From the NCBI RefSeq assembly GCF_023016265.1, contig NZ_CP095412.1, forward strand, positions 2,046,001 to 2,110,000: a stretch of 64,000 bases of DNA, read 5' to 3'. Origin of the DNA: Blastococcus sp. PRF04-17. Its GTDB lineage: Bacteria > Actinomycetota > Actinomycetes > Mycobacteriales > Geodermatophilaceae. The first letter of the stretch is position 1. Each line of letters opens with the position of its first letter. Below the pieces are notes generated by a model. That model was not told the DNA's origin and did not search any database. It was given only the letters and a program-made list of their open reading frames with translations. Made by a program: the position numbers and the translations under genes. Below, piece by piece: positions 1 to 64,000 of this stretch.

Positions 1-90
1 CGGACAGCTGCCTGAGCGCAGCTCCTCCGGGCGCTTGACCCGGGTGGCCGGTGATTGCCGGGCGCCGCCCGCGTCGGCACCGTGGCGGCC

Positions 91-387
91 ATGAGCACCC
101 GGGCACCTGCCGTGTTCTACCTGGTCTGCCTCAAGCTGTTGCTGTCGGAGGAAAGCCGACCGCGGCCGTGGCAACGCGTCCCATCCAGCCACCCGCGAGG
201 TGGCCGCACCACGCACTGGGTGGAATCCGAAGGGCTGTACTACGGCGAGGTCCTCGGCAACCGGTCGTCGGACTGGCTGATGGTCACCAACGTGCTCACC
301 TACGCCGACTGCGATGTCCGCCGGGTCAGCCCGCCGCCGACCTGCCCGGCTGCCGCGACCCCCGACCGGCTAAGCGCGCCCTCATGA
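91..387 (+). CDS. Hypothetical small protein, first gene of a four-gene coupled cluster
   Basis: A 98-residue product from the ATG at 91; a TTG at 55 in the same frame would add 12 residues, and no strong ribosome binding site decides between them. The stop overlaps the next start as ATGA (384-387). The N-terminal third is hydrophobic (AVFYLVCLKLLL); the middle has the stretch WVESEGLYYGEVLGNRSSDW. I recognise no family. The strict ATGA coupling of four genes in a row suggests one functional unit, and the setting suggests mobile or accessory DNA. Confidence 0.5.
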   Translation: MSTRAPAVFYLVCLKLLLSEESRPRPWQRVPSSHPRGGRTTHWVESEGLYYGEVLGNRSSDWLMVTNVLTYADCDVRRVSPPPTCPAAATPDRLSAPS

Positions 388-554
388 CCGAACTCGACCA
401 TCGCCTGCAGGAACTACGCACGGCGCTGCTCACGCACACCGACATGACCCCGGCGGCCGCGCGACTGTTCGCCGAGATGTGCCGCAACGACCGGCGGTTG
501 CACGGCGATGACCTCGTGACCGCCGCCGAGACGGCGAAGGCGGCTGCCGCATGA
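384..554 (+). CDS. Hypothetical 56-residue protein
   Basis: Starts MTELDHRLQELRTALL and is predicted largely helical, with two short amphipathic helices. Its ATG overlaps the stop of the gene before it and its own stop overlaps the next ATG (551-554). It was placed by this double overlap rather than by homology. The longer frame reaching back to 51 is a shadow of the preceding gene. No function can be assigned. Confidence 0.5.
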   Translation: MTELDHRLQELRTALLTHTDMTPAAARLFAEMCRNDRRLHGDDLVTAAETAKAAAA

Positions 555-853
555 GCCCTCGAGACCTCCACGGGTGGCTGCGCCAGATCAACGGCGATGT
601 GGGCCGGCGCCCCCGCTCGTCGCGCACCGGCGGCGCCGAAAAGCACCCCGGCTCGGCCGCGACCGGGTGCCTCCGCAGCGTCCAGGCGCGCCACGGGCTC
701 ACTGCGCTGCCGGTCCGCCCCGAAGCTCCGGTGCTTCACCGCCCCCGGCGGCGGCGTTCCGTGCGCGCCGCCGATGGCCCCCAGCAGAACCTGTGCCACC
801 GCTGCGGCCGGGTCCGGTCGGCCGACCCCGCCGCCGGCCGGGCGGTCCGATGA
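551..853 (+). CDS. Hypothetical basic protein with a CxxC pair
   Basis: A 100-residue Arg-rich product starting MSPRDLHGWLRQINGD, with a single CxxC (LCHRCGRV) near the C-terminus that could hold a metal or simply be structural. Start and stop both overlap their neighbours by four bases. No known family recognised. It could be a small DNA- or RNA-binding protein given its charge, but that is only a guess. Confidence 0.45.
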   Translation: MSPRDLHGWLRQINGDVGRRPRSSRTGGAEKHPGSAATGCLRSVQARHGLTALPVRPEAPVLHRPRRRRSVRAADGPQQNLCHRCGRVRSADPAAGRAVR

Positions 854-1398
854 CCACTCGCGGACTGCGGTGGCGGCGGATGAATGTCGGCTGGGCGTCC
901 TACGCGGCGGAGTGGCCCGGGCCGCTCGGCCAGGACGGTGCGGTGGTGGTCGTGGGTCGCCCACACGGGCTCCGCGGGCGCTGCCCGGTCTGCGGTCGGC
1001 GCGGGCGGCTGTGGCAGGCGGCGCTCGCGTTGCCCCAGCCGTTCCCTGGCGCCCTGGATGCCATCGTCGGCGGCTGCAGCCGGGACCATGCCGTTCGCGC
1101 GCTGCCCGCCGACTGGTCGGATGTGGCCGCCGTGTTCACCCGGCTCACCGATGCCCTCCGCGCGGACGACGAACCCACTTTCTGGCACGAGAAGCTCGCC
1201 ACCAGGCGCGCCCGGCAGGCCGAGCAGGCCCGATTGCTCTCCCGCCTCGATCCCACAGCGCGCCGCCTCGCGCTCGAGTTGCTGCGAAGCGATGAACTGC
1301 TCGACGTCGCCCAGATCGAGGCGGTGGCGTCCGCAGTGCTTGCCGAGCCGCCCGGTCAGCACATCGGCGGCCAACCGGGGCCGGGGGCGCCGAGCTAA
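850..1398 (+). CDS. Hypothetical protein with a CxxC motif, last gene of the cluster
   Basis: A 182-residue product from the ATG at 850. It has one CxxC (GRCPVCGRRGRLW) near residue 50 and an Ala/Leu/Arg-rich helical C-terminal half. The CPVCGR pattern resembles half of a zinc ribbon, but no second pair is visible, so metal binding is uncertain. A strong hairpin follows the stop (1439-1467). Not recognised as any known family; the four-gene cluster runs convergently toward the Wadjet operon. Confidence 0.5.
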   Translation: MTTRGLRWRRMNVGWASYAAEWPGPLGQDGAVVVVGRPHGLRGRCPVCGRRGRLWQAALALPQPFPGALDAIVGGCSRDHAVRALPADWSDVAAVFTRLTDALRADDEPTFWHEKLATRRARQAEQARLLSRLDPTARRLALELLRSDELLDVAQIEAVASAVLAEPPGQHIGGQPGPGAPS

Positions 1399-1438
1399 TC
1401 GGCAGATGACCTGGGACCGCCTAGGCCAAGTGAGCTCT

Positions 1439-1467
1439 CCCCCGGCCGGGAAACCCTCGGCCGGGGG
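1439..1467. terminator. Bidirectional terminator between convergent gene clusters
   Basis: A perfect 10-bp inverted repeat (1439-1448 and 1458-1467) with a 9-nt loop lies between the plus-strand cluster ending at 1398 and the minus-strand gene ending at 1488. It lacks a clear T run, which is usual in this kind of genome. Confidence 0.7.
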
Positions 1468-1487
1468 TCGCGCATCGGTGAGGCGGT

Positions 1488-1886
1488 TCAGGTCAGAGCG
1501 TCGGCGCGGGTGCGCAGTGCGGCGGCGTCGATCCAAGTGTCGACGTCGGGGTCGAGCCACGGGCCGTCGGCGTCGGTGGGGATGCTCCGGTAGAGGGCCG
1601 AGATGGCCCAGTCGCCGTCGTCGGCCAGCAGGTCATCCGGCAGCTGGGACAGGATGTAGCTGTCTGTGTCCACCCTCCCGTCCTCGTCGCGGGTCAGCAC
1701 CGTCACCGGGTGCAGGTGCGGGTAGGTGGCCTCCCCCGATGTGAAGCACTTGTCGTCTCCGCAGCGCTGGAAGCCGATCGCCCAGAGCTCATCGATTCCC
1801 GCGCAGTCGCGCACGCCTTCCGCGAACTCGTCGAGCCGGGTGTCCAGCGCGGCCGTGCGGGCGTCGGCGGTGTGGCCGCCGCTCAC
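1488..1886 (-). CDS. Hypothetical acidic protein behind the Wadjet operon
   Basis: A 132-residue acidic product from GTG at 1886, whose start overlaps the stop of the gene before it as GTGA. It ends with the motif DTWIDAAALRTRADALT, which resembles EVWLDAVALRIRVF near the end of the preceding small gene, so the two may share a short domain. The frame stays open far upstream, but those upstream residues are Arg-rich shadow of jetD. No family recognised. It lies on the strand of jetABCD and immediately behind it, so it may be co-transcribed. Confidence 0.55.
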   Translation of the reverse strand: MSGGHTADARTAALDTRLDEFAEGVRDCAGIDELWAIGFQRCGDDKCFTSGEATYPHLHPVTVLTRDEDGRVDTDSYILSQLPDDLLADDGDWAISALYRSIPTDADGPWLDPDVDTWIDAAALRTRADALT

Positions 1887-2086
1887 CGGAGCGTCGACGA
1901 GCGGGGGAGCAGCGGGAAGACGCGGATCCGCAGTGCGACGGCGTCGAGCCACACCTCGCCGTCCTCGGCCTCGAACCCGGCCGGCGGGGTGGTGCGGTAC
2001 GGGGTCTCGACCTGCCAGCCGCGGCTGTCGGGGTGGCGCCCCTCGTGGTCCTCCTCGAGGTCGGCTACCCGGATCGCGCCGGGCAC
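1883..2086 (-). CDS. Hypothetical small protein directly after jetD
   Basis: A 67-residue product. The reading frame is the same as that of jetD and follows its TAG stop (2129-2131); the first usable start is GTG at 2086. It contains GEVWLDAVALRIRVF. The last bases overlap the next gene as GTGA, so translation is coupled. Since it is in frame with jetD it could instead be an extension of JetD lost through a stop mutation, but JetD without it already has the normal family length. Confidence 0.45.
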   Translation of the reverse strand: MPGAIRVADLEEDHEGRHPDSRGWQVETPYRTTPPAGFEAEDGEVWLDAVALRIRVFPLLPRSSTLR

Positions 2087-2128
2087 GGCAGAGCCCTCGG
2101 TGAGAACGAGGCTGCCGTCGGCGGGGTC

Positions 2129-3397
2129 CTACGCCGACGGATGGCCGAGAGCCAGGTCGTCCAGCAGCTTGTCGAGGAGCGCCTCCTCGTAGGCCGGCGC
2201 ACCGGTCGTGGTGATGACCTCGGCGAGTGCGGGATCCCAGGGGGTGTCGGCCGCTGCGGCCAGGACACGCCCCGTGTCGTCCGGCGTGGGGTCGGAGGCC
2301 ATGTAGTCGGCCGCGCTCATCCGCCAGGGCACGGCCTGCGGACAGGCCGCCAGTATCGCCCGCACGTGAGCGAGGCCGGCCGCGTCGAAGTCGGCACGCA
2401 CCGCGACGCGCCAACCGGTGGCGGGCAGCGCGGCGATGGTGACGATCTCTCGCGCCGAAGGCGTGCCGGAGGTGCCAAGCAGCCGGACCTGAGCGCCACC
2501 GGCGGCGAGGCCGGCTGCGGCGGCGACGACCGATGGGTTCTCTGTGACGAACACCCAGGCCCCGGGCTGAGGGGGCGCGGGCCAGATGCAGCGGTCGAGT
2601 TCGCGTGGCGGGACGGTGACCACGGCGTCGGCCGGCAGGGTCCATCCGGCCGGATGGATGCCGAGTGCGTGCAGACCGCCGGTGAGGTCGTCGCAGTCGA
2701 CGCCGAGGACATCCCATGCGGCGCGGGCCCGCACCCCGGAGAGGCCTGCGAGTGCGAGCACCAGCCCGGCCAGCGTGCGGCCCTCATCAAGGGCATGCGG
2801 ACGGGTGGGCACCAGGGTGCGCCGGTCGGAGCGCTGCCCGTCGGGGGGCAACGCCGCAAGGACCGCCGTCGCCTGGGCCACCAGGCCGAAGGGGTCGGGC
2901 TGGCCGGCGAGGCGGGCGGCCCAACCGGTCGTGCGCAGGCGCTCCCAGGCGGCAGCCGGGTCGACGCGGTTGCGGACGTGCCCCGGCAGACCGGCCAGGC
3001 GCTGCTCGAGGTTCTCTCGGACGGTGACGAGTAGCTGGTTGCGGGCACGTTTCTCCGTGGCTCTGACCGCCAGCCGGCGGCCGACCGCGTGCGCGGCGAC
3101 CGCGCCCGGAGTCAGCCGGGGTCCACGTACCCGCAGCCGGGTGGTAAGCGCGGCCATGTCGACCGTGCGCCGCTGCCCGGCTCGCAGCCGGGCGCCCCCG
3201 AGCAGGCCTACAGCCGCCGCGCGGGAGTTCGGCGCGAGCGGGGTGGCCACCTGCAGTCGCCCGGTGGCGAGGTCGGCGTCCCCACGTCGGTCGGCGGCCG
3301 CGGCGACCGCCGTCCACAGCCAGTGCAGCTCGTCGATGAGCAGTGGGCCGAGCTCGGCACCGTTGCAGCGGTCGGCGCAGAATCGGCAACCGGTCAC
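2129..3397 (-). CDS. jetD: Wadjet type II protein JetD (TIGR02679-like, Toprim nuclease subunit)
   Basis: A 422-residue protein. GTG at 3397 overlaps the jetC stop (GTGA), which fixes the start. The C-terminal part matches the DUF2399 Toprim-like domain: a glutamate in WVFVTENPS (about E286) and the acidic pair in VRADFDAAG (about D336, D338) form the expected E...DxD metal site. The N-terminal part is the wHTH/arm region of DUF3323 and begins with a Cys-rich stretch GCRFCADRC. In characterised Wadjet systems JetD is the nuclease that cuts plasmid DNA after the SMC-like complex has extruded it. The gene is intact, with no shift visible. Confidence 0.9.
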   Translation of the reverse strand: MTGCRFCADRCNGAELGPLLIDELHWLWTAVAAAADRRGDADLATGRLQVATPLAPNSRAAAVGLLGGARLRAGQRRTVDMAALTTRLRVRGPRLTPGAVAAHAVGRRLAVRATEKRARNQLLVTVRENLEQRLAGLPGHVRNRVDPAAAWERLRTTGWAARLAGQPDPFGLVAQATAVLAALPPDGQRSDRRTLVPTRPHALDEGRTLAGLVLALAGLSGVRARAAWDVLGVDCDDLTGGLHALGIHPAGWTLPADAVVTVPPRELDRCIWPAPPQPGAWVFVTENPSVVAAAAGLAAGGAQVRLLGTSGTPSAREIVTIAALPATGWRVAVRADFDAAGLAHVRAILAACPQAVPWRMSAADYMASDPTPDDTGRVLAAAADTPWDPALAEVITTTGAPAYEEALLDKLLDDLALGHPSA

Positions 3398-6300
3398 GAC
3401 ACCGGCTCGCCGGTCGGGTCGCCGTCGAGATCGAACAAGCCGCGGATCCACATCGGGTCCGCGACGACGGTGCCGTCCGAGCCAGCCTCCAGGTCCCAGG
3501 CGTCGATGCCGTCCCACGCGCCGGGCGCGCCGTCCCACAGGTAGCTCGTGCACAGCAGGTCCAGGTCCAGCTCGGCGATGAACCGGGCCAGCCCCTCACG
3601 CCCCCGCTCGTCGACCTCGACGGGAACCTCGTCGAGCGCGGCCAGCCGGAGCCCAGTCGGTCCGAGGCTGTCGTAGAACGCGGCGACGGCGGCGAGCATG
3701 GGGGCGAGGACGACAAGTCGCCGCTCCCCTCCGGACAGCGGGGTCCTCGCCGACCAGCGGCCGGTCGTGCCGTCCGGGCGGGTGACCACGTAGTGCACGT
3801 CAACCCAGCTGCGGATGTCGACGGCGACGGCGACCTGTTCGGCCATCGTCTCCGCGTCCGCGGCGGCGATCAGTTGCTGAAGGGCGTGGCCCACTTCCGC
3901 CTTCTGCTCCGGAGAGCGGTCGGCGTCGCTGACCCGGCAGGCCAACTCGTACACCGTCCGCTCGGCCGGGGAGAGATCGTCGCGCAGTCGGACCTCAACC
4001 CGCACGCCGACGCCGGAGGAGGCGGCGGCCGAGCGCATCTTGCGGTTGACGTCGCCGACCCAGTCGTGCAGACCTGTCCAAGCGTGCCCGATCGCGCCGG
4101 GCAGCCGACCGATGACGAACTTCTGCAGCGTGACCTCGTCGGCGGCGGCCAGCGCCTTTTGGGCTTCGACCTTTAGCTGCTCGGCGCGGCGCGCAGCCGT
4201 GGGCGGCGTGTACGGGACGTCGTCGTGGGTGAGGAGGTATGTCTCCAGCGTGTCGCCCTGGCCGTAGCTTTCGGCCGGGTCGAGCGTCCAGGTGCCGGCC
4301 AGCCGGGCCCGGGCCTCGTCGTAGCGCTCTCGGAGCAGCTTGCGGCCGGAGCGGCGCCGGCCGGCCAGCCTGTCGGCAACCGTGGCCAGCAGCTCGTCGT
4401 CACTGGCCAGGCCTGCGGGCACGGAGTCGTCGCCGAACAGGATGTCCCCGACGCCAGGCGCGGCGAGCAGCGCCAACATCTCCCCCGGCGGGCATCGGCG
4501 GTCGGCTGGGCCGCACGCTCGGCCTTCTGGGCGGCCGCGAGCCGCTCCTCGAGCTTGGCGACCGACGCGCTGGCCACCTCGGCTCGCTCGCGCGCCGGAC
4601 CCGTCCGAGCCTCCAGCCTGTCGCGCTCGGCGCAGGCGGCGGTGTGCTCGGCAACGGCCTCCCTGGCAGCTCGACCGGCGTTCGCGCGGAGACGTGAGAT
4701 CTTCTCCTCGGTGCCCGCCGCCACGTCGTGCGCGCGTTGGGCGGCCGCGCGCACCCTCGGCAGCGTCCCGTTCAGGGCGTCCAGCCGTGCCACATCAGCG
4801 AGCAACCGGACGAGTCGTGCGCGCAGCCGGCCACCGAGGCCGTCCGCCGCCTTCTGCAACTCTTCGGCCGCCCGGGCGGCGTCAGCCTGGATGCTGGCGA
4901 GCGCGTCGAGGTTGGCCGGCAGCGACCGGACTCGAGTGCGCTCAGCCCAATCGTGGCGCTGGGCGTTGGCCTGCTCCTCCGCACGCAGCGCCGCCGCGCG
5001 GGTGGCGACGGCGAGGTCGCGCTGCTCCGCAGCGGCGCGTGCGGCCTCGGCCCGTCCGGCCTCCGCTGCGCGAGCAGCCGGGTCGGCGGGAAAGAGCGAG
5101 CGTGTTCGGCCACGTCACGGCGTCGGCGCTGCAGCCGCTCGGCGGCAGTACGCAGGCCTTCAGCGGCAGCCTCCAAGGCGGCGGCCTCCTCCTCCAGCGC
5201 CTGGGCACGGGCGAGCGCGGCGGCACGTCGCTGTGCCGCCCCCACGAACTGGGCCGAGGGCAGTTGCTCTGGGTCGTCAACGCCGGGGGCGCGCCCGAAC
5301 AGTGGCCCAGCACGGAACGTGCCGTCTGTGCCGATCACCAACCCCGTCGGACCGTCCGTGGCGGCAGCGCTGGGCGCCAGCGCCACACGCTCGAGGACGC
5401 CTACCGCGACGTCGGCAAGTGGATGGGTGTCGTCGACGGCGAGCACTGCGGCGAGGTTGGCGAGAACCGTCGCCCCGGCGGGCCGAACCTGCCAGGCGCT
5501 CGTTGTCGCACCGTCTGCGGTCAGCGTCGCGGCCAGCAGCCCAGAGGCGGCCAGTGCCGTCTCGATCAGGTCTCTGGCCCGCTGATCGGTGAACTCCGGC
5601 GCCCAGTCCACCGCGGCAGCCAGCGCCGTGGCGTCGTCGGCACCGGTCCACCAGGCCGGGCGGGGCAGCGGAAGCAGCCGCCCGGCACGCAACGCCTCGG
5701 CGTCGGTGCGGCGCTGCCTGGCGTCGGCGGTGAGCCCCTCGGCCTCGGTGCGCAGGTCCTGCTGCCGGCGGCGGAGATCGGCGTCGGTGCGGGCGGCCCG
5801 AGCCCCCACCTGCTCGGTCCAGCCGGTGACCTCGTCGAGCACGCGGCCGGGTTCTGCGGCGCGCAGGTCGGCGACGTCGTCCGCGGATGGCAGCACGAAC
5901 TCCTCCTCGCCCTCAGCGCTCGTGACGTGCGCGGTATCCCTGTCGACCAAGGCGACGCTGGCAGTGCCGATGTCGGGCTCGTAGAGGCCGTCAGGGGCGA
6001 CCGGCCAGACCGCGACTCGGTCGAGCAGCTCCTCGGCGGCGCCACGGGCGGCGGCGTGTGCCTTCGTGGACGCCTGAGAGGCGGCGTCGGCCTTGTCCTC
6101 GGCGGTCATGGCGGCGGCGTGCGCCGTTGCGGCCGCGTCCTCGGCCGGCCGTACGGTGCGCGCGAAATCCGTGATCGCTAGCTGGGCGTCGGCGGCGCGG
6201 GCCTCGTGGGTGCGACCGAGCTCGCTCCACCGCTGGGCACGGGCGGTCAGCCGGTCGGGGTCCGCGTCGACCGTGAGCAACGGCCCGGGGTCGGCGCCGG

Positions 6301-7624
6301 CCGTGCCGACCGTGAGCACAGCTCGCGGCCTGGTCGACCAAGTCGCCAGCGGGTCATCGTCGGCCGCTGCGGAGTCCGCCGCAACTGCTGTCCGGACCCG
6401 CTCGTCGAGCTCGCCGGCCAGCTCCTCGGCATGGCCTGTCAGCGAGACCGTGGTGTCGCGGACCGTAGCGACGGCACCGGTCAGCTGTTCCAACGTGGTC
6501 CTGGCCTGGGCCTGCTCGGCGGTCAGCTGACCCTCCAGCGCCGTCAGCGCGCCGGCGGCCTTGTAGGCATCGCCCTGCTCGATCGCCTCGATCTGGGCGC
6601 GCAGCGTCCCGAGCCGGGTGCCGAGATCAGCCTCGGCCGTCCGCGCCCTCTCGGCCTCGGCGGTCGCGGCCTGCATCTCGCCGGTCAACCGGCGGGTCTG
6701 CGCCGCCGCGCGGCCCACCTCGGCCGCCGACTCGCTCGCGACCTCGTGCGCGGCGGCGACGACCTCGGTGACGTGTCCGGCCCAGGTGGCGGCGAACTCG
6801 GCGAGGACGTCGGCGGCGGCGCTGTCGCGGGCAAAAGCCTCGCGGGTGGCGGCGGACTCGGCGAGCGCGTCGGCGGTCGCGGTGACGACGTCGTCAGCGA
6901 CACCGGGCAGCGCCTCCCGCAGCGCCTCGGCGGCCTGGGGTGCGGTCAGGTCGCCGAGCAGTGACGGGTTGCGCACCACCCGGATTCGGTCGGCGAGATC
7001 GCGAAGCTGCCCCGGCTCGGCACCCCACACGCGCGCAGCCAGGTTCGTGACGTAGTCCTCCTCGGCATCCTCGCCGTCGAACACCTGGCCGCCGGCGGCG
7101 GTGACGTGGTCAGTGAACTGTTCGATGGGCAGCGCCGCCCGATCGGGTCCATGCAACCGCAGGTCGGTAAGAGGCTCGCCAGGCACAGTGAAAGGCACGA
7201 CCTTCACCGCCGGAGAGGCCCCCTCCGAGTACTGGAGTCGCACCCCGAAGCTCTGCCGCCCCTCGCTGCCCGGGCCGGCAAAGGTCAGCCAGAGGTAGCC
7301 GTAGCGGCGGCGGCTGGTAGCGCCCTCCTTCATCAACGAGCGCAGGGTGGTGGTGCGGGCCTTGCCGGCATTCAGCCGCTGGGCGTTGAGGTCGAGCAAG
7401 TACGGCCACAGCGCCTCGAGCGCAGTGGTCTTGCCGGTGCCGTTCGGACCGCGCAGCAGCAACCGTCCGGACTCGGCGTTCAGCGGCAGATCGCCGTAGC
7501 GCCACACGTTCGACAGTCCGGCGCCGACCAGCCGCCACCGGCCGCCGAAGCGTTCGGCGTGCCCGACCGGAGGCGCCATCACCTCCTCGTCGGTGAACAG
7601 CGGTGTGGGTTCGGGTGCAGTCAT
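3394..7624 (-). CDS. jetC: Wadjet type II protein JetC (TIGR02680-like SMC ATPase), split by two single-base deletions
   Basis: Start ATG at 7624, five bases after the jetB stop. The N-terminus carries the Walker A GPNGTGKTT (residues 59-67). A long Ala/Glu/Arg coiled coil follows, then the C-terminal head with the signature LSGGERRLVVLAPM and the Walker B-like LRLAALDEVPVEVDERGR. The frame breaks twice: near 5088-5090 (GGG, one base short) and near 4482-4486 (CCCCC, one base short). Restoring one base at each gives a continuous protein of about 1410 residues, close to the family length near 1350. JetC is the loop-extruding motor. Because the same kind of homopolymer indel occurs in many other genes here, sequencing error is likelier than real inactivation. 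Confidence 0.88.
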
Positions 7625-7629
7625 CGTGG

Positions 7630-8925
7630 TCAGTGCTCCGGGGTCTGGGAGATCGGCTCGTCGAACACCAACGTCTGGTTCAGGGGAGCCGCGGGCTGTG
7701 TCCGGCGCGGCGGGGCGGCCAGCGAGGCCCAACGGCCGAGGGCTGGGGAAAACCACCAACTGCGCGCGGTCAGGCCGCCCTCCGCGTCCGGCGTGGGATC
7801 GTCGACACGCAGCAGGCCCAGGCCGGTGAGAAGGTCACGAACCTTGCCGGCCAGTCCGGTGGGGTTGTCCACGTCCTCGCCAGCCCAGCCGCCGCGGCCG
7901 GCACCGAACAGCTGCCCCCATTCGGTCAGCCGGGAGATCACGGTCTCCTCGGAGACGGCTCGCCAGCCGGGGACGGCAGGATCGCGGTCACCGTCGACGG
8001 CGGCGGCGTCGCAAAGCAGCAGGGCGGCGTGCCCGACGGTTCCGGGAGTCGGGAAGGGAAGCGGGCCGAGCTCGCGCGGATAGCGGAACGCGTCCGTGGG
8101 AACCACAAACGCCGCGCCTTCCGTACGGCGCTCCACGTGCAGCCCGAACGCGGCGGCCAACGGGGCGCCGTCGTCCCCACGGACGCGCCGGGACAGCCAA
8201 TCGGCCTCAGCAACATCAAGGTCGGCGGCATACACGACGGTGTCGTCAACCAGTCGCCGTCGCATTCGCCGCGCCGGGTCCGGCTCCCTCTCGACACGGG
8301 CCAGCCACCCAGCCGGGTCATCGGCGGGGTCCCCTTCGGCGAAGTTCGCGATGACGTGCAGCAGCCTGGTGTGGTGCACGCCCAGCAGCACCCGGGCCTG
8401 CTCGTCGGCAACGAATCCGTCGACGTCACCATCCACCTGTTCGATGACACCCCGCTCGTCCAGCATCCGTAGCGCCGCAGCGATCGCCCGGCGTTCGGCG
8501 ATGTCGTGCATGACCGGCAACCCGGCCTCGGCCGCGGCAGCCCGGGCGGCGGTGACCAGGGAGGCGAGTGCGACCCGCGGAGCCATCGCCTCGGCGGCTG
8601 CCACCAGCAGAAAGAACCACGTGCAGGTCGCCGACGGAGGCGCCGTGGCAGCCCATGCTTCGCGGCGGACCGGCGAGGACTTGCGCAGCCGGATGAGGTC
8701 CCGTTCGACGACGAGCACCCAGCCGAGCCGGTTGAGAGCGTCACGGACCGCATCCAGATTCCGGCGGATGGCCGCGATGGCCTCGTCGTCGCGGCCGGGC
8801 AACAGCCAGGGCCTCGCGGCGAGAGCGCGGAGCGCCGCGCTGACCTCCGCATCGACCTCGACCGACCAGGCCTTTCGGCCGCGCACCGCCGACGAGGGCT
8901 GGGGTGCCTCGAAGTCGTCCCTCAT
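7630..8925 (-). CDS. jetB: Wadjet type II protein JetB (DUF2398, kite-like subunit)
   Basis: A 431-residue protein matching the DUF2398/TIGR02678 family in length and position. Its ATG overlaps the jetA stop (8922-8925). It starts MRDDFEAPQPSS; winged-helix segments such as ALRMLDERGVIEQVDGD occur in the middle. In Wadjet, JetB is the KITE-type subunit that binds the kleisin JetA and the JetC heads. It is intact. The spacing to jetC is five bases, so the operon is tightly coupled. Confidence 0.9.
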   Translation of the reverse strand: MRDDFEAPQPSSAVRGRKAWSVEVDAEVSAALRALAARPWLLPGRDDEAIAAIRRNLDAVRDALNRLGWVLVVERDLIRLRKSSPVRREAWAATAPPSATCTWFFLLVAAAEAMAPRVALASLVTAARAAAAEAGLPVMHDIAERRAIAAALRMLDERGVIEQVDGDVDGFVADEQARVLLGVHHTRLLHVIANFAEGDPADDPAGWLARVEREPDPARRMRRRLVDDTVVYAADLDVAEADWLSRRVRGDDGAPLAAAFGLHVERRTEGAAFVVPTDAFRYPRELGPLPFPTPGTVGHAALLLCDAAAVDGDRDPAVPGWRAVSEETVISRLTEWGQLFGAGRGGWAGEDVDNPTGLAGKVRDLLTGLGLLRVDDPTPDAEGGLTARSWWFSPALGRWASLAAPPRRTQPAAPLNQTLVFDEPISQTPEH

Positions 8926-10499
8926 GCCGTGTCCTCCCGCACCAGCCGGATACCCGCACGGGCATCAGGATCGGGGGCTGTCATCTGCGGCGCGGCGACC
9001 CGGGTACCAACGGCGTGGAACACCACCGCGCGGCCGGGCAGCCACACCTTCCACGTAGGGGCGCGCACCAGCCCGACGTGGCCCGGGACGCGGAAAAGGG
9101 TGCAGGCCAACCCGTCACGCTGTGCCGACCGCCGGTCGCGCCGCGGCCCAGCGGCCCGGATACGCGCCGCGGCGAGCAGCGCGGCCAGCGCCACCCGGGC
9201 GGCCCCGTCGGACAACTCGGCGCCGGGCGCGGCCGCGAGCACCTCACGCACCGCGGCCGCGTGCCTAGCCCGGCGGGCCGCGCGACGGGCAGCCACTTCC
9301 GCGCGGGCTGCGGCGTGGTCACGGGCAGCGCCGGCTCGGCCTCGGGCTCCGGTGCGCCCGACGGCGCGCAACAGGTCGGGCACCTCCACCGGAGGGCCGT
9401 CCCACCAGGACGGAGCCCGCATCAGCTCGTCGTCGTCCGCCTCGCCGTACAGCTTCCGCCACGGGTGGTCACCGACCGCCGCAAGGAACACCGCAGGCCC
9501 GAATCGCGGGTCGGCGCAAGCACGGGCCAGCTGAAGCGCCCGAGCACGCCCAGTCGCGGTGGCCGAGGAAGCGTGCAGCCGGCGCAGGTTGGCGTGCATG
9601 CCCGGCAGCGCTCGCACTAGGCGCATTGCGAACCGGGCGGCGCGCCCACTCATCGGGTCACACCAGGCCAGCAGCTGGAACCAGTCACTGCGCCGCCCAC
9701 CGCGGGACGCAGTCAGCGCGCCACGGTCGATCAGCGCGCGGGCGTCGGAGGCAGCGACGGCGGAATCGGCGAGCGCGGCGAACGACGGCTGTAGGGCCAG
9801 CAACGCCCGGTGTGCCCGCGCCGAGCCGGATTCCAGCTCCCCCGCGATCCGGGTGGCGTACTCGACCAGCAGCTGCTTGAGCTCAGCGGTCGCGGCGTCG
9901 TCGAGGTCGAATCGATCGGCGAGGGTGGCAAGGGTGTCCTCGGCGCCAACCAGAGCCATGTCCAGGTCGTCATGGCTGGTGAACAGGCGCCCAATGTGCT
10001 CGGCTGCCTCGGCGGCGTCAGGAACCATGGCGTCCGCAGGCATGGTCAGGGCCAGGTGCTCCAGCGAGGCGACGACCCGGTTGAGGCTGGACAGCGGGAT
10101 TTCGCGCATCGTTGGCGTGGCGGCCAGCACCGTCGTGTAGAAGCGCTGCACCTGCCGGCCGGCCGGAGTCGCCGTCCACCGCCAGTTGCGGGCCATGAGG
10201 TCGGCGTAGCGCAGGATGCGACTCGTGTCGGTGCGCGCCGAGGCGGCGGTCCAGTCCCGCAGTTGGTCCAGCCGTGTCTCGACGGTGTCGCTGTTCAGCG
10301 GCGTGCTGGCCTCCCGCAGTGCGGACGCCACCTCGGCCGGGGTCATGTCGGTGACCGAGGCCTCGAGCACCGCCATGATTGCGATGTAGTCGTCCGCCTC
10401 CGGGGCGACGAGGTAGGCCATCGCCCGACGGGCATCGGTCACGGTGACCCGAAAGCCATGCTCGTTCGTCGCGGCGTCGGGTCCGGACGGCCCCGTCAT
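8922..10499 (-). CDS. jetA: Wadjet type II protein JetA (DUF2397, kleisin-like subunit)
   Basis: A 525-residue protein. The start ATG at 10499 is preceded by a strong GAGGAGGG ribosome binding site; in-frame starts further upstream lack one. It begins MTGPSGPDAATNEHGF, and the DUF2397/TIGR02677 core follows, including AMAYLVAPEADDYIAIMAVLEA near residue 30. JetA is the kleisin-like subunit that joins JetB to the JetC heads. It is the first gene of jetABCD, with about 440 bp of non-coding DNA upstream that should carry the promoter. Confidence 0.9.
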   Translation of the reverse strand: MTGPSGPDAATNEHGFRVTVTDARRAMAYLVAPEADDYIAIMAVLEASVTDMTPAEVASALREASTPLNSDTVETRLDQLRDWTAASARTDTSRILRYADLMARNWRWTATPAGRQVQRFYTTVLAATPTMREIPLSSLNRVVASLEHLALTMPADAMVPDAAEAAEHIGRLFTSHDDLDMALVGAEDTLATLADRFDLDDAATAELKQLLVEYATRIAGELESGSARAHRALLALQPSFAALADSAVAASDARALIDRGALTASRGGRRSDWFQLLAWCDPMSGRAARFAMRLVRALPGMHANLRRLHASSATATGRARALQLARACADPRFGPAVFLAAVGDHPWRKLYGEADDDELMRAPSWWDGPPVEVPDLLRAVGRTGARGRAGAARDHAAARAEVAARRAARRARHAAAVREVLAAAPGAELSDGAARVALAALLAAARIRAAGPRRDRRSAQRDGLACTLFRVPGHVGLVRAPTWKVWLPGRAVVFHAVGTRVAAPQMTAPDPDARAGIRLVREDTA

Positions 10500-10937
10500 T
10501 CGCCCTCCTCTCGCCCGTGTGGGCATGGTGTTGGCCCCAGCCCCCAGACGACAGGGCGGTGAATGTGGCGGAGCGCACCCTACGGCCGCCCTACGACAGA
10601 ACCGCACCTCCACCGGCGGCCGCTCAGAGGAAGACATCACTCTGAGTGAATGCTCTGCGCCGCGGGGCCTACTGTGCTCACGCCTCGTCGTGAGAACGGT
10701 AGGTCCCCCGACCCGGGAAGCCCGTCTCACACGGACGACTGGATGCGCAGGGGCGGTGGAGTGTGCGCCGCAGCCCGACCGCTTTGCGATAGTTGCCCCT
10801 TGCCTGTCGGTGGACATCACCTAGGACTCGGGTGGGACAGCCGGCGGGCGACGCGTCCTCCCACCGTTGACCAGCCATCGAGACCCTCGCGGGCGTGCGA
10901 CTGCCGACCTGCAGGAGGGTTCCGGTGTCCTGGCACG
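10500..10937. other. Non-coding stretch upstream of the Wadjet operon
   Basis: No credible gene is seen; the open frames here have implausible compositions. It must contain the promoter of jetABCD. I could not assign -35 and -10 boxes with any certainty. Confidence 0.5.
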
Positions 10938-10980
10938 ACGAAGGCCCGGTCACCTGCGAATCAGGTGACCGGGCCTTCGT
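10938..10980. terminator. Strong hairpin terminator
   Basis: A perfect 19-bp inverted repeat (10938-10956 and 10962-10980) with a 5-nt loop sits just behind the minus-strand gene that ends at 11003. It insulates that gene from the Wadjet promoter region. Confidence 0.8.
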
Positions 10981-11002
10981 GCGTGGGCCGGGCTAGGTGG
11001 GG

Positions 11003-11434
11003 CTAGGCGGCGTCGCGGGCCTTGGTGAACAGTGCGGCGATCTCCGGCTTCATCCAGTACTTCCCGGAGTCACTGTCCCACTCGGTCGGCAGGGTGCGGT
11101 TGACGGCCGCGCAGTGCCGGCCGGGCCAGGCCAACACGCCCGCGACGCCGTACTTGCCGTTCGGGATGTCGTGCGCCTCTGCGAGCTGCTCACCGGTGTA
11201 CTTCTCGCCCGGGTTGTCGATCATCGAGCCGAACATGTCCTGGGCGCGGTAGCTGAACTTGGTCCAAACGACCTTGGCGAGGGCGAGGTCCTCGTCGGTG
11301 TCCTGCCAGCGCGAGACCGGCACGGGCTCCTGCTCGGGCTGCACGTCGGTGCCGGCGAGCCAGCCGCCGTACATCGCGTAGAAGTCGGCCAGGCGGTCGG
11401 TGGGGACCTTCACGGTCACGTCCTGCATGTCCAT
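11003..11434 (-). CDS. Uncharacterised actinobacterial protein
   Basis: A 143-residue protein from ATG at 11434, which has an AGGAGC box seven bases upstream; a GTG one codon earlier is less well placed. It starts MDMQDVTVKVPTDRLADFYAMYGGWL; the central segment KYTGEQLAEAHDIPNGKYGVAGVLAWPG looks like a compact winged-helix fold. From memory it resembles small streptomycete proteins of an uncharacterised DUF family (possibly DUF6416), which I cannot confirm. It is monocistronic, with its own terminator. Confidence 0.65.
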   Translation of the reverse strand: MDMQDVTVKVPTDRLADFYAMYGGWLAGTDVQPEQEPVPVSRWQDTDEDLALAKVVWTKFSYRAQDMFGSMIDNPGEKYTGEQLAEAHDIPNGKYGVAGVLAWPGRHCAAVNRTLPTEWDSDSGKYWMKPEIAALFTKARDAA

Positions 11435-11587
11435 CACACGGGCTCCTAGGTAGGTGCAGGAGGCTCTTGCCTCCGCTTGACGGCCAAGATAGAGGCTCTA
11501 ACCTAGGTACCCAAGGGGTAAAGAAGGCTCATGACCCTTCCGGGCCCCCCAGGACCCTCACGTGTGGTCAGCGAGGGACGCTGGGTG

Positions 11588-12604
11588 CTAGGACTCCCAA
11601 TCGTCGAGGGGCGGGACGCTGGGTTGGCCCGGGGCCGGCATCGGCCGGCCCGGCGGCACCTCTCCGGGCAGCTCCGCGGCCAGCTGGGCGGCGGCCTGCA
11701 CGACCATCTCCGGCGAGCTGTCCAGCACATCGACGGGGCGCTGCCCGTCGACCCAGACGTTCGACGCGGTGAACCACAGTGCCAGCCCCCAGCCGGAGAG
11801 CCGACCGTCGAACCAGCGCAGAACCTCGGCGATGACCGGCCGCGCGTCGCCGTGCTCGTCGAGCTGGAACCCGGGCAACCGCTCGCCGTCGGCGACCGGC
11901 ACCGCGAACACCCGCCCCTGCCGTCGCCAGTCCTGCATCAGCCGCTCGGGATCGGCCGCGGTGGCTCCCGCACGCTGGGCGACTTCGGCGGCAGACAGCA
12001 AGCCGAACTCGGCCTCGAGGGCGTACTCCGCTTCGGCGTTGCGGCGGAGCTGCTCGCGCACGGCCGGGGACGTGAACTCCACCCGCAACAGCTCGGCGGT
12101 CCCCGCGTCGAGCAGGCCATCCGCGGCCGCGCGGTGCACGCCGTGCCGCAGTCGCTCGTCCATCACCCGGCCCCGGCAGGCGCGCAGCGCCGCGGCAACG
12201 GTCATCGTCGGAATGCCCTCGACCTCGGTGACGTCCTCGGGCGCCAGCCGGCGGACCACCACCTCCACCGTGGCCGGCAGCCGGGCGTCGTGGGGCAGCG
12301 GGTGCGGCACGGCGACCAGGAGGCGCCGCGGGTTGACCTGTGCGAGGTCGTGCAGCGCCAGCACCGCGTCGTCGGCGAGGACGGCGCCGGGTCCGGTCAG
12401 GGCGACCGCCTCGGCGTACTCGCTCAGCGGGGTGATGAAGTCGTAGTGCCGGTAGACGTCGTTGGCGATGAGCGCGAGCTCGCCGGCCAGGACGAGGTCG
12501 AGCAGTTTGGCCTCGCGCACCCCGAGCGCGGCGGCGGCCGCGCCGGTGAGCACGCCGTGGTGGTCGGCGGCGTAGCGCCGCAGCACATCGAGGTCGGTGC
12601 TCAC
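11588..12604 (-). CDS. AbiEi-like antitoxin-type regulator with an Xre/MbcA/ParS-like C-terminal domain
   Basis: A 338-residue protein from GTG at 12604 (VSTDLDVLRRYAADHHGVLT). The first 180 or so residues look like an AbiEi-type N-terminal winged helix plus its C-terminal nuclease-fold-like part. The last 100 residues (EVAQRAGATAADPERLMQDWRRQGRVFAVP, then GWGLALWFTASNVWVDGQRP) match the toxin-binding region of Xre/MbcA/ParS antitoxins (DUF2384-like). No AbiEii nucleotidyltransferase or RES toxin lies next to it, so it may be a solitary regulator. The gene at 22674 shares the C-terminal domain. The domain assignment is by motif recognition only. Confidence 0.6.
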   Translation of the reverse strand: MSTDLDVLRRYAADHHGVLTGAAAAALGVREAKLLDLVLAGELALIANDVYRHYDFITPLSEYAEAVALTGPGAVLADDAVLALHDLAQVNPRRLLVAVPHPLPHDARLPATVEVVVRRLAPEDVTEVEGIPTMTVAAALRACRGRVMDERLRHGVHRAAADGLLDAGTAELLRVEFTSPAVREQLRRNAEAEYALEAEFGLLSAAEVAQRAGATAADPERLMQDWRRQGRVFAVPVADGERLPGFQLDEHGDARPVIAEVLRWFDGRLSGWGLALWFTASNVWVDGQRPVDVLDSSPEMVVQAAAQLAAELPGEVPPGRPMPAPGQPSVPPLDDWES

Positions 12605-12892
12605 GACTGGGACGGTAGATCGGGCCACCGACAGGAACACCCGGAAGTGCCACCTCGCCGGACCGCTGCCGCGTTTGCGTGAGACGAATCGTCGCTGGCT
12701 CATCCCCTTGGACCGCACATCGGCAGCGCCCTAACTCCGCTCGAGTCGAACACAGTGGGGCGCTTTCACTGGAACCACACCCAGCGGCAGCCTCACCAAG
12801 CTGAGTACCGCAGAGGTCTCCGCCGAATACCCATGCCAGACGCAAGCTGACAGGTTCCCAAAGTGTGACTGCTAACCACGACGCGTCGGCGG

Positions 12893-13642
12893 CTACGACC
12901 CGGCAGCTGCGCGATCGACCACCCAAATCACCTTGCCCGACCGCGGTCGCACACGAGCAGCCGGCACGTGGGTCTTCGACGGCTGCTGCCCGAGCTGTTC
13001 GCGGACATCGGCGAAGGCTTCAGCCTTGTCGGCCCCAGTCGTCAAGGCCAGCACCGTACGAGCAGAGTTGATCAGCGGGAAGGTGAAGGTCACACGCTCG
13101 ACCGGCGGCGGGAGCACGCCAGGCGGCGAGGCGACGACAAGTCGATCCTCTTCGTCGAGAGCCGGCTTTCCGGGGAACAGCGAGGCAGTGTGTCGATCAC
13201 TACCCATGCCCAACATGATGAGGTCGAAGGCAGGGAGCCCAGTGTCATCATGCGGAACCTCGCGCCTGATCAGCTCCTCGTACTCGCGGGCGACGCTGTC
13301 GGGATCCGCGCTCTCGTCGGCGTTCACGGGGTGCCAGTGAGCCTTCTGCGTTCCGTCCGCGCTCAGCAGTTCCTGGCGGACCATCCCACTGTTGCTGCGG
13401 TCGTCCGACATGGGGACGACGCGGTCATCGCTCACGAACAAGTGCACGCGAGCCCAGTCCACCGCGCCCGGCTGAGCAGCCAAGAGCCGGTACAAGGCCT
13501 TGGGACTCGATCCCCCAGCGAGCGCAATGTGAACTTCGCGGTTGCGCGCGTGCGCAGCCTGCACGACTTCGACGAAGATGTCCTTCCCTCGGCGTGCAAC
13601 GGCCGCTGCATCGTCGAGAACTTCGATCACATGGTCGGCCAC
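12893..13642 (-). CDS. pgl: 6-phosphogluconolactonase
   Basis: A 249-residue DevB/Pgl protein that hydrolyses 6-phosphogluconolactone in the oxidative pentose phosphate pathway. Typical blocks are present: HIALAGGSSPKALYRLL, HLFVSDDRVVP, and FDLIMLGMGSDRHTASLFPG. In the usual family motif the last block reads GMGxDGHTASLFPG; here the glycine is replaced by arginine. GTG at 13642 is preferred over ATG at 13657 because AGGAGA lies six bases before it. The usual partners zwf, gnd, tal and opcA are absent, so this is an orphan copy, possibly acquired. It is divergent from the LysR gene with only 26 bp between. Confidence 0.85.
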   Translation of the reverse strand: MADHVIEVLDDAAAVARRGKDIFVEVVQAAHARNREVHIALAGGSSPKALYRLLAAQPGAVDWARVHLFVSDDRVVPMSDDRSNSGMVRQELLSADGTQKAHWHPVNADESADPDSVAREYEELIRREVPHDDTGLPAFDLIMLGMGSDRHTASLFPGKPALDEEDRLVVASPPGVLPPPVERVTFTFPLINSARTVLALTTGADKAEAFADVREQLGQQPSKTHVPAARVRPRSGKVIWVVDRAAAGS

Positions 13643-13668
13643 TTCACGTCTCCTCATTAGGTGGATGG

Positions 13669-14628
13669 GTGCGCGCGAACGACATCACACTCAGGCAGCT
13701 CGAGCGATTCCTGGCTGTACTAGAGGCTGGCAGCGTTCGCAAGGGTGCAGTGGAGCGCAACTTCGAACCCCAGACGTTTTCGTCCGACCTGGAGAAGCTG
13801 GCGACGGCTCTCGGGGTCAAGCTGTTCGACTCGGTCCGCGGTAAGGGCTCGTTTCCTACGGTTTCGGCGCGACTGATCGAAGGCCGGGTTCGCGAGCTGC
13901 TGGCCGCCGCTGAACGGCTGGAGTCGTACGCGAAAAGCCTCAGCGAGGGATCTACGGGCGTCATCTCCATCGCCGCTTACCCGGTGCACCTCGAGCGCTT
14001 CCTCGCCAGGCTCATCGCACAGTTCGCTTCCTCGTTCCCCGACGTGAGCCTCGACCTGAGCAAGATCCGCGACGACCGAAGGCGCGGTCTTGGACGCTCC
14101 TTGTTCGAGGAACTGCGGGACGGGGACGTCGACTTCGCGATGGGGCCTCCGCACACCGACATCCCCGGCATCGAGGGGATCAAGGCCTATGACGCGCGCA
14201 TCGTGGTGCTCTTCCCCGAGCAAGATCCGCGTGCCAGCGCGGACCAGGTGCCGATCGAGGAGCTTCGGAATCTGCAGCTCCTGACAGCCCCTCGCACCTA
14301 CTTCTCGCGGGACAAGGTGCAGGAACTCGCCGCCGAAGCTGGATTTGACCTCAAGGTCGTCCACGAGGGCAGCAGCCCCCCGGCCCTGCGAGCCTTGGGG
14401 ATGGCCGGCTGGGGCGTGCCGGTGCTCCCTGATGACTACGCCGTCGTTCGGTCGCGGCACCATCCAGTACTCATCGACGCGAAGGGTCATGAGGTCCTTA
14501 CCCCGGTGTGGCTTCACTGGCGGACCGAGCAGAGCAATCCCGCTCCCGTCCCCTCCTTCATCAAACTGGCAAAGGAGTTGGCCGCAGCGGAACGGGCGAG
14601 CACAGGAGCCGCCGCGGTCAGTGCCTAG
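13669..14628 (+). CDS. LysR-type transcriptional regulator
   Basis: About 319 residues from GTG at 13669. The N-terminal wHTH begins ITLRQLERFLAVLEAGSVRKGAVERNF and contains the LysR-typical LEKLATALGVKLFDSVRGKG. The C-terminal effector-binding domain follows (GVISIAAYPVHLERFLARLI onward). Divergent orientation with a 26-bp gap to pgl suggests it controls pgl, its own gene, or both, as is common for LysR pairs. The HTH is slightly unusual: the A/S-rich first helix is partly replaced by charged residues. Confidence 0.8.
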   Translation: MRANDITLRQLERFLAVLEAGSVRKGAVERNFEPQTFSSDLEKLATALGVKLFDSVRGKGSFPTVSARLIEGRVRELLAAAERLESYAKSLSEGSTGVISIAAYPVHLERFLARLIAQFASSFPDVSLDLSKIRDDRRRGLGRSLFEELRDGDVDFAMGPPHTDIPGIEGIKAYDARIVVLFPEQDPRASADQVPIEELRNLQLLTAPRTYFSRDKVQELAAEAGFDLKVVHEGSSPPALRALGMAGWGVPVLPDDYAVVRSRHHPVLIDAKGHEVLTPVWLHWRTEQSNPAPVPSFIKLAKELAAAERASTGAAAVSA

Positions 14629-14988
14629 AGGCTAGGGCGAGCGGGGGCCTCCCGGCTAGCAGCACTTTCCAGCCACTCAATCAACCGTGGCCTGGCAACG
14701 ACGCGCTCCAATGACTGACAAAGTGCGCGCTCTTCGGCCTGCCCGACGCCTGCAAAGTCCGTCAAATGCAAGGTGCTTAGTGACGGTCGACTCCGCCCTG
14801 GTCGTGCGCGATCGTGGAGATCGGGCGCCGCCGGCGCTCCGACCGATCGCTCAGACGACCCGACCCCGGAGGTGCCACCACCGGCCAACTCACCTCGAAC
14901 GCGGAGCGGGGAGCCCCGACCTGGCAGTCGAAGCTCCCCTGGTGCTCCGCCTCGCCCGCCTTCCACAGCACACGAATGGAGCTCACTC
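14629..14988. other. Non-coding stretch before the desaturase
   Basis: About 360 bp without a supported gene. The open frames on both strands have no recognisable content. It presumably carries the desaturase promoter. Confidence 0.5.
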
Positions 14989-16164
14989 ATGCTCGCACAA
15001 AGCACGGTCGCGGACGCGTCTGCAGTGACAGGCAACGCTCGCGTGTCGATCCGGGAGGAGTACGCGAAGCGCCTGCCGGCCTTCGCACAGCAGTTCGTGA
15101 CCCGCTTCTCCGGCAAGGCGGCCGCCGGTCAGGCCGCGCCGAAGCGGGTCGTACCCGGCGGCGTCAACGTCGCTCTGACGTTGGCGCAGTGGCCCGCCGC
15201 GATCGCGGTCGGTGCGGCCACGCTCATGACGCACCCAGTCCTGGGCATCGTGTCGCTGCCGCCGCTCTGGCTGGCAAGCGTGAACGCGCTGCGCAAGGAC
15301 CAGGCGGTCCTCGGTCACCACGCTGTGCACCGCGAGATCGCCGAGACGCAGCAGAAGAACTACGCGATCCAGGTGGTCCTCAGCTCCGCCTCCTTCGTGC
15401 ACAACTGGGAGGACTACTTCGAGGACCACGTCCGGGGTCACCACAGCCGCAAGATCTTCACGACCGCGGCGGACCCCGACGCCGCGTTCCTGATGCAGAT
15501 GGGCTTCCGGCCGGGGATGTCCCCCCGAGCGCTGTGGCGTCAGCTGCGCCGCACGGTGGCCTCCCCGCGCTTCCACATGATCTTCCTGCAGGCGCGCATT
15601 CGGACGAACTTCGTGACAGCGCCGTGGCATCGCCGGCTCGCGGCTGCGGCGTGGCTGGCAGGACTGGCCGGGGCCGCGGTGCTCATGCCGGCGTGGGTGT
15701 TCGTTGCCACGGTGGTGATCCCGTTGCTGCCCCTCTACCACGTCTCGGGGCTGCTCCAGTTCCTCTCGGAGCACGCCTGGCTCACCACCGAGAACGCGGC
15801 CGGTAGCAAGGAGGAGTACGCCGCGCGGACCTGGGGCCGCTTCTGCCTCGAGCCGCTTCCGGCGAGCGACCTCGCCGGCTGGGCCAAGGTCCGTGGCTGG
15901 GCCCGGTGGGCCGCTCGAATGGCGCTGGTCCAGCTGCCGACGCGCTACGGCGTCGTCATGGGCGACCTGCCCGTGCACGACCTGCACCACCTGTTCCCGG
16001 CCGAGCACGACTGGACGAGGTCGCTGTGGGTCCGTCAGCAGCGCATCGACCGAGGCGAGAGCCAGGGCATGGAGAACCGCGAGTTCTACAAGTTGGCCGA
16101 CGCGATCGACGCCGTCTTCGACGGCATGAGCCGGGCGTGTCAGGAACCCTGTGTAAGTGCGTGA
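14989..16164 (+). CDS. Membrane fatty-acid desaturase-type protein, C-terminus replaced by IS sequence
   Basis: A 391-residue di-iron membrane desaturase/hydroxylase. Histidine boxes are HHAVH (about 110-114), HVRGHH (147-152) and HDLHH near residue 333, with hydrophobic segments between. The ATG at 14989 has a GGAG box eight bases upstream. The last four codons (CVSA) and the stop come from the left end of the IS256-type element starting at 16149. Joining the flanks without the element keeps the frame open for about 22 more codons (QEPADTPHEPRE and onward to a TGA near 17637), so the original protein was probably longer. All catalytic boxes are retained, so activity may persist. Confidence 0.75.
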   Translation: MLAQSTVADASAVTGNARVSIREEYAKRLPAFAQQFVTRFSGKAAAGQAAPKRVVPGGVNVALTLAQWPAAIAVGAATLMTHPVLGIVSLPPLWLASVNALRKDQAVLGHHAVHREIAETQQKNYAIQVVLSSASFVHNWEDYFEDHVRGHHSRKIFTTAADPDAAFLMQMGFRPGMSPRALWRQLRRTVASPRFHMIFLQARIRTNFVTAPWHRRLAAAAWLAGLAGAAVLMPAWVFVATVVIPLLPLYHVSGLLQFLSEHAWLTTENAAGSKEEYAARTWGRFCLEPLPASDLAGWAKVRGWARWAARMALVQLPTRYGVVMGDLPVHDLHHLFPAEHDWTRSLWVRQQRIDRGESQGMENREFYKLADAIDAVFDGMSRACQEPCVSA

Positions 16165-17575
16165 CTCCGATGCTGAGCCAACGCGGCTTGGAGAGGAGAC
16201 GCAGTGACAGACGCAGTGCAGATGCCGGTGGTCGACGATGGTGACGTGCCGGCGGAGAAGAGGCCTCGGGGACGGATCGGCCGTCCTCGTCGTGACGCTG
16301 GTGAGCCACGGCTGGTCTCGCAGGACTTCGCCCGCCGGCTGGTCGCTCAGGCCCGCGATGAGGGTCTGGACATCGCCGGGGACTCCGGCCTGCTGCAGCA
16401 GATGATGAAGTCGGTGCTCGAGGCCGCGCTGGCCGAGGAGCTCACCGACCATCTGGGCTACGAGCCCGGCGATCCGGCCGGCCGGGGGTCGGGGAACTCG
16501 CGCAACGGCAGCACGCCCAAGACGGTGCTGACCGAGTCCGGCCCGGTGGCGCTGGAGACGCCGCGGGATCGGGCGGGCACGTTCGAGCCGCAGATCGTGC
16601 GCAAGGGCCAGCGCCGGCTGGACGGCATCGACAAGATCGTGCTCGGGCTCTACGCGAAGGGCATGAGCACCCGGGACATCACAGCCCACCTGGCCGAGAT
16701 CTACGACGTGGACGTCAGCCCGGATTTGATCTCCAAGATCACCGACGCGGTGCACGCCGAGGTCGCCGAGTGGCAGTCCCGCCCGCTCAACCCGGTCTAT
16801 CCGGTGATCTTCCTCGACGCGCTGGTCTGCAAGGTCCGCGACGGCGGCACCGTGCGCAACAAGGCCGCCCACCTGGCCGTCGGCGTCGACGTCGAGGGCC
16901 GCAAGGAGGTGCTGGGCATCTGGGTGGAGACCACCGAGGGCGCGAAGTTCTGGCTGCGGGTCATGAACGAGCTCAAGGCCCGCGGCGTCTCCGACGTGCT
17001 CATCGCCGTCTGCGACGGGCTGACCGGGCTCCCGGAGGCGATCAACGCCGTCTGGCCCGCCACGCGGGTGCAGACCTGCATCGTGCACCTGATCCGGGCC
17101 TCCCTGCGCTGGGTCAGCTACAACGACCGCAAGAAGGTCGCCGGCCTGCTGCGCCCGATCTACAACGCGCCCACCGAGGCCGCCGCCCGCGCCGAGCTGG
17201 ACGCCCTGGCCGACTCCGACTTCGGCCGGAACAACCCCGGGATCATCCGCCGCTGGCGCGACTCCTGGGAGCTGGTCATCCCGTTCTTCGACTTCCCCCC
17301 GGAGGTGCGCAAGGTCATCTACACCACCAACATGATCGAGAGCATCAACAGCCAGCTCCGCCGGGCCACCCGCAACCGTGGCCACTTCCCCTCCGACGAG
17401 GCCCTGATCAAGGTGCTCTACCTGGGCTGCAAGGAGATGGGCCGCACCAGCACCCGATCCACCGCCGGACGCGGCAGCGGGGTCCCTTGGAAGCAGGCAC
17501 TCAACCAGTTCGACATCATGTTCCCGGGCCGGCTGGACCTGGCCTGACCCATCAACCGGTCACGCACTTACACAG
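16149..17575 (+). mobile_element. IS256-family insertion sequence
   Basis: Bounded by 17-bp perfect terminal inverted repeats (16149-16165 and 17559-17575) around one transposase gene. Flanking direct repeats of the usual 8-9 bp are not seen; only ACC is repeated on both sides (16146-16148, 17576-17578). It lies in the 3' end of the desaturase gene. Confidence 0.9.
16204..17547 (+). CDS. IS256-family transposase
   Basis: A complete 447-residue transposase. The DDE residues can be placed in FLDALVCKVRDGG (D205), IAVCDGLTGLPEAI (D271) and YTTNMIESINSQLRR (E379); the last block is the IS256 (Mutator-like) signature. The frame is intact, so the element may still be active. Confidence 0.93.
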   Translation: MTDAVQMPVVDDGDVPAEKRPRGRIGRPRRDAGEPRLVSQDFARRLVAQARDEGLDIAGDSGLLQQMMKSVLEAALAEELTDHLGYEPGDPAGRGSGNSRNGSTPKTVLTESGPVALETPRDRAGTFEPQIVRKGQRRLDGIDKIVLGLYAKGMSTRDITAHLAEIYDVDVSPDLISKITDAVHAEVAEWQSRPLNPVYPVIFLDALVCKVRDGGTVRNKAAHLAVGVDVEGRKEVLGIWVETTEGAKFWLRVMNELKARGVSDVLIAVCDGLTGLPEAINAVWPATRVQTCIVHLIRASLRWVSYNDRKKVAGLLRPIYNAPTEAAARAELDALADSDFGRNNPGIIRRWRDSWELVIPFFDFPPEVRKVIYTTNMIESINSQLRRATRNRGHFPSDEALIKVLYLGCKEMGRTSTRSTAGRGSGVPWKQALNQFDIMFPGRLDLA

Positions 17576-17692
17576 ACCGGCTGACACCCCCCATGAGCCG
17601 CGAGAACGCGAACACCGCCAGGAACTGACCACTAGCTGACCGGGGTGGCGCTCGGTCTCCGCCGGGCGCCACCCCCGACCAGGAGGAACACG

Positions 17693-18115
17693 GTGTACAC
17701 CGACAACGAGAAGAAGTTCACCGCGGTGCTGAACAGGCGCCACCCGCTCCCGCTGCTCATGAACGCCCTCGGCCACCTGGCGAGCGGCCTCACCGCCACG
17801 CTCAACGGCGAAGGGGAGTTCCTGGACTACCCCTGCCCCGCCGGCGGCTTCACCGCGAAGGTCAGCCGGTTCCCGTTCATCGTGCTCTCGGCGGACAACG
17901 GCAACCAGCTCCGTCGACTCCGCGACGGCGCCGCCGAAGCCAGCCTCCCCCACAACGTGTTCGTCACCTCGATGCTCGGCCCCTCCGCCGTCGCCCAGGT
18001 CGAGGCAACGCGCACGGCAACAACCGACGATCTCGACTACGTCGCCGTCGCCGTGTTCGGGAGCGCCGAGTTGCTGACCCCACTGACCCGCAAGTTCTCT
18101 CTGTTCCGAGCCTGA
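17693..18115 (+). CDS. DUF2000 family protein
   Basis: A 140-residue protein. The start GTG at 17693 is preceded by AGGAGG. The sequence (RHPLPLLMNALGHLASGLTA, then FPFIVLSADNGNQLRRLRD) matches the DUF2000 family, whose fold resembles peptidyl-tRNA hydrolase; its biochemical role is unknown. It is followed 13 bases later by another gene on the same strand. Confidence 0.75.
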   Translation: MYTDNEKKFTAVLNRRHPLPLLMNALGHLASGLTATLNGEGEFLDYPCPAGGFTAKVSRFPFIVLSADNGNQLRRLRDGAAEASLPHNVFVTSMLGPSAVAQVEATRTATTDDLDYVAVAVFGSAELLTPLTRKFSLFRA

Positions 18116-18128
18116 GAGAGGTGCCCCC

Positions 18129-18602
18129 ATGCGCGTGAACCAGGAACCGAACGGTCCTGGCCAGGAGGTCGCAGCCCCCGTCCCGTGGGAGGCTGCGGTC
18201 GCTGTGGCGGATGCCTGGCTGCCGCCGAACGCCGGCTCGTTGGAGAGTCGCCGGCTCCAGGCAGCCGCCCGATACCTCATCCAAGCCGTGACCTGGGAGA
18301 TCTGGAACGGAGAGCTCAGGCCACCGACCCACGACGAAGTCCGGCGCATTCTCGCCGAGGAACTGCGACCGCCCGGCAACATGCTTCGGAAGATGACGGC
18401 CTCGTTGAACCCCTTCGTCGCCGACGCCGCCCGCGCCGCGCTCAACGCCCGATGCTGGGCGGCAGTCCACGGCAGCAAGAACCTCGTCGTCGCACAAGCG
18501 GTGATGAGCCTGGATGCAGGCTCCGGCACAACGGCAGGCCCATCCCAGGAGCCCTTCCGGGACGCCGCGCGACCGCCGGACTCGGTCCGCTCCGAGACGT
18601 AG
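18129..18602 (+). CDS. Hypothetical protein
   Basis: A 157-residue protein from ATG at 18129 with a GAGAGG box upstream, 13 bases after the DUF2000 gene, so probably in one operon with it. It is mostly helical (VPWEAAVAVADAWLPP, RRLQAAARYLIQAVTWEIW); the last 30 residues look disordered. No family recognised. Confidence 0.6.
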   Translation: MRVNQEPNGPGQEVAAPVPWEAAVAVADAWLPPNAGSLESRRLQAAARYLIQAVTWEIWNGELRPPTHDEVRRILAEELRPPGNMLRKMTASLNPFVADAARAALNARCWAAVHGSKNLVVAQAVMSLDAGSGTTAGPSQEPFRDAARPPDSVRSET

Positions 18603-19061
18603 AGCCGGCTCCATCGAACGGCATCGAGAACGCGGTAAGCCTTCAGGCGTAGGGCCGACACCGTATGAGGTCCGCCCGTCCGAACCGGACGGGCGGACCT
18701 CGCGTTCTCGGTCCTCGACCATCTCGGCACCGCTACGCGCGGTGGTACTCCAAGTGCGTCCAGACCTTCAAATGCGCCACCCAGCTCAGCCGTTTCGGCG
18801 TTCTCGGCGCCGTCGCAGACGTGCTCGGCGAGCGACGGGCAGGCGTCAAGCACGTCCCGCACCCCGGCGCGCGCGACGACAAGGCAGGCCTGGCCGGGGC
18901 CCGCGTCGACGTGGAAGCTCGACGCAGGCATTGGGCCATGGTGGAGCAAGAGGCGATGAGGCCACTGCTCGTCTCTCGCGAGCAGAGGCCGCAGGCCCAC
19001 CAACACACCCGCGGACCAATCGGCGTCATCACGGTGTCGAAGTCGGCCAATGGCGGAACGG
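18603..19061. other. Intergenic stretch between convergent genes
   Basis: About 460 bp. It holds the hairpin at 18667-18701. On the minus strand, roughly 18720-19030, one frame reads protein-like (SSFHVDAGPGQACLVVARAG) but has no convincing start and no stop for more than a kilobase, so I do not call a gene. A decayed gene is possible. Confidence 0.4.
18667..18701. terminator. Hairpin terminator
   Basis: A perfect 15-bp inverted repeat (18667-18681, 18687-18701) with a 5-nt loop lies between the plus-strand gene ending at 18602 and the minus-strand gene ending at 19062. Confidence 0.7.
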
Positions 19062-20552
19062 TCAGTGCCAGTTCGGGTCGAGCGTGAGCGTGGCGAACGG
19101 GTCACGCATCCATGCGTCGAACTCGGCCATGGTGCAGAACACCGGTTGGCCGGCAAACTGCCGGGTCACCGCAGCCAGCTGGTGCAGAGCATCGTCGGTG
19201 CCGGCACCCGCCAGCGACTCGAGCGCGCCCGCCACTTGCGGCAGAACGGTCGTCGCCACGAACGCATTGCGCTCTGCGCCGAGAGCCTCGACCGCATCGC
19301 CCAGAGCGGACGCGGTGAACACCGCCGCGGCGGTCTCGGCCTCCAGAACAGCGATGCGCTCCTCGGGCAGCTGATCCTCCCGCACCGCCGCCAGCGCGAA
19401 CTGCGTCCCCTGGACGATGACCGTGGCCGAGAACTGGCCGACCAGGCCGCCGACGAGCGCTCCGACCACCGGCACCGGGATCACCGTCTGCCCCGCGGAG
19501 CCACAGGCCCAGACCAGGCCGACGGTCAGCGTCGACTCGCAGCTGCGCGCGGCGAACTGGCCGGCGTCGATGTCACCGCGGGCGAAAGCGACGCCAGCCT
19601 CGGCGACGCCGTACACCGCACGGGCCAAAGCTAGCGGCAGCGTGCCCCCGCCCAGCGCGTCGGGCAGCAGATCGGCCTGGGCCGCGACCCGCACCGCCTC
19701 ACCGAGGGCGGCGATCGTTCCGCCGCGGACCGCCCCACGAGCCGTCGCTGCCGCGGCGGTGGCGGCCGCGGTCGAAGCCGAGGTCTCCCCCGCCCGGACC
19801 TTCGCAGCCGAACGGGCCGCCGACAGCACCCCGGCCACTGCGGCACCACCAGCCGCGCCGACCCCCGCCGCAGTCAGCACCTGGTGCCCGACCGCCCCGG
19901 CGACCTGGGCATTAGCCCAGCCGATCGGACGCTCGGCGGCCCGGTGCACCGCGTCGCTCGTCAGCGGCTGGCTGCGGACGTCCGCGGCATGCAGCCGATC
20001 GGTCAGATGAGCGCGGGCGTCCTGGTAGTCGGCATAGCGCAACCCCTCCCGGTTCAGCGTCAGCCGCCGGTCCAGCAGGCCCGAAACCGCCTGCAACTTG
20101 TCCCCGGCAACTAACCGTTGCATGCCGTCGTAGGAGCTGCGGGCGACCCCGCTCGCCAGCGCCGTCGTCCGATCGACCAGCTTCGCCTGCGCCTCCGCCA
20201 CCAGACGCCCACCGTCGAGCAGCTGAATGTCTGCGGCCGCCGTCTGCGATCCACCGGCCATCCACTCGGTGACCGCGGCTCGGACGCTGGCACCCTGCGC
20301 GATCGCGTCCCGGTTGAACGAGGACGCGTGCATCACCTCGAACAGGTGACCCGCACGGATGGCAAGACCGACGTTGGCGTACCGCGCCGCCAGGTCCACC
20401 ACGATCTCGCGGATACGCAGCGTCTCCACCGTCTCCGCCGCCAAGCGCCGGGTGCCCTCGTCGGCCAGCTCCCACAGCGCCGCATCGGCCCCGCCAGGCA
20501 GCAGTGGTCGGCGCCGGACATCAGCCGCGCACCATGCCGGCGGGACGCTCAC
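19062..20552 (-). CDS. Unknown protein: possible PD-(D/E)xK-like N-terminal part plus glycine-zipper hydrophobic domain
   Basis: A 496-residue protein from GTG at 20552, overlapping the gene before it (GTGA). Residues of about 60-150 contain AGHLFEVMHASSFNRDA, then ADIQLLDGGRLVAEAQAKL, then SYDGMQRLVAGDKL. The order E...D...(E)xQxK resembles restriction-like nuclease cores, but this is a motif reading only. The middle and C-terminal parts are Ala/Gly-rich, with a glycine-zipper segment VIPVPVVGALVGGLVGQF that could span or perturb a membrane. No named family is recognised. It forms an obligate-looking pair with the upstream gene. Confidence 0.6.
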   Translation of the reverse strand: MSVPPAWCAADVRRRPLLPGGADAALWELADEGTRRLAAETVETLRIREIVVDLAARYANVGLAIRAGHLFEVMHASSFNRDAIAQGASVRAAVTEWMAGGSQTAAADIQLLDGGRLVAEAQAKLVDRTTALASGVARSSYDGMQRLVAGDKLQAVSGLLDRRLTLNREGLRYADYQDARAHLTDRLHAADVRSQPLTSDAVHRAAERPIGWANAQVAGAVGHQVLTAAGVGAAGGAAVAGVLSAARSAAKVRAGETSASTAAATAAAATARGAVRGGTIAALGEAVRVAAQADLLPDALGGGTLPLALARAVYGVAEAGVAFARGDIDAGQFAARSCESTLTVGLVWACGSAGQTVIPVPVVGALVGGLVGQFSATVIVQGTQFALAAVREDQLPEERIAVLEAETAAAVFTASALGDAVEALGAERNAFVATTVLPQVAGALESLAGAGTDDALHQLAAVTRQFAGQPVFCTMAEFDAWMRDPFATLTLDPNWH

Positions 20553-21472
20553 GCGGCCAGCCCGATCAGACGGCGCTCCGCGTCCTCAACGATCCGCGCA
20601 GACAGATCGGTGACCAGACCGTCTTCGTCGATGAGCGGCGCGGCGAACACGTCCACGGTGGTGCTGACCAGTGCAACCATCACCGCCACCTGCTCGCGCT
20701 GCTCGGCGGTGTAGGTCGCGTACTCGCCGTTGCCGTCGATGAGCCCGACGAATCCAGGCAGACGCCGGTTGATTTCCTGCTGCAGCCTTCGCAGCACGCC
20801 ACGCACCTGCTCGCTGCGGGCACGCGCCGCAGAGCTGGACTTCTCCGCGATCTCCAACTGGTCGAGGCCAGCGGCGACCTCACGCTGCTCGCGCAGCATC
20901 ACGCGACCCTGCAACTCCATGAACACCCCCATCGCAACCAGCGCCGGCAGCGGCCGCAGGCTGGCGGGCACTCGCGCGGCCGCAAGGACGCGGCTGCCGC
21001 GGGCGGTGGTTGCAGTGGCGCGGGAGAGCGCGGAGATCGCCGTACGGGTGGAGACCGCGGCGAGTTTGCCCACGGTGGCGGCGGCCGCCGAATCCGTGCC
21101 GGACTCGGCGGTCAGCCCCCCGGCCATCGACGCCACGATGCCCAGCACGTCGATGCGCACCTCCCGCAGCTCCACGGTTGGTTTGTCCGCAGCGAGGGCC
21201 GGCTCGATGCTCGCCAGTTCGGCCAGGTCCACGCTCTTCAACCGCGAGAACGCGTCGCGGAAAGGCACCAGCGCGAACCGGTAGACCTGGGCCCGGCACC
21301 TGTCCAGCCGGGCGAACTCGACCTGGTCCAAGCGCTCCAGCTCGGGCGCACGGAGCGACAGTTGCTGGTGGCGACGCTGGTTCTCCTTCGCCAGTTCCGC
21401 TGCGTCGAAGATCGCGATCCCCACCCAGGCCTCCCCCGTGTCCAGGTCTAAGGGCCCCAGTTTCGCCGTCAC
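20549..21472 (-). CDS. Unknown protein, coupled partner of the gene at 19062
   Basis: A 307-residue protein from GTG at 21472. The first 110 residues are helical and charged (RRHQQLSLRAPELERLDQVE). A small Ala/Gly-rich region follows (about 110-170), then a hydrophobic stretch (LPALVAMGVFMELQG) and a coiled coil (ARARSEQVRGVLRRLQQEINRR). The C-terminus is AERRLIGLAA. Its stop overlaps the next start by four bases. The layout (cytosolic helical partner plus a large hydrophobic protein) recalls effector/immunity or toxin/antitoxin pairs, which is inference. No family recognised. Confidence 0.6.
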   Translation of the reverse strand: MTAKLGPLDLDTGEAWVGIAIFDAAELAKENQRRHQQLSLRAPELERLDQVEFARLDRCRAQVYRFALVPFRDAFSRLKSVDLAELASIEPALAADKPTVELREVRIDVLGIVASMAGGLTAESGTDSAAAATVGKLAAVSTRTAISALSRATATTARGSRVLAAARVPASLRPLPALVAMGVFMELQGRVMLREQREVAAGLDQLEIAEKSSSAARARSEQVRGVLRRLQQEINRRLPGFVGLIDGNGEYATYTAEQREQVAVMVALVSTTVDVFAAPLIDEDGLVTDLSARIVEDAERRLIGLAA

Positions 21473-21895
21473 CCCCGACAGGTATCGGCACTGTCGGAAC
21501 GCGCTTCACTCGATCGAGCTGCGGGTCCGCGGATGACCGCACGAACCTCCGATCTTCAGCGCTGCGCGCGCCGTGGCCCGGCCGTGGCCCGCTCCAGGTG
21601 CACGAAGGGCAAGGCTGTCACCGCCGCGGAGACGCTCACCCCGTGATCGTCGGCCGGAGCCGAGCCCACTGCGGCCGATCTGCGGACCTCCTCATGCGGA
21701 CGGACGCCGCGCAGGCACACAAGGAGCCTGCACCACCACCGCTGAGCGCACGGGGCCAGCCGACTCTGGTCGGCTGGCCCTACACGCCTCCAGATCAGAC
21801 GCCGTGGAGCTTGACGCCTACGTGGTCGACGACCCAGCGCATCTTCTGCTCGTCGATGCCGAAGTAGAGTCGGTGGCCGCTGCTACACCTTCCAC
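21473..21895. other. Divergent intergenic stretch
   Basis: About 420 bp between the minus-strand gene starting at 21472 and the plus-strand gene at 21896. It holds one hairpin (21753-21780). Promoters for both directions should be here; none can be pinpointed. Confidence 0.45.
21753..21780. terminator. Hairpin, possible terminator or attenuator
   Basis: A perfect 11-bp inverted repeat (21753-21763, 21770-21780) with a 6-nt loop in a divergent intergenic region. Since no gene ends nearby, it may mark a lost gene or act in the 5' leader of the gene at 21896. Confidence 0.5.
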
Positions 21896-22267
21896 GTGAC
21901 CGAGCCCGACGAGCACTGGAAACAGGCTGCCGACCGGCTATTCGATGCGCTCGAGGTCGAGGCGACCCCGCTGCCGTTCTGCCAGGTCGTTCTCCTCGAC
22001 GCCAGTGAGTGCCTGCAGTTGCTGTCCTCCGATGCCGACCAGCAGTGCCCGCACCGAGCACCCGGCCCGGCGCCCGAGGCCCTGGGCGAGGTCATCACCG
22101 CGCTGCGCCGCGACGTCGCCGAGGCCCGCGAGATCGCCCGCGGGCTCGCCGCGCTGACCCGCTACCGATGGGGCGACAAGGGCGTCGACACCGTGCTGCA
22201 CCGGCTCCGGCTGGGGCCGCGGCAGCCCGACTGGCTTCAGCCCGACATGGGCTGGCCGCTGCCCTGA
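21896..22267 (+). CDS. Hypothetical protein
   Basis: A 123-residue protein from GTG at 21896 (VTEPDEHWKQAADRLFDALEVEATPLPFC). Helical, acidic at the N-terminus, with three cysteines in the first 60 residues. No clear ribosome binding site and no recognised family. A hairpin lies about 140 bp downstream of its stop. Confidence 0.5.
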   Translation: MTEPDEHWKQAADRLFDALEVEATPLPFCQVVLLDASECLQLLSSDADQQCPHRAPGPAPEALGEVITALRRDVAEAREIARGLAALTRYRWGDKGVDTVLHRLRLGPRQPDWLQPDMGWPLP

Positions 22268-22407
22268 CGGCGGCCGCTGGCCGGAATGCCGCGGGTCGCA
22301 TCGCGTTGGTAGCGGTGCCGGCCCGGTGACAGTCCCGCGGGCTCCACTACTTGCCGCTACGAGCGGCCACTCGCCGAGAGGCGACGGTCGGGCCGGTTTT
22401 CACGCGA

Positions 22408-22438
22408 AATGGCCGCCGGGCATGACCCGGCGGCCATT
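22408..22438. terminator. Hairpin terminator
   Basis: A perfect 13-bp inverted repeat (22408-22420, 22426-22438) with a 5-nt loop, downstream of the plus-strand gene ending at 22267. Confidence 0.7.
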
Positions 22439-22612
22439 GTCGTGTGCGCCCCACCCGTCGGGAGGAGACGGCCCGCCACCGCTCAAGTCCTGCGGCAGTA
22501 GCGCCGATCAGTCCAATGCGGCGGCGAAACCGCCCGTCCGGCGCCACTGACTGCGGCGGGGCTCGTCCCGGCCGCCGCGCCCGCAAGGGCGTCGCACCCG
22601 CTGAGGGTGCCC

Positions 22613-22650
22613 GGAGGCCCCGGCCGTCCTCGCGACGGTCGGGGCCTTCC
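22613..22650 (-). terminator. Hairpin terminator for the gene at 22674
   Basis: An inverted repeat of about 16 bp with one or two mismatches (22613-22628 against 22634-22650), just behind the minus-strand stop at 22674. Confidence 0.65.
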
Positions 22651-22673
22651 GTGTCTCAGGCGGCGGGCGTGGT

Positions 22674-23096
22674 CTAGGCGAACCTCTCGGCGGCCCGGTG
22701 CGCACGAGTCGGGTCGATCACCGCGACGTCGACCGGGCGCTGGCCGGACAGGAGCCCGGACGGTTGGGTCAGCCAGGTCCAGATCGTCCAGCCGCCGAGG
22801 TCGGCGCCGGCCAGGACCACAAGCAGCGGCTGCAGCTCCGGCCGTGGCTCGAGGTCTTCGCCAGGGCCGGTTGGCTGGAACGCCGGGACCAGCTCCTGCC
22901 CGTCGTGCGGGACCGTGAACAGCCGCTGGTCGCCGAGCCGGCGGGCCAGCCAGAGCCGGGTTGCCGCCTCGGGCTGTCCGCGCCGCCTAGCGAGCTCGAC
23001 GACGGAGAACGCCCGCGTCTCGAGCAACGCTTGGCGCAGGGCGGCCCGCCGCCGCTGGGCGGCCCGGGCCTGCATGGCCGAGCGGGGCCCGGTCAC
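22674..23096 (-). CDS. Antitoxin-like protein with Xre/MbcA/ParS-type toxin-binding domain
   Basis: A 140-residue protein; GTG at 23096 has an AGGTGG-type box upstream. It begins VTGPRSAMQARAAQRRRAALRQ, then AFSVVELARRRGQPEAATRLWLARR, and ends with the domain shared with the gene at 11588: GGWTIWTWLTQPSGLLSGQ followed by RPVDV. This W...L..P...L.G..P.D pattern is typical of DUF2384-like toxin-binding regions. No RES-domain toxin is adjacent. An inverted repeat about 180 bp upstream (23271-23311) could be its operator. Confidence 0.6.
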   Translation of the reverse strand: MTGPRSAMQARAAQRRRAALRQALLETRAFSVVELARRRGQPEAATRLWLARRLGDQRLFTVPHDGQELVPAFQPTGPGEDLEPRPELQPLLVVLAGADLGGWTIWTWLTQPSGLLSGQRPVDVAVIDPTRAHRAAERFA

Positions 23097-23270
23097 TGGA
23101 CCACCTTCCGCACACGAGGAGCCCCGGGCGAAGGAAGCGCCCGGGGTAAGCGGATCGTCGCCCGCCCGCTGGCAGGTCAACCCGAGGGGCCGCCGCGCAC
23201 TTCGGATTCCCGCACCGGCCGTACACGGCCGGGTCCTGACGATCGGGCCTCAACGGGGCCGCGACCTGCC

Positions 23271-23311
23271 GGTATTAGCAATGTCAGCGAAAACCTGGGA
23301 AAGCTAATACC
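23271..23311. promoter_or_regulatory. Possible operator: 9-bp inverted repeat
   Basis: GGTATTAGC at 23271-23279 is repeated in inverted form at 23303-23311, with 23 bp between. AT-rich symmetry is rare in this GC-rich DNA. It lies upstream of the antitoxin-like gene (start 23096), where an autoregulatory site would be expected. Confidence 0.4.
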
Positions 23312-23489
23312 GTCCGTCGTCGGGCCCGCGGCGGGGTGCAGCCGGGTCACGGTGCTCGTTAGTCGGTCTCCTCCCCGCGTCATCGTGGGCGGAGGCGAAG
23401 GCCTCGGGCACAAGACCAGCCGCGCGCATCAGGTTCTCCAGGTCGTGCGCCTCGTCGTCAGAGAGGACCCCGCACTCCCCACCGGTCAC
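23304..23489 (-). CDS. Possible small protein
   Basis: A 61-residue frame from GTG at 23489: the N-terminal half (VLSDDEAHDLENLMRAAGLVPEAF) reads like a real helical protein; the rest is Arg/Pro/Asp-rich. No clear ribosome binding site and no recognised family. It precedes the antitoxin-like gene on the same strand and overlaps the inverted repeat. Confidence 0.3.
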   Translation of the reverse strand: MTGGECGVLSDDEAHDLENLMRAAGLVPEAFASAHDDAGRRPTNEHRDPAAPRRGPDDGRY

Positions 23490-23703
23490 GGCCTGGCGTC
23501 AGCAAATCGCCCACCCCAACGTGTCGAAGTCCCCCCTTGAGCACCTGAGCGCATCGCGCCTGATGGCCGTCAGCCCCGGCGATCTGGCACCGCTGCGTGC
23601 AATGCCATACCCGGCTAGACGTAGGTAGGACGGTGCAAGCACTCGGTGAGTGGGCAGCCATGCGGTTGAGGGCACCACCGGATGATGCGGGCCCGTAGAC
23701 GAC

Positions 23704-23745
23704 GAAAGCCGGGGCCACCGCTAGTCGCGGTGGCCCCGGCTTTTC
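23704..23745 (-). terminator. Terminator of ssrA
   Basis: An 18-bp inverted repeat (23704-23721 against 23727-23745) with a 5-nt loop, about 40 bp beyond the mature 3' end of the tmRNA. Confidence 0.8.
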
Positions 23746-23782
23746 GCCAACTAGGGGCTGGCTTTTCGCCAGCACCCCGGGG

Positions 23783-24157
23783 TGGAGGTGGCGGGAATCG
23801 AACCCGCGTCCTTCGACGCATCACCAGGGCTTCTCCGAGCGCAGTCTGCCTTGCCTCTGCTCGACCCCGTCGATCACGCAGACAAGTCGACGTGACGGGC
23901 CCAGTCGCTGTGCGGTGTCCCGTGCACGCCCGCGACCGGCACGCACGGTGAGTCATCTAGCTGATGCCAGGATCCGGGCCGATGACGAAACCCGGGCTGA
24001 CAGACCCGAACTAGCTGCTATCAGGCAGCGAGTTCGAAGTCGCGCTGCGTATTAGCGGCGCTTGTGTTGTTTGCAACGCGTGGTTAACGAGCTCATCGTT
24101 GCCTTCCTCGGCTCGCTTCCCCTGGTCACCCGACCGAAGTCGAGACCATTCACCCCC
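23783..24157 (-). ncRNA. ssrA: tmRNA
   Basis: About 375 nt. The 5' end reads GGGGGTGAATGGTCTCGAC and the 3' end has the tRNA-like T arm (GGGTTCGATTCCC) and acceptor strand CACCTCC plus discriminator A. The seven acceptor positions pair (one G-U). CCA is not encoded and must be added. The tag reading frame (24021-24059) encodes ANTQRDFELAA followed by TGA. tmRNA rescues stalled ribosomes together with SmpB (gene at 33001). The 3' end is a well-known integration site for genomic islands. Confidence 0.95.
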
Positions 24158-24233
24158 TGTGTAGTTGTGCAGGAAGCCTAACGGCTCCCGGCGTCACGGT
24201 GTTCCCCCCGGCGGGTGGTGTCCGACGCGTCGC

Positions 24234-24647
24234 TCAGACGCGCCGCAGCCACCACCGCTGCCACGGGGTCTCGACCGCCCTGCGGTGGTAGGTGGCCCGG
24301 ACCCATGCGACGGCGTCCGCCGGGTCCATCCCGTCCAGCACGGCGAGCGCGGCCAGCGCCGTGCCCGTCCGGCCCACGCCGCCGCCGCAGGCGACCTCCA
24401 CCCGCTCGCCGCGGCACGCCCGGGCATGCACCTCGCGCAGTGCGTCGAGCGCGTCGTCCGGATCGCGCGGCAGCCCGAAATCCGGCCAGACCACCTGGCG
24501 GAAGGGCCACGGCGGAGTGGGCCCCCGACCCAGCACGATGGCGAAGTCGGCCGGGCTCGGCGACCCGCTCAGCCGGCGGCCGCGCACGAGCGCACCGCCG
24601 GGCAGCCGGACGACGCCCTCCTCCGCCGCCCAGCCGTCGTCCGCCAC
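24234..24647 (-). CDS. Protein-tyrosine/dual-specificity phosphatase-like protein
   Basis: A 137-residue protein from GTG at 24647 with the CX5R active-site loop ACGGGVGRTGTALA (C87, R93), as in dual-specificity phosphatases. In most relatives the residue before Cys is His; here it is Ala. A general-acid Asp may be the one in VVWPDFGLP (about D56), which is well placed. It follows corA by 27 bp on the same strand. The substrate is unknown. Confidence 0.75.
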   Translation of the reverse strand: MADDGWAAEEGVVRLPGGALVRGRRLSGSPSPADFAIVLGRGPTPPWPFRQVVWPDFGLPRDPDDALDALREVHARACRGERVEVACGGGVGRTGTALAALAVLDGMDPADAVAWVRATYHRRAVETPWQRWWLRRV

Positions 24648-24674
24648 CGCACGAGTGTGTGCGCCGGCGGACCC

Positions 24675-25814
24675 TCAGATCCAGTCGCGGCGCTTGAAGA
24701 CGACGTACAGCGTGAGACTGACCCCGACCATCAGCATCAGTGCGAGCGGATAGCCCCACGCCCAGTGCAGCTCGGGCATCTGGTCGAAGTTCATCCCGTA
24801 CACGGTGCCCACCAGCGTCGGCGCGAAGAGGATGGCGGCCCACGCCGAGATCTTCTTGACCTCCTCGCCCTGCGCGATCGAGGCCTCGGTGAGCTCGCGG
24901 ATCTCCTCGTTCTGGCGCTGGGCGACCAGCGTCGCGTTGACCGTCAGGATGTCGCGCAGCTGCAGCCGGAAGGCCTCGGCGCGCTCGTTGACCTGCACGA
25001 CGTGGTCGGCGACGTCCCGCAGGTAACTGCGCAGGTCCTCGTCGACTCCGTACTTGTCGAAGCCGGCGGTGATCGCGGCGAGGATGCCGGTCAGCGGCAC
25101 CGCGGCCCGCTGGAACTCCAGCACCTCCTGCGAGAGCTCGTAGATGCGCCGCGACACCCCGGGGTCGCCTCGGAAGACCTCGGTCTCGATCTCGTCGATG
25201 TCGGTCGCCAGCCCGTCGACGACCGGGCGGTATCCGTCCACCACCGCGTCGAGGGTCGCGTAGAGCACGGCCTCGCTGCCCTTGGCCAGCAGCGCCGGCT
25301 CGCTCTCCAGCCGGCGGCGCACCCGCGAGAGGTCGGGCGACTCGCTGTGCCGCACCGTGATCGCGAAGTCCACGCCGAGGAACAGGTGCAGTTCGCCGAA
25401 CTCGACCTCCTCCGCCTCGTCCAGGTACCGGGCGGCCTTGAGGACGACGAACAACGTGTCGCCGTAGCGCTCGAACTTCGGCCGCTGGTGCGCCTTGATG
25501 GCGTCCTCGACGGCCAACTCGGGCAGGTCGTAGAGCTCAGCCAGCTCCCCCAGCTCGCCGGGCTCGGGCCGGTAGAGCCCCAGCCACGCGAGGCGGTCCT
25601 CCCCCGCGGCGAGCTCCTCGAGGCTCTCGGCGGCCGACGCGGGCGTCGCGACCCGCCGGCCCTCGGAGTAGACGGCGTTGTCGACGATGCGGGACCGTCC
25701 GGGTGGCGAGGGCAGCGAGGCGACCCGGGTGACGGGCACCGCGACGTCGGCCCGAGCCGGACGGCGGGTCAGCGTGGTGAGGGCGGAGAGGGGCGCGAGG
25801 CGGCGCTCGGTCAT
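24675..25814 (-). CDS. corA: CorA-family magnesium/divalent cation channel
   Basis: A 379-residue protein. It has a large cytoplasmic domain, a long helix (ERAEAFRLQLRDILTVNATLVAQRQNEEIRELT) and two C-terminal membrane helices. The signature GMN sits between them (about 340-342, YGMNFDQMPEL). The C-terminal basic tail KRRDW is typical. ATG at 25814 has a GGGAG box. CorA forms pentameric Mg2+ channels. A 32-codon upstream frame (25892-25990) may be a leader peptide. Confidence 0.92.
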   Translation of the reverse strand: MTERRLAPLSALTTLTRRPARADVAVPVTRVASLPSPPGRSRIVDNAVYSEGRRVATPASAAESLEELAAGEDRLAWLGLYRPEPGELGELAELYDLPELAVEDAIKAHQRPKFERYGDTLFVVLKAARYLDEAEEVEFGELHLFLGVDFAITVRHSESPDLSRVRRRLESEPALLAKGSEAVLYATLDAVVDGYRPVVDGLATDIDEIETEVFRGDPGVSRRIYELSQEVLEFQRAAVPLTGILAAITAGFDKYGVDEDLRSYLRDVADHVVQVNERAEAFRLQLRDILTVNATLVAQRQNEEIRELTEASIAQGEEVKKISAWAAILFAPTLVGTVYGMNFDQMPELHWAWGYPLALMLMVGVSLTLYVVFKRRDWI

Positions 25815-26044
25815 GACGGACTCCCGGAGGGCGCGGAGGACGAGGGTGCCGGCGAAGGTCCTCGCCGGGTCCACGCGCTCAGCGCGGGACGTCAGGCCGG
25901 GAGGACCGGAGGAGCGGTACTGGGAGGTTCGCTGCGCATGCGACGGCTCCTCCCGCTCGGGGCCCGGTCCGTCGCCGGGCCGTCGTCCATGGTGACACGC
26001 GGTGTCCAGTCCGCCTCCCCGGACGGGTGAACGCGCGTCGGCGC

Positions 26045-27661
26045 TCAGCCGCCGACCGACCCCAGCACCAGGTCGACCATGACCGGCAGCAGCACCACGA
26101 TGAGCAGCGCCCCGAGGACGTCGAACGAGATGCCCGACCGGATCATCTTCGTGATCGGCACGACGCCGGAGCCGTAGACGATCGCGTTCTGCGGCGTCGA
26201 GACCGGGAGCATGAACCCGAAGGACGCCGCGAAGGTCGCGGCGAGCGCGGGCACGAAGGGGTTGATCCCCGCTGCCACGGCCACCGGGATGATGATCGGC
26301 ACGACCACCGCTGCCGAGGCCGTGTTCGAGGTGGTCTCGCTGATGATGATCGCCAGGATGACGGCGAAGATCGTGATCGCGAACGTGCTGGTGAGCCCGA
26401 GCGTGTCGGCGGACGCGCTGCCGATGCGCTCGGCGAGCCCCGTGCTGGCCAGCAGCGAGCCGAAGATGATGCCGGTGCCGAAGAGCAGCACCGTGCCCCA
26501 GTCGATCTTCGCCGCGTCGCTCCAGTTGAGCGTGAACTCGCGGCTCTTCCAGTCCGTCGGCAGCAGGAACAGCAGGGCCGCCCCGAGGACGGCGACGATG
26601 CCCTCGTCGAGCCGGTCGCTGATGGTCGCGTAGACGTCGGACTCGGTGCCCACGACCAGCGCGAAGATGCCGGGCAGGATCCAGAAGAAGACCGTGACGC
26701 CGAAGGCGACGAGCGTGTTGCGCTCGGCCCGTGACATCGGGCCCAGCGCGGCCCGCTCCTTCTGCACGTACTCGCTGACGCCCTCGATGCGCTTGATCTC
26801 GGGCTTGTTGAGCAGCAGCAGGACCGCGGCGAGCGCGACGAACATCAGCGCGCAGATCGGCAGCGCCATGAGCATCCAGTCGAGGAAGCCGATCCGTTCG
26901 CCGGTCGCCTCCTCGATCAGCCCGCGGCCGATCAGGTTCGGGGGTGTGCCGACCGGGGTGAGCAGCCCGCCGACGCTGGCGCCGTAGGCGAGCATGAGCA
27001 TCAGCGCCACCCCCACCCGCAGCCGCAGCGGGTCGAAGTCGGGCTTCACCAGCTCCTTGTCCTGCAGCAGCTTGGCGATCACGGCGAGGATGCCCAGGGC
27101 CGTCGGCAGCAGCATCGCGACGGTCGCGGTGTTCGACACGAAGGCCGACAGCACGGCCGTGATCAGGCCGAAGGCGATGACGACCCGCGCCGTGGAGACG
27201 CCGACCCACTTCAGCGACAGGATGAACATCGCGAAGCGGCGGGCGACGCCGTGCTTGAGCATCGCGGCCGCCAGGATGAACGCGCCGATGAAGGTGAACA
27301 CCGTCGGCGAGCCGAAGGGGGCCAGGGCGTCGTCCGACGGCACCACGCCGAGGACGACGATCGCCCCGACCCCGATGAGGCCGCCGATCGGGATCGGCAC
27401 GGGCTCGGTGATCCACAGGACGATGACGCCCAGCAGGACCGCCGCCAGCAGGTGCTGGTCGCGCGGCAGGTCGAGGGGCAGCAGCGCGAAGACGATGGTG
27501 ACGACCGGAGCGAGGAAGAGGCCGACGGTCCGCCGGCCCTTCTCGAAGCGCTCCTCGGCCGGGCTGAGCTGCTGCTCCCCCAGGCTCCGATACGTGGCGC
27601 TGCCGCGGAAGGCCGCGTCGACGTCGGTGCGGTGGACCTGTGCCCGCTCCGTCGCGGTCAT
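26045..27661 (-). CDS. SLC13/DASS-family anion:sodium symporter
   Basis: A 538-residue polytopic membrane protein from ATG at 27661. The two inverted-repeat hallmarks of the DASS family are visible: SNTATVAMLLP with PVGTPPNLIG, and SETTSNTASAAVVVP with PVSTPQNAIVYG (SNT motifs and the following hairpin tips). Family members carry dicarboxylates, sulfate or phosphate; the substrate cannot be told from sequence. No partner gene is adjacent. Confidence 0.9.
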   Translation of the reverse strand: MTATERAQVHRTDVDAAFRGSATYRSLGEQQLSPAEERFEKGRRTVGLFLAPVVTIVFALLPLDLPRDQHLLAAVLLGVIVLWITEPVPIPIGGLIGVGAIVVLGVVPSDDALAPFGSPTVFTFIGAFILAAAMLKHGVARRFAMFILSLKWVGVSTARVVIAFGLITAVLSAFVSNTATVAMLLPTALGILAVIAKLLQDKELVKPDFDPLRLRVGVALMLMLAYGASVGGLLTPVGTPPNLIGRGLIEEATGERIGFLDWMLMALPICALMFVALAAVLLLLNKPEIKRIEGVSEYVQKERAALGPMSRAERNTLVAFGVTVFFWILPGIFALVVGTESDVYATISDRLDEGIVAVLGAALLFLLPTDWKSREFTLNWSDAAKIDWGTVLLFGTGIIFGSLLASTGLAERIGSASADTLGLTSTFAITIFAVILAIIISETTSNTASAAVVVPIIIPVAVAAGINPFVPALAATFAASFGFMLPVSTPQNAIVYGSGVVPITKMIRSGISFDVLGALLIVVLLPVMVDLVLGSVGG

Positions 27662-27711
27662 GGCTGCCTCCCCTGTCGGGACGTCCCAGACGATAAGGAG
27701 GCAGCCCCCGT

Positions 27712-28591
27712 TCAGCGACCCGGGAAGATCCCACCCCCGAAGGCGCCGGCCTCGACCAGCCGGGCGGGACAGGCCCTTGGCCAGCTCGAGGACGCGGTCG
27801 GTGCGCTCCGGGCCCAGCAGCAGCCAGGGGTCGGCCGACAGCGCGTCGGTCTGCGTCTCGATGTGCGCGCGCAGGTCGAGGCCGTCCTCGGTCAGGCCGG
27901 CGTCGTCGAGCAGGCCGCGGTCGGCGAGCGCGGCGCAGGCCGCGGCCCACTCCTCGTCGCGCCAGCCACGGGTCGCCTTGGCGGCCGGCTCGGTGAAACC
28001 GCGACCGGTGGCCGTGTGGGTGATCAGTGCCTCGAGCCCGGTCAGCCCGGCGTGCAGCAGGACGGCGATGTGCCCGTCGCCCCGGTGCTCGCGCAGGAGG
28101 GTCGCGCCGTGCCAGAGCGCCGGCAGCGGCTCCTCGGGCCACGGCAGGTCGGCGTGCGCGGCGTAGAGCGGCCGGCCCTCGGGCGTCAGGACGGCGCACG
28201 CCTCCCGCAGCAGGTCCGCCAGCTCGGCGACCTCCGGGGAGCCGGCCGCGTCACCGAGCAGGCGGGTCAGGGACGCCCGCGCCGCGTCGAGGCGGGCTGC
28301 GAGCACCTGCTCGGGAGTCGCCAGCGTCCACGCCCGCGGGATCATGTGCGCGACCAGGGACGGCGAGAAGTTGAAGAACGTCGCCGTGACCACGCCGGCG
28401 CCGACCGCGCCCATCGGGGCCGCGCGCCCGGCGAAGTAGGACATGCGCCCCGGCTTGAGGCCGATCGCCGAGAAGTGCGCGTCATGCTCCGGCGCGAAGT
28501 ACAGCTGCGAGTGCAGCGGGTCGACCGCCCGGTGGGCGCGGGCCACCGCCTTCGGGTCGAGGACGGACGCGGACCGATCGGCGCTGACCAT
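27712..28591 (-). CDS. SCO6745-family protein, frameshifted near the C-terminus
   Basis: Starts MVSADRSASVLDPKAVARAHRAVDPLHSQ at ATG 28591 and matches the SCO6745 family of helical, SalK-like actinobacterial proteins (function unknown). As read, the frame runs past the normal end and straight into the transporter gene with no stop. Removing one C from the CCC run around 27762-27768 gives the expected end LVEAGAFGGGIFPGR and a TGA at 27712, for about 292 residues. The apparent fusion to the transporter is therefore very likely an indel artefact. Confidence 0.75.
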
Positions 28592-28608
28592 GCGCCGCAC
28601 AGTAACGA

Positions 28609-29601
28609 TCAGCGCAGCGGTTCCAGGGATCGGGACCAGGAGACCTGGGTGCGGACGGCGGCGAAGCCGAGGTTCTCGTAGAGCCGCATCGCCCCGGTCA
28701 CGTTCTCGGTGTCCACACCCAGGCCGGCACCCACGTAGCCCTGCGCGGCGGCGGCCCGGAGCGCCGCCGCGATGGCCGCCGACGCCAGGCCGCGTCCCCG
28801 AGCGCCGGGCAGGACGCCGATCTGGCCCAGGTCGACCTTGCGCAACCCGGTCGCCGCGGTGTCGGCCTCGAACTCGTAGGTGAGGACATAGCCCACCACT
28901 GCGCCGTCCTCGACCGCGAGCACGGACAGCTCGGGCCGGAACGCGCGCTGGCCGGTGAACAGGCGCGTCCAGCTCTCGGGGTCGCGCTCGCTGGAGCCGT
29001 GGTGCTCGGTGAACGCCGCGTTGTGCGCCCGGCGCACCTCGTCGTCCCGGTCCCAGCTGAACGCGACGAGGTCGACGCCCGGCACGGGGCGCGGCTCGGG
29101 CAGCTCGTCCAGCGACCGCTCCATGTCGCGGAACCAGCGCTCGGCGGTGAGGCCCGCCCGCTGCACGAGCGCCTCGAGCGACGGCATCGTCTCGGGCACC
29201 CCGACGACCAGCTTGCCCGGAGCCGCCGGCTGCCGTTCGGCGTGCACCTCGGTGCCGCGCTCCAGCTGCCAGCCCAGCAGCGCACGCCCGATGCCGAGCC
29301 CCCGACGGTCCGGGCGCACCCGGCCCTCCAGGTAGACCCGGTAGGTGTCGCGGAACGTGGGCGGCCCGAAGGCGAGGGCGTATCCGACCACGATGCCGTC
29401 GGCGTCCTCGACGGCGATGCCGTCGCGGCCCAGGTCGGCCTGCCAGCCGGTCCACCACTCGGTGAGGTCCTCGGCGGAGAAGTGCTCGGCGGTCTTGTCG
29501 ACCTGCTCCGACGCGGTCAGCAGTGCGGCCACCGGGGCGGCGTCGTCGGGGGTCATCGGACGGACGGCGAAGCCCTCCGGCAGCACGGGAAGTCCGGTCA
29601 C
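28609..29601 (-). CDS. Double GNAT-domain acetyltransferase
   Basis: A 330-residue protein from GTG at 29601 with two GNAT folds. The first has acetyl-CoA loop VRPDRRGLGIGRALL (about 95-110); the second GVLPGARGRGLASAAIAAAL (about 265-285), followed by TENVTGAMRLYENLGF. The layout is that of MshD-like tandem acetyltransferases, though MshD itself is usually a little shorter and this one could be any small-molecule acetylase. It lies 17 bp upstream of the SCO6745 gene. Confidence 0.82.
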   Translation of the reverse strand: MTGLPVLPEGFAVRPMTPDDAAPVAALLTASEQVDKTAEHFSAEDLTEWWTGWQADLGRDGIAVEDADGIVVGYALAFGPPTFRDTYRVYLEGRVRPDRRGLGIGRALLGWQLERGTEVHAERQPAAPGKLVVGVPETMPSLEALVQRAGLTAERWFRDMERSLDELPEPRPVPGVDLVAFSWDRDDEVRRAHNAAFTEHHGSSERDPESWTRLFTGQRAFRPELSVLAVEDGAVVGYVLTYEFEADTAATGLRKVDLGQIGVLPGARGRGLASAAIAAALRAAAAQGYVGAGLGVDTENVTGAMRLYENLGFAAVRTQVSWSRSLEPLR

Positions 29602-29644
29602 GGACCCCGAGGCTAGGCAGCCGCACCCGACGCGGCCAGCCGAT

Positions 29645-30035
29645 TTACTTGGGGGCGAAGAGGCAGAAGACGTGCCCGGCGGGGTCGGCGTAGGTCCGCA
29701 CCATCTCGTGCGGCTTGGTGTAGGTGTTCAGCAGCCGGGCGCCGGCCTCCTCGACGAGGGCGCCCGCCGCCGCCAGGTCGTCGACCTCGATGTCGAGGTG
29801 CAACTGCATCTGCTGGGTGCCCGACTCGGGTGGCCAGACGGGCGGGACGTGGTCGGTCTCCCGCTGGAAGGACAGTCCCGTGCCCCCGTCGGAGGGCCGC
29901 AGCGCCGCCCACTCCGGCCCCTCGTCACGCAGCGGCCAGCCGAGCAGCCGCTGGTAGAAGCGGGCCAGGCCCTGGGGGTCGGGCGTACCCAGGACGGCGG
30001 CGGTCAGCGTGGCTCTCGGCCCCGCTTCGTGACAT
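29645..30035 (-). CDS. VOC-family (glyoxalase/dioxygenase-like) protein, copy 1, frameshifted near its start
   Basis: A VOC protein of about 129 residues (VLGTPDPQGLARFYQRLLGW ... GHVFCLFAPK). As read, this frame has no start: a TGA lies just upstream. ATG at 30035 with a GAGG box is in another frame; deleting one G of the GGGG run at 30020-30023 joins them (MSRSGPRATLTAAVLG). A 93-bp block (29661-29753) is identical to one in copy 2 (30054-30146), showing recent duplication. VOC proteins include glyoxalases and antibiotic-binding proteins; the role is unknown. Confidence 0.7.
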
Positions 30036-30037
30036 GG

Positions 30038-30417
30038 TCACCTCGGGACGAACAGGCAGAAGACGTGCCCGGCGGGGTCGGCGTAGGTCCGCACCATCTC
30101 GTGCGGCTTGGTGTAGGTGTTCAGCAGCCGGGCGCCGGCCTCCTCGGCGACCGCGGCCGCGGCGTCGAGGTCGTCGACCTGGAAGTCGAGGTGCTGCTGC
30201 ATCTGCTGTGTGCCCGGCTCCGGCGGCCACACCGGCGGCTGATGCTGCCGCTCCAGCTGGAAAGACAGGCCCGTGCTGCCGCCGCCGGGCGCAGCGTCGC
30301 CCACTCCGGCTCGTGATCGCGGATTGGCCAGCCCAACAGCCGCTGGTAGAAGCGGGCCAGTCCCGGCGGGTCCGGCGTCCCGAGCACTGGCGCGACGAGT
30401 CGGATCCCGGGGGTCAC
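30038..30417 (-). CDS. VOC-family protein, copy 2, frameshifted
   Basis: Tandem paralogue of the gene at 29645. It starts at GTG 30417 (VTPGIRLVAPVLGTPDPPGL) and ends with GHVFCLFVPR. The frame breaks near 30288-30290, where one C is missing after CTGCGCCC; restoring it gives LRPGGGSTGLSFQ, in line with copy 1, and a protein of about 126 residues. Its stop lies next to the ATG of copy 1. Its start overlaps the stop of a fragment of the amidohydrolase gene found at 31174. Confidence 0.7.
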
Positions 30418-30465
30418 CCCTCGATCGTGAACAACCGTGCACCGTTGCGCCACAGGACGGCGCAG
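30414..30465 (-). pseudogene. Fragment of an amidohydrolase 3' end
   Basis: About 42 bp (30422-30463) match the last part of the amidohydrolase gene (31186-31227) with roughly four mismatches; both encode AVLWRNGARLFTI. The copy keeps a stop (30414-30416). It seems to be the remnant of a duplication that accompanied insertion of the DNA in between. Confidence 0.6.
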
Positions 30466-30644
30466 TCACCGTCGTCAGCACTCGCCGTAACGAAACAAGC
30501 CCGTAGGGAAACGCCACGCTCCCCGGGAGGTTGTTCTCGAAGTACGGGATCGATCCGTATTGCACCTTTGCTGGCTCCACGCCAGCCTACCGTCGGTTTA
30601 CTCAAGTCAGCGGCAGGACAGCTGCGATAACTCGGGGGATCCGC

Positions 30645-31136
30645 ATGCTGAAGGTTCTCTATGCGGTAATCATCTATGGACTCATCCCTGCGATTCTTCT
30701 CCTGTATTTCCTGATCTCGGCCCGCCTGCCGGCGATGGTGCAAGGTGAAGAGAGTCGCCTGTCCGCAAGAGCAGGGTTCTGGGCAGGCGTCGTTCTCTTC
30801 GCTGCCTATTGCGTGGTGGTCATACCCGGCATTGACGACTTGGACTTCAACGTCCAGTCCCTCCCTGCCTTCAACCTCTGGGGAATGCTGTTGGGCCTCA
30901 TTGTGGGATTCTTTTTCCTAGGAGTTCTTGAGTTTCTCCTGCCGACCAGGGGCGTCGGTCTACTCACCCTCCTCATCGCGGCGGCGAGCTCTATCGCGCT
31001 CTTCTCTTACCTGTTCCAAGCGGACGCGCGCGATTTCACGATGTACCTCACCTTAGGCACCCTCTTCGGTGGCCTCTTCCACATCGTGTTGTTCCCGAGA
31101 GTGGCCAAGGGCCTACTCTCCACGAGCAGCGCCTAA
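30645..31136 (+). CDS. Small polytopic membrane protein
   Basis: A 163-residue protein from ATG at 30645 with GGGGGA upstream. Five hydrophobic helices can be drawn (VLYAVIIYGLIPAILLLYFL, FWAGVVLFAAYCVVVI, LWGMLLGLIVGFFFLG, LLTLLIAAASSIALFSYLF, YLTLGTLFGGLFHIVLF). Codon use is clearly less GC-biased than in the neighbours, and the gene sits inside a segment flanked by a duplicated amidohydrolase fragment, so it looks acquired. No family recognised. Confidence 0.75.
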   Translation: MLKVLYAVIIYGLIPAILLLYFLISARLPAMVQGEESRLSARAGFWAGVVLFAAYCVVVIPGIDDLDFNVQSLPAFNLWGMLLGLIVGFFFLGVLEFLLPTRGVGLLTLLIAAASSIALFSYLFQADARDFTMYLTLGTLFGGLFHIVLFPRVAKGLLSTSSA

Positions 31137-31173
31137 CTAGGATGCGGTTGTGGTGCGACCAAGGCGGCGCTTC

Positions 31174-32070
31174 CTACTGTCCGGCGATCGTGAACAGGCG
31201 TGCGCCGTTCCGCCACAGGACGGCGCGCAGCCACTCCTCGCCCAGCTCCAGTCGGTGCAGTGCCTGTAACTGGTGGGCGTAGGCATACGGGATCGACGGG
31301 AAGTCGCTGCCGAGCAGCACTTTCTCGCGCAGCGCGGCCAGCCGCGCCCGCTCGGCGGGGTCGAACGGCATGAGCCGCTCGGTGAAGTCGGTGGCGAACA
31401 TCGTGGTGTCGAGGTGCACCCGCTCGTAGCGCTCGGCGAGGTCGAGGAACTCGCGGTACTCGGGCATGCCGAGGTGGGCGATCACCAGTTGCAGTCGCGG
31501 AAACCGCTCCAGCAGGCCGGTGACCGGCTCCGGGCCGGTGTGGTCACCGGCCAGCGGGCCGGAGCCGCAGTGGATCACCACCGGAGTGCCGGTCTCCTCC
31601 AGGCGCGCCCAGACGTCGTCGAGCAGCGGATCCCGCGGGTCGAAGTCGCCGACCTGCACGTGCACCTTGAACACCCGCGCGCCGTCGTCCAGGGCCTGGG
31701 CGACGTATCCGGCGGCCGCCGGCTCGGGATAGAAGGTGGCCGACTGCAGCACCTGCGGCCGGCCGGCGGCGAAGCCCGCCGACCACTCGTTGAGCCACGC
31801 CGCCATGCCCGGCTTGTGCGGGTACGGCAACGTCGGGAAGGCCCGGACCCCGAGCCGCTCCAGGACGGCGAGCCGCTCCTCGACGGGCAGCTGGTAGGTG
31901 ATCGGCCAACCGGCGCCGTAGTGGGTCTCGGCCAGGGCGAAGTACCGCCAGACCTTGGCCTGCACCGGATCGGGCAGGAAGTGCACGTGGACGTCGACCA
32001 GCCCGGGAAGGCCGAGCTCGCGCCAGTACCTCGGGACGTCCTCGTCGTCGGCCGGCGGGAGGACGCTCAT
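31174..32070 (-). CDS. Amidohydrolase (metal-dependent TIM-barrel hydrolase)
   Basis: A 298-residue protein. It has the amidohydrolase-2 pattern: DVHVHFLP near residue 26 (HxH metal site), VVIHCGSGP, VIAHLG, and LLGSDFPSIPY with the catalytic Asp. The ATG at 32070 overlaps the stop of the oxidoreductase gene (ATGA), so the two are translationally coupled. The substrate is unknown; relatives include decarboxylases and lactonases. Confidence 0.85.
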   Translation of the reverse strand: MSVLPPADDEDVPRYWRELGLPGLVDVHVHFLPDPVQAKVWRYFALAETHYGAGWPITYQLPVEERLAVLERLGVRAFPTLPYPHKPGMAAWLNEWSAGFAAGRPQVLQSATFYPEPAAAGYVAQALDDGARVFKVHVQVGDFDPRDPLLDDVWARLEETGTPVVIHCGSGPLAGDHTGPEPVTGLLERFPRLQLVIAHLGMPEYREFLDLAERYERVHLDTTMFATDFTERLMPFDPAERARLAALREKVLLGSDFPSIPYAYAHQLQALHRLELGEEWLRAVLWRNGARLFTIAGQ

Positions 32071-32990
32071 CGCAGGGTGACGACGACCTTGCCGCGCACG
32101 TGCCCGCCGGCGACGAGTCGCTGCGCCTCGGCGGTCCGCTCGAGCGGGAACGCCTTGGCGATGGGCACCCGCAGCTGACCGGCGTCGGCCATCCGGGCCA
32201 GCTCCTCGAGGTCGTGCTGATCCGGGCGGACGAACACGTAGCGCCCGCCCATCTCGTTGACGACCGGGTCGACGACGGAGGCGATGCGGGCGGGGTCGCG
32301 CACCTGCTTCGGGGCGTCGGCGAGCGTGTCGCCACCGACGAGGTCGAGGACGGCGTCCACCGGCTCGGAGAGCTGGGCGCTGACCGGGCCGGCGTCGTAG
32401 TCGAGCGCCTCGGCGACGCCGGCGTCGGCCAGGAATCCGTGGTTGCGCGGACTCGCCGTGCCGACGACGTGCGCGCCCAGGGCGACCGCGATCTGGACGG
32501 CGTTGAACCCGACCCCACCCGCCGCCCGGTGCACCAGCACCCGGTCGCCCTCTCCGACGTCGAGCGCCTCGGTCAGCGCCTGGTACGCGGTCAGGCCGGC
32601 GAGGGGCAGTGCGCCCGCCTCGGCGAAGGACAGCGACGCGGGCTTGTGCGCCAGGCACCGCTGCGGTGCCGGCACCAGTTCGGCCGTCGTCCCCCACTGG
32701 ATGTCGTCCCGGCGGACGTAGCCGAACACCTCGTCCCCCGGCCGGAACGTGACCACCGCGGGACCGGCGGCCTCGACGACCCCCGCGACGTCCCACCCGG
32801 GCACGATCGGGAAGTGGTGCGGATAGGCGCCGGCCAGGAGGCCCTGCCGGATCGCCATGTCGACGGGATTGACGCCGGCGGCGTGCACGCGGACGAGGAC
32901 GGTGTCCGGCCCGACGGGCGGGTCGGGCAGGTCGTCACGCAACTGGAGGATGCTCTCGTCGCCGAACCGGTCGTACGCGATGCCCCTCAC
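32067..32990 (-). CDS. Zinc-independent NADP-dependent quinone oxidoreductase (MDR family)
   Basis: A 307-residue medium-chain dehydrogenase/reductase. The N-terminal GroES-like fold contains VHAAGVNPVDMAIRQG; the cofactor-binding region is RVLVHRAAGGVGFNAVQIAVALGAHVVGT (AxGGVG motif), typical of quinone oxidoreductases that lack catalytic zinc. It ends VRGKVVVTL. Coupled to the amidohydrolase downstream. Confidence 0.87.
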   Translation of the reverse strand: MRGIAYDRFGDESILQLRDDLPDPPVGPDTVLVRVHAAGVNPVDMAIRQGLLAGAYPHHFPIVPGWDVAGVVEAAGPAVVTFRPGDEVFGYVRRDDIQWGTTAELVPAPQRCLAHKPASLSFAEAGALPLAGLTAYQALTEALDVGEGDRVLVHRAAGGVGFNAVQIAVALGAHVVGTASPRNHGFLADAGVAEALDYDAGPVSAQLSEPVDAVLDLVGGDTLADAPKQVRDPARIASVVDPVVNEMGGRYVFVRPDQHDLEELARMADAGQLRVPIAKAFPLERTAEAQRLVAGGHVRGKVVVTLR

Positions 32991-33000
32991 GTGCGGCCCC

Positions 33001-33477
33001 TCAACGACGGCCCTTCACGTAGCGGCCGAACGCCTTCTGGATCTCGCGCCGGGAGTCGCGCTCGGCGAGGTCGTGCCGCTTGTCGTAGGACTTCTTGCCC
33101 TTCGCCAGCGCGAGGGTGGCTTTGACCTTGCCGTCCTTGAAGTACAGGTCCAGCGGGACGAGCGTGAGCCCGCCCTCCTTGGTCTTGCCGATCAGCTTCT
33201 CGATCTCGGCGCGGTGCATGAGGATCTTGCGCTTGCGGCGCGGGGCGTGGTTGGTCCACGTGCCCTGCGTGTACTCGGGGATGTGCACGTGCTGCAGCCA
33301 CACCTCGCCGTCGTCGACGGTGGCGAACCCGTCGACGAGCGAGGCACGGCCGGCACGCAGGCTCTTCACCTCGGTGCCGGTGAGGACCAGCCCCACCTCG
33401 TAGGTGTCGAGGATCGAGTAGTCGTGCCGCGCCTTCTTGTTCTGGGCGATCAGCTTTCGCCCCTGCTCCCGCGGCAT
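33001..33477 (-). CDS. smpB: SsrA-binding protein
   Basis: A 158-residue SmpB that delivers tmRNA to stalled ribosomes. Visible hallmarks are [48 protein letters not shown] and the basic C-terminal tail after [12 protein letters not shown] at 33477 is chosen over an upstream GTG/ATG because it matches the family start ([18 protein letters not shown]). Its partner RNA gene ssrA is about 9 kb away. Confidence 0.95.
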
Positions 33478-33493
33478 GCGACCCAGATTACCG

Positions 33494-33557
33494 GCGCGAG
33501 ATCTGCACACTCGTGGTCATCAGGGGCGTGATGACCACGAGTGTGCAGATCTCGCGC
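33494..33557. repeat. 29-bp perfect palindromic hairpin between ftsX and smpB
   Basis: Arms 33494-33522 and 33529-33557 are exact inverted repeats with a 6-nt loop. A stem of 29 perfect pairs is much longer than a usual terminator, so it may be a member of a dispersed palindromic repeat family that also terminates ftsX transcription. Confidence 0.85.
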
Positions 33558-33561
33558 GGAA

Positions 33562-34446
33562 CTAGAGGCGTACGTACAGGCGCAGGGTCACGTAGGCGGC
33601 GATGCCGGCCAGGCCCACGCCCGCGGCCGCGATGATCGGGCTGATCGTGGCGATCGCACCCCAGTCGACGGGCGGGATGATGCCCGCCTTGATCGGCCCG
33701 GCCAGGGTCTTGTCCACGAAGAGCACCTTGGTCAGCACCAGGCCGCCGATCGCCAGCAGCGCGCCGATGAGCCCGGCCAGCGCGGCCTCGAGGATGAACG
33801 GCAGCTGGGTGTACCAGCGGGAGGCGCCCACCAGCCGCATGATGTTGGTCTCGTTGCGGCGGTTGAACGCGGCCAGCTGGATGGTGTTGGAGATCAGCAG
33901 CAGCGCCGCCAGCGCCTGGACCACCGCCACGGCGATCGTGGCGTTGCGGGCGCCGTTGAGCAGGCTGAACAGGCGGTCGAGGAAGTCGCCCTCGTCACGC
34001 ACCTGGTCGACACCGTTCTCGCCGTTGGGGAACTCCGAGGCGATGACCGAGTAGCGCTCCGGGTTGACCAGCTCGACGCGGAAGCTCTCGGGCAGCGCGT
34101 CGGCCGGGGTGTTCTGCACCAGCTCGGGCTGCTGGCTGAACTGCGTCTGGAAGCGCTCGTAGGCCTCTTCCTTGGACTCGTAGACGAAGCTCTTCACCTC
34201 GTCCGAGGCCTCGAGCTCCGACCGGATGGCCGAGCGCTGCTCCTCGGTGACGTCGTCGGCCAGGAAGATGGAGACCTGCACCTTGTCGTAGTAGATCTCC
34301 TTCATGTCGGAGATCATCCCGGCGATGAGCAGGCCGGTGCCCATGAGTCCGAGCGAGATGGCCGTCGTCAGGATCATCGCGACCGTCATGGTCAGGTTGC
34401 GACGCAGCCCGGTGGCCACCTCGGAGAGGACGAAGTTGACGCGCAT
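33562..34446 (-). CDS. ftsX: Cell division ABC transporter permease FtsX
   Basis: A 294-residue membrane protein. One TM helix near residues 20-45 precedes a large extracellular domain, then three TM helices follow (AVVQALAALLLISNTIQLAAF, FILEAALAGLIGALLAIGGL, ISPIIAAAGVGLAGIAAYVTL). NIMRLVGAS is the conserved FtsX loop contacting FtsE. With FtsE it activates peptidoglycan hydrolases at the division site. Gap to ftsE is 56 bp. Confidence 0.95.
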   Translation of the reverse strand: MRVNFVLSEVATGLRRNLTMTVAMILTTAISLGLMGTGLLIAGMISDMKEIYYDKVQVSIFLADDVTEEQRSAIRSELEASDEVKSFVYESKEEAYERFQTQFSQQPELVQNTPADALPESFRVELVNPERYSVIASEFPNGENGVDQVRDEGDFLDRLFSLLNGARNATIAVAVVQALAALLLISNTIQLAAFNRRNETNIMRLVGASRWYTQLPFILEAALAGLIGALLAIGGLVLTKVLFVDKTLAGPIKAGIIPPVDWGAIATISPIIAAAGVGLAGIAAYVTLRLYVRL

Positions 34447-34502
34447 GGATTCCCTGTCGTGGAGTCTGGAAGAGCCGGGTCGGTCGGTCGGCGGCCCTGC
34501 GC

Positions 34503-35192
34503 CTAGCGGCCCACGCCGTAGACGCCGCGCGACTGGTCCCGGGTGATCTGGCCCCCGTTGAGCTCGATGACGCGGCGGCGCATGGAGTCGACGATGTGGT
34601 AGTCGTGCGTCGCCATGATCACCGTGGTGCCGGTGCGGTTGATCCGCTCCAGCAGCAGCATGATGCCCTCGCTGGTCTCGGGGTCGAGGTTGCCGGTGGG
34701 CTCGTCGGCGAGCAGCACCAGCGGCCGGTTGACGAACGCGCGCGCGATCGCCACGCGCTGCTGCTCACCACCGGAGAGCTCGCTGGGCAGGCGGTGCGCC
34801 TTGCCCTCGAGACCAACCATCTCGAGCACCTCGGGGACGACCCGCTTGATGGTGCGCTGCGGCTTGTTGATCACCTCGAGGGCGAACGCCACGTTCTGGG
34901 CGACGGTGCGGTCGCGCAGCAGGCGGAAGTCCTGGAAGACGCAGCCCATCGTGCGCCGCAGCTTGGGCACCTTCCACTTGGAGAGGGTGTTCAGCGTCTG
35001 GCCGTTGACGGTGATCGTGCCCGAGGTCGGGGTGTCCTCCTTGAGCAGCAGCCGGAGGAAGGTCGACTTGCCCGAGCCCGACGACCCGATGAGGAAGACG
35101 AACTCGCCCTTGTCGATCTCGGTCGACACGTCGTCGAGGGCCGGCCGGCTGCTCGCCGGGTAGAGCTTGGTGACGTGTTGCAATTCGATCAC
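34503..35192 (-). CDS. ftsE: Cell division ATP-binding protein FtsE
   Basis: A 229-residue ABC ATPase: Walker [10 protein letters not shown] (36-44), signature [14 protein letters not shown], Walker [15 protein letters not shown], and H-loop ATHD. GTG at 35192 gives the normal length ([12 protein letters not shown]). It partners with FtsX in the prfB-ftsE-ftsX-smpB order common in actinobacteria. Confidence 0.95.
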
Positions 35193-35260
35193 GAGGTGCC
35201 ACGCTACCTGCCCGGCGCCTCCCCACGGCGGCAACGCGAGGGAACTCCGACGTCTCGTTG

Positions 35261-36373
35261 TCAGCCGGCGGGAACGGCCTCCTGCTGGCGGCGCCAGCGG
35301 ATGCCGGCCTCGATGAACGCGTCGATCTCACCGTCGAGGACGGCGGCGGTGTTGCCGGTCTCCTGCTCGGTCCGCAGGTCCTTGACCATCTGGTACGGGT
35401 GCAGGACGTAGGAGCGCATCTGGTTGCCCCAGCTGCTCCCCTCCCCCTTCAGCGCGTCCATCTCGGCCTTCTGCTCCTGCTGGCGGACGACGAGCAACCG
35501 GGCCTGGAGCACGCGGAGGGCGGCCGCGCGGTTCTGGATCTGGCTCTTCTCGTTCTGGCAGGACACCACGATGCCCGTGGGGATGTGCGTCATGCGGACG
35601 GCGGAGTCGGTGGTGTTCACGCTCTGCCCGCCCGGGCCCGAGGAACGGAAGACGTCGACCTTGATCTCGTTCTCGGGGATGTCGACGTGGTCGGTCTGCT
35701 CGACGACGGGCAGCACCTCGACGCCGGCGAACGACGTCTGGCGCCGGCCCTGGTTGTCGAACGGCGAGATGCGCACCAGCCGGTGGGTGCCCTGCTCGAC
35801 CGACAGCGTGCCGTAGGCGTAGGGCACCTTGACCGAGAACGTGGCCGACTTGATGCCGGCCTCCTCGGCGTAGGAGATGTCGAGGATCTCGGTCGGGTAC
35901 TTGTGCCGCTCGGCCCAGCGCAGGTACATGCGCATGAGCATCTCGGCGAAGTCGGCCGCGTCGACGCCGCCGGCCTCGGAGCGGATGGTCACCAGCGCCT
36001 CGCGGGAGTCGTACTCACCGTTGAGCAGGGTGCGCACCTCGAGCTCGTCGATCTCCTTGCGCAGCCCCTCGAGCTCGCGGTCGGCCTCGGCGAGGCTGGC
36101 CTCGTCGTTCTCCTCCTGGGCGAGCTCGTGGAGGACCGCGGCGTCGTCGAGCCGGCGGCGCAGCTCCTCGACGCGGCGGAGGTCGCCCTGCAGGTAGGAG
36201 AGCCGGGAGGTGAGGGCCTGCGCGGCCTCGACGTCGTCCCACAGGTCGGGGGCGGCGGCCTGCTGCTCCAGCTCGCCGACCTCGCGGCGGAGGCGATCGA
36301 CGTCGAGGACGGCCTCGATCGACTTCAGGGTCGTGTCGAGTTCGTCCAGGGCGACGGAGAAGTCAGCGGCCAC
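35261..36373 (-). CDS. prfB: Peptide chain release factor 2
   Basis: A 370-residue RF2. The stop-codon recognition motif SPF (203-205) and the GGQ catalytic loop (248-250, [17 protein letters not shown]) are present. Start GTG at 36373 ([20 protein letters not shown]). There is no internal TGA, so the programmed frameshift of enterobacterial prfB is absent. Confidence 0.95.
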
Positions 36374-36418
36374 TCGACCCAGGGTAGTGCGCGCCGTCGG
36401 GGGGTAGGCAGGAGCGGC

Positions 36419-36706
36419 ATGAACGAGCCTCGGAACCCCCGCTCGCGGGAGGACTACGAGCGCGGCCTCCCTGACTACCACGACCCGACCGCCGGGTTCG
36501 GCGGTGCGCGGCCGGCTCAGTCGGCACTCACGCTGCGCCTGGTCCTGGCGATCTTCGGCCTCGTCGTCTGCGTCGCCGGCGGCGTGGGCTGGCTGGCCAC
36601 CGAGCTGCCCGCCTGGCCAGGCATCGCGCTGCTGGTGCTCGGGGTGGTCGCGCTGGTCGACATCGGGGTGATCGTCCGGCGCAAGGCCCGCGGCGAACCC
36701 GGCTGA
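36419..36706 (+). CDS. Small membrane protein (DUF6343-like)
   Basis: A 95-residue protein from ATG at 36419 ([23 protein letters not shown]). A charged N-terminal third is followed by two TM helices ([19 protein letters not shown] and [20 protein letters not shown]) and a basic tail. It resembles small actinobacterial proteins I associate with DUF6343. It is divergent from prfB with 45 bp between. Confidence 0.7.
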
Positions 36707-36707
36707 A

Positions 36708-38489
36708 TCAACTCGTCGCGGTCGCGCCCCGGCGCGGACGCGCCACGACCGGCCGCCCGGCGATCCACGCGGGCAGCTGCTCGGCCGGCATGGGCCGGGC
36801 GATGTGGAAGCCCTGGGCGAACGTGCACCCGAGCTCCGCGGCCAGTGCCAGCTGCTCGCCGGTCTCGACGCCCTCCGCGAGGCTGCGCATCCCGCAGGCC
36901 TGGGCCAGCGCCACCACGGCGGCGATGGCCGCGGCCGACTGGCTGCGGCCGTCCGCGGCCCCGGTGACCAGGCTGCGGTCGACCTTGAGGATGCCGGCCG
37001 GGATGTTGACCAGCTGCCCCAGCGAGGAGAAGCCGGTGCCGAAGTCGTCGATCGCGACCTCCACACCCGAGATGCGTAGGGACGAGAACTGCTCCGCGGC
37101 CCGGTCCGGGTCCTCCGCGACGGTGGTCTCGGTCAGCTCCACGACCAGCTGCTCGGGAGGCAGCCCAGAGGCGGCCAGCGCGCACCGGACGTCGTCGACG
37201 AGGGTGCCGGTGGCCACCGAGGTCGCGCTCACGTTCACCCCCATCAGCACGGGGATGCCCAGCGCGCGCCACTCCGCCGCCTGCCGGGTGGCTTCCGCGA
37301 GCACCCAGCGGGTGAGCGGGGCGATGAGTTCGTACTGCTCGGCCACCGGGAGGAAGTCGCCGGGCGGCAGCAGTCCCCGCTCGGGATGCTGCCAGCGGAC
37401 CAGCGCCTCGACCCCCTCGACCGCATCGGTCGGCAGGTGGACGACCGGCTGGTAGTGCAGCACCAGCTGGCCGCCGTCGATGGCCTCGCGCAGCTCGCCG
37501 GCCAGCTCCACCTTGCGCTGCGCCGCCGATCGCAGATCCGGGGTGAACACCCGGATGCGGTTGCGACCGGCCGCCTTCGCGGCGTACATCGCGAGATCGG
37601 CGTCGCGCACCAGGTCGGTGGACCGCGTGCAGCGCGGGCCCATGGCGTCCGCCGCCGAGATGCCGATGCTGGCGCTGAGCTGGACCGCGCGACCACCGAG
37701 CTGGAACGGTTTGTCGAAGGCCGCCTGGAAACGCAGGGCCAGCTTCTGCGCGCCGTCGGCGTCGCAGTTCCGGCAGAGGACGACGAACTCGTCGCCGCCG
37801 AGCCGCCCCACGGTGTCCTCCGACCGGGTGCCGGCGATCAGCCGCCCGGCGAGCTGCCGCAGCAGGTCGTCGCCCACGTCGTGGCCGAGCGAGTCGTTCA
37901 CGTCCTTGAAGCCGTCGACGTCGAGGAACAGCACGGCCACCGGCGGGCCGTCGGGGTGCTGCAGCTCGGCGTCGATCAGCTCGTGCAGGTGCGCACGGTT
38001 CGGCAGTTCGGTGAGGTGGTCGTGCCGGGCTCGCCAGGACGAGGCCTGCTCCGCCACGACGCGCGCGGTGACGTCGGTGTGCGTGACCACGACGTGCCCG
38101 GCCTGGTCCACCCGACGGGCCTGCACGTGGTACCAGTGCATGGCGCCGCCCGCCGGGCTGGGCAGGGCCCGGTCGACCGCCACGTCGCTGCGCAGCCCGC
38201 GGGAGAGCTCGCGCAGTTCGGCGACGAGGCGCTGGGCGTCGACGTCGTCCTGCAGCGCGGTGGCGTCGGCGTAGTAGTCGGCGCCGATCTCGATCGGCGC
38301 GCCGTGCTCCAGGCCGGCCGCCGTCCAGGCGGAGTTGACCATGACGATCACGCCGTCGGGGTCGAGCAGCACCGTGGGCGAGGGCAGGGAGTCGAGGACG
38401 GCCTCGACCAGCACGGCGTCCGCGCCCCCGGCACTCGGGCGTCGCCGCACGTCGAGGGGCAGCACCCGCTCGCCCGGTGGTGGTCGCAC
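36708..38489 (-). CDS. PAS-GGDEF-EAL cyclic-di-GMP protein
   Basis: A 593-residue protein: a PAS-like sensor (about 25-145), a GGDEF domain with intact GGDEF (231-235) and an inhibitory-site RxxD five residues before it (R222-D225), and an EAL domain with EAL (361-363), [11 protein letters not shown] and [11 protein letters not shown]. All key residues for both synthesis and hydrolysis of c-di-GMP are present, so it may be bifunctional. No membrane helices. It is convergent with the small gene at 36419, their stops being one base apart. Confidence 0.9.
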
Positions 38490-38611
38490 CCGTCCCCCGC
38501 CCTGTCCCCGGCGCCCGTGCGACGCGCAGTTCCTCCTACCATCGGCCGGGGCACGCCGGATTCCACCGCCCCCGCACGATGCCTACCCGCAAAGGGTGAG
38601 TCCGGACCGTT

Positions 38612-38941
38612 TCAGTTCCGCGGCGGGCGTGTCTCGGCGGCGATCCATTCGAGGTACCGGGGTTCTCCGCCGACGAGGGGGAGCGCGATCACGCACGGCA
38701 CGTCGTAGGGGTGCAGCTCCCTGGTGCGGGCCACGATCTCGGGGACGAGCGAGCGGCGGGTGTGCAGCGCGACCCGCGCCTCCGGCTCGTCCTGCACCGC
38801 GCCGTCCCACCGGTAGATCGAGCGGATCCCGGCCAGGTTGTGCCCGCACGCGGCCAGCCCCTCCTCGACCAGCGTGCGGGTGTAGGCGGCGAGCCATTCG
38901 GCGTCGGGGCCGGTGACGACGACCTCGCAGCACTCCTCCAC
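38612..38941 (-). CDS. cutA: CutA-like divalent cation tolerance protein
   Basis: A 109-residue protein from GTG at 38941. CutA hallmarks: LVEEGLAACGHNLAGIRSIYRWDGAVQDE and the C-terminal HPYDVPCVIALP.....YLEWI. CutA trimers resemble PII signal proteins; their role in metal tolerance is poorly defined. Usual family length. It is divergent from the gene at 38990. Confidence 0.9.
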   Translation of the reverse strand: MEECCEVVVTGPDAEWLAAYTRTLVEEGLAACGHNLAGIRSIYRWDGAVQDEPEARVALHTRRSLVPEIVARTRELHPYDVPCVIALPLVGGEPRYLEWIAAETRPPRN

Positions 38942-38989
38942 GACGACATCCTCGCGTGCAGGGGGCGCCCGGGCGGGTAGGGGGCCGAC

Positions 38990-39225
38990 ATGAGCGAAGA
39001 GACGACGATCCGCGTCGACAGCGAGCAGTACGTGATCCGGCCCGAGGGCGACGGTCTCCAGGTGGGCAGGCGCGTCGGTGACGACGTGCAGTGGCTGGAC
39101 ACGGTGCAGCGCGACCTGCTGCCGGACCGGGCACGCGAGGCCCTCGAGCGCGGCGACACCTCCGACGAGTCGCTGGTCACCGCCCTGCGGGGGTCGTGCA
39201 GGCCGAGGTGGAACGGGGCGGCTGA
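38990..39225 (+). CDS. Small conserved hypothetical protein, one base missing near its end
   Basis: A protein of about 78 residues from ATG at 38990 (MSEETTIRVDSEQYVIRPEG). As read, the frame runs on for hundreds of codons. Adding one G to the GGGGG run at 39189-39193 gives the natural end ALRGVVQAEVERGG and TGA at 39223-39225. The same correction also restores the end of the convergent gene, which makes the missing base very likely. Function unknown. Confidence 0.7.
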
Positions 39226-39986
39226 GCGGCAGCCACTGCAGGGCGTCCCGGACGTCGGCGGGCGCTCGGGCGAACTCGGCCTCGATCGCCGCGCGGCCCT
39301 CGCGGAAGTGCGACCACCCCTCGTAGTGCACCGGGATCGCGGTCCTCGGCCGCAGGAGCCGGCAGACCTCGACGGCCTGGCGTGCGGTCATCGAGAACCG
39401 GAGCGGCCCGGTGATCGGGAACCGGACGCCGCCGAGGTGCAGCACCGCGGTGTCGACCCGGAGGCGCTCGCCCACCTGCCGGACGCCGGAGTGGAGGACC
39501 GTGTCGCCGGAGATCCACAGGACGCCGCCGTCCTGACCCGGCCAGCGGAGCGCGAACCCGATGACCGCGCCGGCGACGGGGCGGCTCAGCGGCGGTCCGT
39601 GCCGGGCCGGCGTCGCGGTGATCCCGATGGTCGGTCGCCCCTCGCCGGTCAGCTCCGTCGTTCCCCAGGGCCGCAGTGCCCGCGCCCGCCCACCCAGCCG
39701 GGCCGCGCCCGGCACGGTCGTCACGACGACGCCGGCCGCCGGCAGCAGCGCCCGGCCGGCGTCGTCGAGGTTGTCGGCGTGGTGGTCGTGGGTCAGCAGG
39801 ACCGCATCGACAGGGAGGACGTCGGCCGGGCTCAGGGCCGGGCCGGTGACCTTGCGGGACGACGTCCCCCAGCCGAAGGCGTACGCCGCCCGGCGGGTCG
39901 AAGGTCGGATCGAGCAGCAGCCGCCACCCGACCGCCTCGACGAGCAGCGTCGGACCGCCGATGTGGGTCAGCCGCACCCCGTCCAC
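39177..39986 (-). CDS. MBL-fold metallohydrolase (UlaG/RomA-like), two indels
   Basis: About 270 residues. N-terminus GVRLTHIGGPTLLVEAVGWRLLLDPTFDPPG; metal motif LLTHDHHADNLDD; later SGDTVLHSG and IPVHYEGWSHF. The frame changes near 39885-39897 (one extra base or two missing), after which YAFGWGTSSRKVTGP follows. The true stop (TGA at 39177-39179) is reached only if one base is restored at 39189-39193. Family members hydrolyse lactones or phosphodiesters; the substrate is unknown. Its 3' end overlaps that of the gene at 38990 by about 50 bp. Confidence 0.75.
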   Translation of the reverse strand: MDGVRLTHIGGPTLLVEAVGWRLLLDPTFDPPGGVRLRLGDVVPQGHRPGPEPGRRPPCRCGPADPRPPRRQPRRRRPGAAAGGRRRRDDRAGRGPAGWAGAGTAALGNDGADRRGATDHRDHRDAGPARTAAEPPRRRRGHRVRAPLAGSGRRRPVDLRRHGPPLRRPAGGRAPPGRHRGAAPRRRPVPDHRAAPVLDDRTPGRRGLPAPAAEDRDPGALRGVVALPRGPRGDRGRVRPSARRRPGRPAVAAAQPPRSTSACTTPAGR

Positions 39987-39987
39987 G

Positions 39988-40826
39988 TCACTGCGCCCCG
40001 GCGACCTCGGGGCGCGGCGTCGGCGCGTGCCGCAGCGCCCACTCCAGCACGTGATCGGCGATCTGCTGCCAGCCCTCCTGCGCCGGCAGCAGGTGCGAGT
40101 ACCCCTCCAGCACCTCGACCTCGGTGACCGTGTCGCCTTTGTAGTGCTTGGCGTTCGACCGTTGGATGCTCGGCGGCATGATGTGGTCCTCGCTGCCCGA
40201 CACGAACAGCAGCGGAGGACGGCTCGGGTTCTTGTAGTCGACGTGCGTGTCCTGCGGGCCCGGCATGAAGTTCGCCAGCACCGAGTTCCACAGGATCCGG
40301 CCCGAGGCGGGCACGTGGTAGCGCTCGTACAGCCGCCGCGATTCCTCCTCGCTGAACGTGTTGGTGAAGGCGTAGTGCCACTGCTCGGGCGTCAGCCCGA
40401 CGGCGCGGTGGCGGTTCGCCGGGTTCTTGAACGCGACGAACGTCGAGCGCAGCTGCGACAGCGGGAGCACGCGCACGCCTTCGGTGGGCGCCGAGTTGAG
40501 CACCACGCCCACCGCGCCGTAGCCCCGGTCGAGCAGCAGCTGCACGAACGTCCCGCCGGCCGAGTGGCCGATCAGGATCGGCGGCTCGTCCAGCGCCTCG
40601 ACCACCGAGGTGAGGTGGTCCATCACCTGCGGCAGGGTGAGGTCGGCGACCGGCGTGGGATCGGCGTTGAGCGCCTCCACCTCGACCTCGAAGCCCGGAT
40701 AGGTCGGCGCGAGCACGCGGAATCCCTTCTGCTCGTAGTGCTCGACCGAGTGCTCCCAGCTCCGGGGGTCACCCAGAAGCCGTGGACGAGGACGATCGTG
40801 CGGGGGGCGGTGAACTGCGAGCTCAT
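39988..40826 (-). CDS. Alpha/beta hydrolase, one base missing near the N-terminus
   Basis: Starts at ATG 40826 (MSSQFTAPRTIVLVHGFWVTP). One C is missing at 40764-40768; restoring it gives TPRSWEHSVEHYEQKGFRVLAP and a protein of 279 residues. The nucleophile elbow is ILIGHSAGGTF; the acid is likely in FVSGSEDHIMPP and the His in EGYSHLLPAQEGW. Substrate unknown. It is divergent from the AraC regulator, which may control it; the MBL gene starts next to its stop. Confidence 0.82.
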
Positions 40827-41031
40827 CGGAGGTCCTTCCGTCGGGACGCGCGGGATGGCCGGGCTGCCGGTGCGGGGAGCGTGGCAGCGCGGCGGAACCC
40901 GCACTCGACCCTCGCTGCACAGCTCTGGTCCCTGTCCGCATTCCCCTGGGGACGTCGGACTGCCAGACTGCCGTCGGCCAGCGGGGGCAGCGGCCGCGCG
41001 GGCCACCGCACGGCGTCCTCGCAGGAGTCCG

Positions 41032-41994
41032 ATGCTCCTCCTCGACACCACGCAGGTCCCGACCGACGAACGGGTCGACGCCTTCCGGGCGGCGATGGGA
41101 CAGGCGTCCGTGCCCTGTCGCATCGAGCACCTCGAACCTGCTGACCGGCTGCGCGCCCGCATGCACCTCTGGCTGTACGGCGGCGCCAACCTGTTCACCG
41201 CCGACGTGTCCGGCTTCCGGTTGGTGCGGACGCCGAAGCACGTCCGGATGCAGGCGCCGGCCGTCGTGGCGATCGCCGTGCAGCCGCACGGACTGGGCCG
41301 GTTCTCCCAGTTCGGGCGGGACCAGTTGGTCGGCGTGGCCGATCTGATGCTCAGCGACCTGACCGCCCCCTACACCTTCTCCTGGACCGGGTCCGGCGGC
41401 TCCCGCGCCTTCCAGATCCCCTACGACCGGCTCGCCCTGCCGGTGGACACCGTCCGCCGGGCGTCGGGCCGCCTGCCGGCCAGCCCCCTGTTCTCCCTGG
41501 TCCGCGCGCATCTCCACCGGCTCGCGCGGGCAGCCCCCACGACGGCCGACGACCCGGGAGCGGCGTCCCTGGGGACGGCGACCACCGAACTCGTCCGCGC
41601 GCTGCTGGTCTCCGCCGCGGAGGACGACCGCCTGGCCGCGCCGGTGCTGGCCGAGACGCTCGTGACCACGGTGCTCGCCTACGTCGGCCAGCACCTGAGG
41701 GAACCGGACCTGACGCCGGAGCGGATCGCGCGCGTCCATTCCGTCTCGGTGCGGCAGCTCTACAAGGCCTTCGCCGCCGCCGAGCGCAGCCTGGAGCAGC
41801 ACATCATCGAGCGGCGGCTCGAGGCCGCCCGCGCCGAGCTGGCCACTCCGGCCGGCCGGCACCGGCCGATCGCGGCGACCGCACGGGCGTGCGGGTTCCG
41901 CGACCCGAGCCACTTCTCCCGGCGGTTCCGGGCGGCGTACGGGCTCAGCCCCCGTGACTGGCAGCAGGTCTCGGCGCGCCCCGGTTTCGGCTAG
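41032..41994 (+). CDS. AraC-family transcriptional regulator
   Basis: A 320-residue protein from ATG at 41032 with AGGAG five bases upstream. The N-terminal part (about 1-200) is an AraC-binding-like sensor; the C-terminal double HTH contains ERIARVHSVSVRQLYKAFAAAE and IAATARACGFRDPSHFSRRFRAAYGLSPRDW, the standard AraC signature. Divergent from the hydrolase with about 205 bp between. Its TAG stop lies in the CTAG target of the IS5-family element. Confidence 0.9.
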   Translation: MLLLDTTQVPTDERVDAFRAAMGQASVPCRIEHLEPADRLRARMHLWLYGGANLFTADVSGFRLVRTPKHVRMQAPAVVAIAVQPHGLGRFSQFGRDQLVGVADLMLSDLTAPYTFSWTGSGGSRAFQIPYDRLALPVDTVRRASGRLPASPLFSLVRAHLHRLARAAPTTADDPGAASLGTATTELVRALLVSAAEDDRLAAPVLAETLVTTVLAYVGQHLREPDLTPERIARVHSVSVRQLYKAFAAAERSLEQHIIERRLEAARAELATPAGRHRPIAATARACGFRDPSHFSRRFRAAYGLSPRDWQQVSARPGFG

Positions 41995-42040
41995 GGCGTG
42001 TCTCCAATATCGAGCGCGATCGACCCGCAATGGTGGGTGG

Positions 42041-42451
42041 ATGACGCGTGAGCCGGTGCTGGATGAGGAGATGTGGGCTCGGATCGAGCCGCTGTTGCCG
42101 CCGGTGAAGGGGGCTCGGGGGCGGCCGATGCGCGATCATCGCCAGCTCGTCGAGGGGGCCATTCACCGCTATCGGACCGGGGTCGCCTGGCGGGATCTGC
42201 CGGCGGAGTTCGGTCCGTGGCAGACGGTCTGGAAGCGCCATCACCGGTTCGCGGTCGACGGCACCTGGGATCGGGTGCTGAGTGCTCTGCAGGCTCAGGC
42301 CGACGCCGAGGGTGATCTGGACTGGCGGGTCAGCGTCGACTCCACCGTGGCGCGGGTGCATCAGCACGGTGCGACCGCGGCCCGTCCGGTCGGCCCGAGT
42401 GGGAGGTCCTCGTCGAAGACGTTGTCCCACACAGGGGGCGCCCTGGAATGA
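42041..42451 (+). CDS. IS5-family transposase, frame A
   Basis: 136 residues from ATG at 42041 (MTREPVLDEEMWARIEPLLPP). It includes the N-terminal DUF4096-like domain (DLPAEFGPWQTVWKRHHRF) and the first catalytic Asp (VSVDSTVARVHQHGA). The rest of the catalytic domain is in the second frame, offset by +1. The switch probably occurs close to the GGGGG run at 42434-42438. Whether this is programmed frameshifting, a mutation or a sequence error cannot be told. Confidence 0.85.
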   Translation: MTREPVLDEEMWARIEPLLPPVKGARGRPMRDHRQLVEGAIHRYRTGVAWRDLPAEFGPWQTVWKRHHRFAVDGTWDRVLSALQAQADAEGDLDWRVSVDSTVARVHQHGATAARPVGPSGRSSSKTLSHTGGALE

Positions 42452-42968
42452 CAAGAGTTCACGCCGCCGGGAGGAGCCGGTTGATCACGGCATCGGCCGG
42501 TCGCGGGGCGGGCTGACGACCAAGACCCATGCCCTCGTCGATGGCCGTGGCCGGCCACTGGTGATCGCGGTGACCCCGGGGCAGGCCGGGGACAGCACCC
42601 AGTTGCTGCCGCTGCTGGCCGCCTTGCAGGTACCGCGACTGGGACCGGGCCGGCCCCGGAGTCGGCCCACGGCGCTGCGCGCGGATAAGGCCTACTCCTC
42701 CCGCGGCCACCGGGCCCAGCTACGCGCTCGGGGCATCGCCGCGGTCATCCCCGAGCCCGCCGATCAGGCCGCCCACCGCAAGAAGCGCGGATCCCGCGGC
42801 GGTCGGCCGGTCAACTACGACGCCCAGGACTACAAGCAACGCAACGTCATCGAGCGCGCCTTCAACCGACTCAAGCAGTGGCGCGGCATCGCCACCCGCT
42901 ACGACAAACACGCCCTCGTCTACCGCGGCGCCGTCGTCCTGGCTTCGATCCTGCTCTGGCTCCGATGA
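42436..42968 (+). CDS. IS5-family transposase, frame B (C-terminal part)
   Basis: Encodes DHGIGRSRGGLTTKTHALVDGRG, the second catalytic Asp (LRADKAYSSRGH) and the Glu block (NVIERAFNRLKQWRGIATRYD), followed by VVLASILLWLR. There is no credible start of its own, so it should be made as a fusion with frame A. The start given is the approximate point of frame change. Confidence 0.8.
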
Positions 42969-42983
42969 CTTCGGAGACACGTC

Positions 42984-44036
42984 CTAGCCGCCGCGCCCCC
43001 CGCCTCCTTTCTTGCCCTTGCCCTTCGCCTTGCCCTTGCCCTTGCCCTTGCTCCCGTCGCCGCCCTCGGCCGTGCCGTCGTCCGCGCCGGTCCCCGGGTC
43101 GATGTGCGGTCCCCGTGGCGGTGGCGCGGGCGCGGGGGCCGCCGGGACGGAGACGGCCGGCGCAGGGGCGGGGGCAGGGGCGGGGGCTGGGGCACGGCGA
43201 GGGGCAGGGGCAGGGGCACGGCCAGGCGCGGGAGCGGCCGGCGCGCGGCCGGCCGCCGGGGGTGCAGGCGGAGCGGGTGGGGCCGGCGGCGCGGCGGCCG
43301 GGCGGGCCGCCAGCGTCAGTCCCCGGGACGCCCCGGGGGCGCCGTCCGCCGCCCGCGCGGCCGCCCAGTCGTCCCAGCGCACCGGGTCGAGCAGGACCGA
43401 CAGCACCAGGAGGGCGGCACGATCGGGCAGCTGGGCGATCGCCGTCCGGCTGATGGCGATCGATGCGGTGACGTCGCAGGCGGCCACCTGGAGGAAATTG
43501 CGCTCCGCGACGCACGCGGTCCGCTGGGCCACGGCCTGCGCGGTCTCGCGGGCGACCACGGCGTAGGCCCGGTAGTCCTCGCTGCCGGCGGCCTCGCTCC
43601 CCAGGGCGGGGAGGAAGCGCTCGAGGGATTCCACGATCGGTGCAGCCGCACCCAGGGGCGCCACGTCGAGCGTGGCGGTCGCCGCCCCCAGCGGCCAGCG
43701 CACCACCTCACCGGGCATGAGGACGCTGCCCGGGGCCTCCGTCCACCGCAGGACCGCCGCGGTGGCGCTCCCCCGCTCGTGGACGACGGTGGCCCTGCCC
43801 AGGGCGCCGCTGGTCTCGACCCGCACGGGCTTCTTGCCGTCGTTGCGGAGGGTCACCGACGTCGCGTCCACGCAGGCATCGAGGGGGAAGCCGGTCGGCA
43901 CGGTGCCGCGAGCCGCGTCGGGCGCGCACGCAGCGGTGCTCGGGGCCGCGACCGCCACCGACGGCGCGAGGACGGCGATGGCGGGGATCGAACCGGCGAC
44001 CAGGCCGACGGTGAGGAGGGCGGGCAGGCGTCTCAT
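42984..44036 (-). CDS. Secreted protein with Pro/Ala-rich and Lys/Gly-rich C-terminal tail
   Basis: A 350-residue protein from ATG at 44036, overlapping the lipoprotein gene stop (ATGA). A signal peptide is clear (MRRLPALLTVGLVAGSIPAI to AVAAPS). A folded domain of about 200 residues follows with six cysteines, then a Pro/Ala linker of about 90 residues and a strongly basic KG-repeat tail. The tail might bind cell-wall polyanions. No family recognised. Its TAG stop is part of the CTAG duplicated by the IS5 element. Confidence 0.75.
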   Translation of the reverse strand: MRRLPALLTVGLVAGSIPAIAVLAPSVAVAAPSTAACAPDAARGTVPTGFPLDACVDATSVTLRNDGKKPVRVETSGALGRATVVHERGSATAAVLRWTEAPGSVLMPGEVVRWPLGAATATLDVAPLGAAAPIVESLERFLPALGSEAAGSEDYRAYAVVARETAQAVAQRTACVAERNFLQVAACDVTASIAISRTAIAQLPDRAALLVLSVLLDPVRWDDWAAARAADGAPGASRGLTLAARPAAAPPAPPAPPAPPAAGRAPAAPAPGRAPAPAPRRAPAPAPAPAPAPAVSVPAAPAPAPPPRGPHIDPGTGADDGTAEGGDGSKGKGKGKAKGKGKKGGGGRGG

Positions 44037-44478
44037 GCGGGGAAGTCGCAGGAGGTCTGGATCAGCCGGCCGACGTCGTCGAGACCGGAGCTGATCGAGG
44101 TCAGCACGGACGTGGTCAGCGGGCCGGTCCGGGCGGAGGACAGGGCGGCGACCAGGCCGTCGAGGGCGTCGGCCAGATCGCCGTCGGCCCCGACCTCGGC
44201 GCGGACCGCCCTCAGCTCCTCGGCTGCCGCGGCCACGTGGAGCTTCGCCTCGACGTGGCGGGGCCGGGCGGTCAGCAGCCCGACGGCACGGGGCACACGG
44301 GTGACGTGGAGTGAGTTCGCCAGGTGGGTGCAGTACTCCGGAGCCCCGCAGGGGCGGCGTAGGACTGCACCGCGACGTCGGTCCGGCGTGCGGTGGAGGA
44401 CGCGTCGGCACCGGAGCACGCCGTCGCCGCCAGGAGGGGAAGCAGCAGGCCCAGGACGCGGAGCCTGCCGAGATGCAC
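44033..44478 (-). CDS. Lipoprotein, one base missing
   Basis: Starts at ATG 44478 with a lipoprotein signal (LGRLRVLGLLLPLLAATACSG; lipobox AATAC). The frame breaks at the GGGG run 44351-44354 (forward strand). One added base gives SYAAPCGAPEYCTHLANSLHV and continues to RLIQTSCDFPA, a protein of about 148 residues. The helical second half (AAAAEELRAVRAEVGADGDLADAL) has no recognised family. It is coupled to the secreted-protein gene downstream. Confidence 0.72.
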
Positions 44479-44579
44479 CTCTGGAACCTAACTCCGGAGA
44501 GCGAGGACGCTGACGATCTTCACCCGGCCGTAGGAACGCTGTCCGGCTGGTGCGGTCGGCACGTCACGGAGCGTGCCTG

Positions 44580-45593
44580 TCAGCAGCCCGCGACGTCGTA
44601 GTCGCGCAGCGGCGGCCAGGCCGACGGCGGCGTCGTCGGCCAGTCCCAGATCGAGACCCCGATGGCGCGCTGCTCGGTCGCGGCCCGCACCATCGCGGCG
44701 TAGTCGTCGGCGGTCTCCTCGAGGTCGTAGCCGCCGATGACGGAGACGAGGGCGCACGGGTCGCCGAGGTGCTGCCGCACCCGCTCGATGTTCTCCGTGA
44801 CGTACCAGTGCGGGTCGGTGAAGCCCTCCTCCGACCGGTTCGACCAGTAGGCCATCGGCAGCCACACGTCGTAGAGGTCGCGGAGCTCCTGCCAGGGGAA
44901 GTCCGGCCAGTACCGGGTGTTCAGCACGTCGGTGACCACCGGGGGCAGCACGATGGCGCCGAGCTCGACGTCCGGCAGCGCTGCGCGGAGCTGTTGGGAG
45001 AGCTCGATCAGGGCCGCGTTGCGCGGTGCGAGCTCGACCTCGTCGGTGAACTCGATGTCGACGGCGATCGCGTCGAACCCCCGGCCGTCGGCCCGGAAGG
45101 CGGCGATCTCCTGCAGTCGCCGCAGGTCCGCGGCGATGCTCCCGAAGCGCGGCAGGTACCAGGCGACCACCTGCAGATCGCGCTCGTGCGCCTCGACGAG
45201 GAACTCGGCCAGGAGGTCGGGGCTCAGCAGGCCCGGGTACCTGGGGTCGTCGGCCGCCGGCTGCAGGTAGAGGGTCTGCACACCGGCGTCGGCCATGGCG
45301 GCGACGTCGGCGGGCGTCACGGGCGGCTGCGCACCGGCGAACTCGCGGGTGATCCGGTACCGGGAGAGCCACGTGCCGACGCCGGCGTACGGCGAGGCGC
45401 CGGCCTCCGGCTCTTCCGTCGTCGACGGCGCCGACGGGACGGCGCTGGTTCCGGCCGGAGGTTCGGCGGACGGTTCGGCCGCCGGCCGGCCCCACATGAC
45501 GACCACCGTGAACAAGACCGCGCCCACCACCACGGCGAGCGTGATGCCGCCGACGCGACGGCCTGATCGCCGCCGGTGCGCGCCCCTGCCCAC
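44580..45593 (-). CDS. Membrane-anchored TIM-barrel glycosidase-like protein
   Basis: A 337-residue protein. One N-terminal TM/signal anchor (GGITLAVVVGAVLFTVVVMWG) and a Pro/Ser/Glu linker lead to a domain that reads like a glycoside-hydrolase TIM barrel: DAGVQTLYLQPA, RDLQVVAWYLPRF, FDAIAVDIEFTDE (acid-rich strand end), YDVWLPMAYW, IGVSIWDWPT. The acidic VDIEF could hold a catalytic residue. The exact family and substrate are unclear. Confidence 0.65.
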   Translation of the reverse strand: MGRGAHRRRSGRRVGGITLAVVVGAVLFTVVVMWGRPAAEPSAEPPAGTSAVPSAPSTTEEPEAGASPYAGVGTWLSRYRITREFAGAQPPVTPADVAAMADAGVQTLYLQPAADDPRYPGLLSPDLLAEFLVEAHERDLQVVAWYLPRFGSIAADLRRLQEIAAFRADGRGFDAIAVDIEFTDEVELAPRNAALIELSQQLRAALPDVELGAIVLPPVVTDVLNTRYWPDFPWQELRDLYDVWLPMAYWSNRSEEGFTDPHWYVTENIERVRQHLGDPCALVSVIGGYDLEETADDYAAMVRAATEQRAIGVSIWDWPTTPPSAWPPLRDYDVAGC

Positions 45594-45711
45594 GGCGGCA
45601 TCGTCTCAGGTCAGCGGCTCGCACGGCGCCGCTCTCCTCCGACGCGATCCATGGCGGTCCGACGACCCGGTTCCGGTGGAACACTGCTGTCGGTTCGACC
45701 GTGGGGGATCG

Positions 45712-46413
45712 ATGAACAGGTTCCGGCTCTGGCTCCACAGTCGACGGTCGGTCATCCGCCTGACGCTGCTGGCACTGCTGTTCGCCGGCGCGATCACCGC
45801 GGTCGTCATCGTCTTCGGAGTCGATGCCGCGAAGGACTGGGGCCCGGTCCTGGCCGTGACGGTCGCCGTCTTCTCTCTGCTGGTCACGGCGAGCGCGTCC
45901 GTCCTCAACTGGCAGCGTCAGAAGCGCGAGGCGACGATCCGCGCCTGGCGGGAGTACTCCGACAGCAGGTCGGAGCAGCGCAAGGCGCTCATCGAGTTCT
46001 TCGGCACGCTGCCGCTCACCGACCAGCAGGCCGAGGTGCTGATCACCGAGGAGGGCACGCTGGTCGGCAGGGACGGCAAGAAGGCCCGGCCGGACAAGCG
46101 CTCCCAGACGATCGAGGACATCCTCTTCGTCCTGAACGGCCTGGAACACCTCGCCGTGGGGGCGCGGCTCGGTGTCTACGACATCAAGGTGTTCAGGACC
46201 CTCGCGGGGACCAACATCCTGGCCGCCTGGACCCGCTTCGAGCCCTACATCAAGGCCCGGAGGACGGCGAGGAACCTCGCCAGCCGGCAGACCACCGCGT
46301 GGGTGCAGTTCGAGGCGATGGTGAGGGAGGTCCGCCGGGAGGACCTGGCGGCTCAGGAGCGGCAGCTCGACCACGAGAGGGTGCAGTGGCTGCGGGACCG
46401 GACGTCCTCGTAG
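45712..46413 (+). CDS. DUF4760-like membrane protein
   Basis: A 233-residue protein from ATG at 45712. Two TM helices lie near the N-terminus (LTLLALLFAGAITAVVIVFGV and VLAVTVAVFSLLVTASASV). A long charged helical region follows (QKREATIRAWREYSDSRSEQRKAL). The pattern resembles DUF4760 proteins, whose function is unknown. Convergent with the Tad cluster. Confidence 0.6.
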   Translation: MNRFRLWLHSRRSVIRLTLLALLFAGAITAVVIVFGVDAAKDWGPVLAVTVAVFSLLVTASASVLNWQRQKREATIRAWREYSDSRSEQRKALIEFFGTLPLTDQQAEVLITEEGTLVGRDGKKARPDKRSQTIEDILFVLNGLEHLAVGARLGVYDIKVFRTLAGTNILAAWTRFEPYIKARRTARNLASRQTTAWVQFEAMVREVRREDLAAQERQLDHERVQWLRDRTSS

Positions 46414-46420
46414 CGCGGAG

Positions 46421-46888
46421 TCAGCCGTCGACGTAGCGGTCGCGCTCGACGACGAACTCGCCGGTGGCGGTGTTGGCGTCGATGAACTCCGGCAGCAGCG
46501 GGATCCGGACGGTCACGGTGACGCAGACGGAGAACTCCTCCCCCGGCGTCAGCGTCGGCGAGTACCCGCCGCCGGACTCGCAGTCGGCCTCGGCCGGGAC
46601 GTAGAACAGCCGGACGTCGGTGGCGTCGACCGACTGGTCCTCGACGGCCAGCTGCGCCGCCCGCAGCGCCCGCTCGTGACCGGCGACCGCGTCGGGCGCC
46701 GTCCCGATGGCCCGACCGGCCTCCCGGGCGGCCGCGCTCGACGCGAACACCCCGCGCTGGACGGCGGAGAATCCTGCCACGACGTAGATCAACGGCACGA
46801 ACACGACCAGTGCGATGAACACGAACTCGACCAGCGCCGAACCGCGCTGGTCGCGCAGCACGCCGAGCCGGCGGCGGAGCCAGGTCAC
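46421..46888 (-). CDS. TadE-like pseudopilin
   Basis: A 155-residue protein; GTG at 46888 has a GGAGGGG box and overlaps the stop before it (GTGA). The TadE-type N-terminus RDQRGSALVEFVFIALVVFVPLIYVV carries the conserved G...E helix. Minor pilins of this kind are processed by a TadV-type peptidase. Last gene of the Tad cluster. Confidence 0.85.
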   Translation of the reverse strand: MTWLRRRLGVLRDQRGSALVEFVFIALVVFVPLIYVVAGFSAVQRGVFASSAAAREAGRAIGTAPDAVAGHERALRAAQLAVEDQSVDATDVRLFYVPAEADCESGGGYSPTLTPGEEFSVCVTVTVRIPLLPEFIDANTATGEFVVERDRYVDG

Positions 46889-47301
46889 GGCCCCTCCTTC
46901 ACCGCGCGGCCGGTAACCTCCAGCGGCAGCAGGTTGCCCAGTGCAGCCAGCAGCGACGGCACCGAGCCCGAGCACCGCACCACCACGAGGGTCAGCCCGC
47001 TGGAGTCGACCTCCTCGTCCGACGTGCACGACAGTCCTCGCGCCGTCTGCGCGGACGTCGCCTGCCCGACCACCTCGACGGTGCGCGCCGCGCCGGCCGA
47101 CGAGTCGACGTCCGCGTTCGCGGCGTACCGGGCGCCCTCCTGCGCGCTGGCGGTCACCACGTTCCGCACGTGCACGTACACGGCCACCTGCAGCACCGCG
47201 AGCAGCAGCGCCACGATCAGCAGCGAGACCATGACGAAGTCGACGACGGCGCTGCCCCGCTCGCCGTCGCCGTCCCGGGGCTGGGTGCGGCTAGCCACCA
47301 C
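46885..47301 (-). CDS. TadE/TadF-like pseudopilin
   Basis: A 138-residue protein from GTG at 47301, with the TadE-like N-terminus ERGSAVVDFVMVSLLIVALLLAVLQVAVYVHVRN. Asp replaces the usual Glu in the helix. Its start overlaps the stop of the flp-like gene. Coupled to the next TadE-like gene. Confidence 0.82.
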   Translation of the reverse strand: MVASRTQPRDGDGERGSAVVDFVMVSLLIVALLLAVLQVAVYVHVRNVVTASAQEGARYAANADVDSSAGAARTVEVVGQATSAQTARGLSCTSDEEVDSSGLTLVVVRCSGSVPSLLAALGNLLPLEVTGRAVKEGP

Positions 47302-47497
47302 TCGTGACGGAGGTGAGCGCGTTCTGCACCGCGGCGACGATCGCCTCGCGGAACGGGATGAGGATGGCGAGCACCAGGGCCGCCGTCATCACCGTGATCA
47401 TGACCCAGCCGGGGACGTCGCCCCGCTCGGGATCGTCGCCCTTCACGCGGGCCGCGAGCGCGGCGTACGCGGTGAGCAGGAGTGCGTACAGACGCAT
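47291..47497 (-). CDS. Flp-like pilin/TadE-associated small membrane protein
   Basis: A 68-residue protein from ATG at 47497 with AAGGA seven bases upstream. A single TM helix (GWVMITVMTAALVLAILIPF) is followed by REAIVAAVQNALTSVTSGG. Position and layout match the Flp pilin-like subunits of actinobacterial Tad clusters (DUF4244-type), the likely major pilin. Confidence 0.75.
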   Translation of the reverse strand: MRLYALLLTAYAALAARVKGDDPERGDVPGWVMITVMTAALVLAILIPFREAIVAAVQNALTSVTSGG

Positions 47498-47520
47498 GGG
47501 TCGTCCTTCCATCGGTCGGC

Positions 47521-48461
47521 TCACTGCGCCAGCGAGACGATGCTGATCAGCCCCGGGAACAGGGCGAAGAGAACGGTGACCGGGAGCACCAGGAAGACGA
47601 CCGGCACCATCATGGCGATCTCCTTGCGGCCTCCGGCCTCGAGCAGCCGGCGCTTGCCGGCCTCCCGCACGTCGGCGGCCTGCGCCCGCAGCACCTCGGC
47701 CAGCGGGGTGCCCCGCTCGATCGCGACGAGCAGGCCGTCGATGAACCGGGCCAGCGGGTCCAGCGACGTCCGGTCGGCCAGCTGCTGCAGCGCGTCGGCC
47801 AGTGGGACGCCGGCACGGGCCCGGCCGAGCGCGGACCGCAGCTCCCGGGCCAGCTCGCCGCCGGAGAGCCGGGTCACCCGTGCCATCGCGGCGGTCGGGC
47901 TCTCCCCGCGGTGACCGCCAGCGCCAGCAGCTCGGCGACCACGGGGAACTCGGCGAGCAGCAGCTCCTCGCGCCGCTGCACCTGCTGGGTCAGCCACCAG
48001 TCGCGCCCGAGCACGCCGCCGACCACCCCAGCCAGGCACAGCAGCCCGGCGGAGAGCACGTTCACACTGCCCGCCGCCACCGAGCCCACCGTCGCGACCA
48101 GCGACGCGGCCAGCAGGCCGAGCCCACCCCAGACCACCTGCTCGACGCGGAAGTCCTCGACGGTCGTGTCGGTGCCCAGCGCGTCCAGGCGCCGGCGGAC
48201 GGCGGACCGGCCACCGAGCACCCGGTCCACCAGGCGGGCGCCGTCGCCGATCGCCGGCCCGAACACCCGGCGGACGGCGGAGAGCAGTCCCGGCTCGGTC
48301 GCCGTCCCCAGCAGCCGGGACGGCGGCGGGGTGTCGTGCACGTACGGCGCGAGCCGGTCCACCAGCCGCACCGAGCGGAACGGCGGCGCGTAGGTCAGCA
48401 CCAGCACCAGGCCGATCGCCGCGACCAGGCCCAGCAGCATCCCCGTGAGGCCCGCACTCAC
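47521..48461 (-). CDS. tadC: Type II/IV secretion inner-membrane protein TadC, one base missing
   Basis: About 313 residues from GTG at 48461, overlapping the tadB stop (GTGA). N-terminal TM helix (GLVAAIGLVLVLTY), then the T2SSF domain. The frame breaks at the CCCC run 47904-47907 (forward strand); one added base gives LALAVTAGESPTAAMARVTRLSGGELA and continues to PVVFLVLPVTVLFALFPGLISIV. TadC and TadB form the platform of the Tad pilus. Confidence 0.85.
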
Positions 48462-49318
48462 TGCAGCACCCGCACGTCCTCGGGCAGCCGCCCGATCCGC
48501 AGCATCAGCCGGTAGGCGACCAGGCAGACGGCGCCGCCACCGACGAGGATCGCCGTCCCGAGGGCGCTGTCGTAGGCGGCCAAGGTCGTCGACTGCGTCG
48601 CCAGCAGGAGCAGCACCACCCAGGGCGCGGCCACCGCCAGGCGCGCCGCCGAGACCACCCACCCCTGCCGGGTCTCCAGCTCGGCGCGCGCTCGTGCGTC
48701 CTCCCGGAGGAACGTCGCCAGGGTGCGCAGCACCCGGCCGAGGTCGGTGCCGCCGACCTCCCGCGCCACCCGGAGCGTCTCGACGATCCGGTCGCCGACG
48801 GGGTCGGCGAGGTCGTCCTTCAGCCGGTCGAGGCAGTCGGAGAACCGGCCGGTCGAGCGGTACTCGGCCGCGAACCGGGCGAACGGCGGCCGCAGCACCT
48901 CCGGTCCGCGGGTCGACAGCGCCGACAGCCCCTCGGGCAGCGACAGGCCGGCGCGGACCGCGGAGGCGAGGTTGTCGACGACCTCCGGCCACACCTCGCG
49001 GAGGTCGGCCTTGCGGCGGTGCGCGAGCCGGCGCACCTGCAGATGGGGCAGCGCGAAGCCGAAGAGGCCGAACACCAGGCTCACCGTCACCGTGCCCGTG
49101 GTCAGCAGCACGACGACCAGCACGAGCAGGCCGAGCCCGATCTGCAGCGCGAGCAGCTGGGCGGCGTTGATGCCGGTCAGGCCGGCCTCGGCGAGCAGCA
49201 CCTGGCGCCGCCCGGGGGCACGGGTGCCCGACCGGGGCCGCGGCGCGCGGGAGCCGCTGCGCCAGATCAGCAGGAGGCCGATGCCGAGCAGCAGTCCGAG
49301 CAGCGCCCCGGACTCCAT
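48458..49318 (-). CDS. tadB: Type II/IV secretion inner-membrane protein TadB
   Basis: A 286-residue T2SSF protein with TM helices at both ends (LLGLLLGIGLLLIWR; VSAARLAVAAPWVVLLLLATQ; GTAILVGGGAVCLVAYRLML) and the conserved core PEVVDNLASAVRAGLSLPEGLSAL ... EVGGTDLGRVLRTLATFLRED. Its start overlaps the tadA stop. Confidence 0.9.
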   Translation of the reverse strand: MESGALLGLLLGIGLLLIWRSGSRAPRPRSGTRAPGRRQVLLAEAGLTGINAAQLLALQIGLGLLVLVVVLLTTGTVTVSLVFGLFGFALPHLQVRRLAHRRKADLREVWPEVVDNLASAVRAGLSLPEGLSALSTRGPEVLRPPFARFAAEYRSTGRFSDCLDRLKDDLADPVGDRIVETLRVAREVGGTDLGRVLRTLATFLREDARARAELETRQGWVVSAARLAVAAPWVVLLLLATQSTTLAAYDSALGTAILVGGGAVCLVAYRLMLRIGRLPEDVRVLQ

Positions 49319-50550
49319 CAGAACCGCCCGTCGCCCAGCAGCGCAGCGAGGTCGAAGCCCGCTGCGGCGAACCGGTCGGCGTGCGGCGGGTACCCGTCGG
49401 CGCGGACCAGCCGGCCGTCGCGGGTGGTGAAGACGTCAGCGGTCTCGACGACGCCGCCCTCGGCCCGGCCCGGCAGCGCGACGATCTCCCGCACCCGCCG
49501 GTGTCCGGACGCGTCGGTGCCGACGTGCACGACCAGGTCGACGCTCGAGGCGACGGTGGGCACGACGAACGCCGTCCCGATGTTCTCGCCGGCCAGCAGC
49601 GGCAGCGTGCACATCTTGACCACGGCCTCGCGGGCCGAGTTGGCGTGCAGCGTGCACATGCCCGGCAGCCCGGAGTTCAGCGCGATCAGCAGGTCGAGGC
49701 ACTCCTCCTGGCGCACCTCGCCCACCACGATCCGGCTGGGCCGCATGCGCAGCGCCTCCTTCACCAGCCGGCGCAGCGGGATCTCGCCGGCACCCTCCAG
49801 GTTGGGCTGGCGGGTCTGCATCGAGACGACGTCGGGCAGCGGTACCCGCAGCTCGAAGACCTCCTCACAGGTGATCACCCGCTCCCGCGCCGGGATCGCC
49901 GCGCACAGGCAGTTGAGCAACGTCGTCTTGCCGGCCTGGGTGCCGCCGGAGACCAGCACGTTGAGCCCCGAGGCGACCGCCGCCTCCAGGAAGCGGGCCG
50001 CCTGGCTGGTGATCGTGCCCAGCGCGACCAGCTCGTCGAGGGAGTGCGCCTGCAGCACGAACTTGCGGATGTTCACCGCCATGTGCCGGCGGGTGATGTC
50101 CGGGATGACGACGTGCAGCCGCGACCCGTCGGGCATCATCGCGTCGACGAACGGGGTCGACATGTCGATACGTCGACCCGATGTCCGCAGCATGCGCTCG
50201 ACGAGGTCGGCCAGCTGCCCCGGGCCCAGGATCGTCGTGGTCAGCTCGCTGCGGCCCTTGCGGGCGACGAACACCCTGCCCGGTTCGTTGACCCAGACCT
50301 CCTCGATCTCGGGGTCGTCGAGGTAGCGCTGCAGCGGCCCGAAGCCGGCCACCCGGTCCAGCACGTCGCGGACGACGGAGTCCGCGTCGGCGATGGGCGG
50401 CAGCGCCGAGTTCAGCGAGCGCTCGGAGTAGTCGGCGACCACGTCGCGCACCAGCACGCGCACCGGGCCCGGATCGGTGAACGGGTCCAGGCCGCGACGC
50501 CGGATGAGCTCGCGGACCTCGCCGTCCACGACGTCCAGAGCGGTCGGCAC
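49318..50550 (-). CDS. tadA: Tad pilus assembly ATPase TadA (CpaF family)
   Basis: A 410-residue secretion ATPase: Walker A GGTQAGKTT (202-210), Asp box ITCEEVFEL, Walker B-like PSRIVVGEVRQEECLDLL and His box MCTLHANS. Start GTG at 50550. First gene of tadA-B-C-flp-E-E; tadZ, rcpA and a prepilin peptidase are not in the window. It should power assembly of a Tad pilus. Confidence 0.93.
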   Translation of the reverse strand: MPTALDVVDGEVRELIRRRGLDPFTDPGPVRVLVRDVVADYSERSLNSALPPIADADSVVRDVLDRVAGFGPLQRYLDDPEIEEVWVNEPGRVFVARKGRSELTTTILGPGQLADLVERMLRTSGRRIDMSTPFVDAMMPDGSRLHVVIPDITRRHMAVNIRKFVLQAHSLDELVALGTITSQAARFLEAAVASGLNVLVSGGTQAGKTTLLNCLCAAIPARERVITCEEVFELRVPLPDVVSMQTRQPNLEGAGEIPLRRLVKEALRMRPSRIVVGEVRQEECLDLLIALNSGLPGMCTLHANSAREAVVKMCTLPLLAGENIGTAFVVPTVASSVDLVVHVGTDASGHRRVREIVALPGRAEGGVVETADVFTTRDGRLVRADGYPPHADRFAAAGFDLAALLGDGRF

Positions 50551-50934
50551 GGCACCCCCGTAGATCCCGGTCGATCAGAAGTCGGATTCGCCCGGAATGT
50601 AAGGGAACGGAGCAGTCCGGCGGGCCGCCGGAAGCCGATCTGTGGACAAGACGACCCTCGACGGACGGCGAGACCACCCGGTCAGGTGAAGCCCTCAGCC
50701 GGCGACGTCGGCGAGCAGGGCCTCGATGCTCGTCCGCTCGTCGGCCGTGGACGCACGGTCGGCGAGCCGGCCGCCGCCGATGTCGTAGACCACCGCGACC
50801 GCGGCGGATCCTGCGCGCCCGTCGTCCGATCCTGTCGCGCAAACGTGATCAGAAGGAGACGAGCAGGACGTGGACCAGCGCGATGATCTCTGCCAGATTC
50901 TGGATCCGGTCGAGACGGAAGGCAGGCCCCTGCG
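50551..50934. other. Divergent intergenic stretch with a possible gene fragment
   Basis: About 385 bp between tadA and the deaminase gene. On the minus strand a short frame ending at 50695 (AVAVVYDIGGGRLADRASTADERTSIEALLADVAG) has coding-like composition but no proper start, so it may be the remnant of a gene. The promoters of tadA and the deaminase should also lie here. Confidence 0.4.
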
Positions 50935-51435
50935 ATGACGGTCCCCCTGGACGAGGCCACCGCCCGGTCCTGGCTCGCGGTCGCCGTCGAGGAGGCCCGC
51001 GCCGGTCTCGCCGAGGGCGGCATCCCGATCGGCGGGGCGCTCATCGGCTCCGACGGCACCGTCCTCGGCCGGGGGCACAACCGCCGCGTCCAGGACGACG
51101 ACCCGTCGGTGCACGGGGAGACCGACGCCTTCCGCAACGCCGGCCGGCAGCGCACCTACCGCGACACGACCATGGTCACGACCCTCTCGCCGTGCTGGTA
51201 CTGCAGCGGCCTGGTGCGCCAGTTCGGGATCTCCCGGCTCGTCGTCGGTGAGGCCCGCACCTTCTACGGCGGCCACGACTGGCTGGCCGAGAACGGCGTC
51301 GAGGTGCTCGTGCTCGACGACCCCGAGTGCGTCTCGATGATGGAGGAGTTCATCGCGGCGCACCCGTCCCTGTGGAACGAGGACATCGGCGAGGACGACG
51401 CCTCCGCCGACGCCGACCGGGAGGTAACGCGATGA
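50935..51435 (+). CDS. Cytosine deaminase (CDA-fold, yeast FCY1-like)
   Basis: A 166-residue zinc deaminase. The motif SVHGETDAF (H60, E62) and LSPCWYCSGLV (C87, C90) form the zinc site. The CWYC motif and length match yeast-type cytosine deaminases rather than the E. coli CodA amidohydrolase. It overlaps the permease start (ATGA). The pair suggests uptake of cytosine and its conversion to uracil. Confidence 0.87.
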   Translation: MTVPLDEATARSWLAVAVEEARAGLAEGGIPIGGALIGSDGTVLGRGHNRRVQDDDPSVHGETDAFRNAGRQRTYRDTTMVTTLSPCWYCSGLVRQFGISRLVVGEARTFYGGHDWLAENGVEVLVLDDPECVSMMEEFIAAHPSLWNEDIGEDDASADADREVTR

Positions 51436-52739
51436 GCAGCAGCGTCAGCAGCCGGGCGGACGTGCCCGACCCCGTCGCCGAGGTCGATCCGGACTACCCG
51501 ATCGACCCGGTTCCGCCGCACGCCCGGCGGTCGTTGTTCTCCCTGTCGATCGTGTTGCTGGGCTTCACGTTCTTCACGCCCACCATGCTCGCCGGCGCCC
51601 AGCTCGGCGCCGCCTTCCCGGCATCCAGCCTGTTCTGGGTGCTGCTGCTCGGCAGCGTCGTCCTCGGCGTGTACGTCGGCGTCATCGGCGGCATCGGCGC
51701 CCGCACCGGCCTGACCACGGTGATGATGTGCCGCTACACGCTGGGCACCGGTGGTTCGAAGCTGGCGTCGCTGCTGCTGGGCGGCACCCAGGTCGGCTGG
51801 TACGGCGTGACCGTGGCGACCCTCGCCGGGCTCACCATGAGCGCCCTGGACTGGCAGGGCCGCGGCACCGAGATCCTCCTGATGGTGCTGGGCGGTGCCG
51901 TCATGGGCGTCACGGCCTACTACGGCTACAAGGGCATGTACGCGCTGTCGGTCGTGTCCGTGCCGCTGCTGCTCGTCCTCGCCGGCTGGGTCACCTGGCG
52001 GTCCCTGGACGAGGTGGGCGGCTGGAGCGGCCTGGCGGCCATCGAGCCGACCGAGACGCTGCCGCTGGCCGCCGCGGTCACGATCATCGTGGGCACGTTC
52101 GCCTCGGGCGGCACCCAGGCGCCGAACTGGACGAGGTTCGCCCGGACGCCGACGTCGGGCTTCTGGGCGTGCCTGGTCGCCTTCCTGATCGGCGAGTTCC
52201 TCATGCTGTTCTTCGGCGCGATCGGCGCCCTGTCGTTCGGCCAGGGTGACTTCGTGCTGGTCCTCTACCAGCTGGGACTGGTCGGCTGGGGCCTGGTCTT
52301 CCTCATCGCCAACCTGTGGACGACGAACGACAACACCGCCTACAACTTCGGCGTCGCCGGTGCCGAGATCGCGAACTCCCGGTCGAAGAAGCCGTTCGTC
52401 ATCGGCGGCGTGATCCTGGGGACGCTGCTGGCCATCACCGGCATCTACGACAACCTCATCGACTACCTGGTGTGGCTGGGCATCCTCATCCCACCGGTCG
52501 GCGGCGTCGTGATCGGCGACTACCTGGCCCGCTGGCGGCACGGCATGCCGGGCACGTCGGCCCTGCCGGCGTTCGAGTGGCGCAACCTGGCGGTGTACGT
52601 CATCGCCGCCCTCGCCGCCTATTGGAGCAAGGAGGCGGAGTGGTTCATCCCACCGGTGGTCGGCGTCATCGTCGCGGTCATCGGCGTCCTGGCCGTGCAG
52701 TGGGGCCGCCGACCGGCACCCGAGCTGGTCCGGTCCTGA
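51432..52739 (+). CDS. codB: Cytosine/purine permease, NCS1 family (CodB-like)
   Basis: A 435-residue membrane protein with 12 predicted helices. CodB-like blocks: SLSIVLLGFTFFTPTMLAGAQLG, then GTQVGWYGVTVATLAG and APNWTRFARTPTSG, and LWTTNDNTAYNFGVAGA. Translationally coupled to the cytosine deaminase, which supports cytosine as substrate. Confidence 0.88.
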   Translation: MSSSVSSRADVPDPVAEVDPDYPIDPVPPHARRSLFSLSIVLLGFTFFTPTMLAGAQLGAAFPASSLFWVLLLGSVVLGVYVGVIGGIGARTGLTTVMMCRYTLGTGGSKLASLLLGGTQVGWYGVTVATLAGLTMSALDWQGRGTEILLMVLGGAVMGVTAYYGYKGMYALSVVSVPLLLVLAGWVTWRSLDEVGGWSGLAAIEPTETLPLAAAVTIIVGTFASGGTQAPNWTRFARTPTSGFWACLVAFLIGEFLMLFFGAIGALSFGQGDFVLVLYQLGLVGWGLVFLIANLWTTNDNTAYNFGVAGAEIANSRSKKPFVIGGVILGTLLAITGIYDNLIDYLVWLGILIPPVGGVVIGDYLARWRHGMPGTSALPAFEWRNLAVYVIAALAAYWSKEAEWFIPPVVGVIVAVIGVLAVQWGRRPAPELVRS

Positions 52740-52809
52740 ACAGCAGTGTCGCTTGCCGGCGGCCTCTCAGCGTCGCTGACGGTGCGCCCTCGGCCAGGTG
52801 ACGCCAGGA

Positions 52810-53250
52810 TCACCGCGCTGGCTCATCGAGGAGCCCGCTGGACGGTCCTGGCCGATCGACGGCGTGGCCGGCCGACTCAGAGTCCCTGCGGCGCGAACCG
52901 GTCTTCCCTCTGAGCGCGACGACGCCTGTTGACCCGCCCAATGCCGCCAGCCCGCTCATCACTGACCACTTCGGCAGATCGAACAGAGCTATCGCCCCGG
53001 CCAACCCCACCACGACAACCACGACCATGACGGAGACGGCGACAGCGACCGAGAGGAACAAGGCAAGATAGAGAAATAGGCGAGAGAAGGACTCCGTCGC
53101 ATCGGTGATATGGCGGTGCAGGAAGTCCAGGAGACTCCGCGGCGCCCTTCTCCGAGAACGGGGCGGCTTCTGCTTTGCTTCGCGTCCTGAACAAGTATGC
53201 GAATGCCCGCCAGACGCTCCGCAAGGGAGCTGCACCGTCGACGATCGCAT
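52810..53250 (-). CDS. Possible membrane protein
   Basis: A 146-residue frame from ATG at 53250. It has a basic N-terminal part and two hydrophobic stretches (SRLFLYLALFLSVAVAVSVM leading into VVVVVVGLAGAIALF, then MSGLAALGGSTGVVAL). Ribosome binding site weak. No family recognised. Reading frame and start are uncertain. Confidence 0.4.
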   Translation of the reverse strand: MRSSTVQLPCGASGGHSHTCSGREAKQKPPRSRRRAPRSLLDFLHRHITDATESFSRLFLYLALFLSVAVAVSVMVVVVVVGLAGAIALFDLPKWSVMSGLAALGGSTGVVALRGKTGSRRRDSESAGHAVDRPGPSSGLLDEPAR

Positions 53251-53285
53251 GTCGCCACTCGAACGCCTGCGCGTCGCTGCGCGAG

Positions 53286-53474
53286 TCATCGTGTCTCCCA
53301 TGAGCTGGCTGTCCGTCGACAGCAACTGGTCGAGAAAAGGCAGAAGGCCCCGGAGCCGAGCTCCGAGGCCTTCGAGGCATGTCGCGCGAACCCAGCCGCG
53401 CGGGTAAAGAAGAAGAGGAATCGCGGACGCCGAGGCGCGTCAATGTGTCGGAGGATTTCGAGAGCCTCGTTCAC
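53286..53474 (-). CDS. Possible small protein
   Basis: A 62-residue frame from GTG at 53474 with GGGAGG well placed upstream. It begins VNEALEILRHIDAPRRPRFLFFF, after which the composition looks less like a protein. It could be the start of a longer gene that is broken by an indel. Confidence 0.3.
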   Translation of the reverse strand: MNEALEILRHIDAPRRPRFLFFFTRAAGFARHASKASELGSGAFCLFSTSCCRRTASSWETR

Positions 53475-53507
53475 GCCACATCCCTCCCTTCATCGGTCAC
53501 GAAATAC

Positions 53508-53538
53508 AAAAAAGCCCCAGGCCAATAGGCCTGGGGCT
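53508..53538 (-). terminator. Rho-independent terminator
   Basis: An 11-bp perfect hairpin (53513-53523, 53528-53538) with loop of four, followed on the minus strand by six T residues. It lies about 110 bp beyond the stop at 53652 and likely terminates that gene. A canonical T run is unusual in this genome. Confidence 0.85.
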
Positions 53539-53651
53539 CGGAGTCGCGGCGGCTAAGAGGTCAACGAACCGATCGGCTCGTCGCTCTCAACCCCCGCCCG
53601 GCTCGCGAGGCCAGGCGGGCAGCGAAAGTACTGCTGATAGGTGGGCACGAA

Positions 53652-54151
53652 TCACACGGTACCGGTGGAGATAGGGGAGCACCAGTCCTCGATCCCCTTT
53701 TCCCTGCCGGTGGTCCGGAGGACGTCGGCAGAGGGCGCGTCGAGGGTGATCCGATGTTCGGCGTGCAACTCGGGGAAGTGCTGCCACCAGCGCCCAGGCA
53801 GTCGAGAGCCCTCGTGCGGGGGGATGCACTCGGCGTTGTCGGACGTACTCAGGACCCTCCCAGCAGTTCCCCAGCGGGGACCGTGCGGACCCGGTTGCAG
53901 TTCGTCCCCAGTCCCTCGGCGTAGCCGGTGGCGTACCAGAGGGGCGCGTTCACCTCGAGCCCGATCGGCGGGGTTCCCGTGCGCCGCCACAGCAGGCGGG
54001 CGAACTCCGCCGGCGTGCGGCCCAGACAGCGCTCCGCCCGGCCCGTCGGAGCTCCCGGCGGCTCGAAGGCGGCGGCGAAGAGGCCGTCGGCGCGCCCCAG
54101 CTCCCACGCCTCTCGCAACAGCTCGCCGTACGTCGGTGCCCGACCCGCCAT
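53652..54151 (-). CDS. Hypothetical protein, probably one gene with a missing base
   Basis: The first part (ATG at 54151, GGAGG eight bases upstream) reads MAGRAPTYGELLREAWELGRADGLFAAAFEPPG and as read stops at 53849. The frame that follows has coding-like content (STSDNAECIPPHEG ... GIEDWCSPISTGTV) but no start. Adding one base to the CCC run at 53855-53857 (forward) joins the two (ELLGGVLSTSDNAEC), giving about 166 residues. No family recognised. The joined form is an inference. Confidence 0.55.
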
Positions 54152-54340
54152 GACGTCCACCTCCCGAGGACGGCGGACCGGCCGTGGACGCCGGTCCGTC
54201 CGTCACCGGGAGGAGGGATCGAGGGCACCGGCGGAGACACCTGGTGCCGCACGCGGTAGCCGAACCGGTCGATCGGGGACGCCGTCCGGCGTAGCGTCCG
54301 GGGCACCGAGCCGGTCCGGCCCTCGACGAGGGAGATCGCC

Positions 54341-54499
54341 ATGGGCGACAAGTCACCGCACGACGCGCACCACTCGCACAAGTCGGCCAAGACGATCAAG
54401 GAGAAGCGCGCCGAGCGCAGGGCCAAGGAGGAGCGGACGTCGCAGATCGCGCCGACCCAGATGGCCCGGCTGACCGCGGAGAACCGCCGCTCCCGCTAG
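54341..54499 (+). CDS. Small basic protein conserved in actinobacteria
   Basis: A 52-residue product from ATG at 54341 with GGGAG seven bases upstream. It begins MGDKSPHDAHHSHKSAKTI, then KEKRAERRAKEERTSQIAP. Highly charged, probably disordered. Similar short proteins are common in actinobacterial genomes, function unknown. Its stop overlaps that of the convergent gene at 54496. Confidence 0.6.
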   Translation: MGDKSPHDAHHSHKSAKTIKEKRAERRAKEERTSQIAPTQMARLTAENRRSR

Positions 54500-54894
54500 G
54501 CGCCGATGCCGTTGCCGAACCGGGTTCCGTTGCCCAGGTACTCGACGCGGTCCCGTCCGCACCGGGCGCAGGCGTCGTAGCGCCCGCCGTCCTCGGTGCT
54601 GCGCTGGATCCAGTCGTGCCAGTGCAGGACGCGGCAGCGCCAGTGGAACCGGGTGGTGGTGAGGGTCATCGCTGCCTCCTCGGCGCGATTCGGTTGCGAG
54701 CCCAGCGCGGCACGCAGGGCGAACGTCTGGGACAGCACCCCGGCGGTGAAGCGGAGCTGACCGGCCGGCGACAGCTCGTGCAGCTCGGCGAGGAACTCGG
54801 CGCGGTACCGCGCGCGGTCGGCCGACTGCAGCGGCCGCGTGGCCAGCGCGACCCCGGCGCGCGCCACCGGCAGCGGGGCGCGCGGGGCGGTCAT
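54496..54894 (-). CDS. Hypothetical protein with a CxxC motif, coupled to padR
   Basis: A 132-residue protein whose ATG overlaps the padR stop (54891-54894). The N-terminal half (ARYRAEFLAELHELSPAGQLRFTAGVLSQTFALRAAL) resembles the helical region found in proteins often encoded next to PadR regulators. The C-terminal half has HWRCRVLHWHDWI and DACARCGRDRVEYLG, a likely zinc-binding part. Function unknown. Confidence 0.65.
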   Translation of the reverse strand: MTAPRAPLPVARAGVALATRPLQSADRARYRAEFLAELHELSPAGQLRFTAGVLSQTFALRAALGSQPNRAEEAAMTLTTTRFHWRCRVLHWHDWIQRSTEDGGRYDACARCGRDRVEYLGNGTRFGNGIGA

Positions 54895-55214
54895 GCCTCC
54901 CCCACCTGCGGGCGCAGCCGTCGCACGGGCGAGGGCCGGTAGGCGCGGGCGAGTGCCGCGTGGGCGGCCGCGACGCCACTCGGCGTGAGCCCGTAGTACC
55001 GGCGGGGCGGCCGGCCCTCGGCGCTGGCGTCGATCTCCTCCCAGCGCGAGGCGACCCAGCCGTAGCCCTCCAGCCGGGCCAGGATCGGGTGCACCGTCCC
55101 GCTGCGCAGGCCGGCCGCCTCGCCGATCTCGAGGCCGTACAGCTCGCGCTGCGGATCCTCGAGCAGCACCTCCAGCACGCGCTGCGTCGGGATCGTCATC
55201 CGCGGCTCAGGCAT
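54891..55214 (-). CDS. PadR-family transcriptional regulator
   Basis: A 107-residue regulator: RVLEVLLEDPQRELYGLEIGEAAGL and SGTVHPILARLEGYGWV are the PadR winged-helix signature, followed by RYYGLTPSGVAAAHAAL. The ATG at 55214 is used; one at 55199 is possible. A perfect palindrome at 55286-55308, about 70 bp upstream, is a likely operator. It forms an operon with the gene at 54496. Confidence 0.88.
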   Translation of the reverse strand: MPEPRMTIPTQRVLEVLLEDPQRELYGLEIGEAAGLRSGTVHPILARLEGYGWVASRWEEIDASAEGRPPRRYYGLTPSGVAAAHAALARAYRPSPVRRLRPQVGEA

Positions 55215-55285
55215 GACCCGGCCAGAACGGGGCTCGCGTGGACGTGCGGGTCATGGCGACCTCCCCCGGTCCGATGATGCTCGAA

Positions 55286-55308
55286 CTCTACCTAGCCCCT
55301 AGGTAGAG
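55286..55308. promoter_or_regulatory. Palindromic operator upstream of padR
   Basis: A perfect 10-bp inverted repeat CTCTACCTAG/CTAGGTAGAG with a 3-bp centre. It lies between the stop of the hydrolase gene (55317) and the padR start, where an autoregulatory PadR site is expected. AT content is high compared with the surroundings. Confidence 0.7.
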
Positions 55309-55316
55309 AACAAGGG

Positions 55317-56129
55317 TCATTGCGCCAGGTCTCGGGTCGCGCCGACCACGTCGGCACCGTCGAGCAGGACCGTGTCGTTGTGGTCGGCGCCGTCCACGAC
55401 GACGACGTCGTGCAGCCGCGCGGCGGCGTCCGCCACGGCACGGCTCTGCTCCGCGGGCACGATCGAGTCCGCACTGCCGTAGACGACGGTCGTGGGCACG
55501 TCCACGCGGGCGATGTGCTCGGCCACCGGGAAGCGGTCCTTGAGCAGTGCCCGAGCCGGCACGAACGGATAGTGCACGGCCGCGACGCTCGCCAGGTCGA
55601 CGAACGGTGACCGCAGCACCAGCCCGGCCGGCGGGTGCTCGGTGGCGAGCTCGGCGACCACCGCCGCGCCGAGGCTCTCGCCGAAGTACACGATCCGCTC
55701 GCCGGGCACTCCGGCGTCCTCCACGAGGTAGTCGCGAGCGGCACGGACGTCGCGGGCCAACCCCTCCTCCGTCGGGCTGCCCGGGTTGCCGCCGTAGCCG
55801 CGGTAGTCGAAGAGCAGCACGGCCAGACCTTCGTCCCGCAGGGCGCGGGCCAGCGGCGCGCGGTATCCGCGGTGGCCGCCGTTGCCGTTGGCGACGAGGA
55901 CGGCGGGGCTGTCGGCGGCACGCCCGGGCACCCACCAGGCGCCCAGCTCGAGGCCGTCGTCGGTGCGCAGGACGACGTCGCGCCCCCCGGGCAGCACGTC
56001 GGCGGCCGACGGCACCGGGCCGGCGTCGGGCAGGTAGACCAGCGACCGCTGGAACAGCCACAGCAGGCCGGTGAGCAGCGCGAGCACCAGGACGACGACA
56101 CCCGCGGCCACCAGGACCCCGCGCAGCAT
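55317..56129 (-). CDS. Membrane-anchored alpha/beta hydrolase
   Basis: A 270-residue protein from ATG at 56129. One N-terminal TM helix (GVLVAAGVVVLVLALLTGLLWLF) is followed by an alpha/beta hydrolase fold like the BEM46/YfhR group: LLFDYRGYGGNPGSPTEEG, nucleophile elbow YFGESLGAAV, Asp in VYGSADSIVP, His in DGADHNDT. Substrate unknown. Confidence 0.85.
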   Translation of the reverse strand: MLRGVLVAAGVVVLVLALLTGLLWLFQRSLVYLPDAGPVPSAADVLPGGRDVVLRTDDGLELGAWWVPGRAADSPAVLVANGNGGHRGYRAPLARALRDEGLAVLLFDYRGYGGNPGSPTEEGLARDVRAARDYLVEDAGVPGERIVYFGESLGAAVVAELATEHPPAGLVLRSPFVDLASVAAVHYPFVPARALLKDRFPVAEHIARVDVPTTVVYGSADSIVPAEQSRAVADAAARLHDVVVVDGADHNDTVLLDGADVVGATRDLAQ

Positions 56130-56273
56130 CGGGTCATTGTGCCGCCTGCTCGCGGGGTTCCCGCATCTTGCGGAACCCTTGCGGATCGCCCGCGCCGCGC
56201 GTGCGGTTGGCCCGTCAGCGTTCGTACTGCCGCCGGGATCCCCCGACGGCTCCACGAACGCAGGAGACGGACC

Positions 56274-56897
56274 ATGAACGCCACCCGCACGAGCACCCGC
56301 ACCAGCGGCAGCGCCCGCAAGATCGTCGGTTCGATCGGTGTGCTGGGCGCCGCGGTCGCGGTCGCCGGCCTGGGCACCTTCGGCTCCTTCACCGACAGCA
56401 CGACGCCGATCTCGACCCAGATCTCGTCCGGGACCGTCTCCATCGACATCTCCCAGCCGGGCATCACCATCCCGGTGACCACCGCGAACTTCGTCCCCGG
56501 CGACTCGATCAGCCGCGCGGTCGACCTGATCAACGACGGCTCCGTCGACCTGTCCCGGGTCAGCCTGGCCAGCGTCGCGGCGGCTCCGGGCGCCCTGACC
56601 TCCGACGGGACGAACGGCCTGCAGCTGTCCGTCCGCGACTGCTCGGTGGCCTGGACCCAGGGCGGCACGGCCCAGTCGCCGACGTACACCTGCGGTGGCA
56701 GCGCCGCCACCCTCTACAGCGGCGCGGCCGTCATGGACAGCGCGCTCGCGGGCGTGGCCAGCCTCGCGGCCGGCGGCACCGACCACCTGCTCCTGACCGT
56801 CAGCCTGCCCGGCTCGGCCGGCAACGCCCTGATGGGCCAGAGCAGCACCCTCGGCCTGACCTTCAGCGGTGTGCAGCGCGACGGCGCTGCTCGCTGA
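56274..56897 (+). CDS. CalY/TasA-family secreted protein
   Basis: A 207-residue protein; ATG at 56274 has AGGAG seven bases upstream. N-terminal signal region KIVGSIGVLGAAVAVAGLGTFGSF then TDSTTPISTQISSGTVSIDI, as in TasA/CalY proteins processed by SipW-type signal peptidases. The body (VPGDSISRAVDLINDGSVDLSRVSL) is a beta-sandwich. Relatives form biofilm fibres or are camelysin-like. No sipW is seen in the window. Confidence 0.78.
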   Translation: MNATRTSTRTSGSARKIVGSIGVLGAAVAVAGLGTFGSFTDSTTPISTQISSGTVSIDISQPGITIPVTTANFVPGDSISRAVDLINDGSVDLSRVSLASVAAAPGALTSDGTNGLQLSVRDCSVAWTQGGTAQSPTYTCGGSAATLYSGAAVMDSALAGVASLAAGGTDHLLLTVSLPGSAGNALMGQSSTLGLTFSGVQRDGAAR

Positions 56898-56915
56898 CCC
56901 CTGGTGGGACAGGCC

Positions 56916-57167
56916 ATGACCACCGTCTACTCCGCGTCGGCGGTCCTGCCGTACCAGCACCGGCAGGGCGCCGCCGCGGGACTGCGCGCCGAGCTGCGCT
57001 ACCTGGTGGAGCTCGGCTACCTCCTCGGCCGCCAGGCCCCGGAGGAGTGCCCGGACTGGACCACCCTCGTGGTGACCGGTCCGACCCCGACCACCGACGC
57101 CCAGGGGCGGGAGTGGTTCGAGTACTCGGCCACCGTGACCAGCCACCGAGCGGACCGACCCGCCTGA
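56916..57167 (+). CDS. Hypothetical protein
   Basis: An 83-residue protein from ATG at 56916 (a GTG at 56904 is an alternative), 18 bp after the CalY-like gene. It reads MTTVYSASAVLPYQHRQGAA, then LRYLVELGYLLGRQAPEECPDW and a C-terminal beta-rich part. No family recognised; position suggests co-transcription. Confidence 0.6.
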   Translation: MTTVYSASAVLPYQHRQGAAAGLRAELRYLVELGYLLGRQAPEECPDWTTLVVTGPTPTTDAQGREWFEYSATVTSHRADRPA

Positions 57168-57289
57168 CCACCGCCGCCCCACCCACCGGAGGGGCGGCGG
57201 TGCCGCGTCACGGCGATGTCGGGCCGCGAGCCGTCCGGCGCGATCAGGAGCCTTCCGTGCTCTTCCTCCACCGTGTGGTGGATGGTCTG

Positions 57290-58837
57290 CTAGCCCTGCC
57301 GCAGGACGGCGTCGATGAGATGTGGCCCGGGCTGGGCCAGCGCCGTCCGCAGCTGCTCGGCCAGCTCCTCGGCGGTCGTGGCCCGGGTGGCCGGTACGCC
57401 CATGCCGGTGGCCAGGGCGACGAAGTCGAGGTCCGGGCCGCCGAGGTCGAGCAGTCGCGCCGCCCGTTCCCCGTCGCCCTGCGCCCCGACCTTCTGCAGT
57501 TCGTGGGCGAGGATCGCGTAGGAGCCGTTGTTGCACACGACCGTGGTGACGTCGAGCTGCTCGCGGGCGTAGGTCCACAACGCCGAGATCGTGTACATCG
57601 CGCTGCCGTCGGCCTGGATGCCGATCACGGGCCGGTCCGGACAGGCGATGGCCGCGCCGACCGCCATGGGTAGCCCGTCGCCGATCGCTCCGCCGGTCAG
57701 CGCCAGCCAGTCGTGCCGGGGTGCCCCGGACGTCAGTTCGGCCAAGCCGACGCCGGACGTGAGCGCCTCGTCGACGACGATCGCCCGCTCGGGAAGGAGC
57801 GCTCCGATCACCGCGGCCATCGAGCGCGGCGTCAGCTCCCCGGTCGGCAGTTCCGGGCGCGAGGCCTCCAGCAGGTCCGGCTCGGTGTCCGGGGCGACGA
57901 CCTCGGCCAGGGCCAGCAGTGCGGCCGCGCCGTCCTCGCCGGGCTCGCTGAGCACGTGCACCGTGCAGTCCCCGGGCACGGGGCTGCCCGGCACCCCCGG
58001 ATAGGCGAAGAAGTGCACCGGCGCCTGGGCACCGGCGAGCACGAGGTGCCGGGTGCCCGCCAGGGAGGCCATGGCCAGTTCCGGCGGGTACGGGAGCCGG
58101 GCGACGTCCGGCAGGCCCGCACCGCGCACCGTGCGTGCGGGGAAGGTCTCCGACATCAGCCGGGCGCCCGCGCCGGCCGCGACCCGTGCCGCCGCGAGCT
58201 GCCCCTCCTCCCCGGCCATGACCGCACCCCCGAGGAACAGCACGGTCGGCTCCCCGGAGCGCAGCGCCGCGGCGGCCTCCTCGACCGCCGACGGCGCCAC
58301 CTGTGGCGTGGCGCGGGCCGGCACGGGGTCTGCGGGGCCCGCGCCCTCGTCCCACGACACGTCCGCCGGCAGCACCAGGGTCGCGACGGTTCCCCGCGCC
58401 GCCACCGCGACCGCCTCGGCCGCGTCGGCGGCGACGTCCGCCGGCGACAGCGAGCGGCGCACCCAGCCCGACACGGTGCCGGCGACCGCGTCGATGTCGC
58501 TCTCCAGCGGGGCGTCGAGCCGCTTGTGCGACCGGGCGTGGTCGCCGACGACGTTCACCATGGGCGTGCGACCGCGCCGCGCGTTGTGCAGGTTGGCCAG
58601 CCCGTTGCCCATGCCCGGCCCCAGGTGCAGCAGCGTGGCCGCCGGCCGGCCGGCCATGCGCGCGTAGCCGTCGGCCGCGCCGGTGGCCACGCCCTCGAAC
58701 AGCGTCAGGACGGCGCGCATGTCGGGGACGTCGTCCAGCGCGGCCACGAAGTGCATCTCCGACGTCCCCGGATTGGCGAAGCAGACGTCGACGCCCGACG
58801 CCACCAGCGTCCTGATCAGTGCCTGGGCCCCGTTCAC
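57290..58837 (-). CDS. Thiamine diphosphate-dependent enzyme (acetolactate synthase/benzoylformate decarboxylase-like)
   Basis: A 515-residue ThDP enzyme from GTG at 58837. N-terminal Pyr domain with the catalytic Glu in LTLFEGVATGAADGYARMAG; central domain; C-terminal PP domain with GDGLPMAVGAAIACP and the ThDP/Mg motif QADGSAMYTISALW....VCNNGSY. Members include acetolactate synthase large subunit-like and 2-oxoacid decarboxylases. No small regulatory subunit is adjacent, so a biosynthetic IlvB role is unlikely; the exact reaction is open. Confidence 0.83.
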   Translation of the reverse strand: MNGAQALIRTLVASGVDVCFANPGTSEMHFVAALDDVPDMRAVLTLFEGVATGAADGYARMAGRPAATLLHLGPGMGNGLANLHNARRGRTPMVNVVGDHARSHKRLDAPLESDIDAVAGTVSGWVRRSLSPADVAADAAEAVAVAARGTVATLVLPADVSWDEGAGPADPVPARATPQVAPSAVEEAAAALRSGEPTVLFLGGAVMAGEEGQLAAARVAAGAGARLMSETFPARTVRGAGLPDVARLPYPPELAMASLAGTRHLVLAGAQAPVHFFAYPGVPGSPVPGDCTVHVLSEPGEDGAAALLALAEVVAPDTEPDLLEASRPELPTGELTPRSMAAVIGALLPERAIVVDEALTSGVGLAELTSGAPRHDWLALTGGAIGDGLPMAVGAAIACPDRPVIGIQADGSAMYTISALWTYAREQLDVTTVVCNNGSYAILAHELQKVGAQGDGERAARLLDLGGPDLDFVALATGMGVPATRATTAEELAEQLRTALAQPGPHLIDAVLRQG

Positions 58838-58988
58838 GACCCGGACCCTCGCATGCCCGCCGGAGCCGGGCGACCTGTGGACGACCGGAACGTGTTCGGG
58901 TCGGGAATGGCCGCGGCTCCGGCGGCGCTGCACGACATGAGCAACGCCACGCACCGCCACCTCCCCCTTTGTCGCCGAGAGGCCGCGC

Positions 58989-59690
58989 ATGCCCACGCTG
59001 CTGTCGTCCCGCCCCGCCCCCGTCCGGCCCGCCGCGCGCTCCCGCCGCCGGGTCCCCCTGCGGCTCGTCGCGGCCGGCGCCGGCCTGGCCGTGCTCGTGC
59101 CGGTCGGGGTGACCGTCGCCGGCTGGCTGCCGGACCGGCCCTTCGAGCAGGACGTCGTCGACCGGAGCACGACGCCGCTGCTGCTGGCCCTGCAGGACCT
59201 GCACGAGTACCACGCGGCGACCGGCACCTTCCAGGTCGTCGTGGACCGCGAGGTCGACACCCGGTACGTGCCCTCGGTCATCAGCGGCGAGCGCGTCGAG
59301 TTCTTCGCCACGGGTACCGCGGACGCCTTCGTCGACTTCTCGACCCTGGAGGCCGGCGCGGTCACCCTGTCGGCCGACGGCACGTCGGCGACCATCGCGC
59401 TGCCCGCGCCGCGCCTGGACGAGGTCCGGATCGACCCCGAGGAGAGCCGGATCCTCGACCGCGACCGCGGGCTGGTCGAGCGCATCGGTGACGCGCTCGG
59501 GGACAACCCGGTCGACGACCGCGAGCTCTACGCGCTGGCCGAGGACCGGCTGGCCGCCGCCGCCGCGGAGAGCGATCTGCGCGAGCGCGCCGCGACCAAC
59601 ACCCGGGCCATGCTCACCGGCCTCGCCGGTTCGCTCGGCGTCGACGAGGTGGAGGTCCGCTTCGAGGAGACCGCCGACCGCGAGGGCTGA
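58989..59690 (+). CDS. DUF4230 family protein
   Basis: A 233-residue protein with one N-terminal TM helix (LVAAGAGLAVLVPVGVTVAGWL) and an extracellular domain: LLLALQDLHEYHAATGTFQVVVDREVD, VEFFATGTADAFVDFSTL, then a helical end. This fits DUF4230, of unknown function. Monocistronic; convergent with the acyl-CoA dehydrogenase gene. Confidence 0.78.
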   Translation: MPTLLSSRPAPVRPAARSRRRVPLRLVAAGAGLAVLVPVGVTVAGWLPDRPFEQDVVDRSTTPLLLALQDLHEYHAATGTFQVVVDREVDTRYVPSVISGERVEFFATGTADAFVDFSTLEAGAVTLSADGTSATIALPAPRLDEVRIDPEESRILDRDRGLVERIGDALGDNPVDDRELYALAEDRLAAAAAESDLRERAATNTRAMLTGLAGSLGVDEVEVRFEETADREG

Positions 59691-59692
59691 GC

Positions 59693-60892
59693 TCAGCGCT
59701 TCAGCGCGTACTCCTTGAGCAGCCCACGGCTGATGATCGTCTTCTGGATCTCGCTGGTGCCCTCCCCGATGAGCAGGAACGGCGCCTCACGCATGAGGCG
59801 CTCGATCTCGTACTCCTTGGAGTAGCCGTAACCGCCGTGGATGCGGAAGGACTGCGTGGTCACCTCGGCGCAGTACTCGCTGGCCAGCAACTTGGCCATG
59901 CCGGCCTCGACGTCGTTGCGCGAGCCCGCGTCCTTGAGCCGGGCGGCCCGCACCATCAGCGCGTGGGCGGCCTCGACCTTGGTGGCCATCTCGGCGAGCT
60001 GGAAGGCGATCGCCTGGTGCTGGGCGATCGGCTTGCCGAAGGTCTCCCGCTGCTGGGCGTAGGCGACGGCGAGCTCGAAGGCGCGGATGGAGATGCCGCA
60101 GGCGCGCGCGGCGACGTTGACCCGCCCGACCTCGACGCCGTCCATCATCTGGGAGAAGCCCTTGCCGGGCGTCCCGCCGAGGACGTCGTCGGCCTTGGCC
60201 CGGTAGCCGTCGAAGACCAGCTCGGTCGTGTCGACGCCCTTGTAACCCATCTTGTCGATCTTCCCGGGGATGGTGAGGCCCGGGACGACCTCGCCGAAGC
60301 CGGTCGGCTTCTCGACCAGGAACGTCGTGAGGTTCTGGTGGGCCTTCTCGGCGCCCTCGTCGGTGCGCACCAGTGCCGCGACCAGGGTCGAGCTGCCGCC
60401 GTTGGTCAGCCACATCTTCTGGCCGTCGATGACGTAGTCGCCGTCGGCCTGCCTGGTGGCCTTGGTGCGGATGCCGGCCACGTCGGAGCCGAGCCCCGGC
60501 TCGGACATCGAGAAGGCGCCGCGCACCTCGCCGGTGGCCATGCGCGGGAGGAAGCGTTCCTTCTGCCCCTGCGTGCCGTGCTGGATGATCATGTACGCGA
60601 CGATGAAGTGCGTGTTGATCACGCCCGAGACGCTCATCCAGCCGCGCGCGATCTCCTCGACCACGAGCGCGTAGGTCAGCAGCGACTCGCCCAGTCCGCC
60701 GAACTCCTCGGGGATGGTCAGCCCGAAGATGCCCAGCTCCTTGAGCCCGTCGACGATCTCCTGCGGGTAGATGTCGCCGTGCTCGAGCTCCTGGGCGTGC
60801 GGGATGATCTCCTTGTCGACGAAGCTCCTGACCGTCGACAGGATCTCCTGCTGGATGTCGGTCAGGTCGGCGGTCTGCGCCAGACGGGCCAT
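59693..60892 (-). CDS. Acyl-CoA dehydrogenase
   Basis: A 399-residue flavoprotein with PS00072-like AFSMSEPGLGSDVAGI and PS00073-like QSFRIHGGYGYSKEYEIERLMREA. The catalytic base is probably the Glu in the C-terminal REAPFLLIGEGTSEIQ. Acts in fatty-acid or branched-chain acyl-CoA oxidation. Start ATG at 60892 (MARLAQTADLTDIQQ). No electron-transfer partner is adjacent. Confidence 0.92.
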   Translation of the reverse strand: MARLAQTADLTDIQQEILSTVRSFVDKEIIPHAQELEHGDIYPQEIVDGLKELGIFGLTIPEEFGGLGESLLTYALVVEEIARGWMSVSGVINTHFIVAYMIIQHGTQGQKERFLPRMATGEVRGAFSMSEPGLGSDVAGIRTKATRQADGDYVIDGQKMWLTNGGSSTLVAALVRTDEGAEKAHQNLTTFLVEKPTGFGEVVPGLTIPGKIDKMGYKGVDTTELVFDGYRAKADDVLGGTPGKGFSQMMDGVEVGRVNVAARACGISIRAFELAVAYAQQRETFGKPIAQHQAIAFQLAEMATKVEAAHALMVRAARLKDAGSRNDVEAGMAKLLASEYCAEVTTQSFRIHGGYGYSKEYEIERLMREAPFLLIGEGTSEIQKTIISRGLLKEYALKR

Positions 60893-61010
60893 GACGAGAG
60901 CTCCTCGGGGGACGTCGGTGTCCGTGGTTACCGGTGAGTATGAGCCACCGCACGGGGAAGTCCGGCGTGTGCCTGCTCACGTACCCGCCACCGCGTGGTG
61001 GAGTACGGCC

Positions 61011-61454
61011 ATGAGCACGAGCGACGAGAACCTGTACCGGGGTGACCCGCCGCCGCCTCCCCCACCGCCGGGCTACGGGACCCCGCCGGGCTACGGGCCT
61101 CCGCCGGGCTACGGGCCTCCGCCGGGCTACGGGCCTCCGCCCGGATACGGGCCTCCGCCGGGATACCCGCCGCCGAACTACCCGCCGCCCGCTTACGGCT
61201 ACGCCCCGGTGTTCGGCCGCCCGACCAACACGATGGCGATCCTCGCGCTCGTCATGGCGTTCGTCTTCGCGCCGGCCGGGCTGATCCTCGGCATCATCGC
61301 CCGCAAGCAGATCCGTCAGACCGGTGAGGACGGCGACGGTCTGGCGCTGGCCGGCATCATCGTCGGCGGCATCATCACGGCGATCTTCGTCTTCTTCTTC
61401 GTCATCTGGATCGCGGCCTTCGCCGCGCTCACCGGCGGGGGCTTCGGTCCCTAG
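61011..61454 (+). CDS. DUF4190 membrane protein with a Pro-Gly-Tyr repeat region
   Basis: A 147-residue protein. The N-terminus is a low-complexity PPPGYGPPPGYG repeat (about residues 12-65), and the C-terminal DUF4190 part has two TM helices (TMAILALVMAFVFAPAGLILGIIA and GIIVGGIITAIFVFFFVIWIAAF). Proteins of this layout are common in actinobacteria, with unknown function. Confidence 0.8.
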   Translation: MSTSDENLYRGDPPPPPPPPGYGTPPGYGPPPGYGPPPGYGPPPGYGPPPGYPPPNYPPPAYGYAPVFGRPTNTMAILALVMAFVFAPAGLILGIIARKQIRQTGEDGDGLALAGIIVGGIITAIFVFFFVIWIAAFAALTGGGFGP

Positions 61455-61542
61455 GCCGTACCCCCGCCCGCTCCCCACGGGGCACGGGCGAAAAGCCGGC
61501 CAGCAGGTCCCCCCGCTGACCGGCCCTTCGCGGCTGATCGGG

Positions 61543-62856
61543 CTAGGCGCGGTCGCCCTCGGGCACCGTCTGGTCGGACGTCGCCGCGGTGGCACCGCGG
61601 AAGTCCTTCGGCTCCAGGATCAGGGAGGCGAGCACGCCACCCACCAGCGCCCAGAAGGGTGCCGACACGTTGAGGATCGTCACCCCGCTCATCGCGATGA
61701 CCAGGGCGAACATCGCGCCGAACTGGTAGCGGCCAGCACCGAACGCTCCCCGGAACGCCGCGAGCAGCACGCCCAGCATGGCGAGCCCGGCGAGCGAGGC
61801 GACGAGTTCACCCGGCAGGGCGGTGACCACCGCGACCGCGGCACCGGCGAGGATCCCGAACGTGACGAACAGCAGGCCGTTCACCACCGTCGCGGCGTAC
61901 CGGCCCTCCCGCTCCGGCCCCGCCTGCTCCGACGAGCAGATGGCGGTCATGGGCCCGGCGATGTTGGCGTTGTGCCCCCCGAACATGGGCGCCAGCAGGC
62001 CGCCGACACCGCTGATGATCGTCATCACGTTGAACGGGGGACGGTAGCGCTCGGCCATGAGGACACCCATCGCCTGCGCGTTCTCCGCACCCACCACGAG
62101 CAGGGCGAGCGGGATGCCGACCGCCAGGATCGCGCCGAGGTCGAAGGCCGGCGTCACCAGTTGAGGGCTGGTGATGCCCAGGCCGCCCTCGACGGAGCCG
62201 AAGCCGCCGGTGACCGCGGCCGCGACCGAGCCGAGGACGAGCGCCCCCACCACGCCGGGCACGGAGCGCACGAAGCGGGTCAGCAGCAGGAACCCGACGA
62301 CCGCCGCTCCCACGATGAGAGGTGCGGTCGTGCCCGCCGTGACCACGCCGGTACCGAACCGGATCAGCGCCCCGGCGATCATCGCCATGATGATCGGGAA
62401 CGGCAGCCAGGCCGCCACCTTCCGGACGAGGCCCGTGACGCCCAGCGCCAGCACCAGGAGCCCCGAGACGAGGTAGGCGCCGACCATCTGCGCGAACGTG
62501 AAGTCCTGCAGCGCCCCGGCGACCAGCACGGCTCCGGGGATGCTCCAGGCGCCGGTGATCGGCATCTTGTAGTAGAGCCCGAGCACGAGCGAGATCAGCC
62601 CGCCGAAGACGTAGATGCCGAAGATCCACGAGGCGGTCTGCGCGGCCGAGAGTCCCGCCTCGTTCGCGCCGTTGATGACGATGAGCGCGGGGCCCGTGCA
62701 GCCGAACACGGCGGCCACCAGGCCCGCACCCACCGTGGCCACGTTGAGTCGCCGGGGAAGGTCACGGAGCCCGGAGCGGAAGCCGGGGCCCCGCTCCAAC
62801 AAGCCCCGCTCGGCAGGAACGAGGTCAGTGTCCTGGTTTGTCACGCTCTTGCTCAT
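61543..62856 (-). CDS. BenE-type benzoate/aromatic acid transporter
   Basis: A 437-residue protein with about 12 TM helices. BenE-like blocks: VFGCTGPALIVINGANEAGLS, KMPITGAWSIPGAVLV, PLALLVVGAENAQAMGVLMA, PMFGGHNANIAGPMTAICS. It matches the BenE family (benzoate:H+ symporters). ATG at 62856 overlaps the stop of the acyl-CoA ligase gene (ATGA), supporting joint uptake and CoA activation of an aromatic acid. Confidence 0.85.
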   Translation of the reverse strand: MSKSVTNQDTDLVPAERGLLERGPGFRSGLRDLPRRLNVATVGAGLVAAVFGCTGPALIVINGANEAGLSAAQTASWIFGIYVFGGLISLVLGLYYKMPITGAWSIPGAVLVAGALQDFTFAQMVGAYLVSGLLVLALGVTGLVRKVAAWLPFPIIMAMIAGALIRFGTGVVTAGTTAPLIVGAAVVGFLLLTRFVRSVPGVVGALVLGSVAAAVTGGFGSVEGGLGITSPQLVTPAFDLGAILAVGIPLALLVVGAENAQAMGVLMAERYRPPFNVMTIISGVGGLLAPMFGGHNANIAGPMTAICSSEQAGPEREGRYAATVVNGLLFVTFGILAGAAVAVVTALPGELVASLAGLAMLGVLLAAFRGAFGAGRYQFGAMFALVIAMSGVTILNVSAPFWALVGGVLASLILEPKDFRGATAATSDQTVPEGDRA

Positions 62857-64000
62857 CGGGCTGCGCCATCCTTGCTCTCGATGCGGGGAGTGGTGTTCGA
62901 CTGGGACGCGGACTCGTAGTCACCCGCGACGAGCTTGCGGCGCAGGATCTTGCCCACCGGGCTCTTGGGGATCTCGGTGACGACGACGACGTGCTTGGGG
63001 CGCTTGTAGGGCGACAGGCCGGACGCTTCCCGTGCCCACGTCCGGATCCGGTCCGCGACGGTGTCGGGGTCCTCGGACGTCGAGGCCGGGACGACGAAGG
63101 CGGTGACCGCCTGTCCCCACTTCTCGTCGGGGAGGCCCACCACGGCCACCTCGGCGACGTCGGCGGACCGGGCGAGGACGTCCTCGACCTCGACCGGGTG
63201 GACGTTCTCCCCGCCGGTGATGATCATGTCGTCCACCCGGCCGACGACCCAGAGGTCGCCGTCCTCGTCGATCTGCCCGAGGTCGCCGGTGTGGTACCAG
63301 CCGTCGCGCAGCCCGCGCTCGTCGGCGTCCGGCCGGTTCCAGTAGCCGGCGAAGGCCTCGTCGGACTGCAGGGACGCCACGATCTCCCCGGACTCGCCCG
63401 GAGGAAGGGGCTCGTGCGAGCCCCCCGCCTCCGGGCTGACCACGCGCAGCCGGGAGAACACACCCGGGCGGCCGGCGCTGCCCGGCTTGCGGGCAGCGTT
63501 CGGCTCGATGGAGAAGGTGTAGACCTCGCTGGACCCGTAGTGGTTGATGAACACCTCGGGGTTCAGGTCGTCGACCAGCCGCTCGGTCAGGGTGGACGTC
63601 ATCGGCGCTCCGGCATAGCCGATCTTGCGGACGGAGGCGGCGGCCTGGGGCAGCCTGCCCGTGCGCGCCAAGGCCCAGAACGCGGTGGGCACGAGGTACA
63701 GGCTCGTGACCTGCTCGCTCTCGATGAGCTCCAGCGCCCGGTCGACGTCGAAGAACGGCAACTCCACGAACGTGCCACCGACGATCACCATCGACAGCAG
63801 CGAGCGCAAACCCATGGTGTGGTACATCGGCATGGCCCCGAGCGTCACCTCGCCGGTGGCGTACTGGGACTGGACCACGTGCGCCACCGACGCGGAGACC
63901 TCGTTGCGTTGCGTCCGGGGCACGCCCTTCGGCCGCCCCGTGGTCCCCGACGTGTACAGCATCACGCTGGGGTCGTCGTCGGTGACCGGAACGCTCGGCG
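62853..64000 (-). CDS. Acyl-CoA synthetase/benzoate-CoA ligase-like protein (5' end outside the window)
   Basis: The last 382 or so residues of an ANL-superfamily ligase. Visible: P-loop YTSGTTGRPKGVPR, HYGSSEVYTF, the A5 motif YHTGDLGQIDEDGDLWVVGRVDDMIITGGENVHPVEVE and the catalytic Lys in KSPVGKILRRKL. The N-terminus lies beyond 64000. Coupling to a BenE-type transporter suggests an aromatic or related carboxylic acid as substrate, which is inference. Confidence 0.88.
   Translation of the reverse strand, partial: PSVPVTDDDPSVMLYTSGTTGRPKGVPRTQRNEVSASVAHVVQSQYATGEVTLGAMPMYHTMGLRSLLSMVIVGGTFVELPFFDVDRALELIESEQVTSLYLVPTAFWALARTGRLPQAAASVRKIGYAGAPMTSTLTERLVDDLNPEVFINHYGSSEVYTFSIEPNAARKPGSAGRPGVFSRLRVVSPEAGGSHEPLPPGESGEIVASLQSDEAFAGYWNRPDADERGLRDGWYHTGDLGQIDEDGDLWVVGRVDDMIITGGENVHPVEVEDVLARSADVAEVAVVGLPDEKWGQAVTAFVVPASTSEDPDTVADRIRTWAREASGLSPYKRPKHVVVVTEIPKSPVGKILRRKLVAGDYESASQSNTTPRIESKDGAAR

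Follow-up and report, generated by a model that had tools for sequence, protein, structure and literature searches.

A jetABCD operon predicted from sequence to be a complete type II Wadjet system, with jetC frame changes that are very probably sequencing or assembly errors

We identified a jetABCD operon which, judged by its sequence, is a complete type II Wadjet system. It lies on the minus strand at positions 2129–10499 of the window, the 64-kb stretch of DNA analyzed here (G000:C1:2046001-2110000; [G + C] content 67–75%), and the source genome consists of one contig of 4,585,415 bases. The [G + C] content and the four relatives identified by name (one Micromonospora, two Paractinoplanes and one Actinomadura) indicate an actinobacterial source. 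The four genes are adjacent on one strand in the order A-B-C-D (Table 1). In the given sequence, the jetC gene runs through three frames. We consider it very probable that these frame changes are single-base deletions arising from sequencing or assembly and not mutations of the organism, and that the system is intact and active.

Table 1. Genes and gene pieces of the jetABCD operon (window coordinates).
Feature	Position	Strand	Evidence
jetA (DUF2397, kleisin-like subunit)	8922..10499	-	PADLOC JetA2 E 3.2e-214; PF09660 E 3e-69; TIGR02677 E 5.2e-24, below cut-off
jetB (DUF2398, KITE-like subunit; 4-base overlap with jetA)	7630..8925	-	PADLOC JetB2 E 3e-173; PF09661 E 6.5e-67
jetC N-terminal piece, 848 residues: Walker A head and first coiled-coil arm	5089..7633	-	PADLOC JetC2 E 3.4e-256, model 14-833 of 1404; TIGR02680 E 5.6e-51, below cut-off
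jetC middle coiled-coil piece, 201 residues, different frame	4485..5087	-	matches JetC in 3/6 relatives (L059, L003, L060)
jetC C-terminal piece, 361 residues and stop, third frame: signature and Walker B head	3394..4479	-	PADLOC JetC2 E 7.4e-163, model 1039-1398 of 1404; PF13558 E 5.6e-14
jetD (DUF3323 and DUF2399 Toprim nuclease; N-terminal CxxCxxxC; 4-base overlap with jetC stop)	2129..3397	-	PADLOC JetD2 E 2.9e-53; PF09664, PF11796 (DUF2399 E 4.4e-35; DUF3323 E 4.1e-17)

The PADLOC type II models match JetA, JetB, JetC and JetD and the gene order agrees, which upholds the original prediction of a complete type II jetABCD operon; the coordinates of the four minus-strand genes and their close junctions also hold, the overlaps being 4 bases. 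Each of the Pfam matches (DUF2397, DUF2398, SbcC_Walker_B, DUF2399 and DUF3323) exceeds the gathering score, and the N-terminal piece of jetC has no Pfam match. The profile check with TIGR02677-02680 that had been proposed was borne out in part: all four models match, but their scores are under the NCBI curated cut-offs, with TIGR02680 scored piece by piece. For those models, therefore, the operon is a divergent branch. The catalytic motifs listed in the original prediction are present as well. We read GPNGTGKT in the N-terminal piece of JetC and LSGGE and LAALDE in the C-terminal piece, which we take to be the Walker A, signature and Walker B motifs, respectively. In JetD, the residues E286, D336 and D338 (with the GTG start as residue 1) are invariant in all seven aligned sequences, our own among them.

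Type II Wadjet systems (TIGR02677-02680), such as nvJET of Neobacillus vireti and EptABCD of Mycobacterium smegmatis, which is of type II, have in common with this operon the gene order, the four domain families, the SMC head motifs and the Toprim acidic residues. The operon differs from them in its NCBIfam scores below cut-off, in the N-terminal CxxCxxxC motif of its JetD and in a jetC gene spread over three frames. An unbroken jetC frame is a requirement for function, not for kinship with type II Wadjet. By analogy with the Wadjet systems that have been studied, the JetABC SMC motor would extrude small circular DNA, and JetD would cut this DNA on completion of extrusion. Plasmids would thereby be restricted, as membership of the family suggests, and a functional anti-plasmid system is likely present in the strain. 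One report describes JetABC dimers that extrude plasmid DNA, JetD cutting at completed extrusion, and a type II complex of N. vireti that cuts naked circles (PMC12647877). For the JetABCD-homologous EptABCD of M. smegmatis, another report describes a null mutant with better plasmid uptake by electroporation (PMC12287153).

In the PDB, the only sequence match of the C-terminal JetC piece is chain A of 9qe0, which is named JetC, and the match is weak (E 0.35); we infer that 9qe0 and 9qe1 represent the N. vireti complex. A phmmer search of the PDB with JetD and JetA gave no match at E 1. The structure predicted for JetD has a moderate quality (mean pLDDT 80.9, pTM 0.59). Its best Foldseek matches are JetD (7til; probability 0.95, E 3.4e-3) and a nuclease of C. 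glutamicum (8b7f; 0.97, 3.9e-3), with TM-scores below 0.3, and these matches of a predicted fold are only supportive.

A JetD-like match was found in 61 of 298 searched genomes of the order, our own included. A strong class is limited to four of the 298 (our own, G000, together with G009, G058 and G095), with at least 473 bits against at most 135.4 for the others. The branch to which the operon belongs is also seen in Micromonospora antibiotica, Paractinoplanes deccanensis, Paractinoplanes lichenicola, Actinomadura rupiterrae, G009, G058 and G095. Identity to the branch members is 49–52% for JetD (six aligned) and 60–67% for the C-terminal piece of JetC (six), and the N-terminal motif of JetD is common to all. 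This CxxCxxxC motif (window 3365–3388) is found in 7/7 aligned sequences and additionally in G095, hence in all eight branch members examined. A simple scan of 26 other JetD loci, covering the first 60 residues of the match and the open sequence preceding it, found CxxC in none; this absence is tentative, as some matches start deep in the protein and N-termini may be missed. We put forward, as a doubtful possibility, that these operons form a distinct actinobacterial type II Wadjet branch whose JetD has an additional metal-binding knuckle of three cysteines (CxxCxxxC) at its N-terminus. Metal binding by the motif is a guess; the motif may serve to link JetD with the motor or with DNA.

The two breaks in jetC (approximately 3394–7633) that had been reported are both present in the given sequence, as frame changes near 5085–5095 and 4480–4490. 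Each amounts to a net shift of minus one or, equivalently, plus two. Outside these two positions the pieces remain open, and together they total 848 + 201 + 361 = 1410 residues. In the six branch members compared, the N-terminal and C-terminal pieces share one frame (6/6), unlike in our own genome; G095 was seen for JetD only. The middle piece, where it is matched (three of the six relatives), is always in the frame of the other two. A single open JetC frame was read out in two relatives, G009 (1385 aa) and G058 (1410 aa). With G058 as outside reference, the identities of our own sequence and of G009, respectively, are 47.2 and 47.8 for the N-terminal piece of JetC, 32.3 and 36.3 for the middle piece and 62.5 and 64.8 for the C-terminal piece, compared to 62.9 and 67.3 for JetA, 57.0 and 62.8 for JetB and 50.9 and 52.6 for JetD. 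By this comparison, jetC is decaying no faster than its unbroken neighbours.

We counted frame breaks with a codon-based detector of frame switches, for which the 64-kb window served as the training set. The first sample of our own genome consisted of 20 stretches of 20 kb, 18 of them distributed over the contig and two directly adjoining the window end to end; the controls were two genomes only, G012 (same genus) and G017 (same family), with 10 stretches each. At a threshold of at least 40 open-frame bases on both sides of the switch, a cut picked after seeing the list, the detector finds 41 breaks in our own genome (352 kb coding), 35 of which are of the single-base-deletion type. The controls have five breaks in 358 kb of coding sequence (four in 173 kb for G012, one in 185 kb for G017), two of them of the deletion type, giving a ratio of 8.3 (binomial p 1.6e-8). 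Other thresholds gave 49 against 15 (25 bases) and 32 against 4 (60 bases). A second sample of our own genome, 16 stretches mostly picked around genes located earlier and thus not random, has 33 breaks in 287 kb, 31 of the single-base-deletion type. For the sampled stretches, the rate is approximately 1.2 breaks per 10 kb of coding sequence (about once per 8–9 kb), some 8 times the control rate. The detector is coarse: at 40 bases it flags just one of the two jetC breaks in the window, and some of its hits fall in low-complexity alanine-rich stretches. At the measured rate, the probability of at least two breaks is 0.09 in a gene of the length of jetC and 0.26 across the operon. The pair of breaks in jetC is thus a little unusual, and these values are unsurprising since the finding was selected partly for its breaks. 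The completeness estimate of our own one-contig genome is 95.89, against 99–100 for G002, G010 and G012, the three assemblies of at most 20 contigs from the same genus. A literature search on assembly indels found no paper.

Several other genes, conserved ones such as nusA among them, are broken in this genome. Matches to nusA, which is essential in well-studied bacteria, were found at one locus of the genome only, with model positions 4–58 and 96–169 in one open reading frame and 159–339 in another. Among the 16 relatives searched, nusA lies in one frame and over the cut-off in 13; the other three gave no match (G001 and G003, 80 and 84% complete) or a weak partial match (G041, 86%). The ispG gene is split in our own genome and whole in 20/20 relatives, allantoinase is spread over three frames, and a met_pdase_I (methionyl aminopeptidase) gene over two. 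The genome also contains a second intact met_pdase_I gene, another intact uppS and HMG-CoA reductase. The last of these points to a possible second isoprenoid route, so that loss of ispG need not be lethal, and with the intact second copies of the aminopeptidase and of uppS the loss of the broken copies need not be lethal either. As proof of sequence error, the genes ispG, met_pdase_I and uppS are therefore weakened, and several of the broken genes besides jetC could be real losses. A further point against the artefact reading is that rpoC, murG and ispH are unbroken in our own genome.

Apparent frame changes are also seen elsewhere in the window, near 39.9 kb in a gene for a beta-lactamase-fold hydrolase (39224–39990, minus strand) and near 47.9 kb in a T2SSF/TadC-type gene (47524–48453, minus strand). 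The downstream pieces of both match Pfam and the upstream pieces have no Pfam match; we read the latter as belonging to the same genes. A transposase-like pair of open reading frames in two frames is located at 42050–42960 on the plus strand. Frameshifts between transposase open reading frames are typical of some IS families, and the pair could represent such a frameshift or another assembly break.

The excess of deletion-type breaks, about eightfold over the controls, and the split of nusA at its single locus make it very likely that the breaks in jetC are an artefact of the assembly, which we infer strongly, short of proof. The original prediction had left undecided whether the breaks are real; its alternative of a defence that is switched off finds no support, and the deletion-type breaks in both samples, with the split nusA, rule against jetC as a true pseudogene as the main reading. 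It is improbable, in our judgment, that the breaks are real and recent and that the strain has lost its Wadjet system, perhaps after selection for keeping a plasmid. Such a loss would fit the presence of both breaks in the sequence as given, an OLD-like gene of the same region that is also in separate pieces, and the general occurrence of broken defence genes. Against it, like breaks occur at approximately 1.2 per 10 kb of coding sequence in both samples of the contig and the only nusA found is also split, while the jetC pieces are open apart from the two frame changes and conserved as much as their neighbours.

Two frame changes within an otherwise conserved gene might also be expected if jetC were an on/off switch operated by reversible slippage or by programmed frameshifting. 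We give this explanation very little credence, as none of the six relatives shows a frame change between the N-terminal and C-terminal pieces and the gene is a single open reading frame in G009 and G058; moreover, by extrapolation from both samples, such a switch would have to operate in some hundreds of other, unrelated genes. A broken gene in this contig is weak evidence for gene loss, because breaks, mostly of the single-base-deletion type, occur about once per 8–9 kb of coding sequence in the sampled stretches.

Past jetD, at 1488–2128 on the minus strand, one or two small genes occupy two frames and have sequence endings that look alike. The second part gave no PADLOC match. A fifth operon gene in this interval was considered and rejected, as tblastn found no match at E 1e-4 in any of the six related loci. 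A tmRNA gene with the tag AANTQRDFELAA is located at 23781–24157 of the window (minus strand). We rejected the idea that a mobile element bearing the operon had used this gene for attachment, as 104 kb of our own contig (2006001–2110000) contain no other exact match to its 3' end, down to a length of 16 bases.

In a plasmid collection, 19 records match the C-terminal piece of JetC, two of them, both from Streptomyces, over at least 80%. On these two plasmids, NZ_CP108691.1 and NZ_CP102510.1 (66 and 389 kb), the match covers 91–100% with 58–62% identity. Judging from these matches, an anti-plasmid system is possibly riding on the two plasmids.

Further genes that resemble defence genes are located in the stretch 2006001–2026000 of our own contig. 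Matches to SngC, SngB and SngA (PADLOC; Shango-like) are found on the minus strand at 14034–19985 of that stretch, approximately 20–26 kb outside the low end of the window, and two separate pieces at 9682–11243, also on the minus strand, match different parts of the OLD nuclease model. The OLD-like gene may thus contain a break of the kind seen in jetC. The Shango-like and OLD-like genes lie approximately 22–32 kb from jetABCD, and their proximity suggests a defence-rich region.
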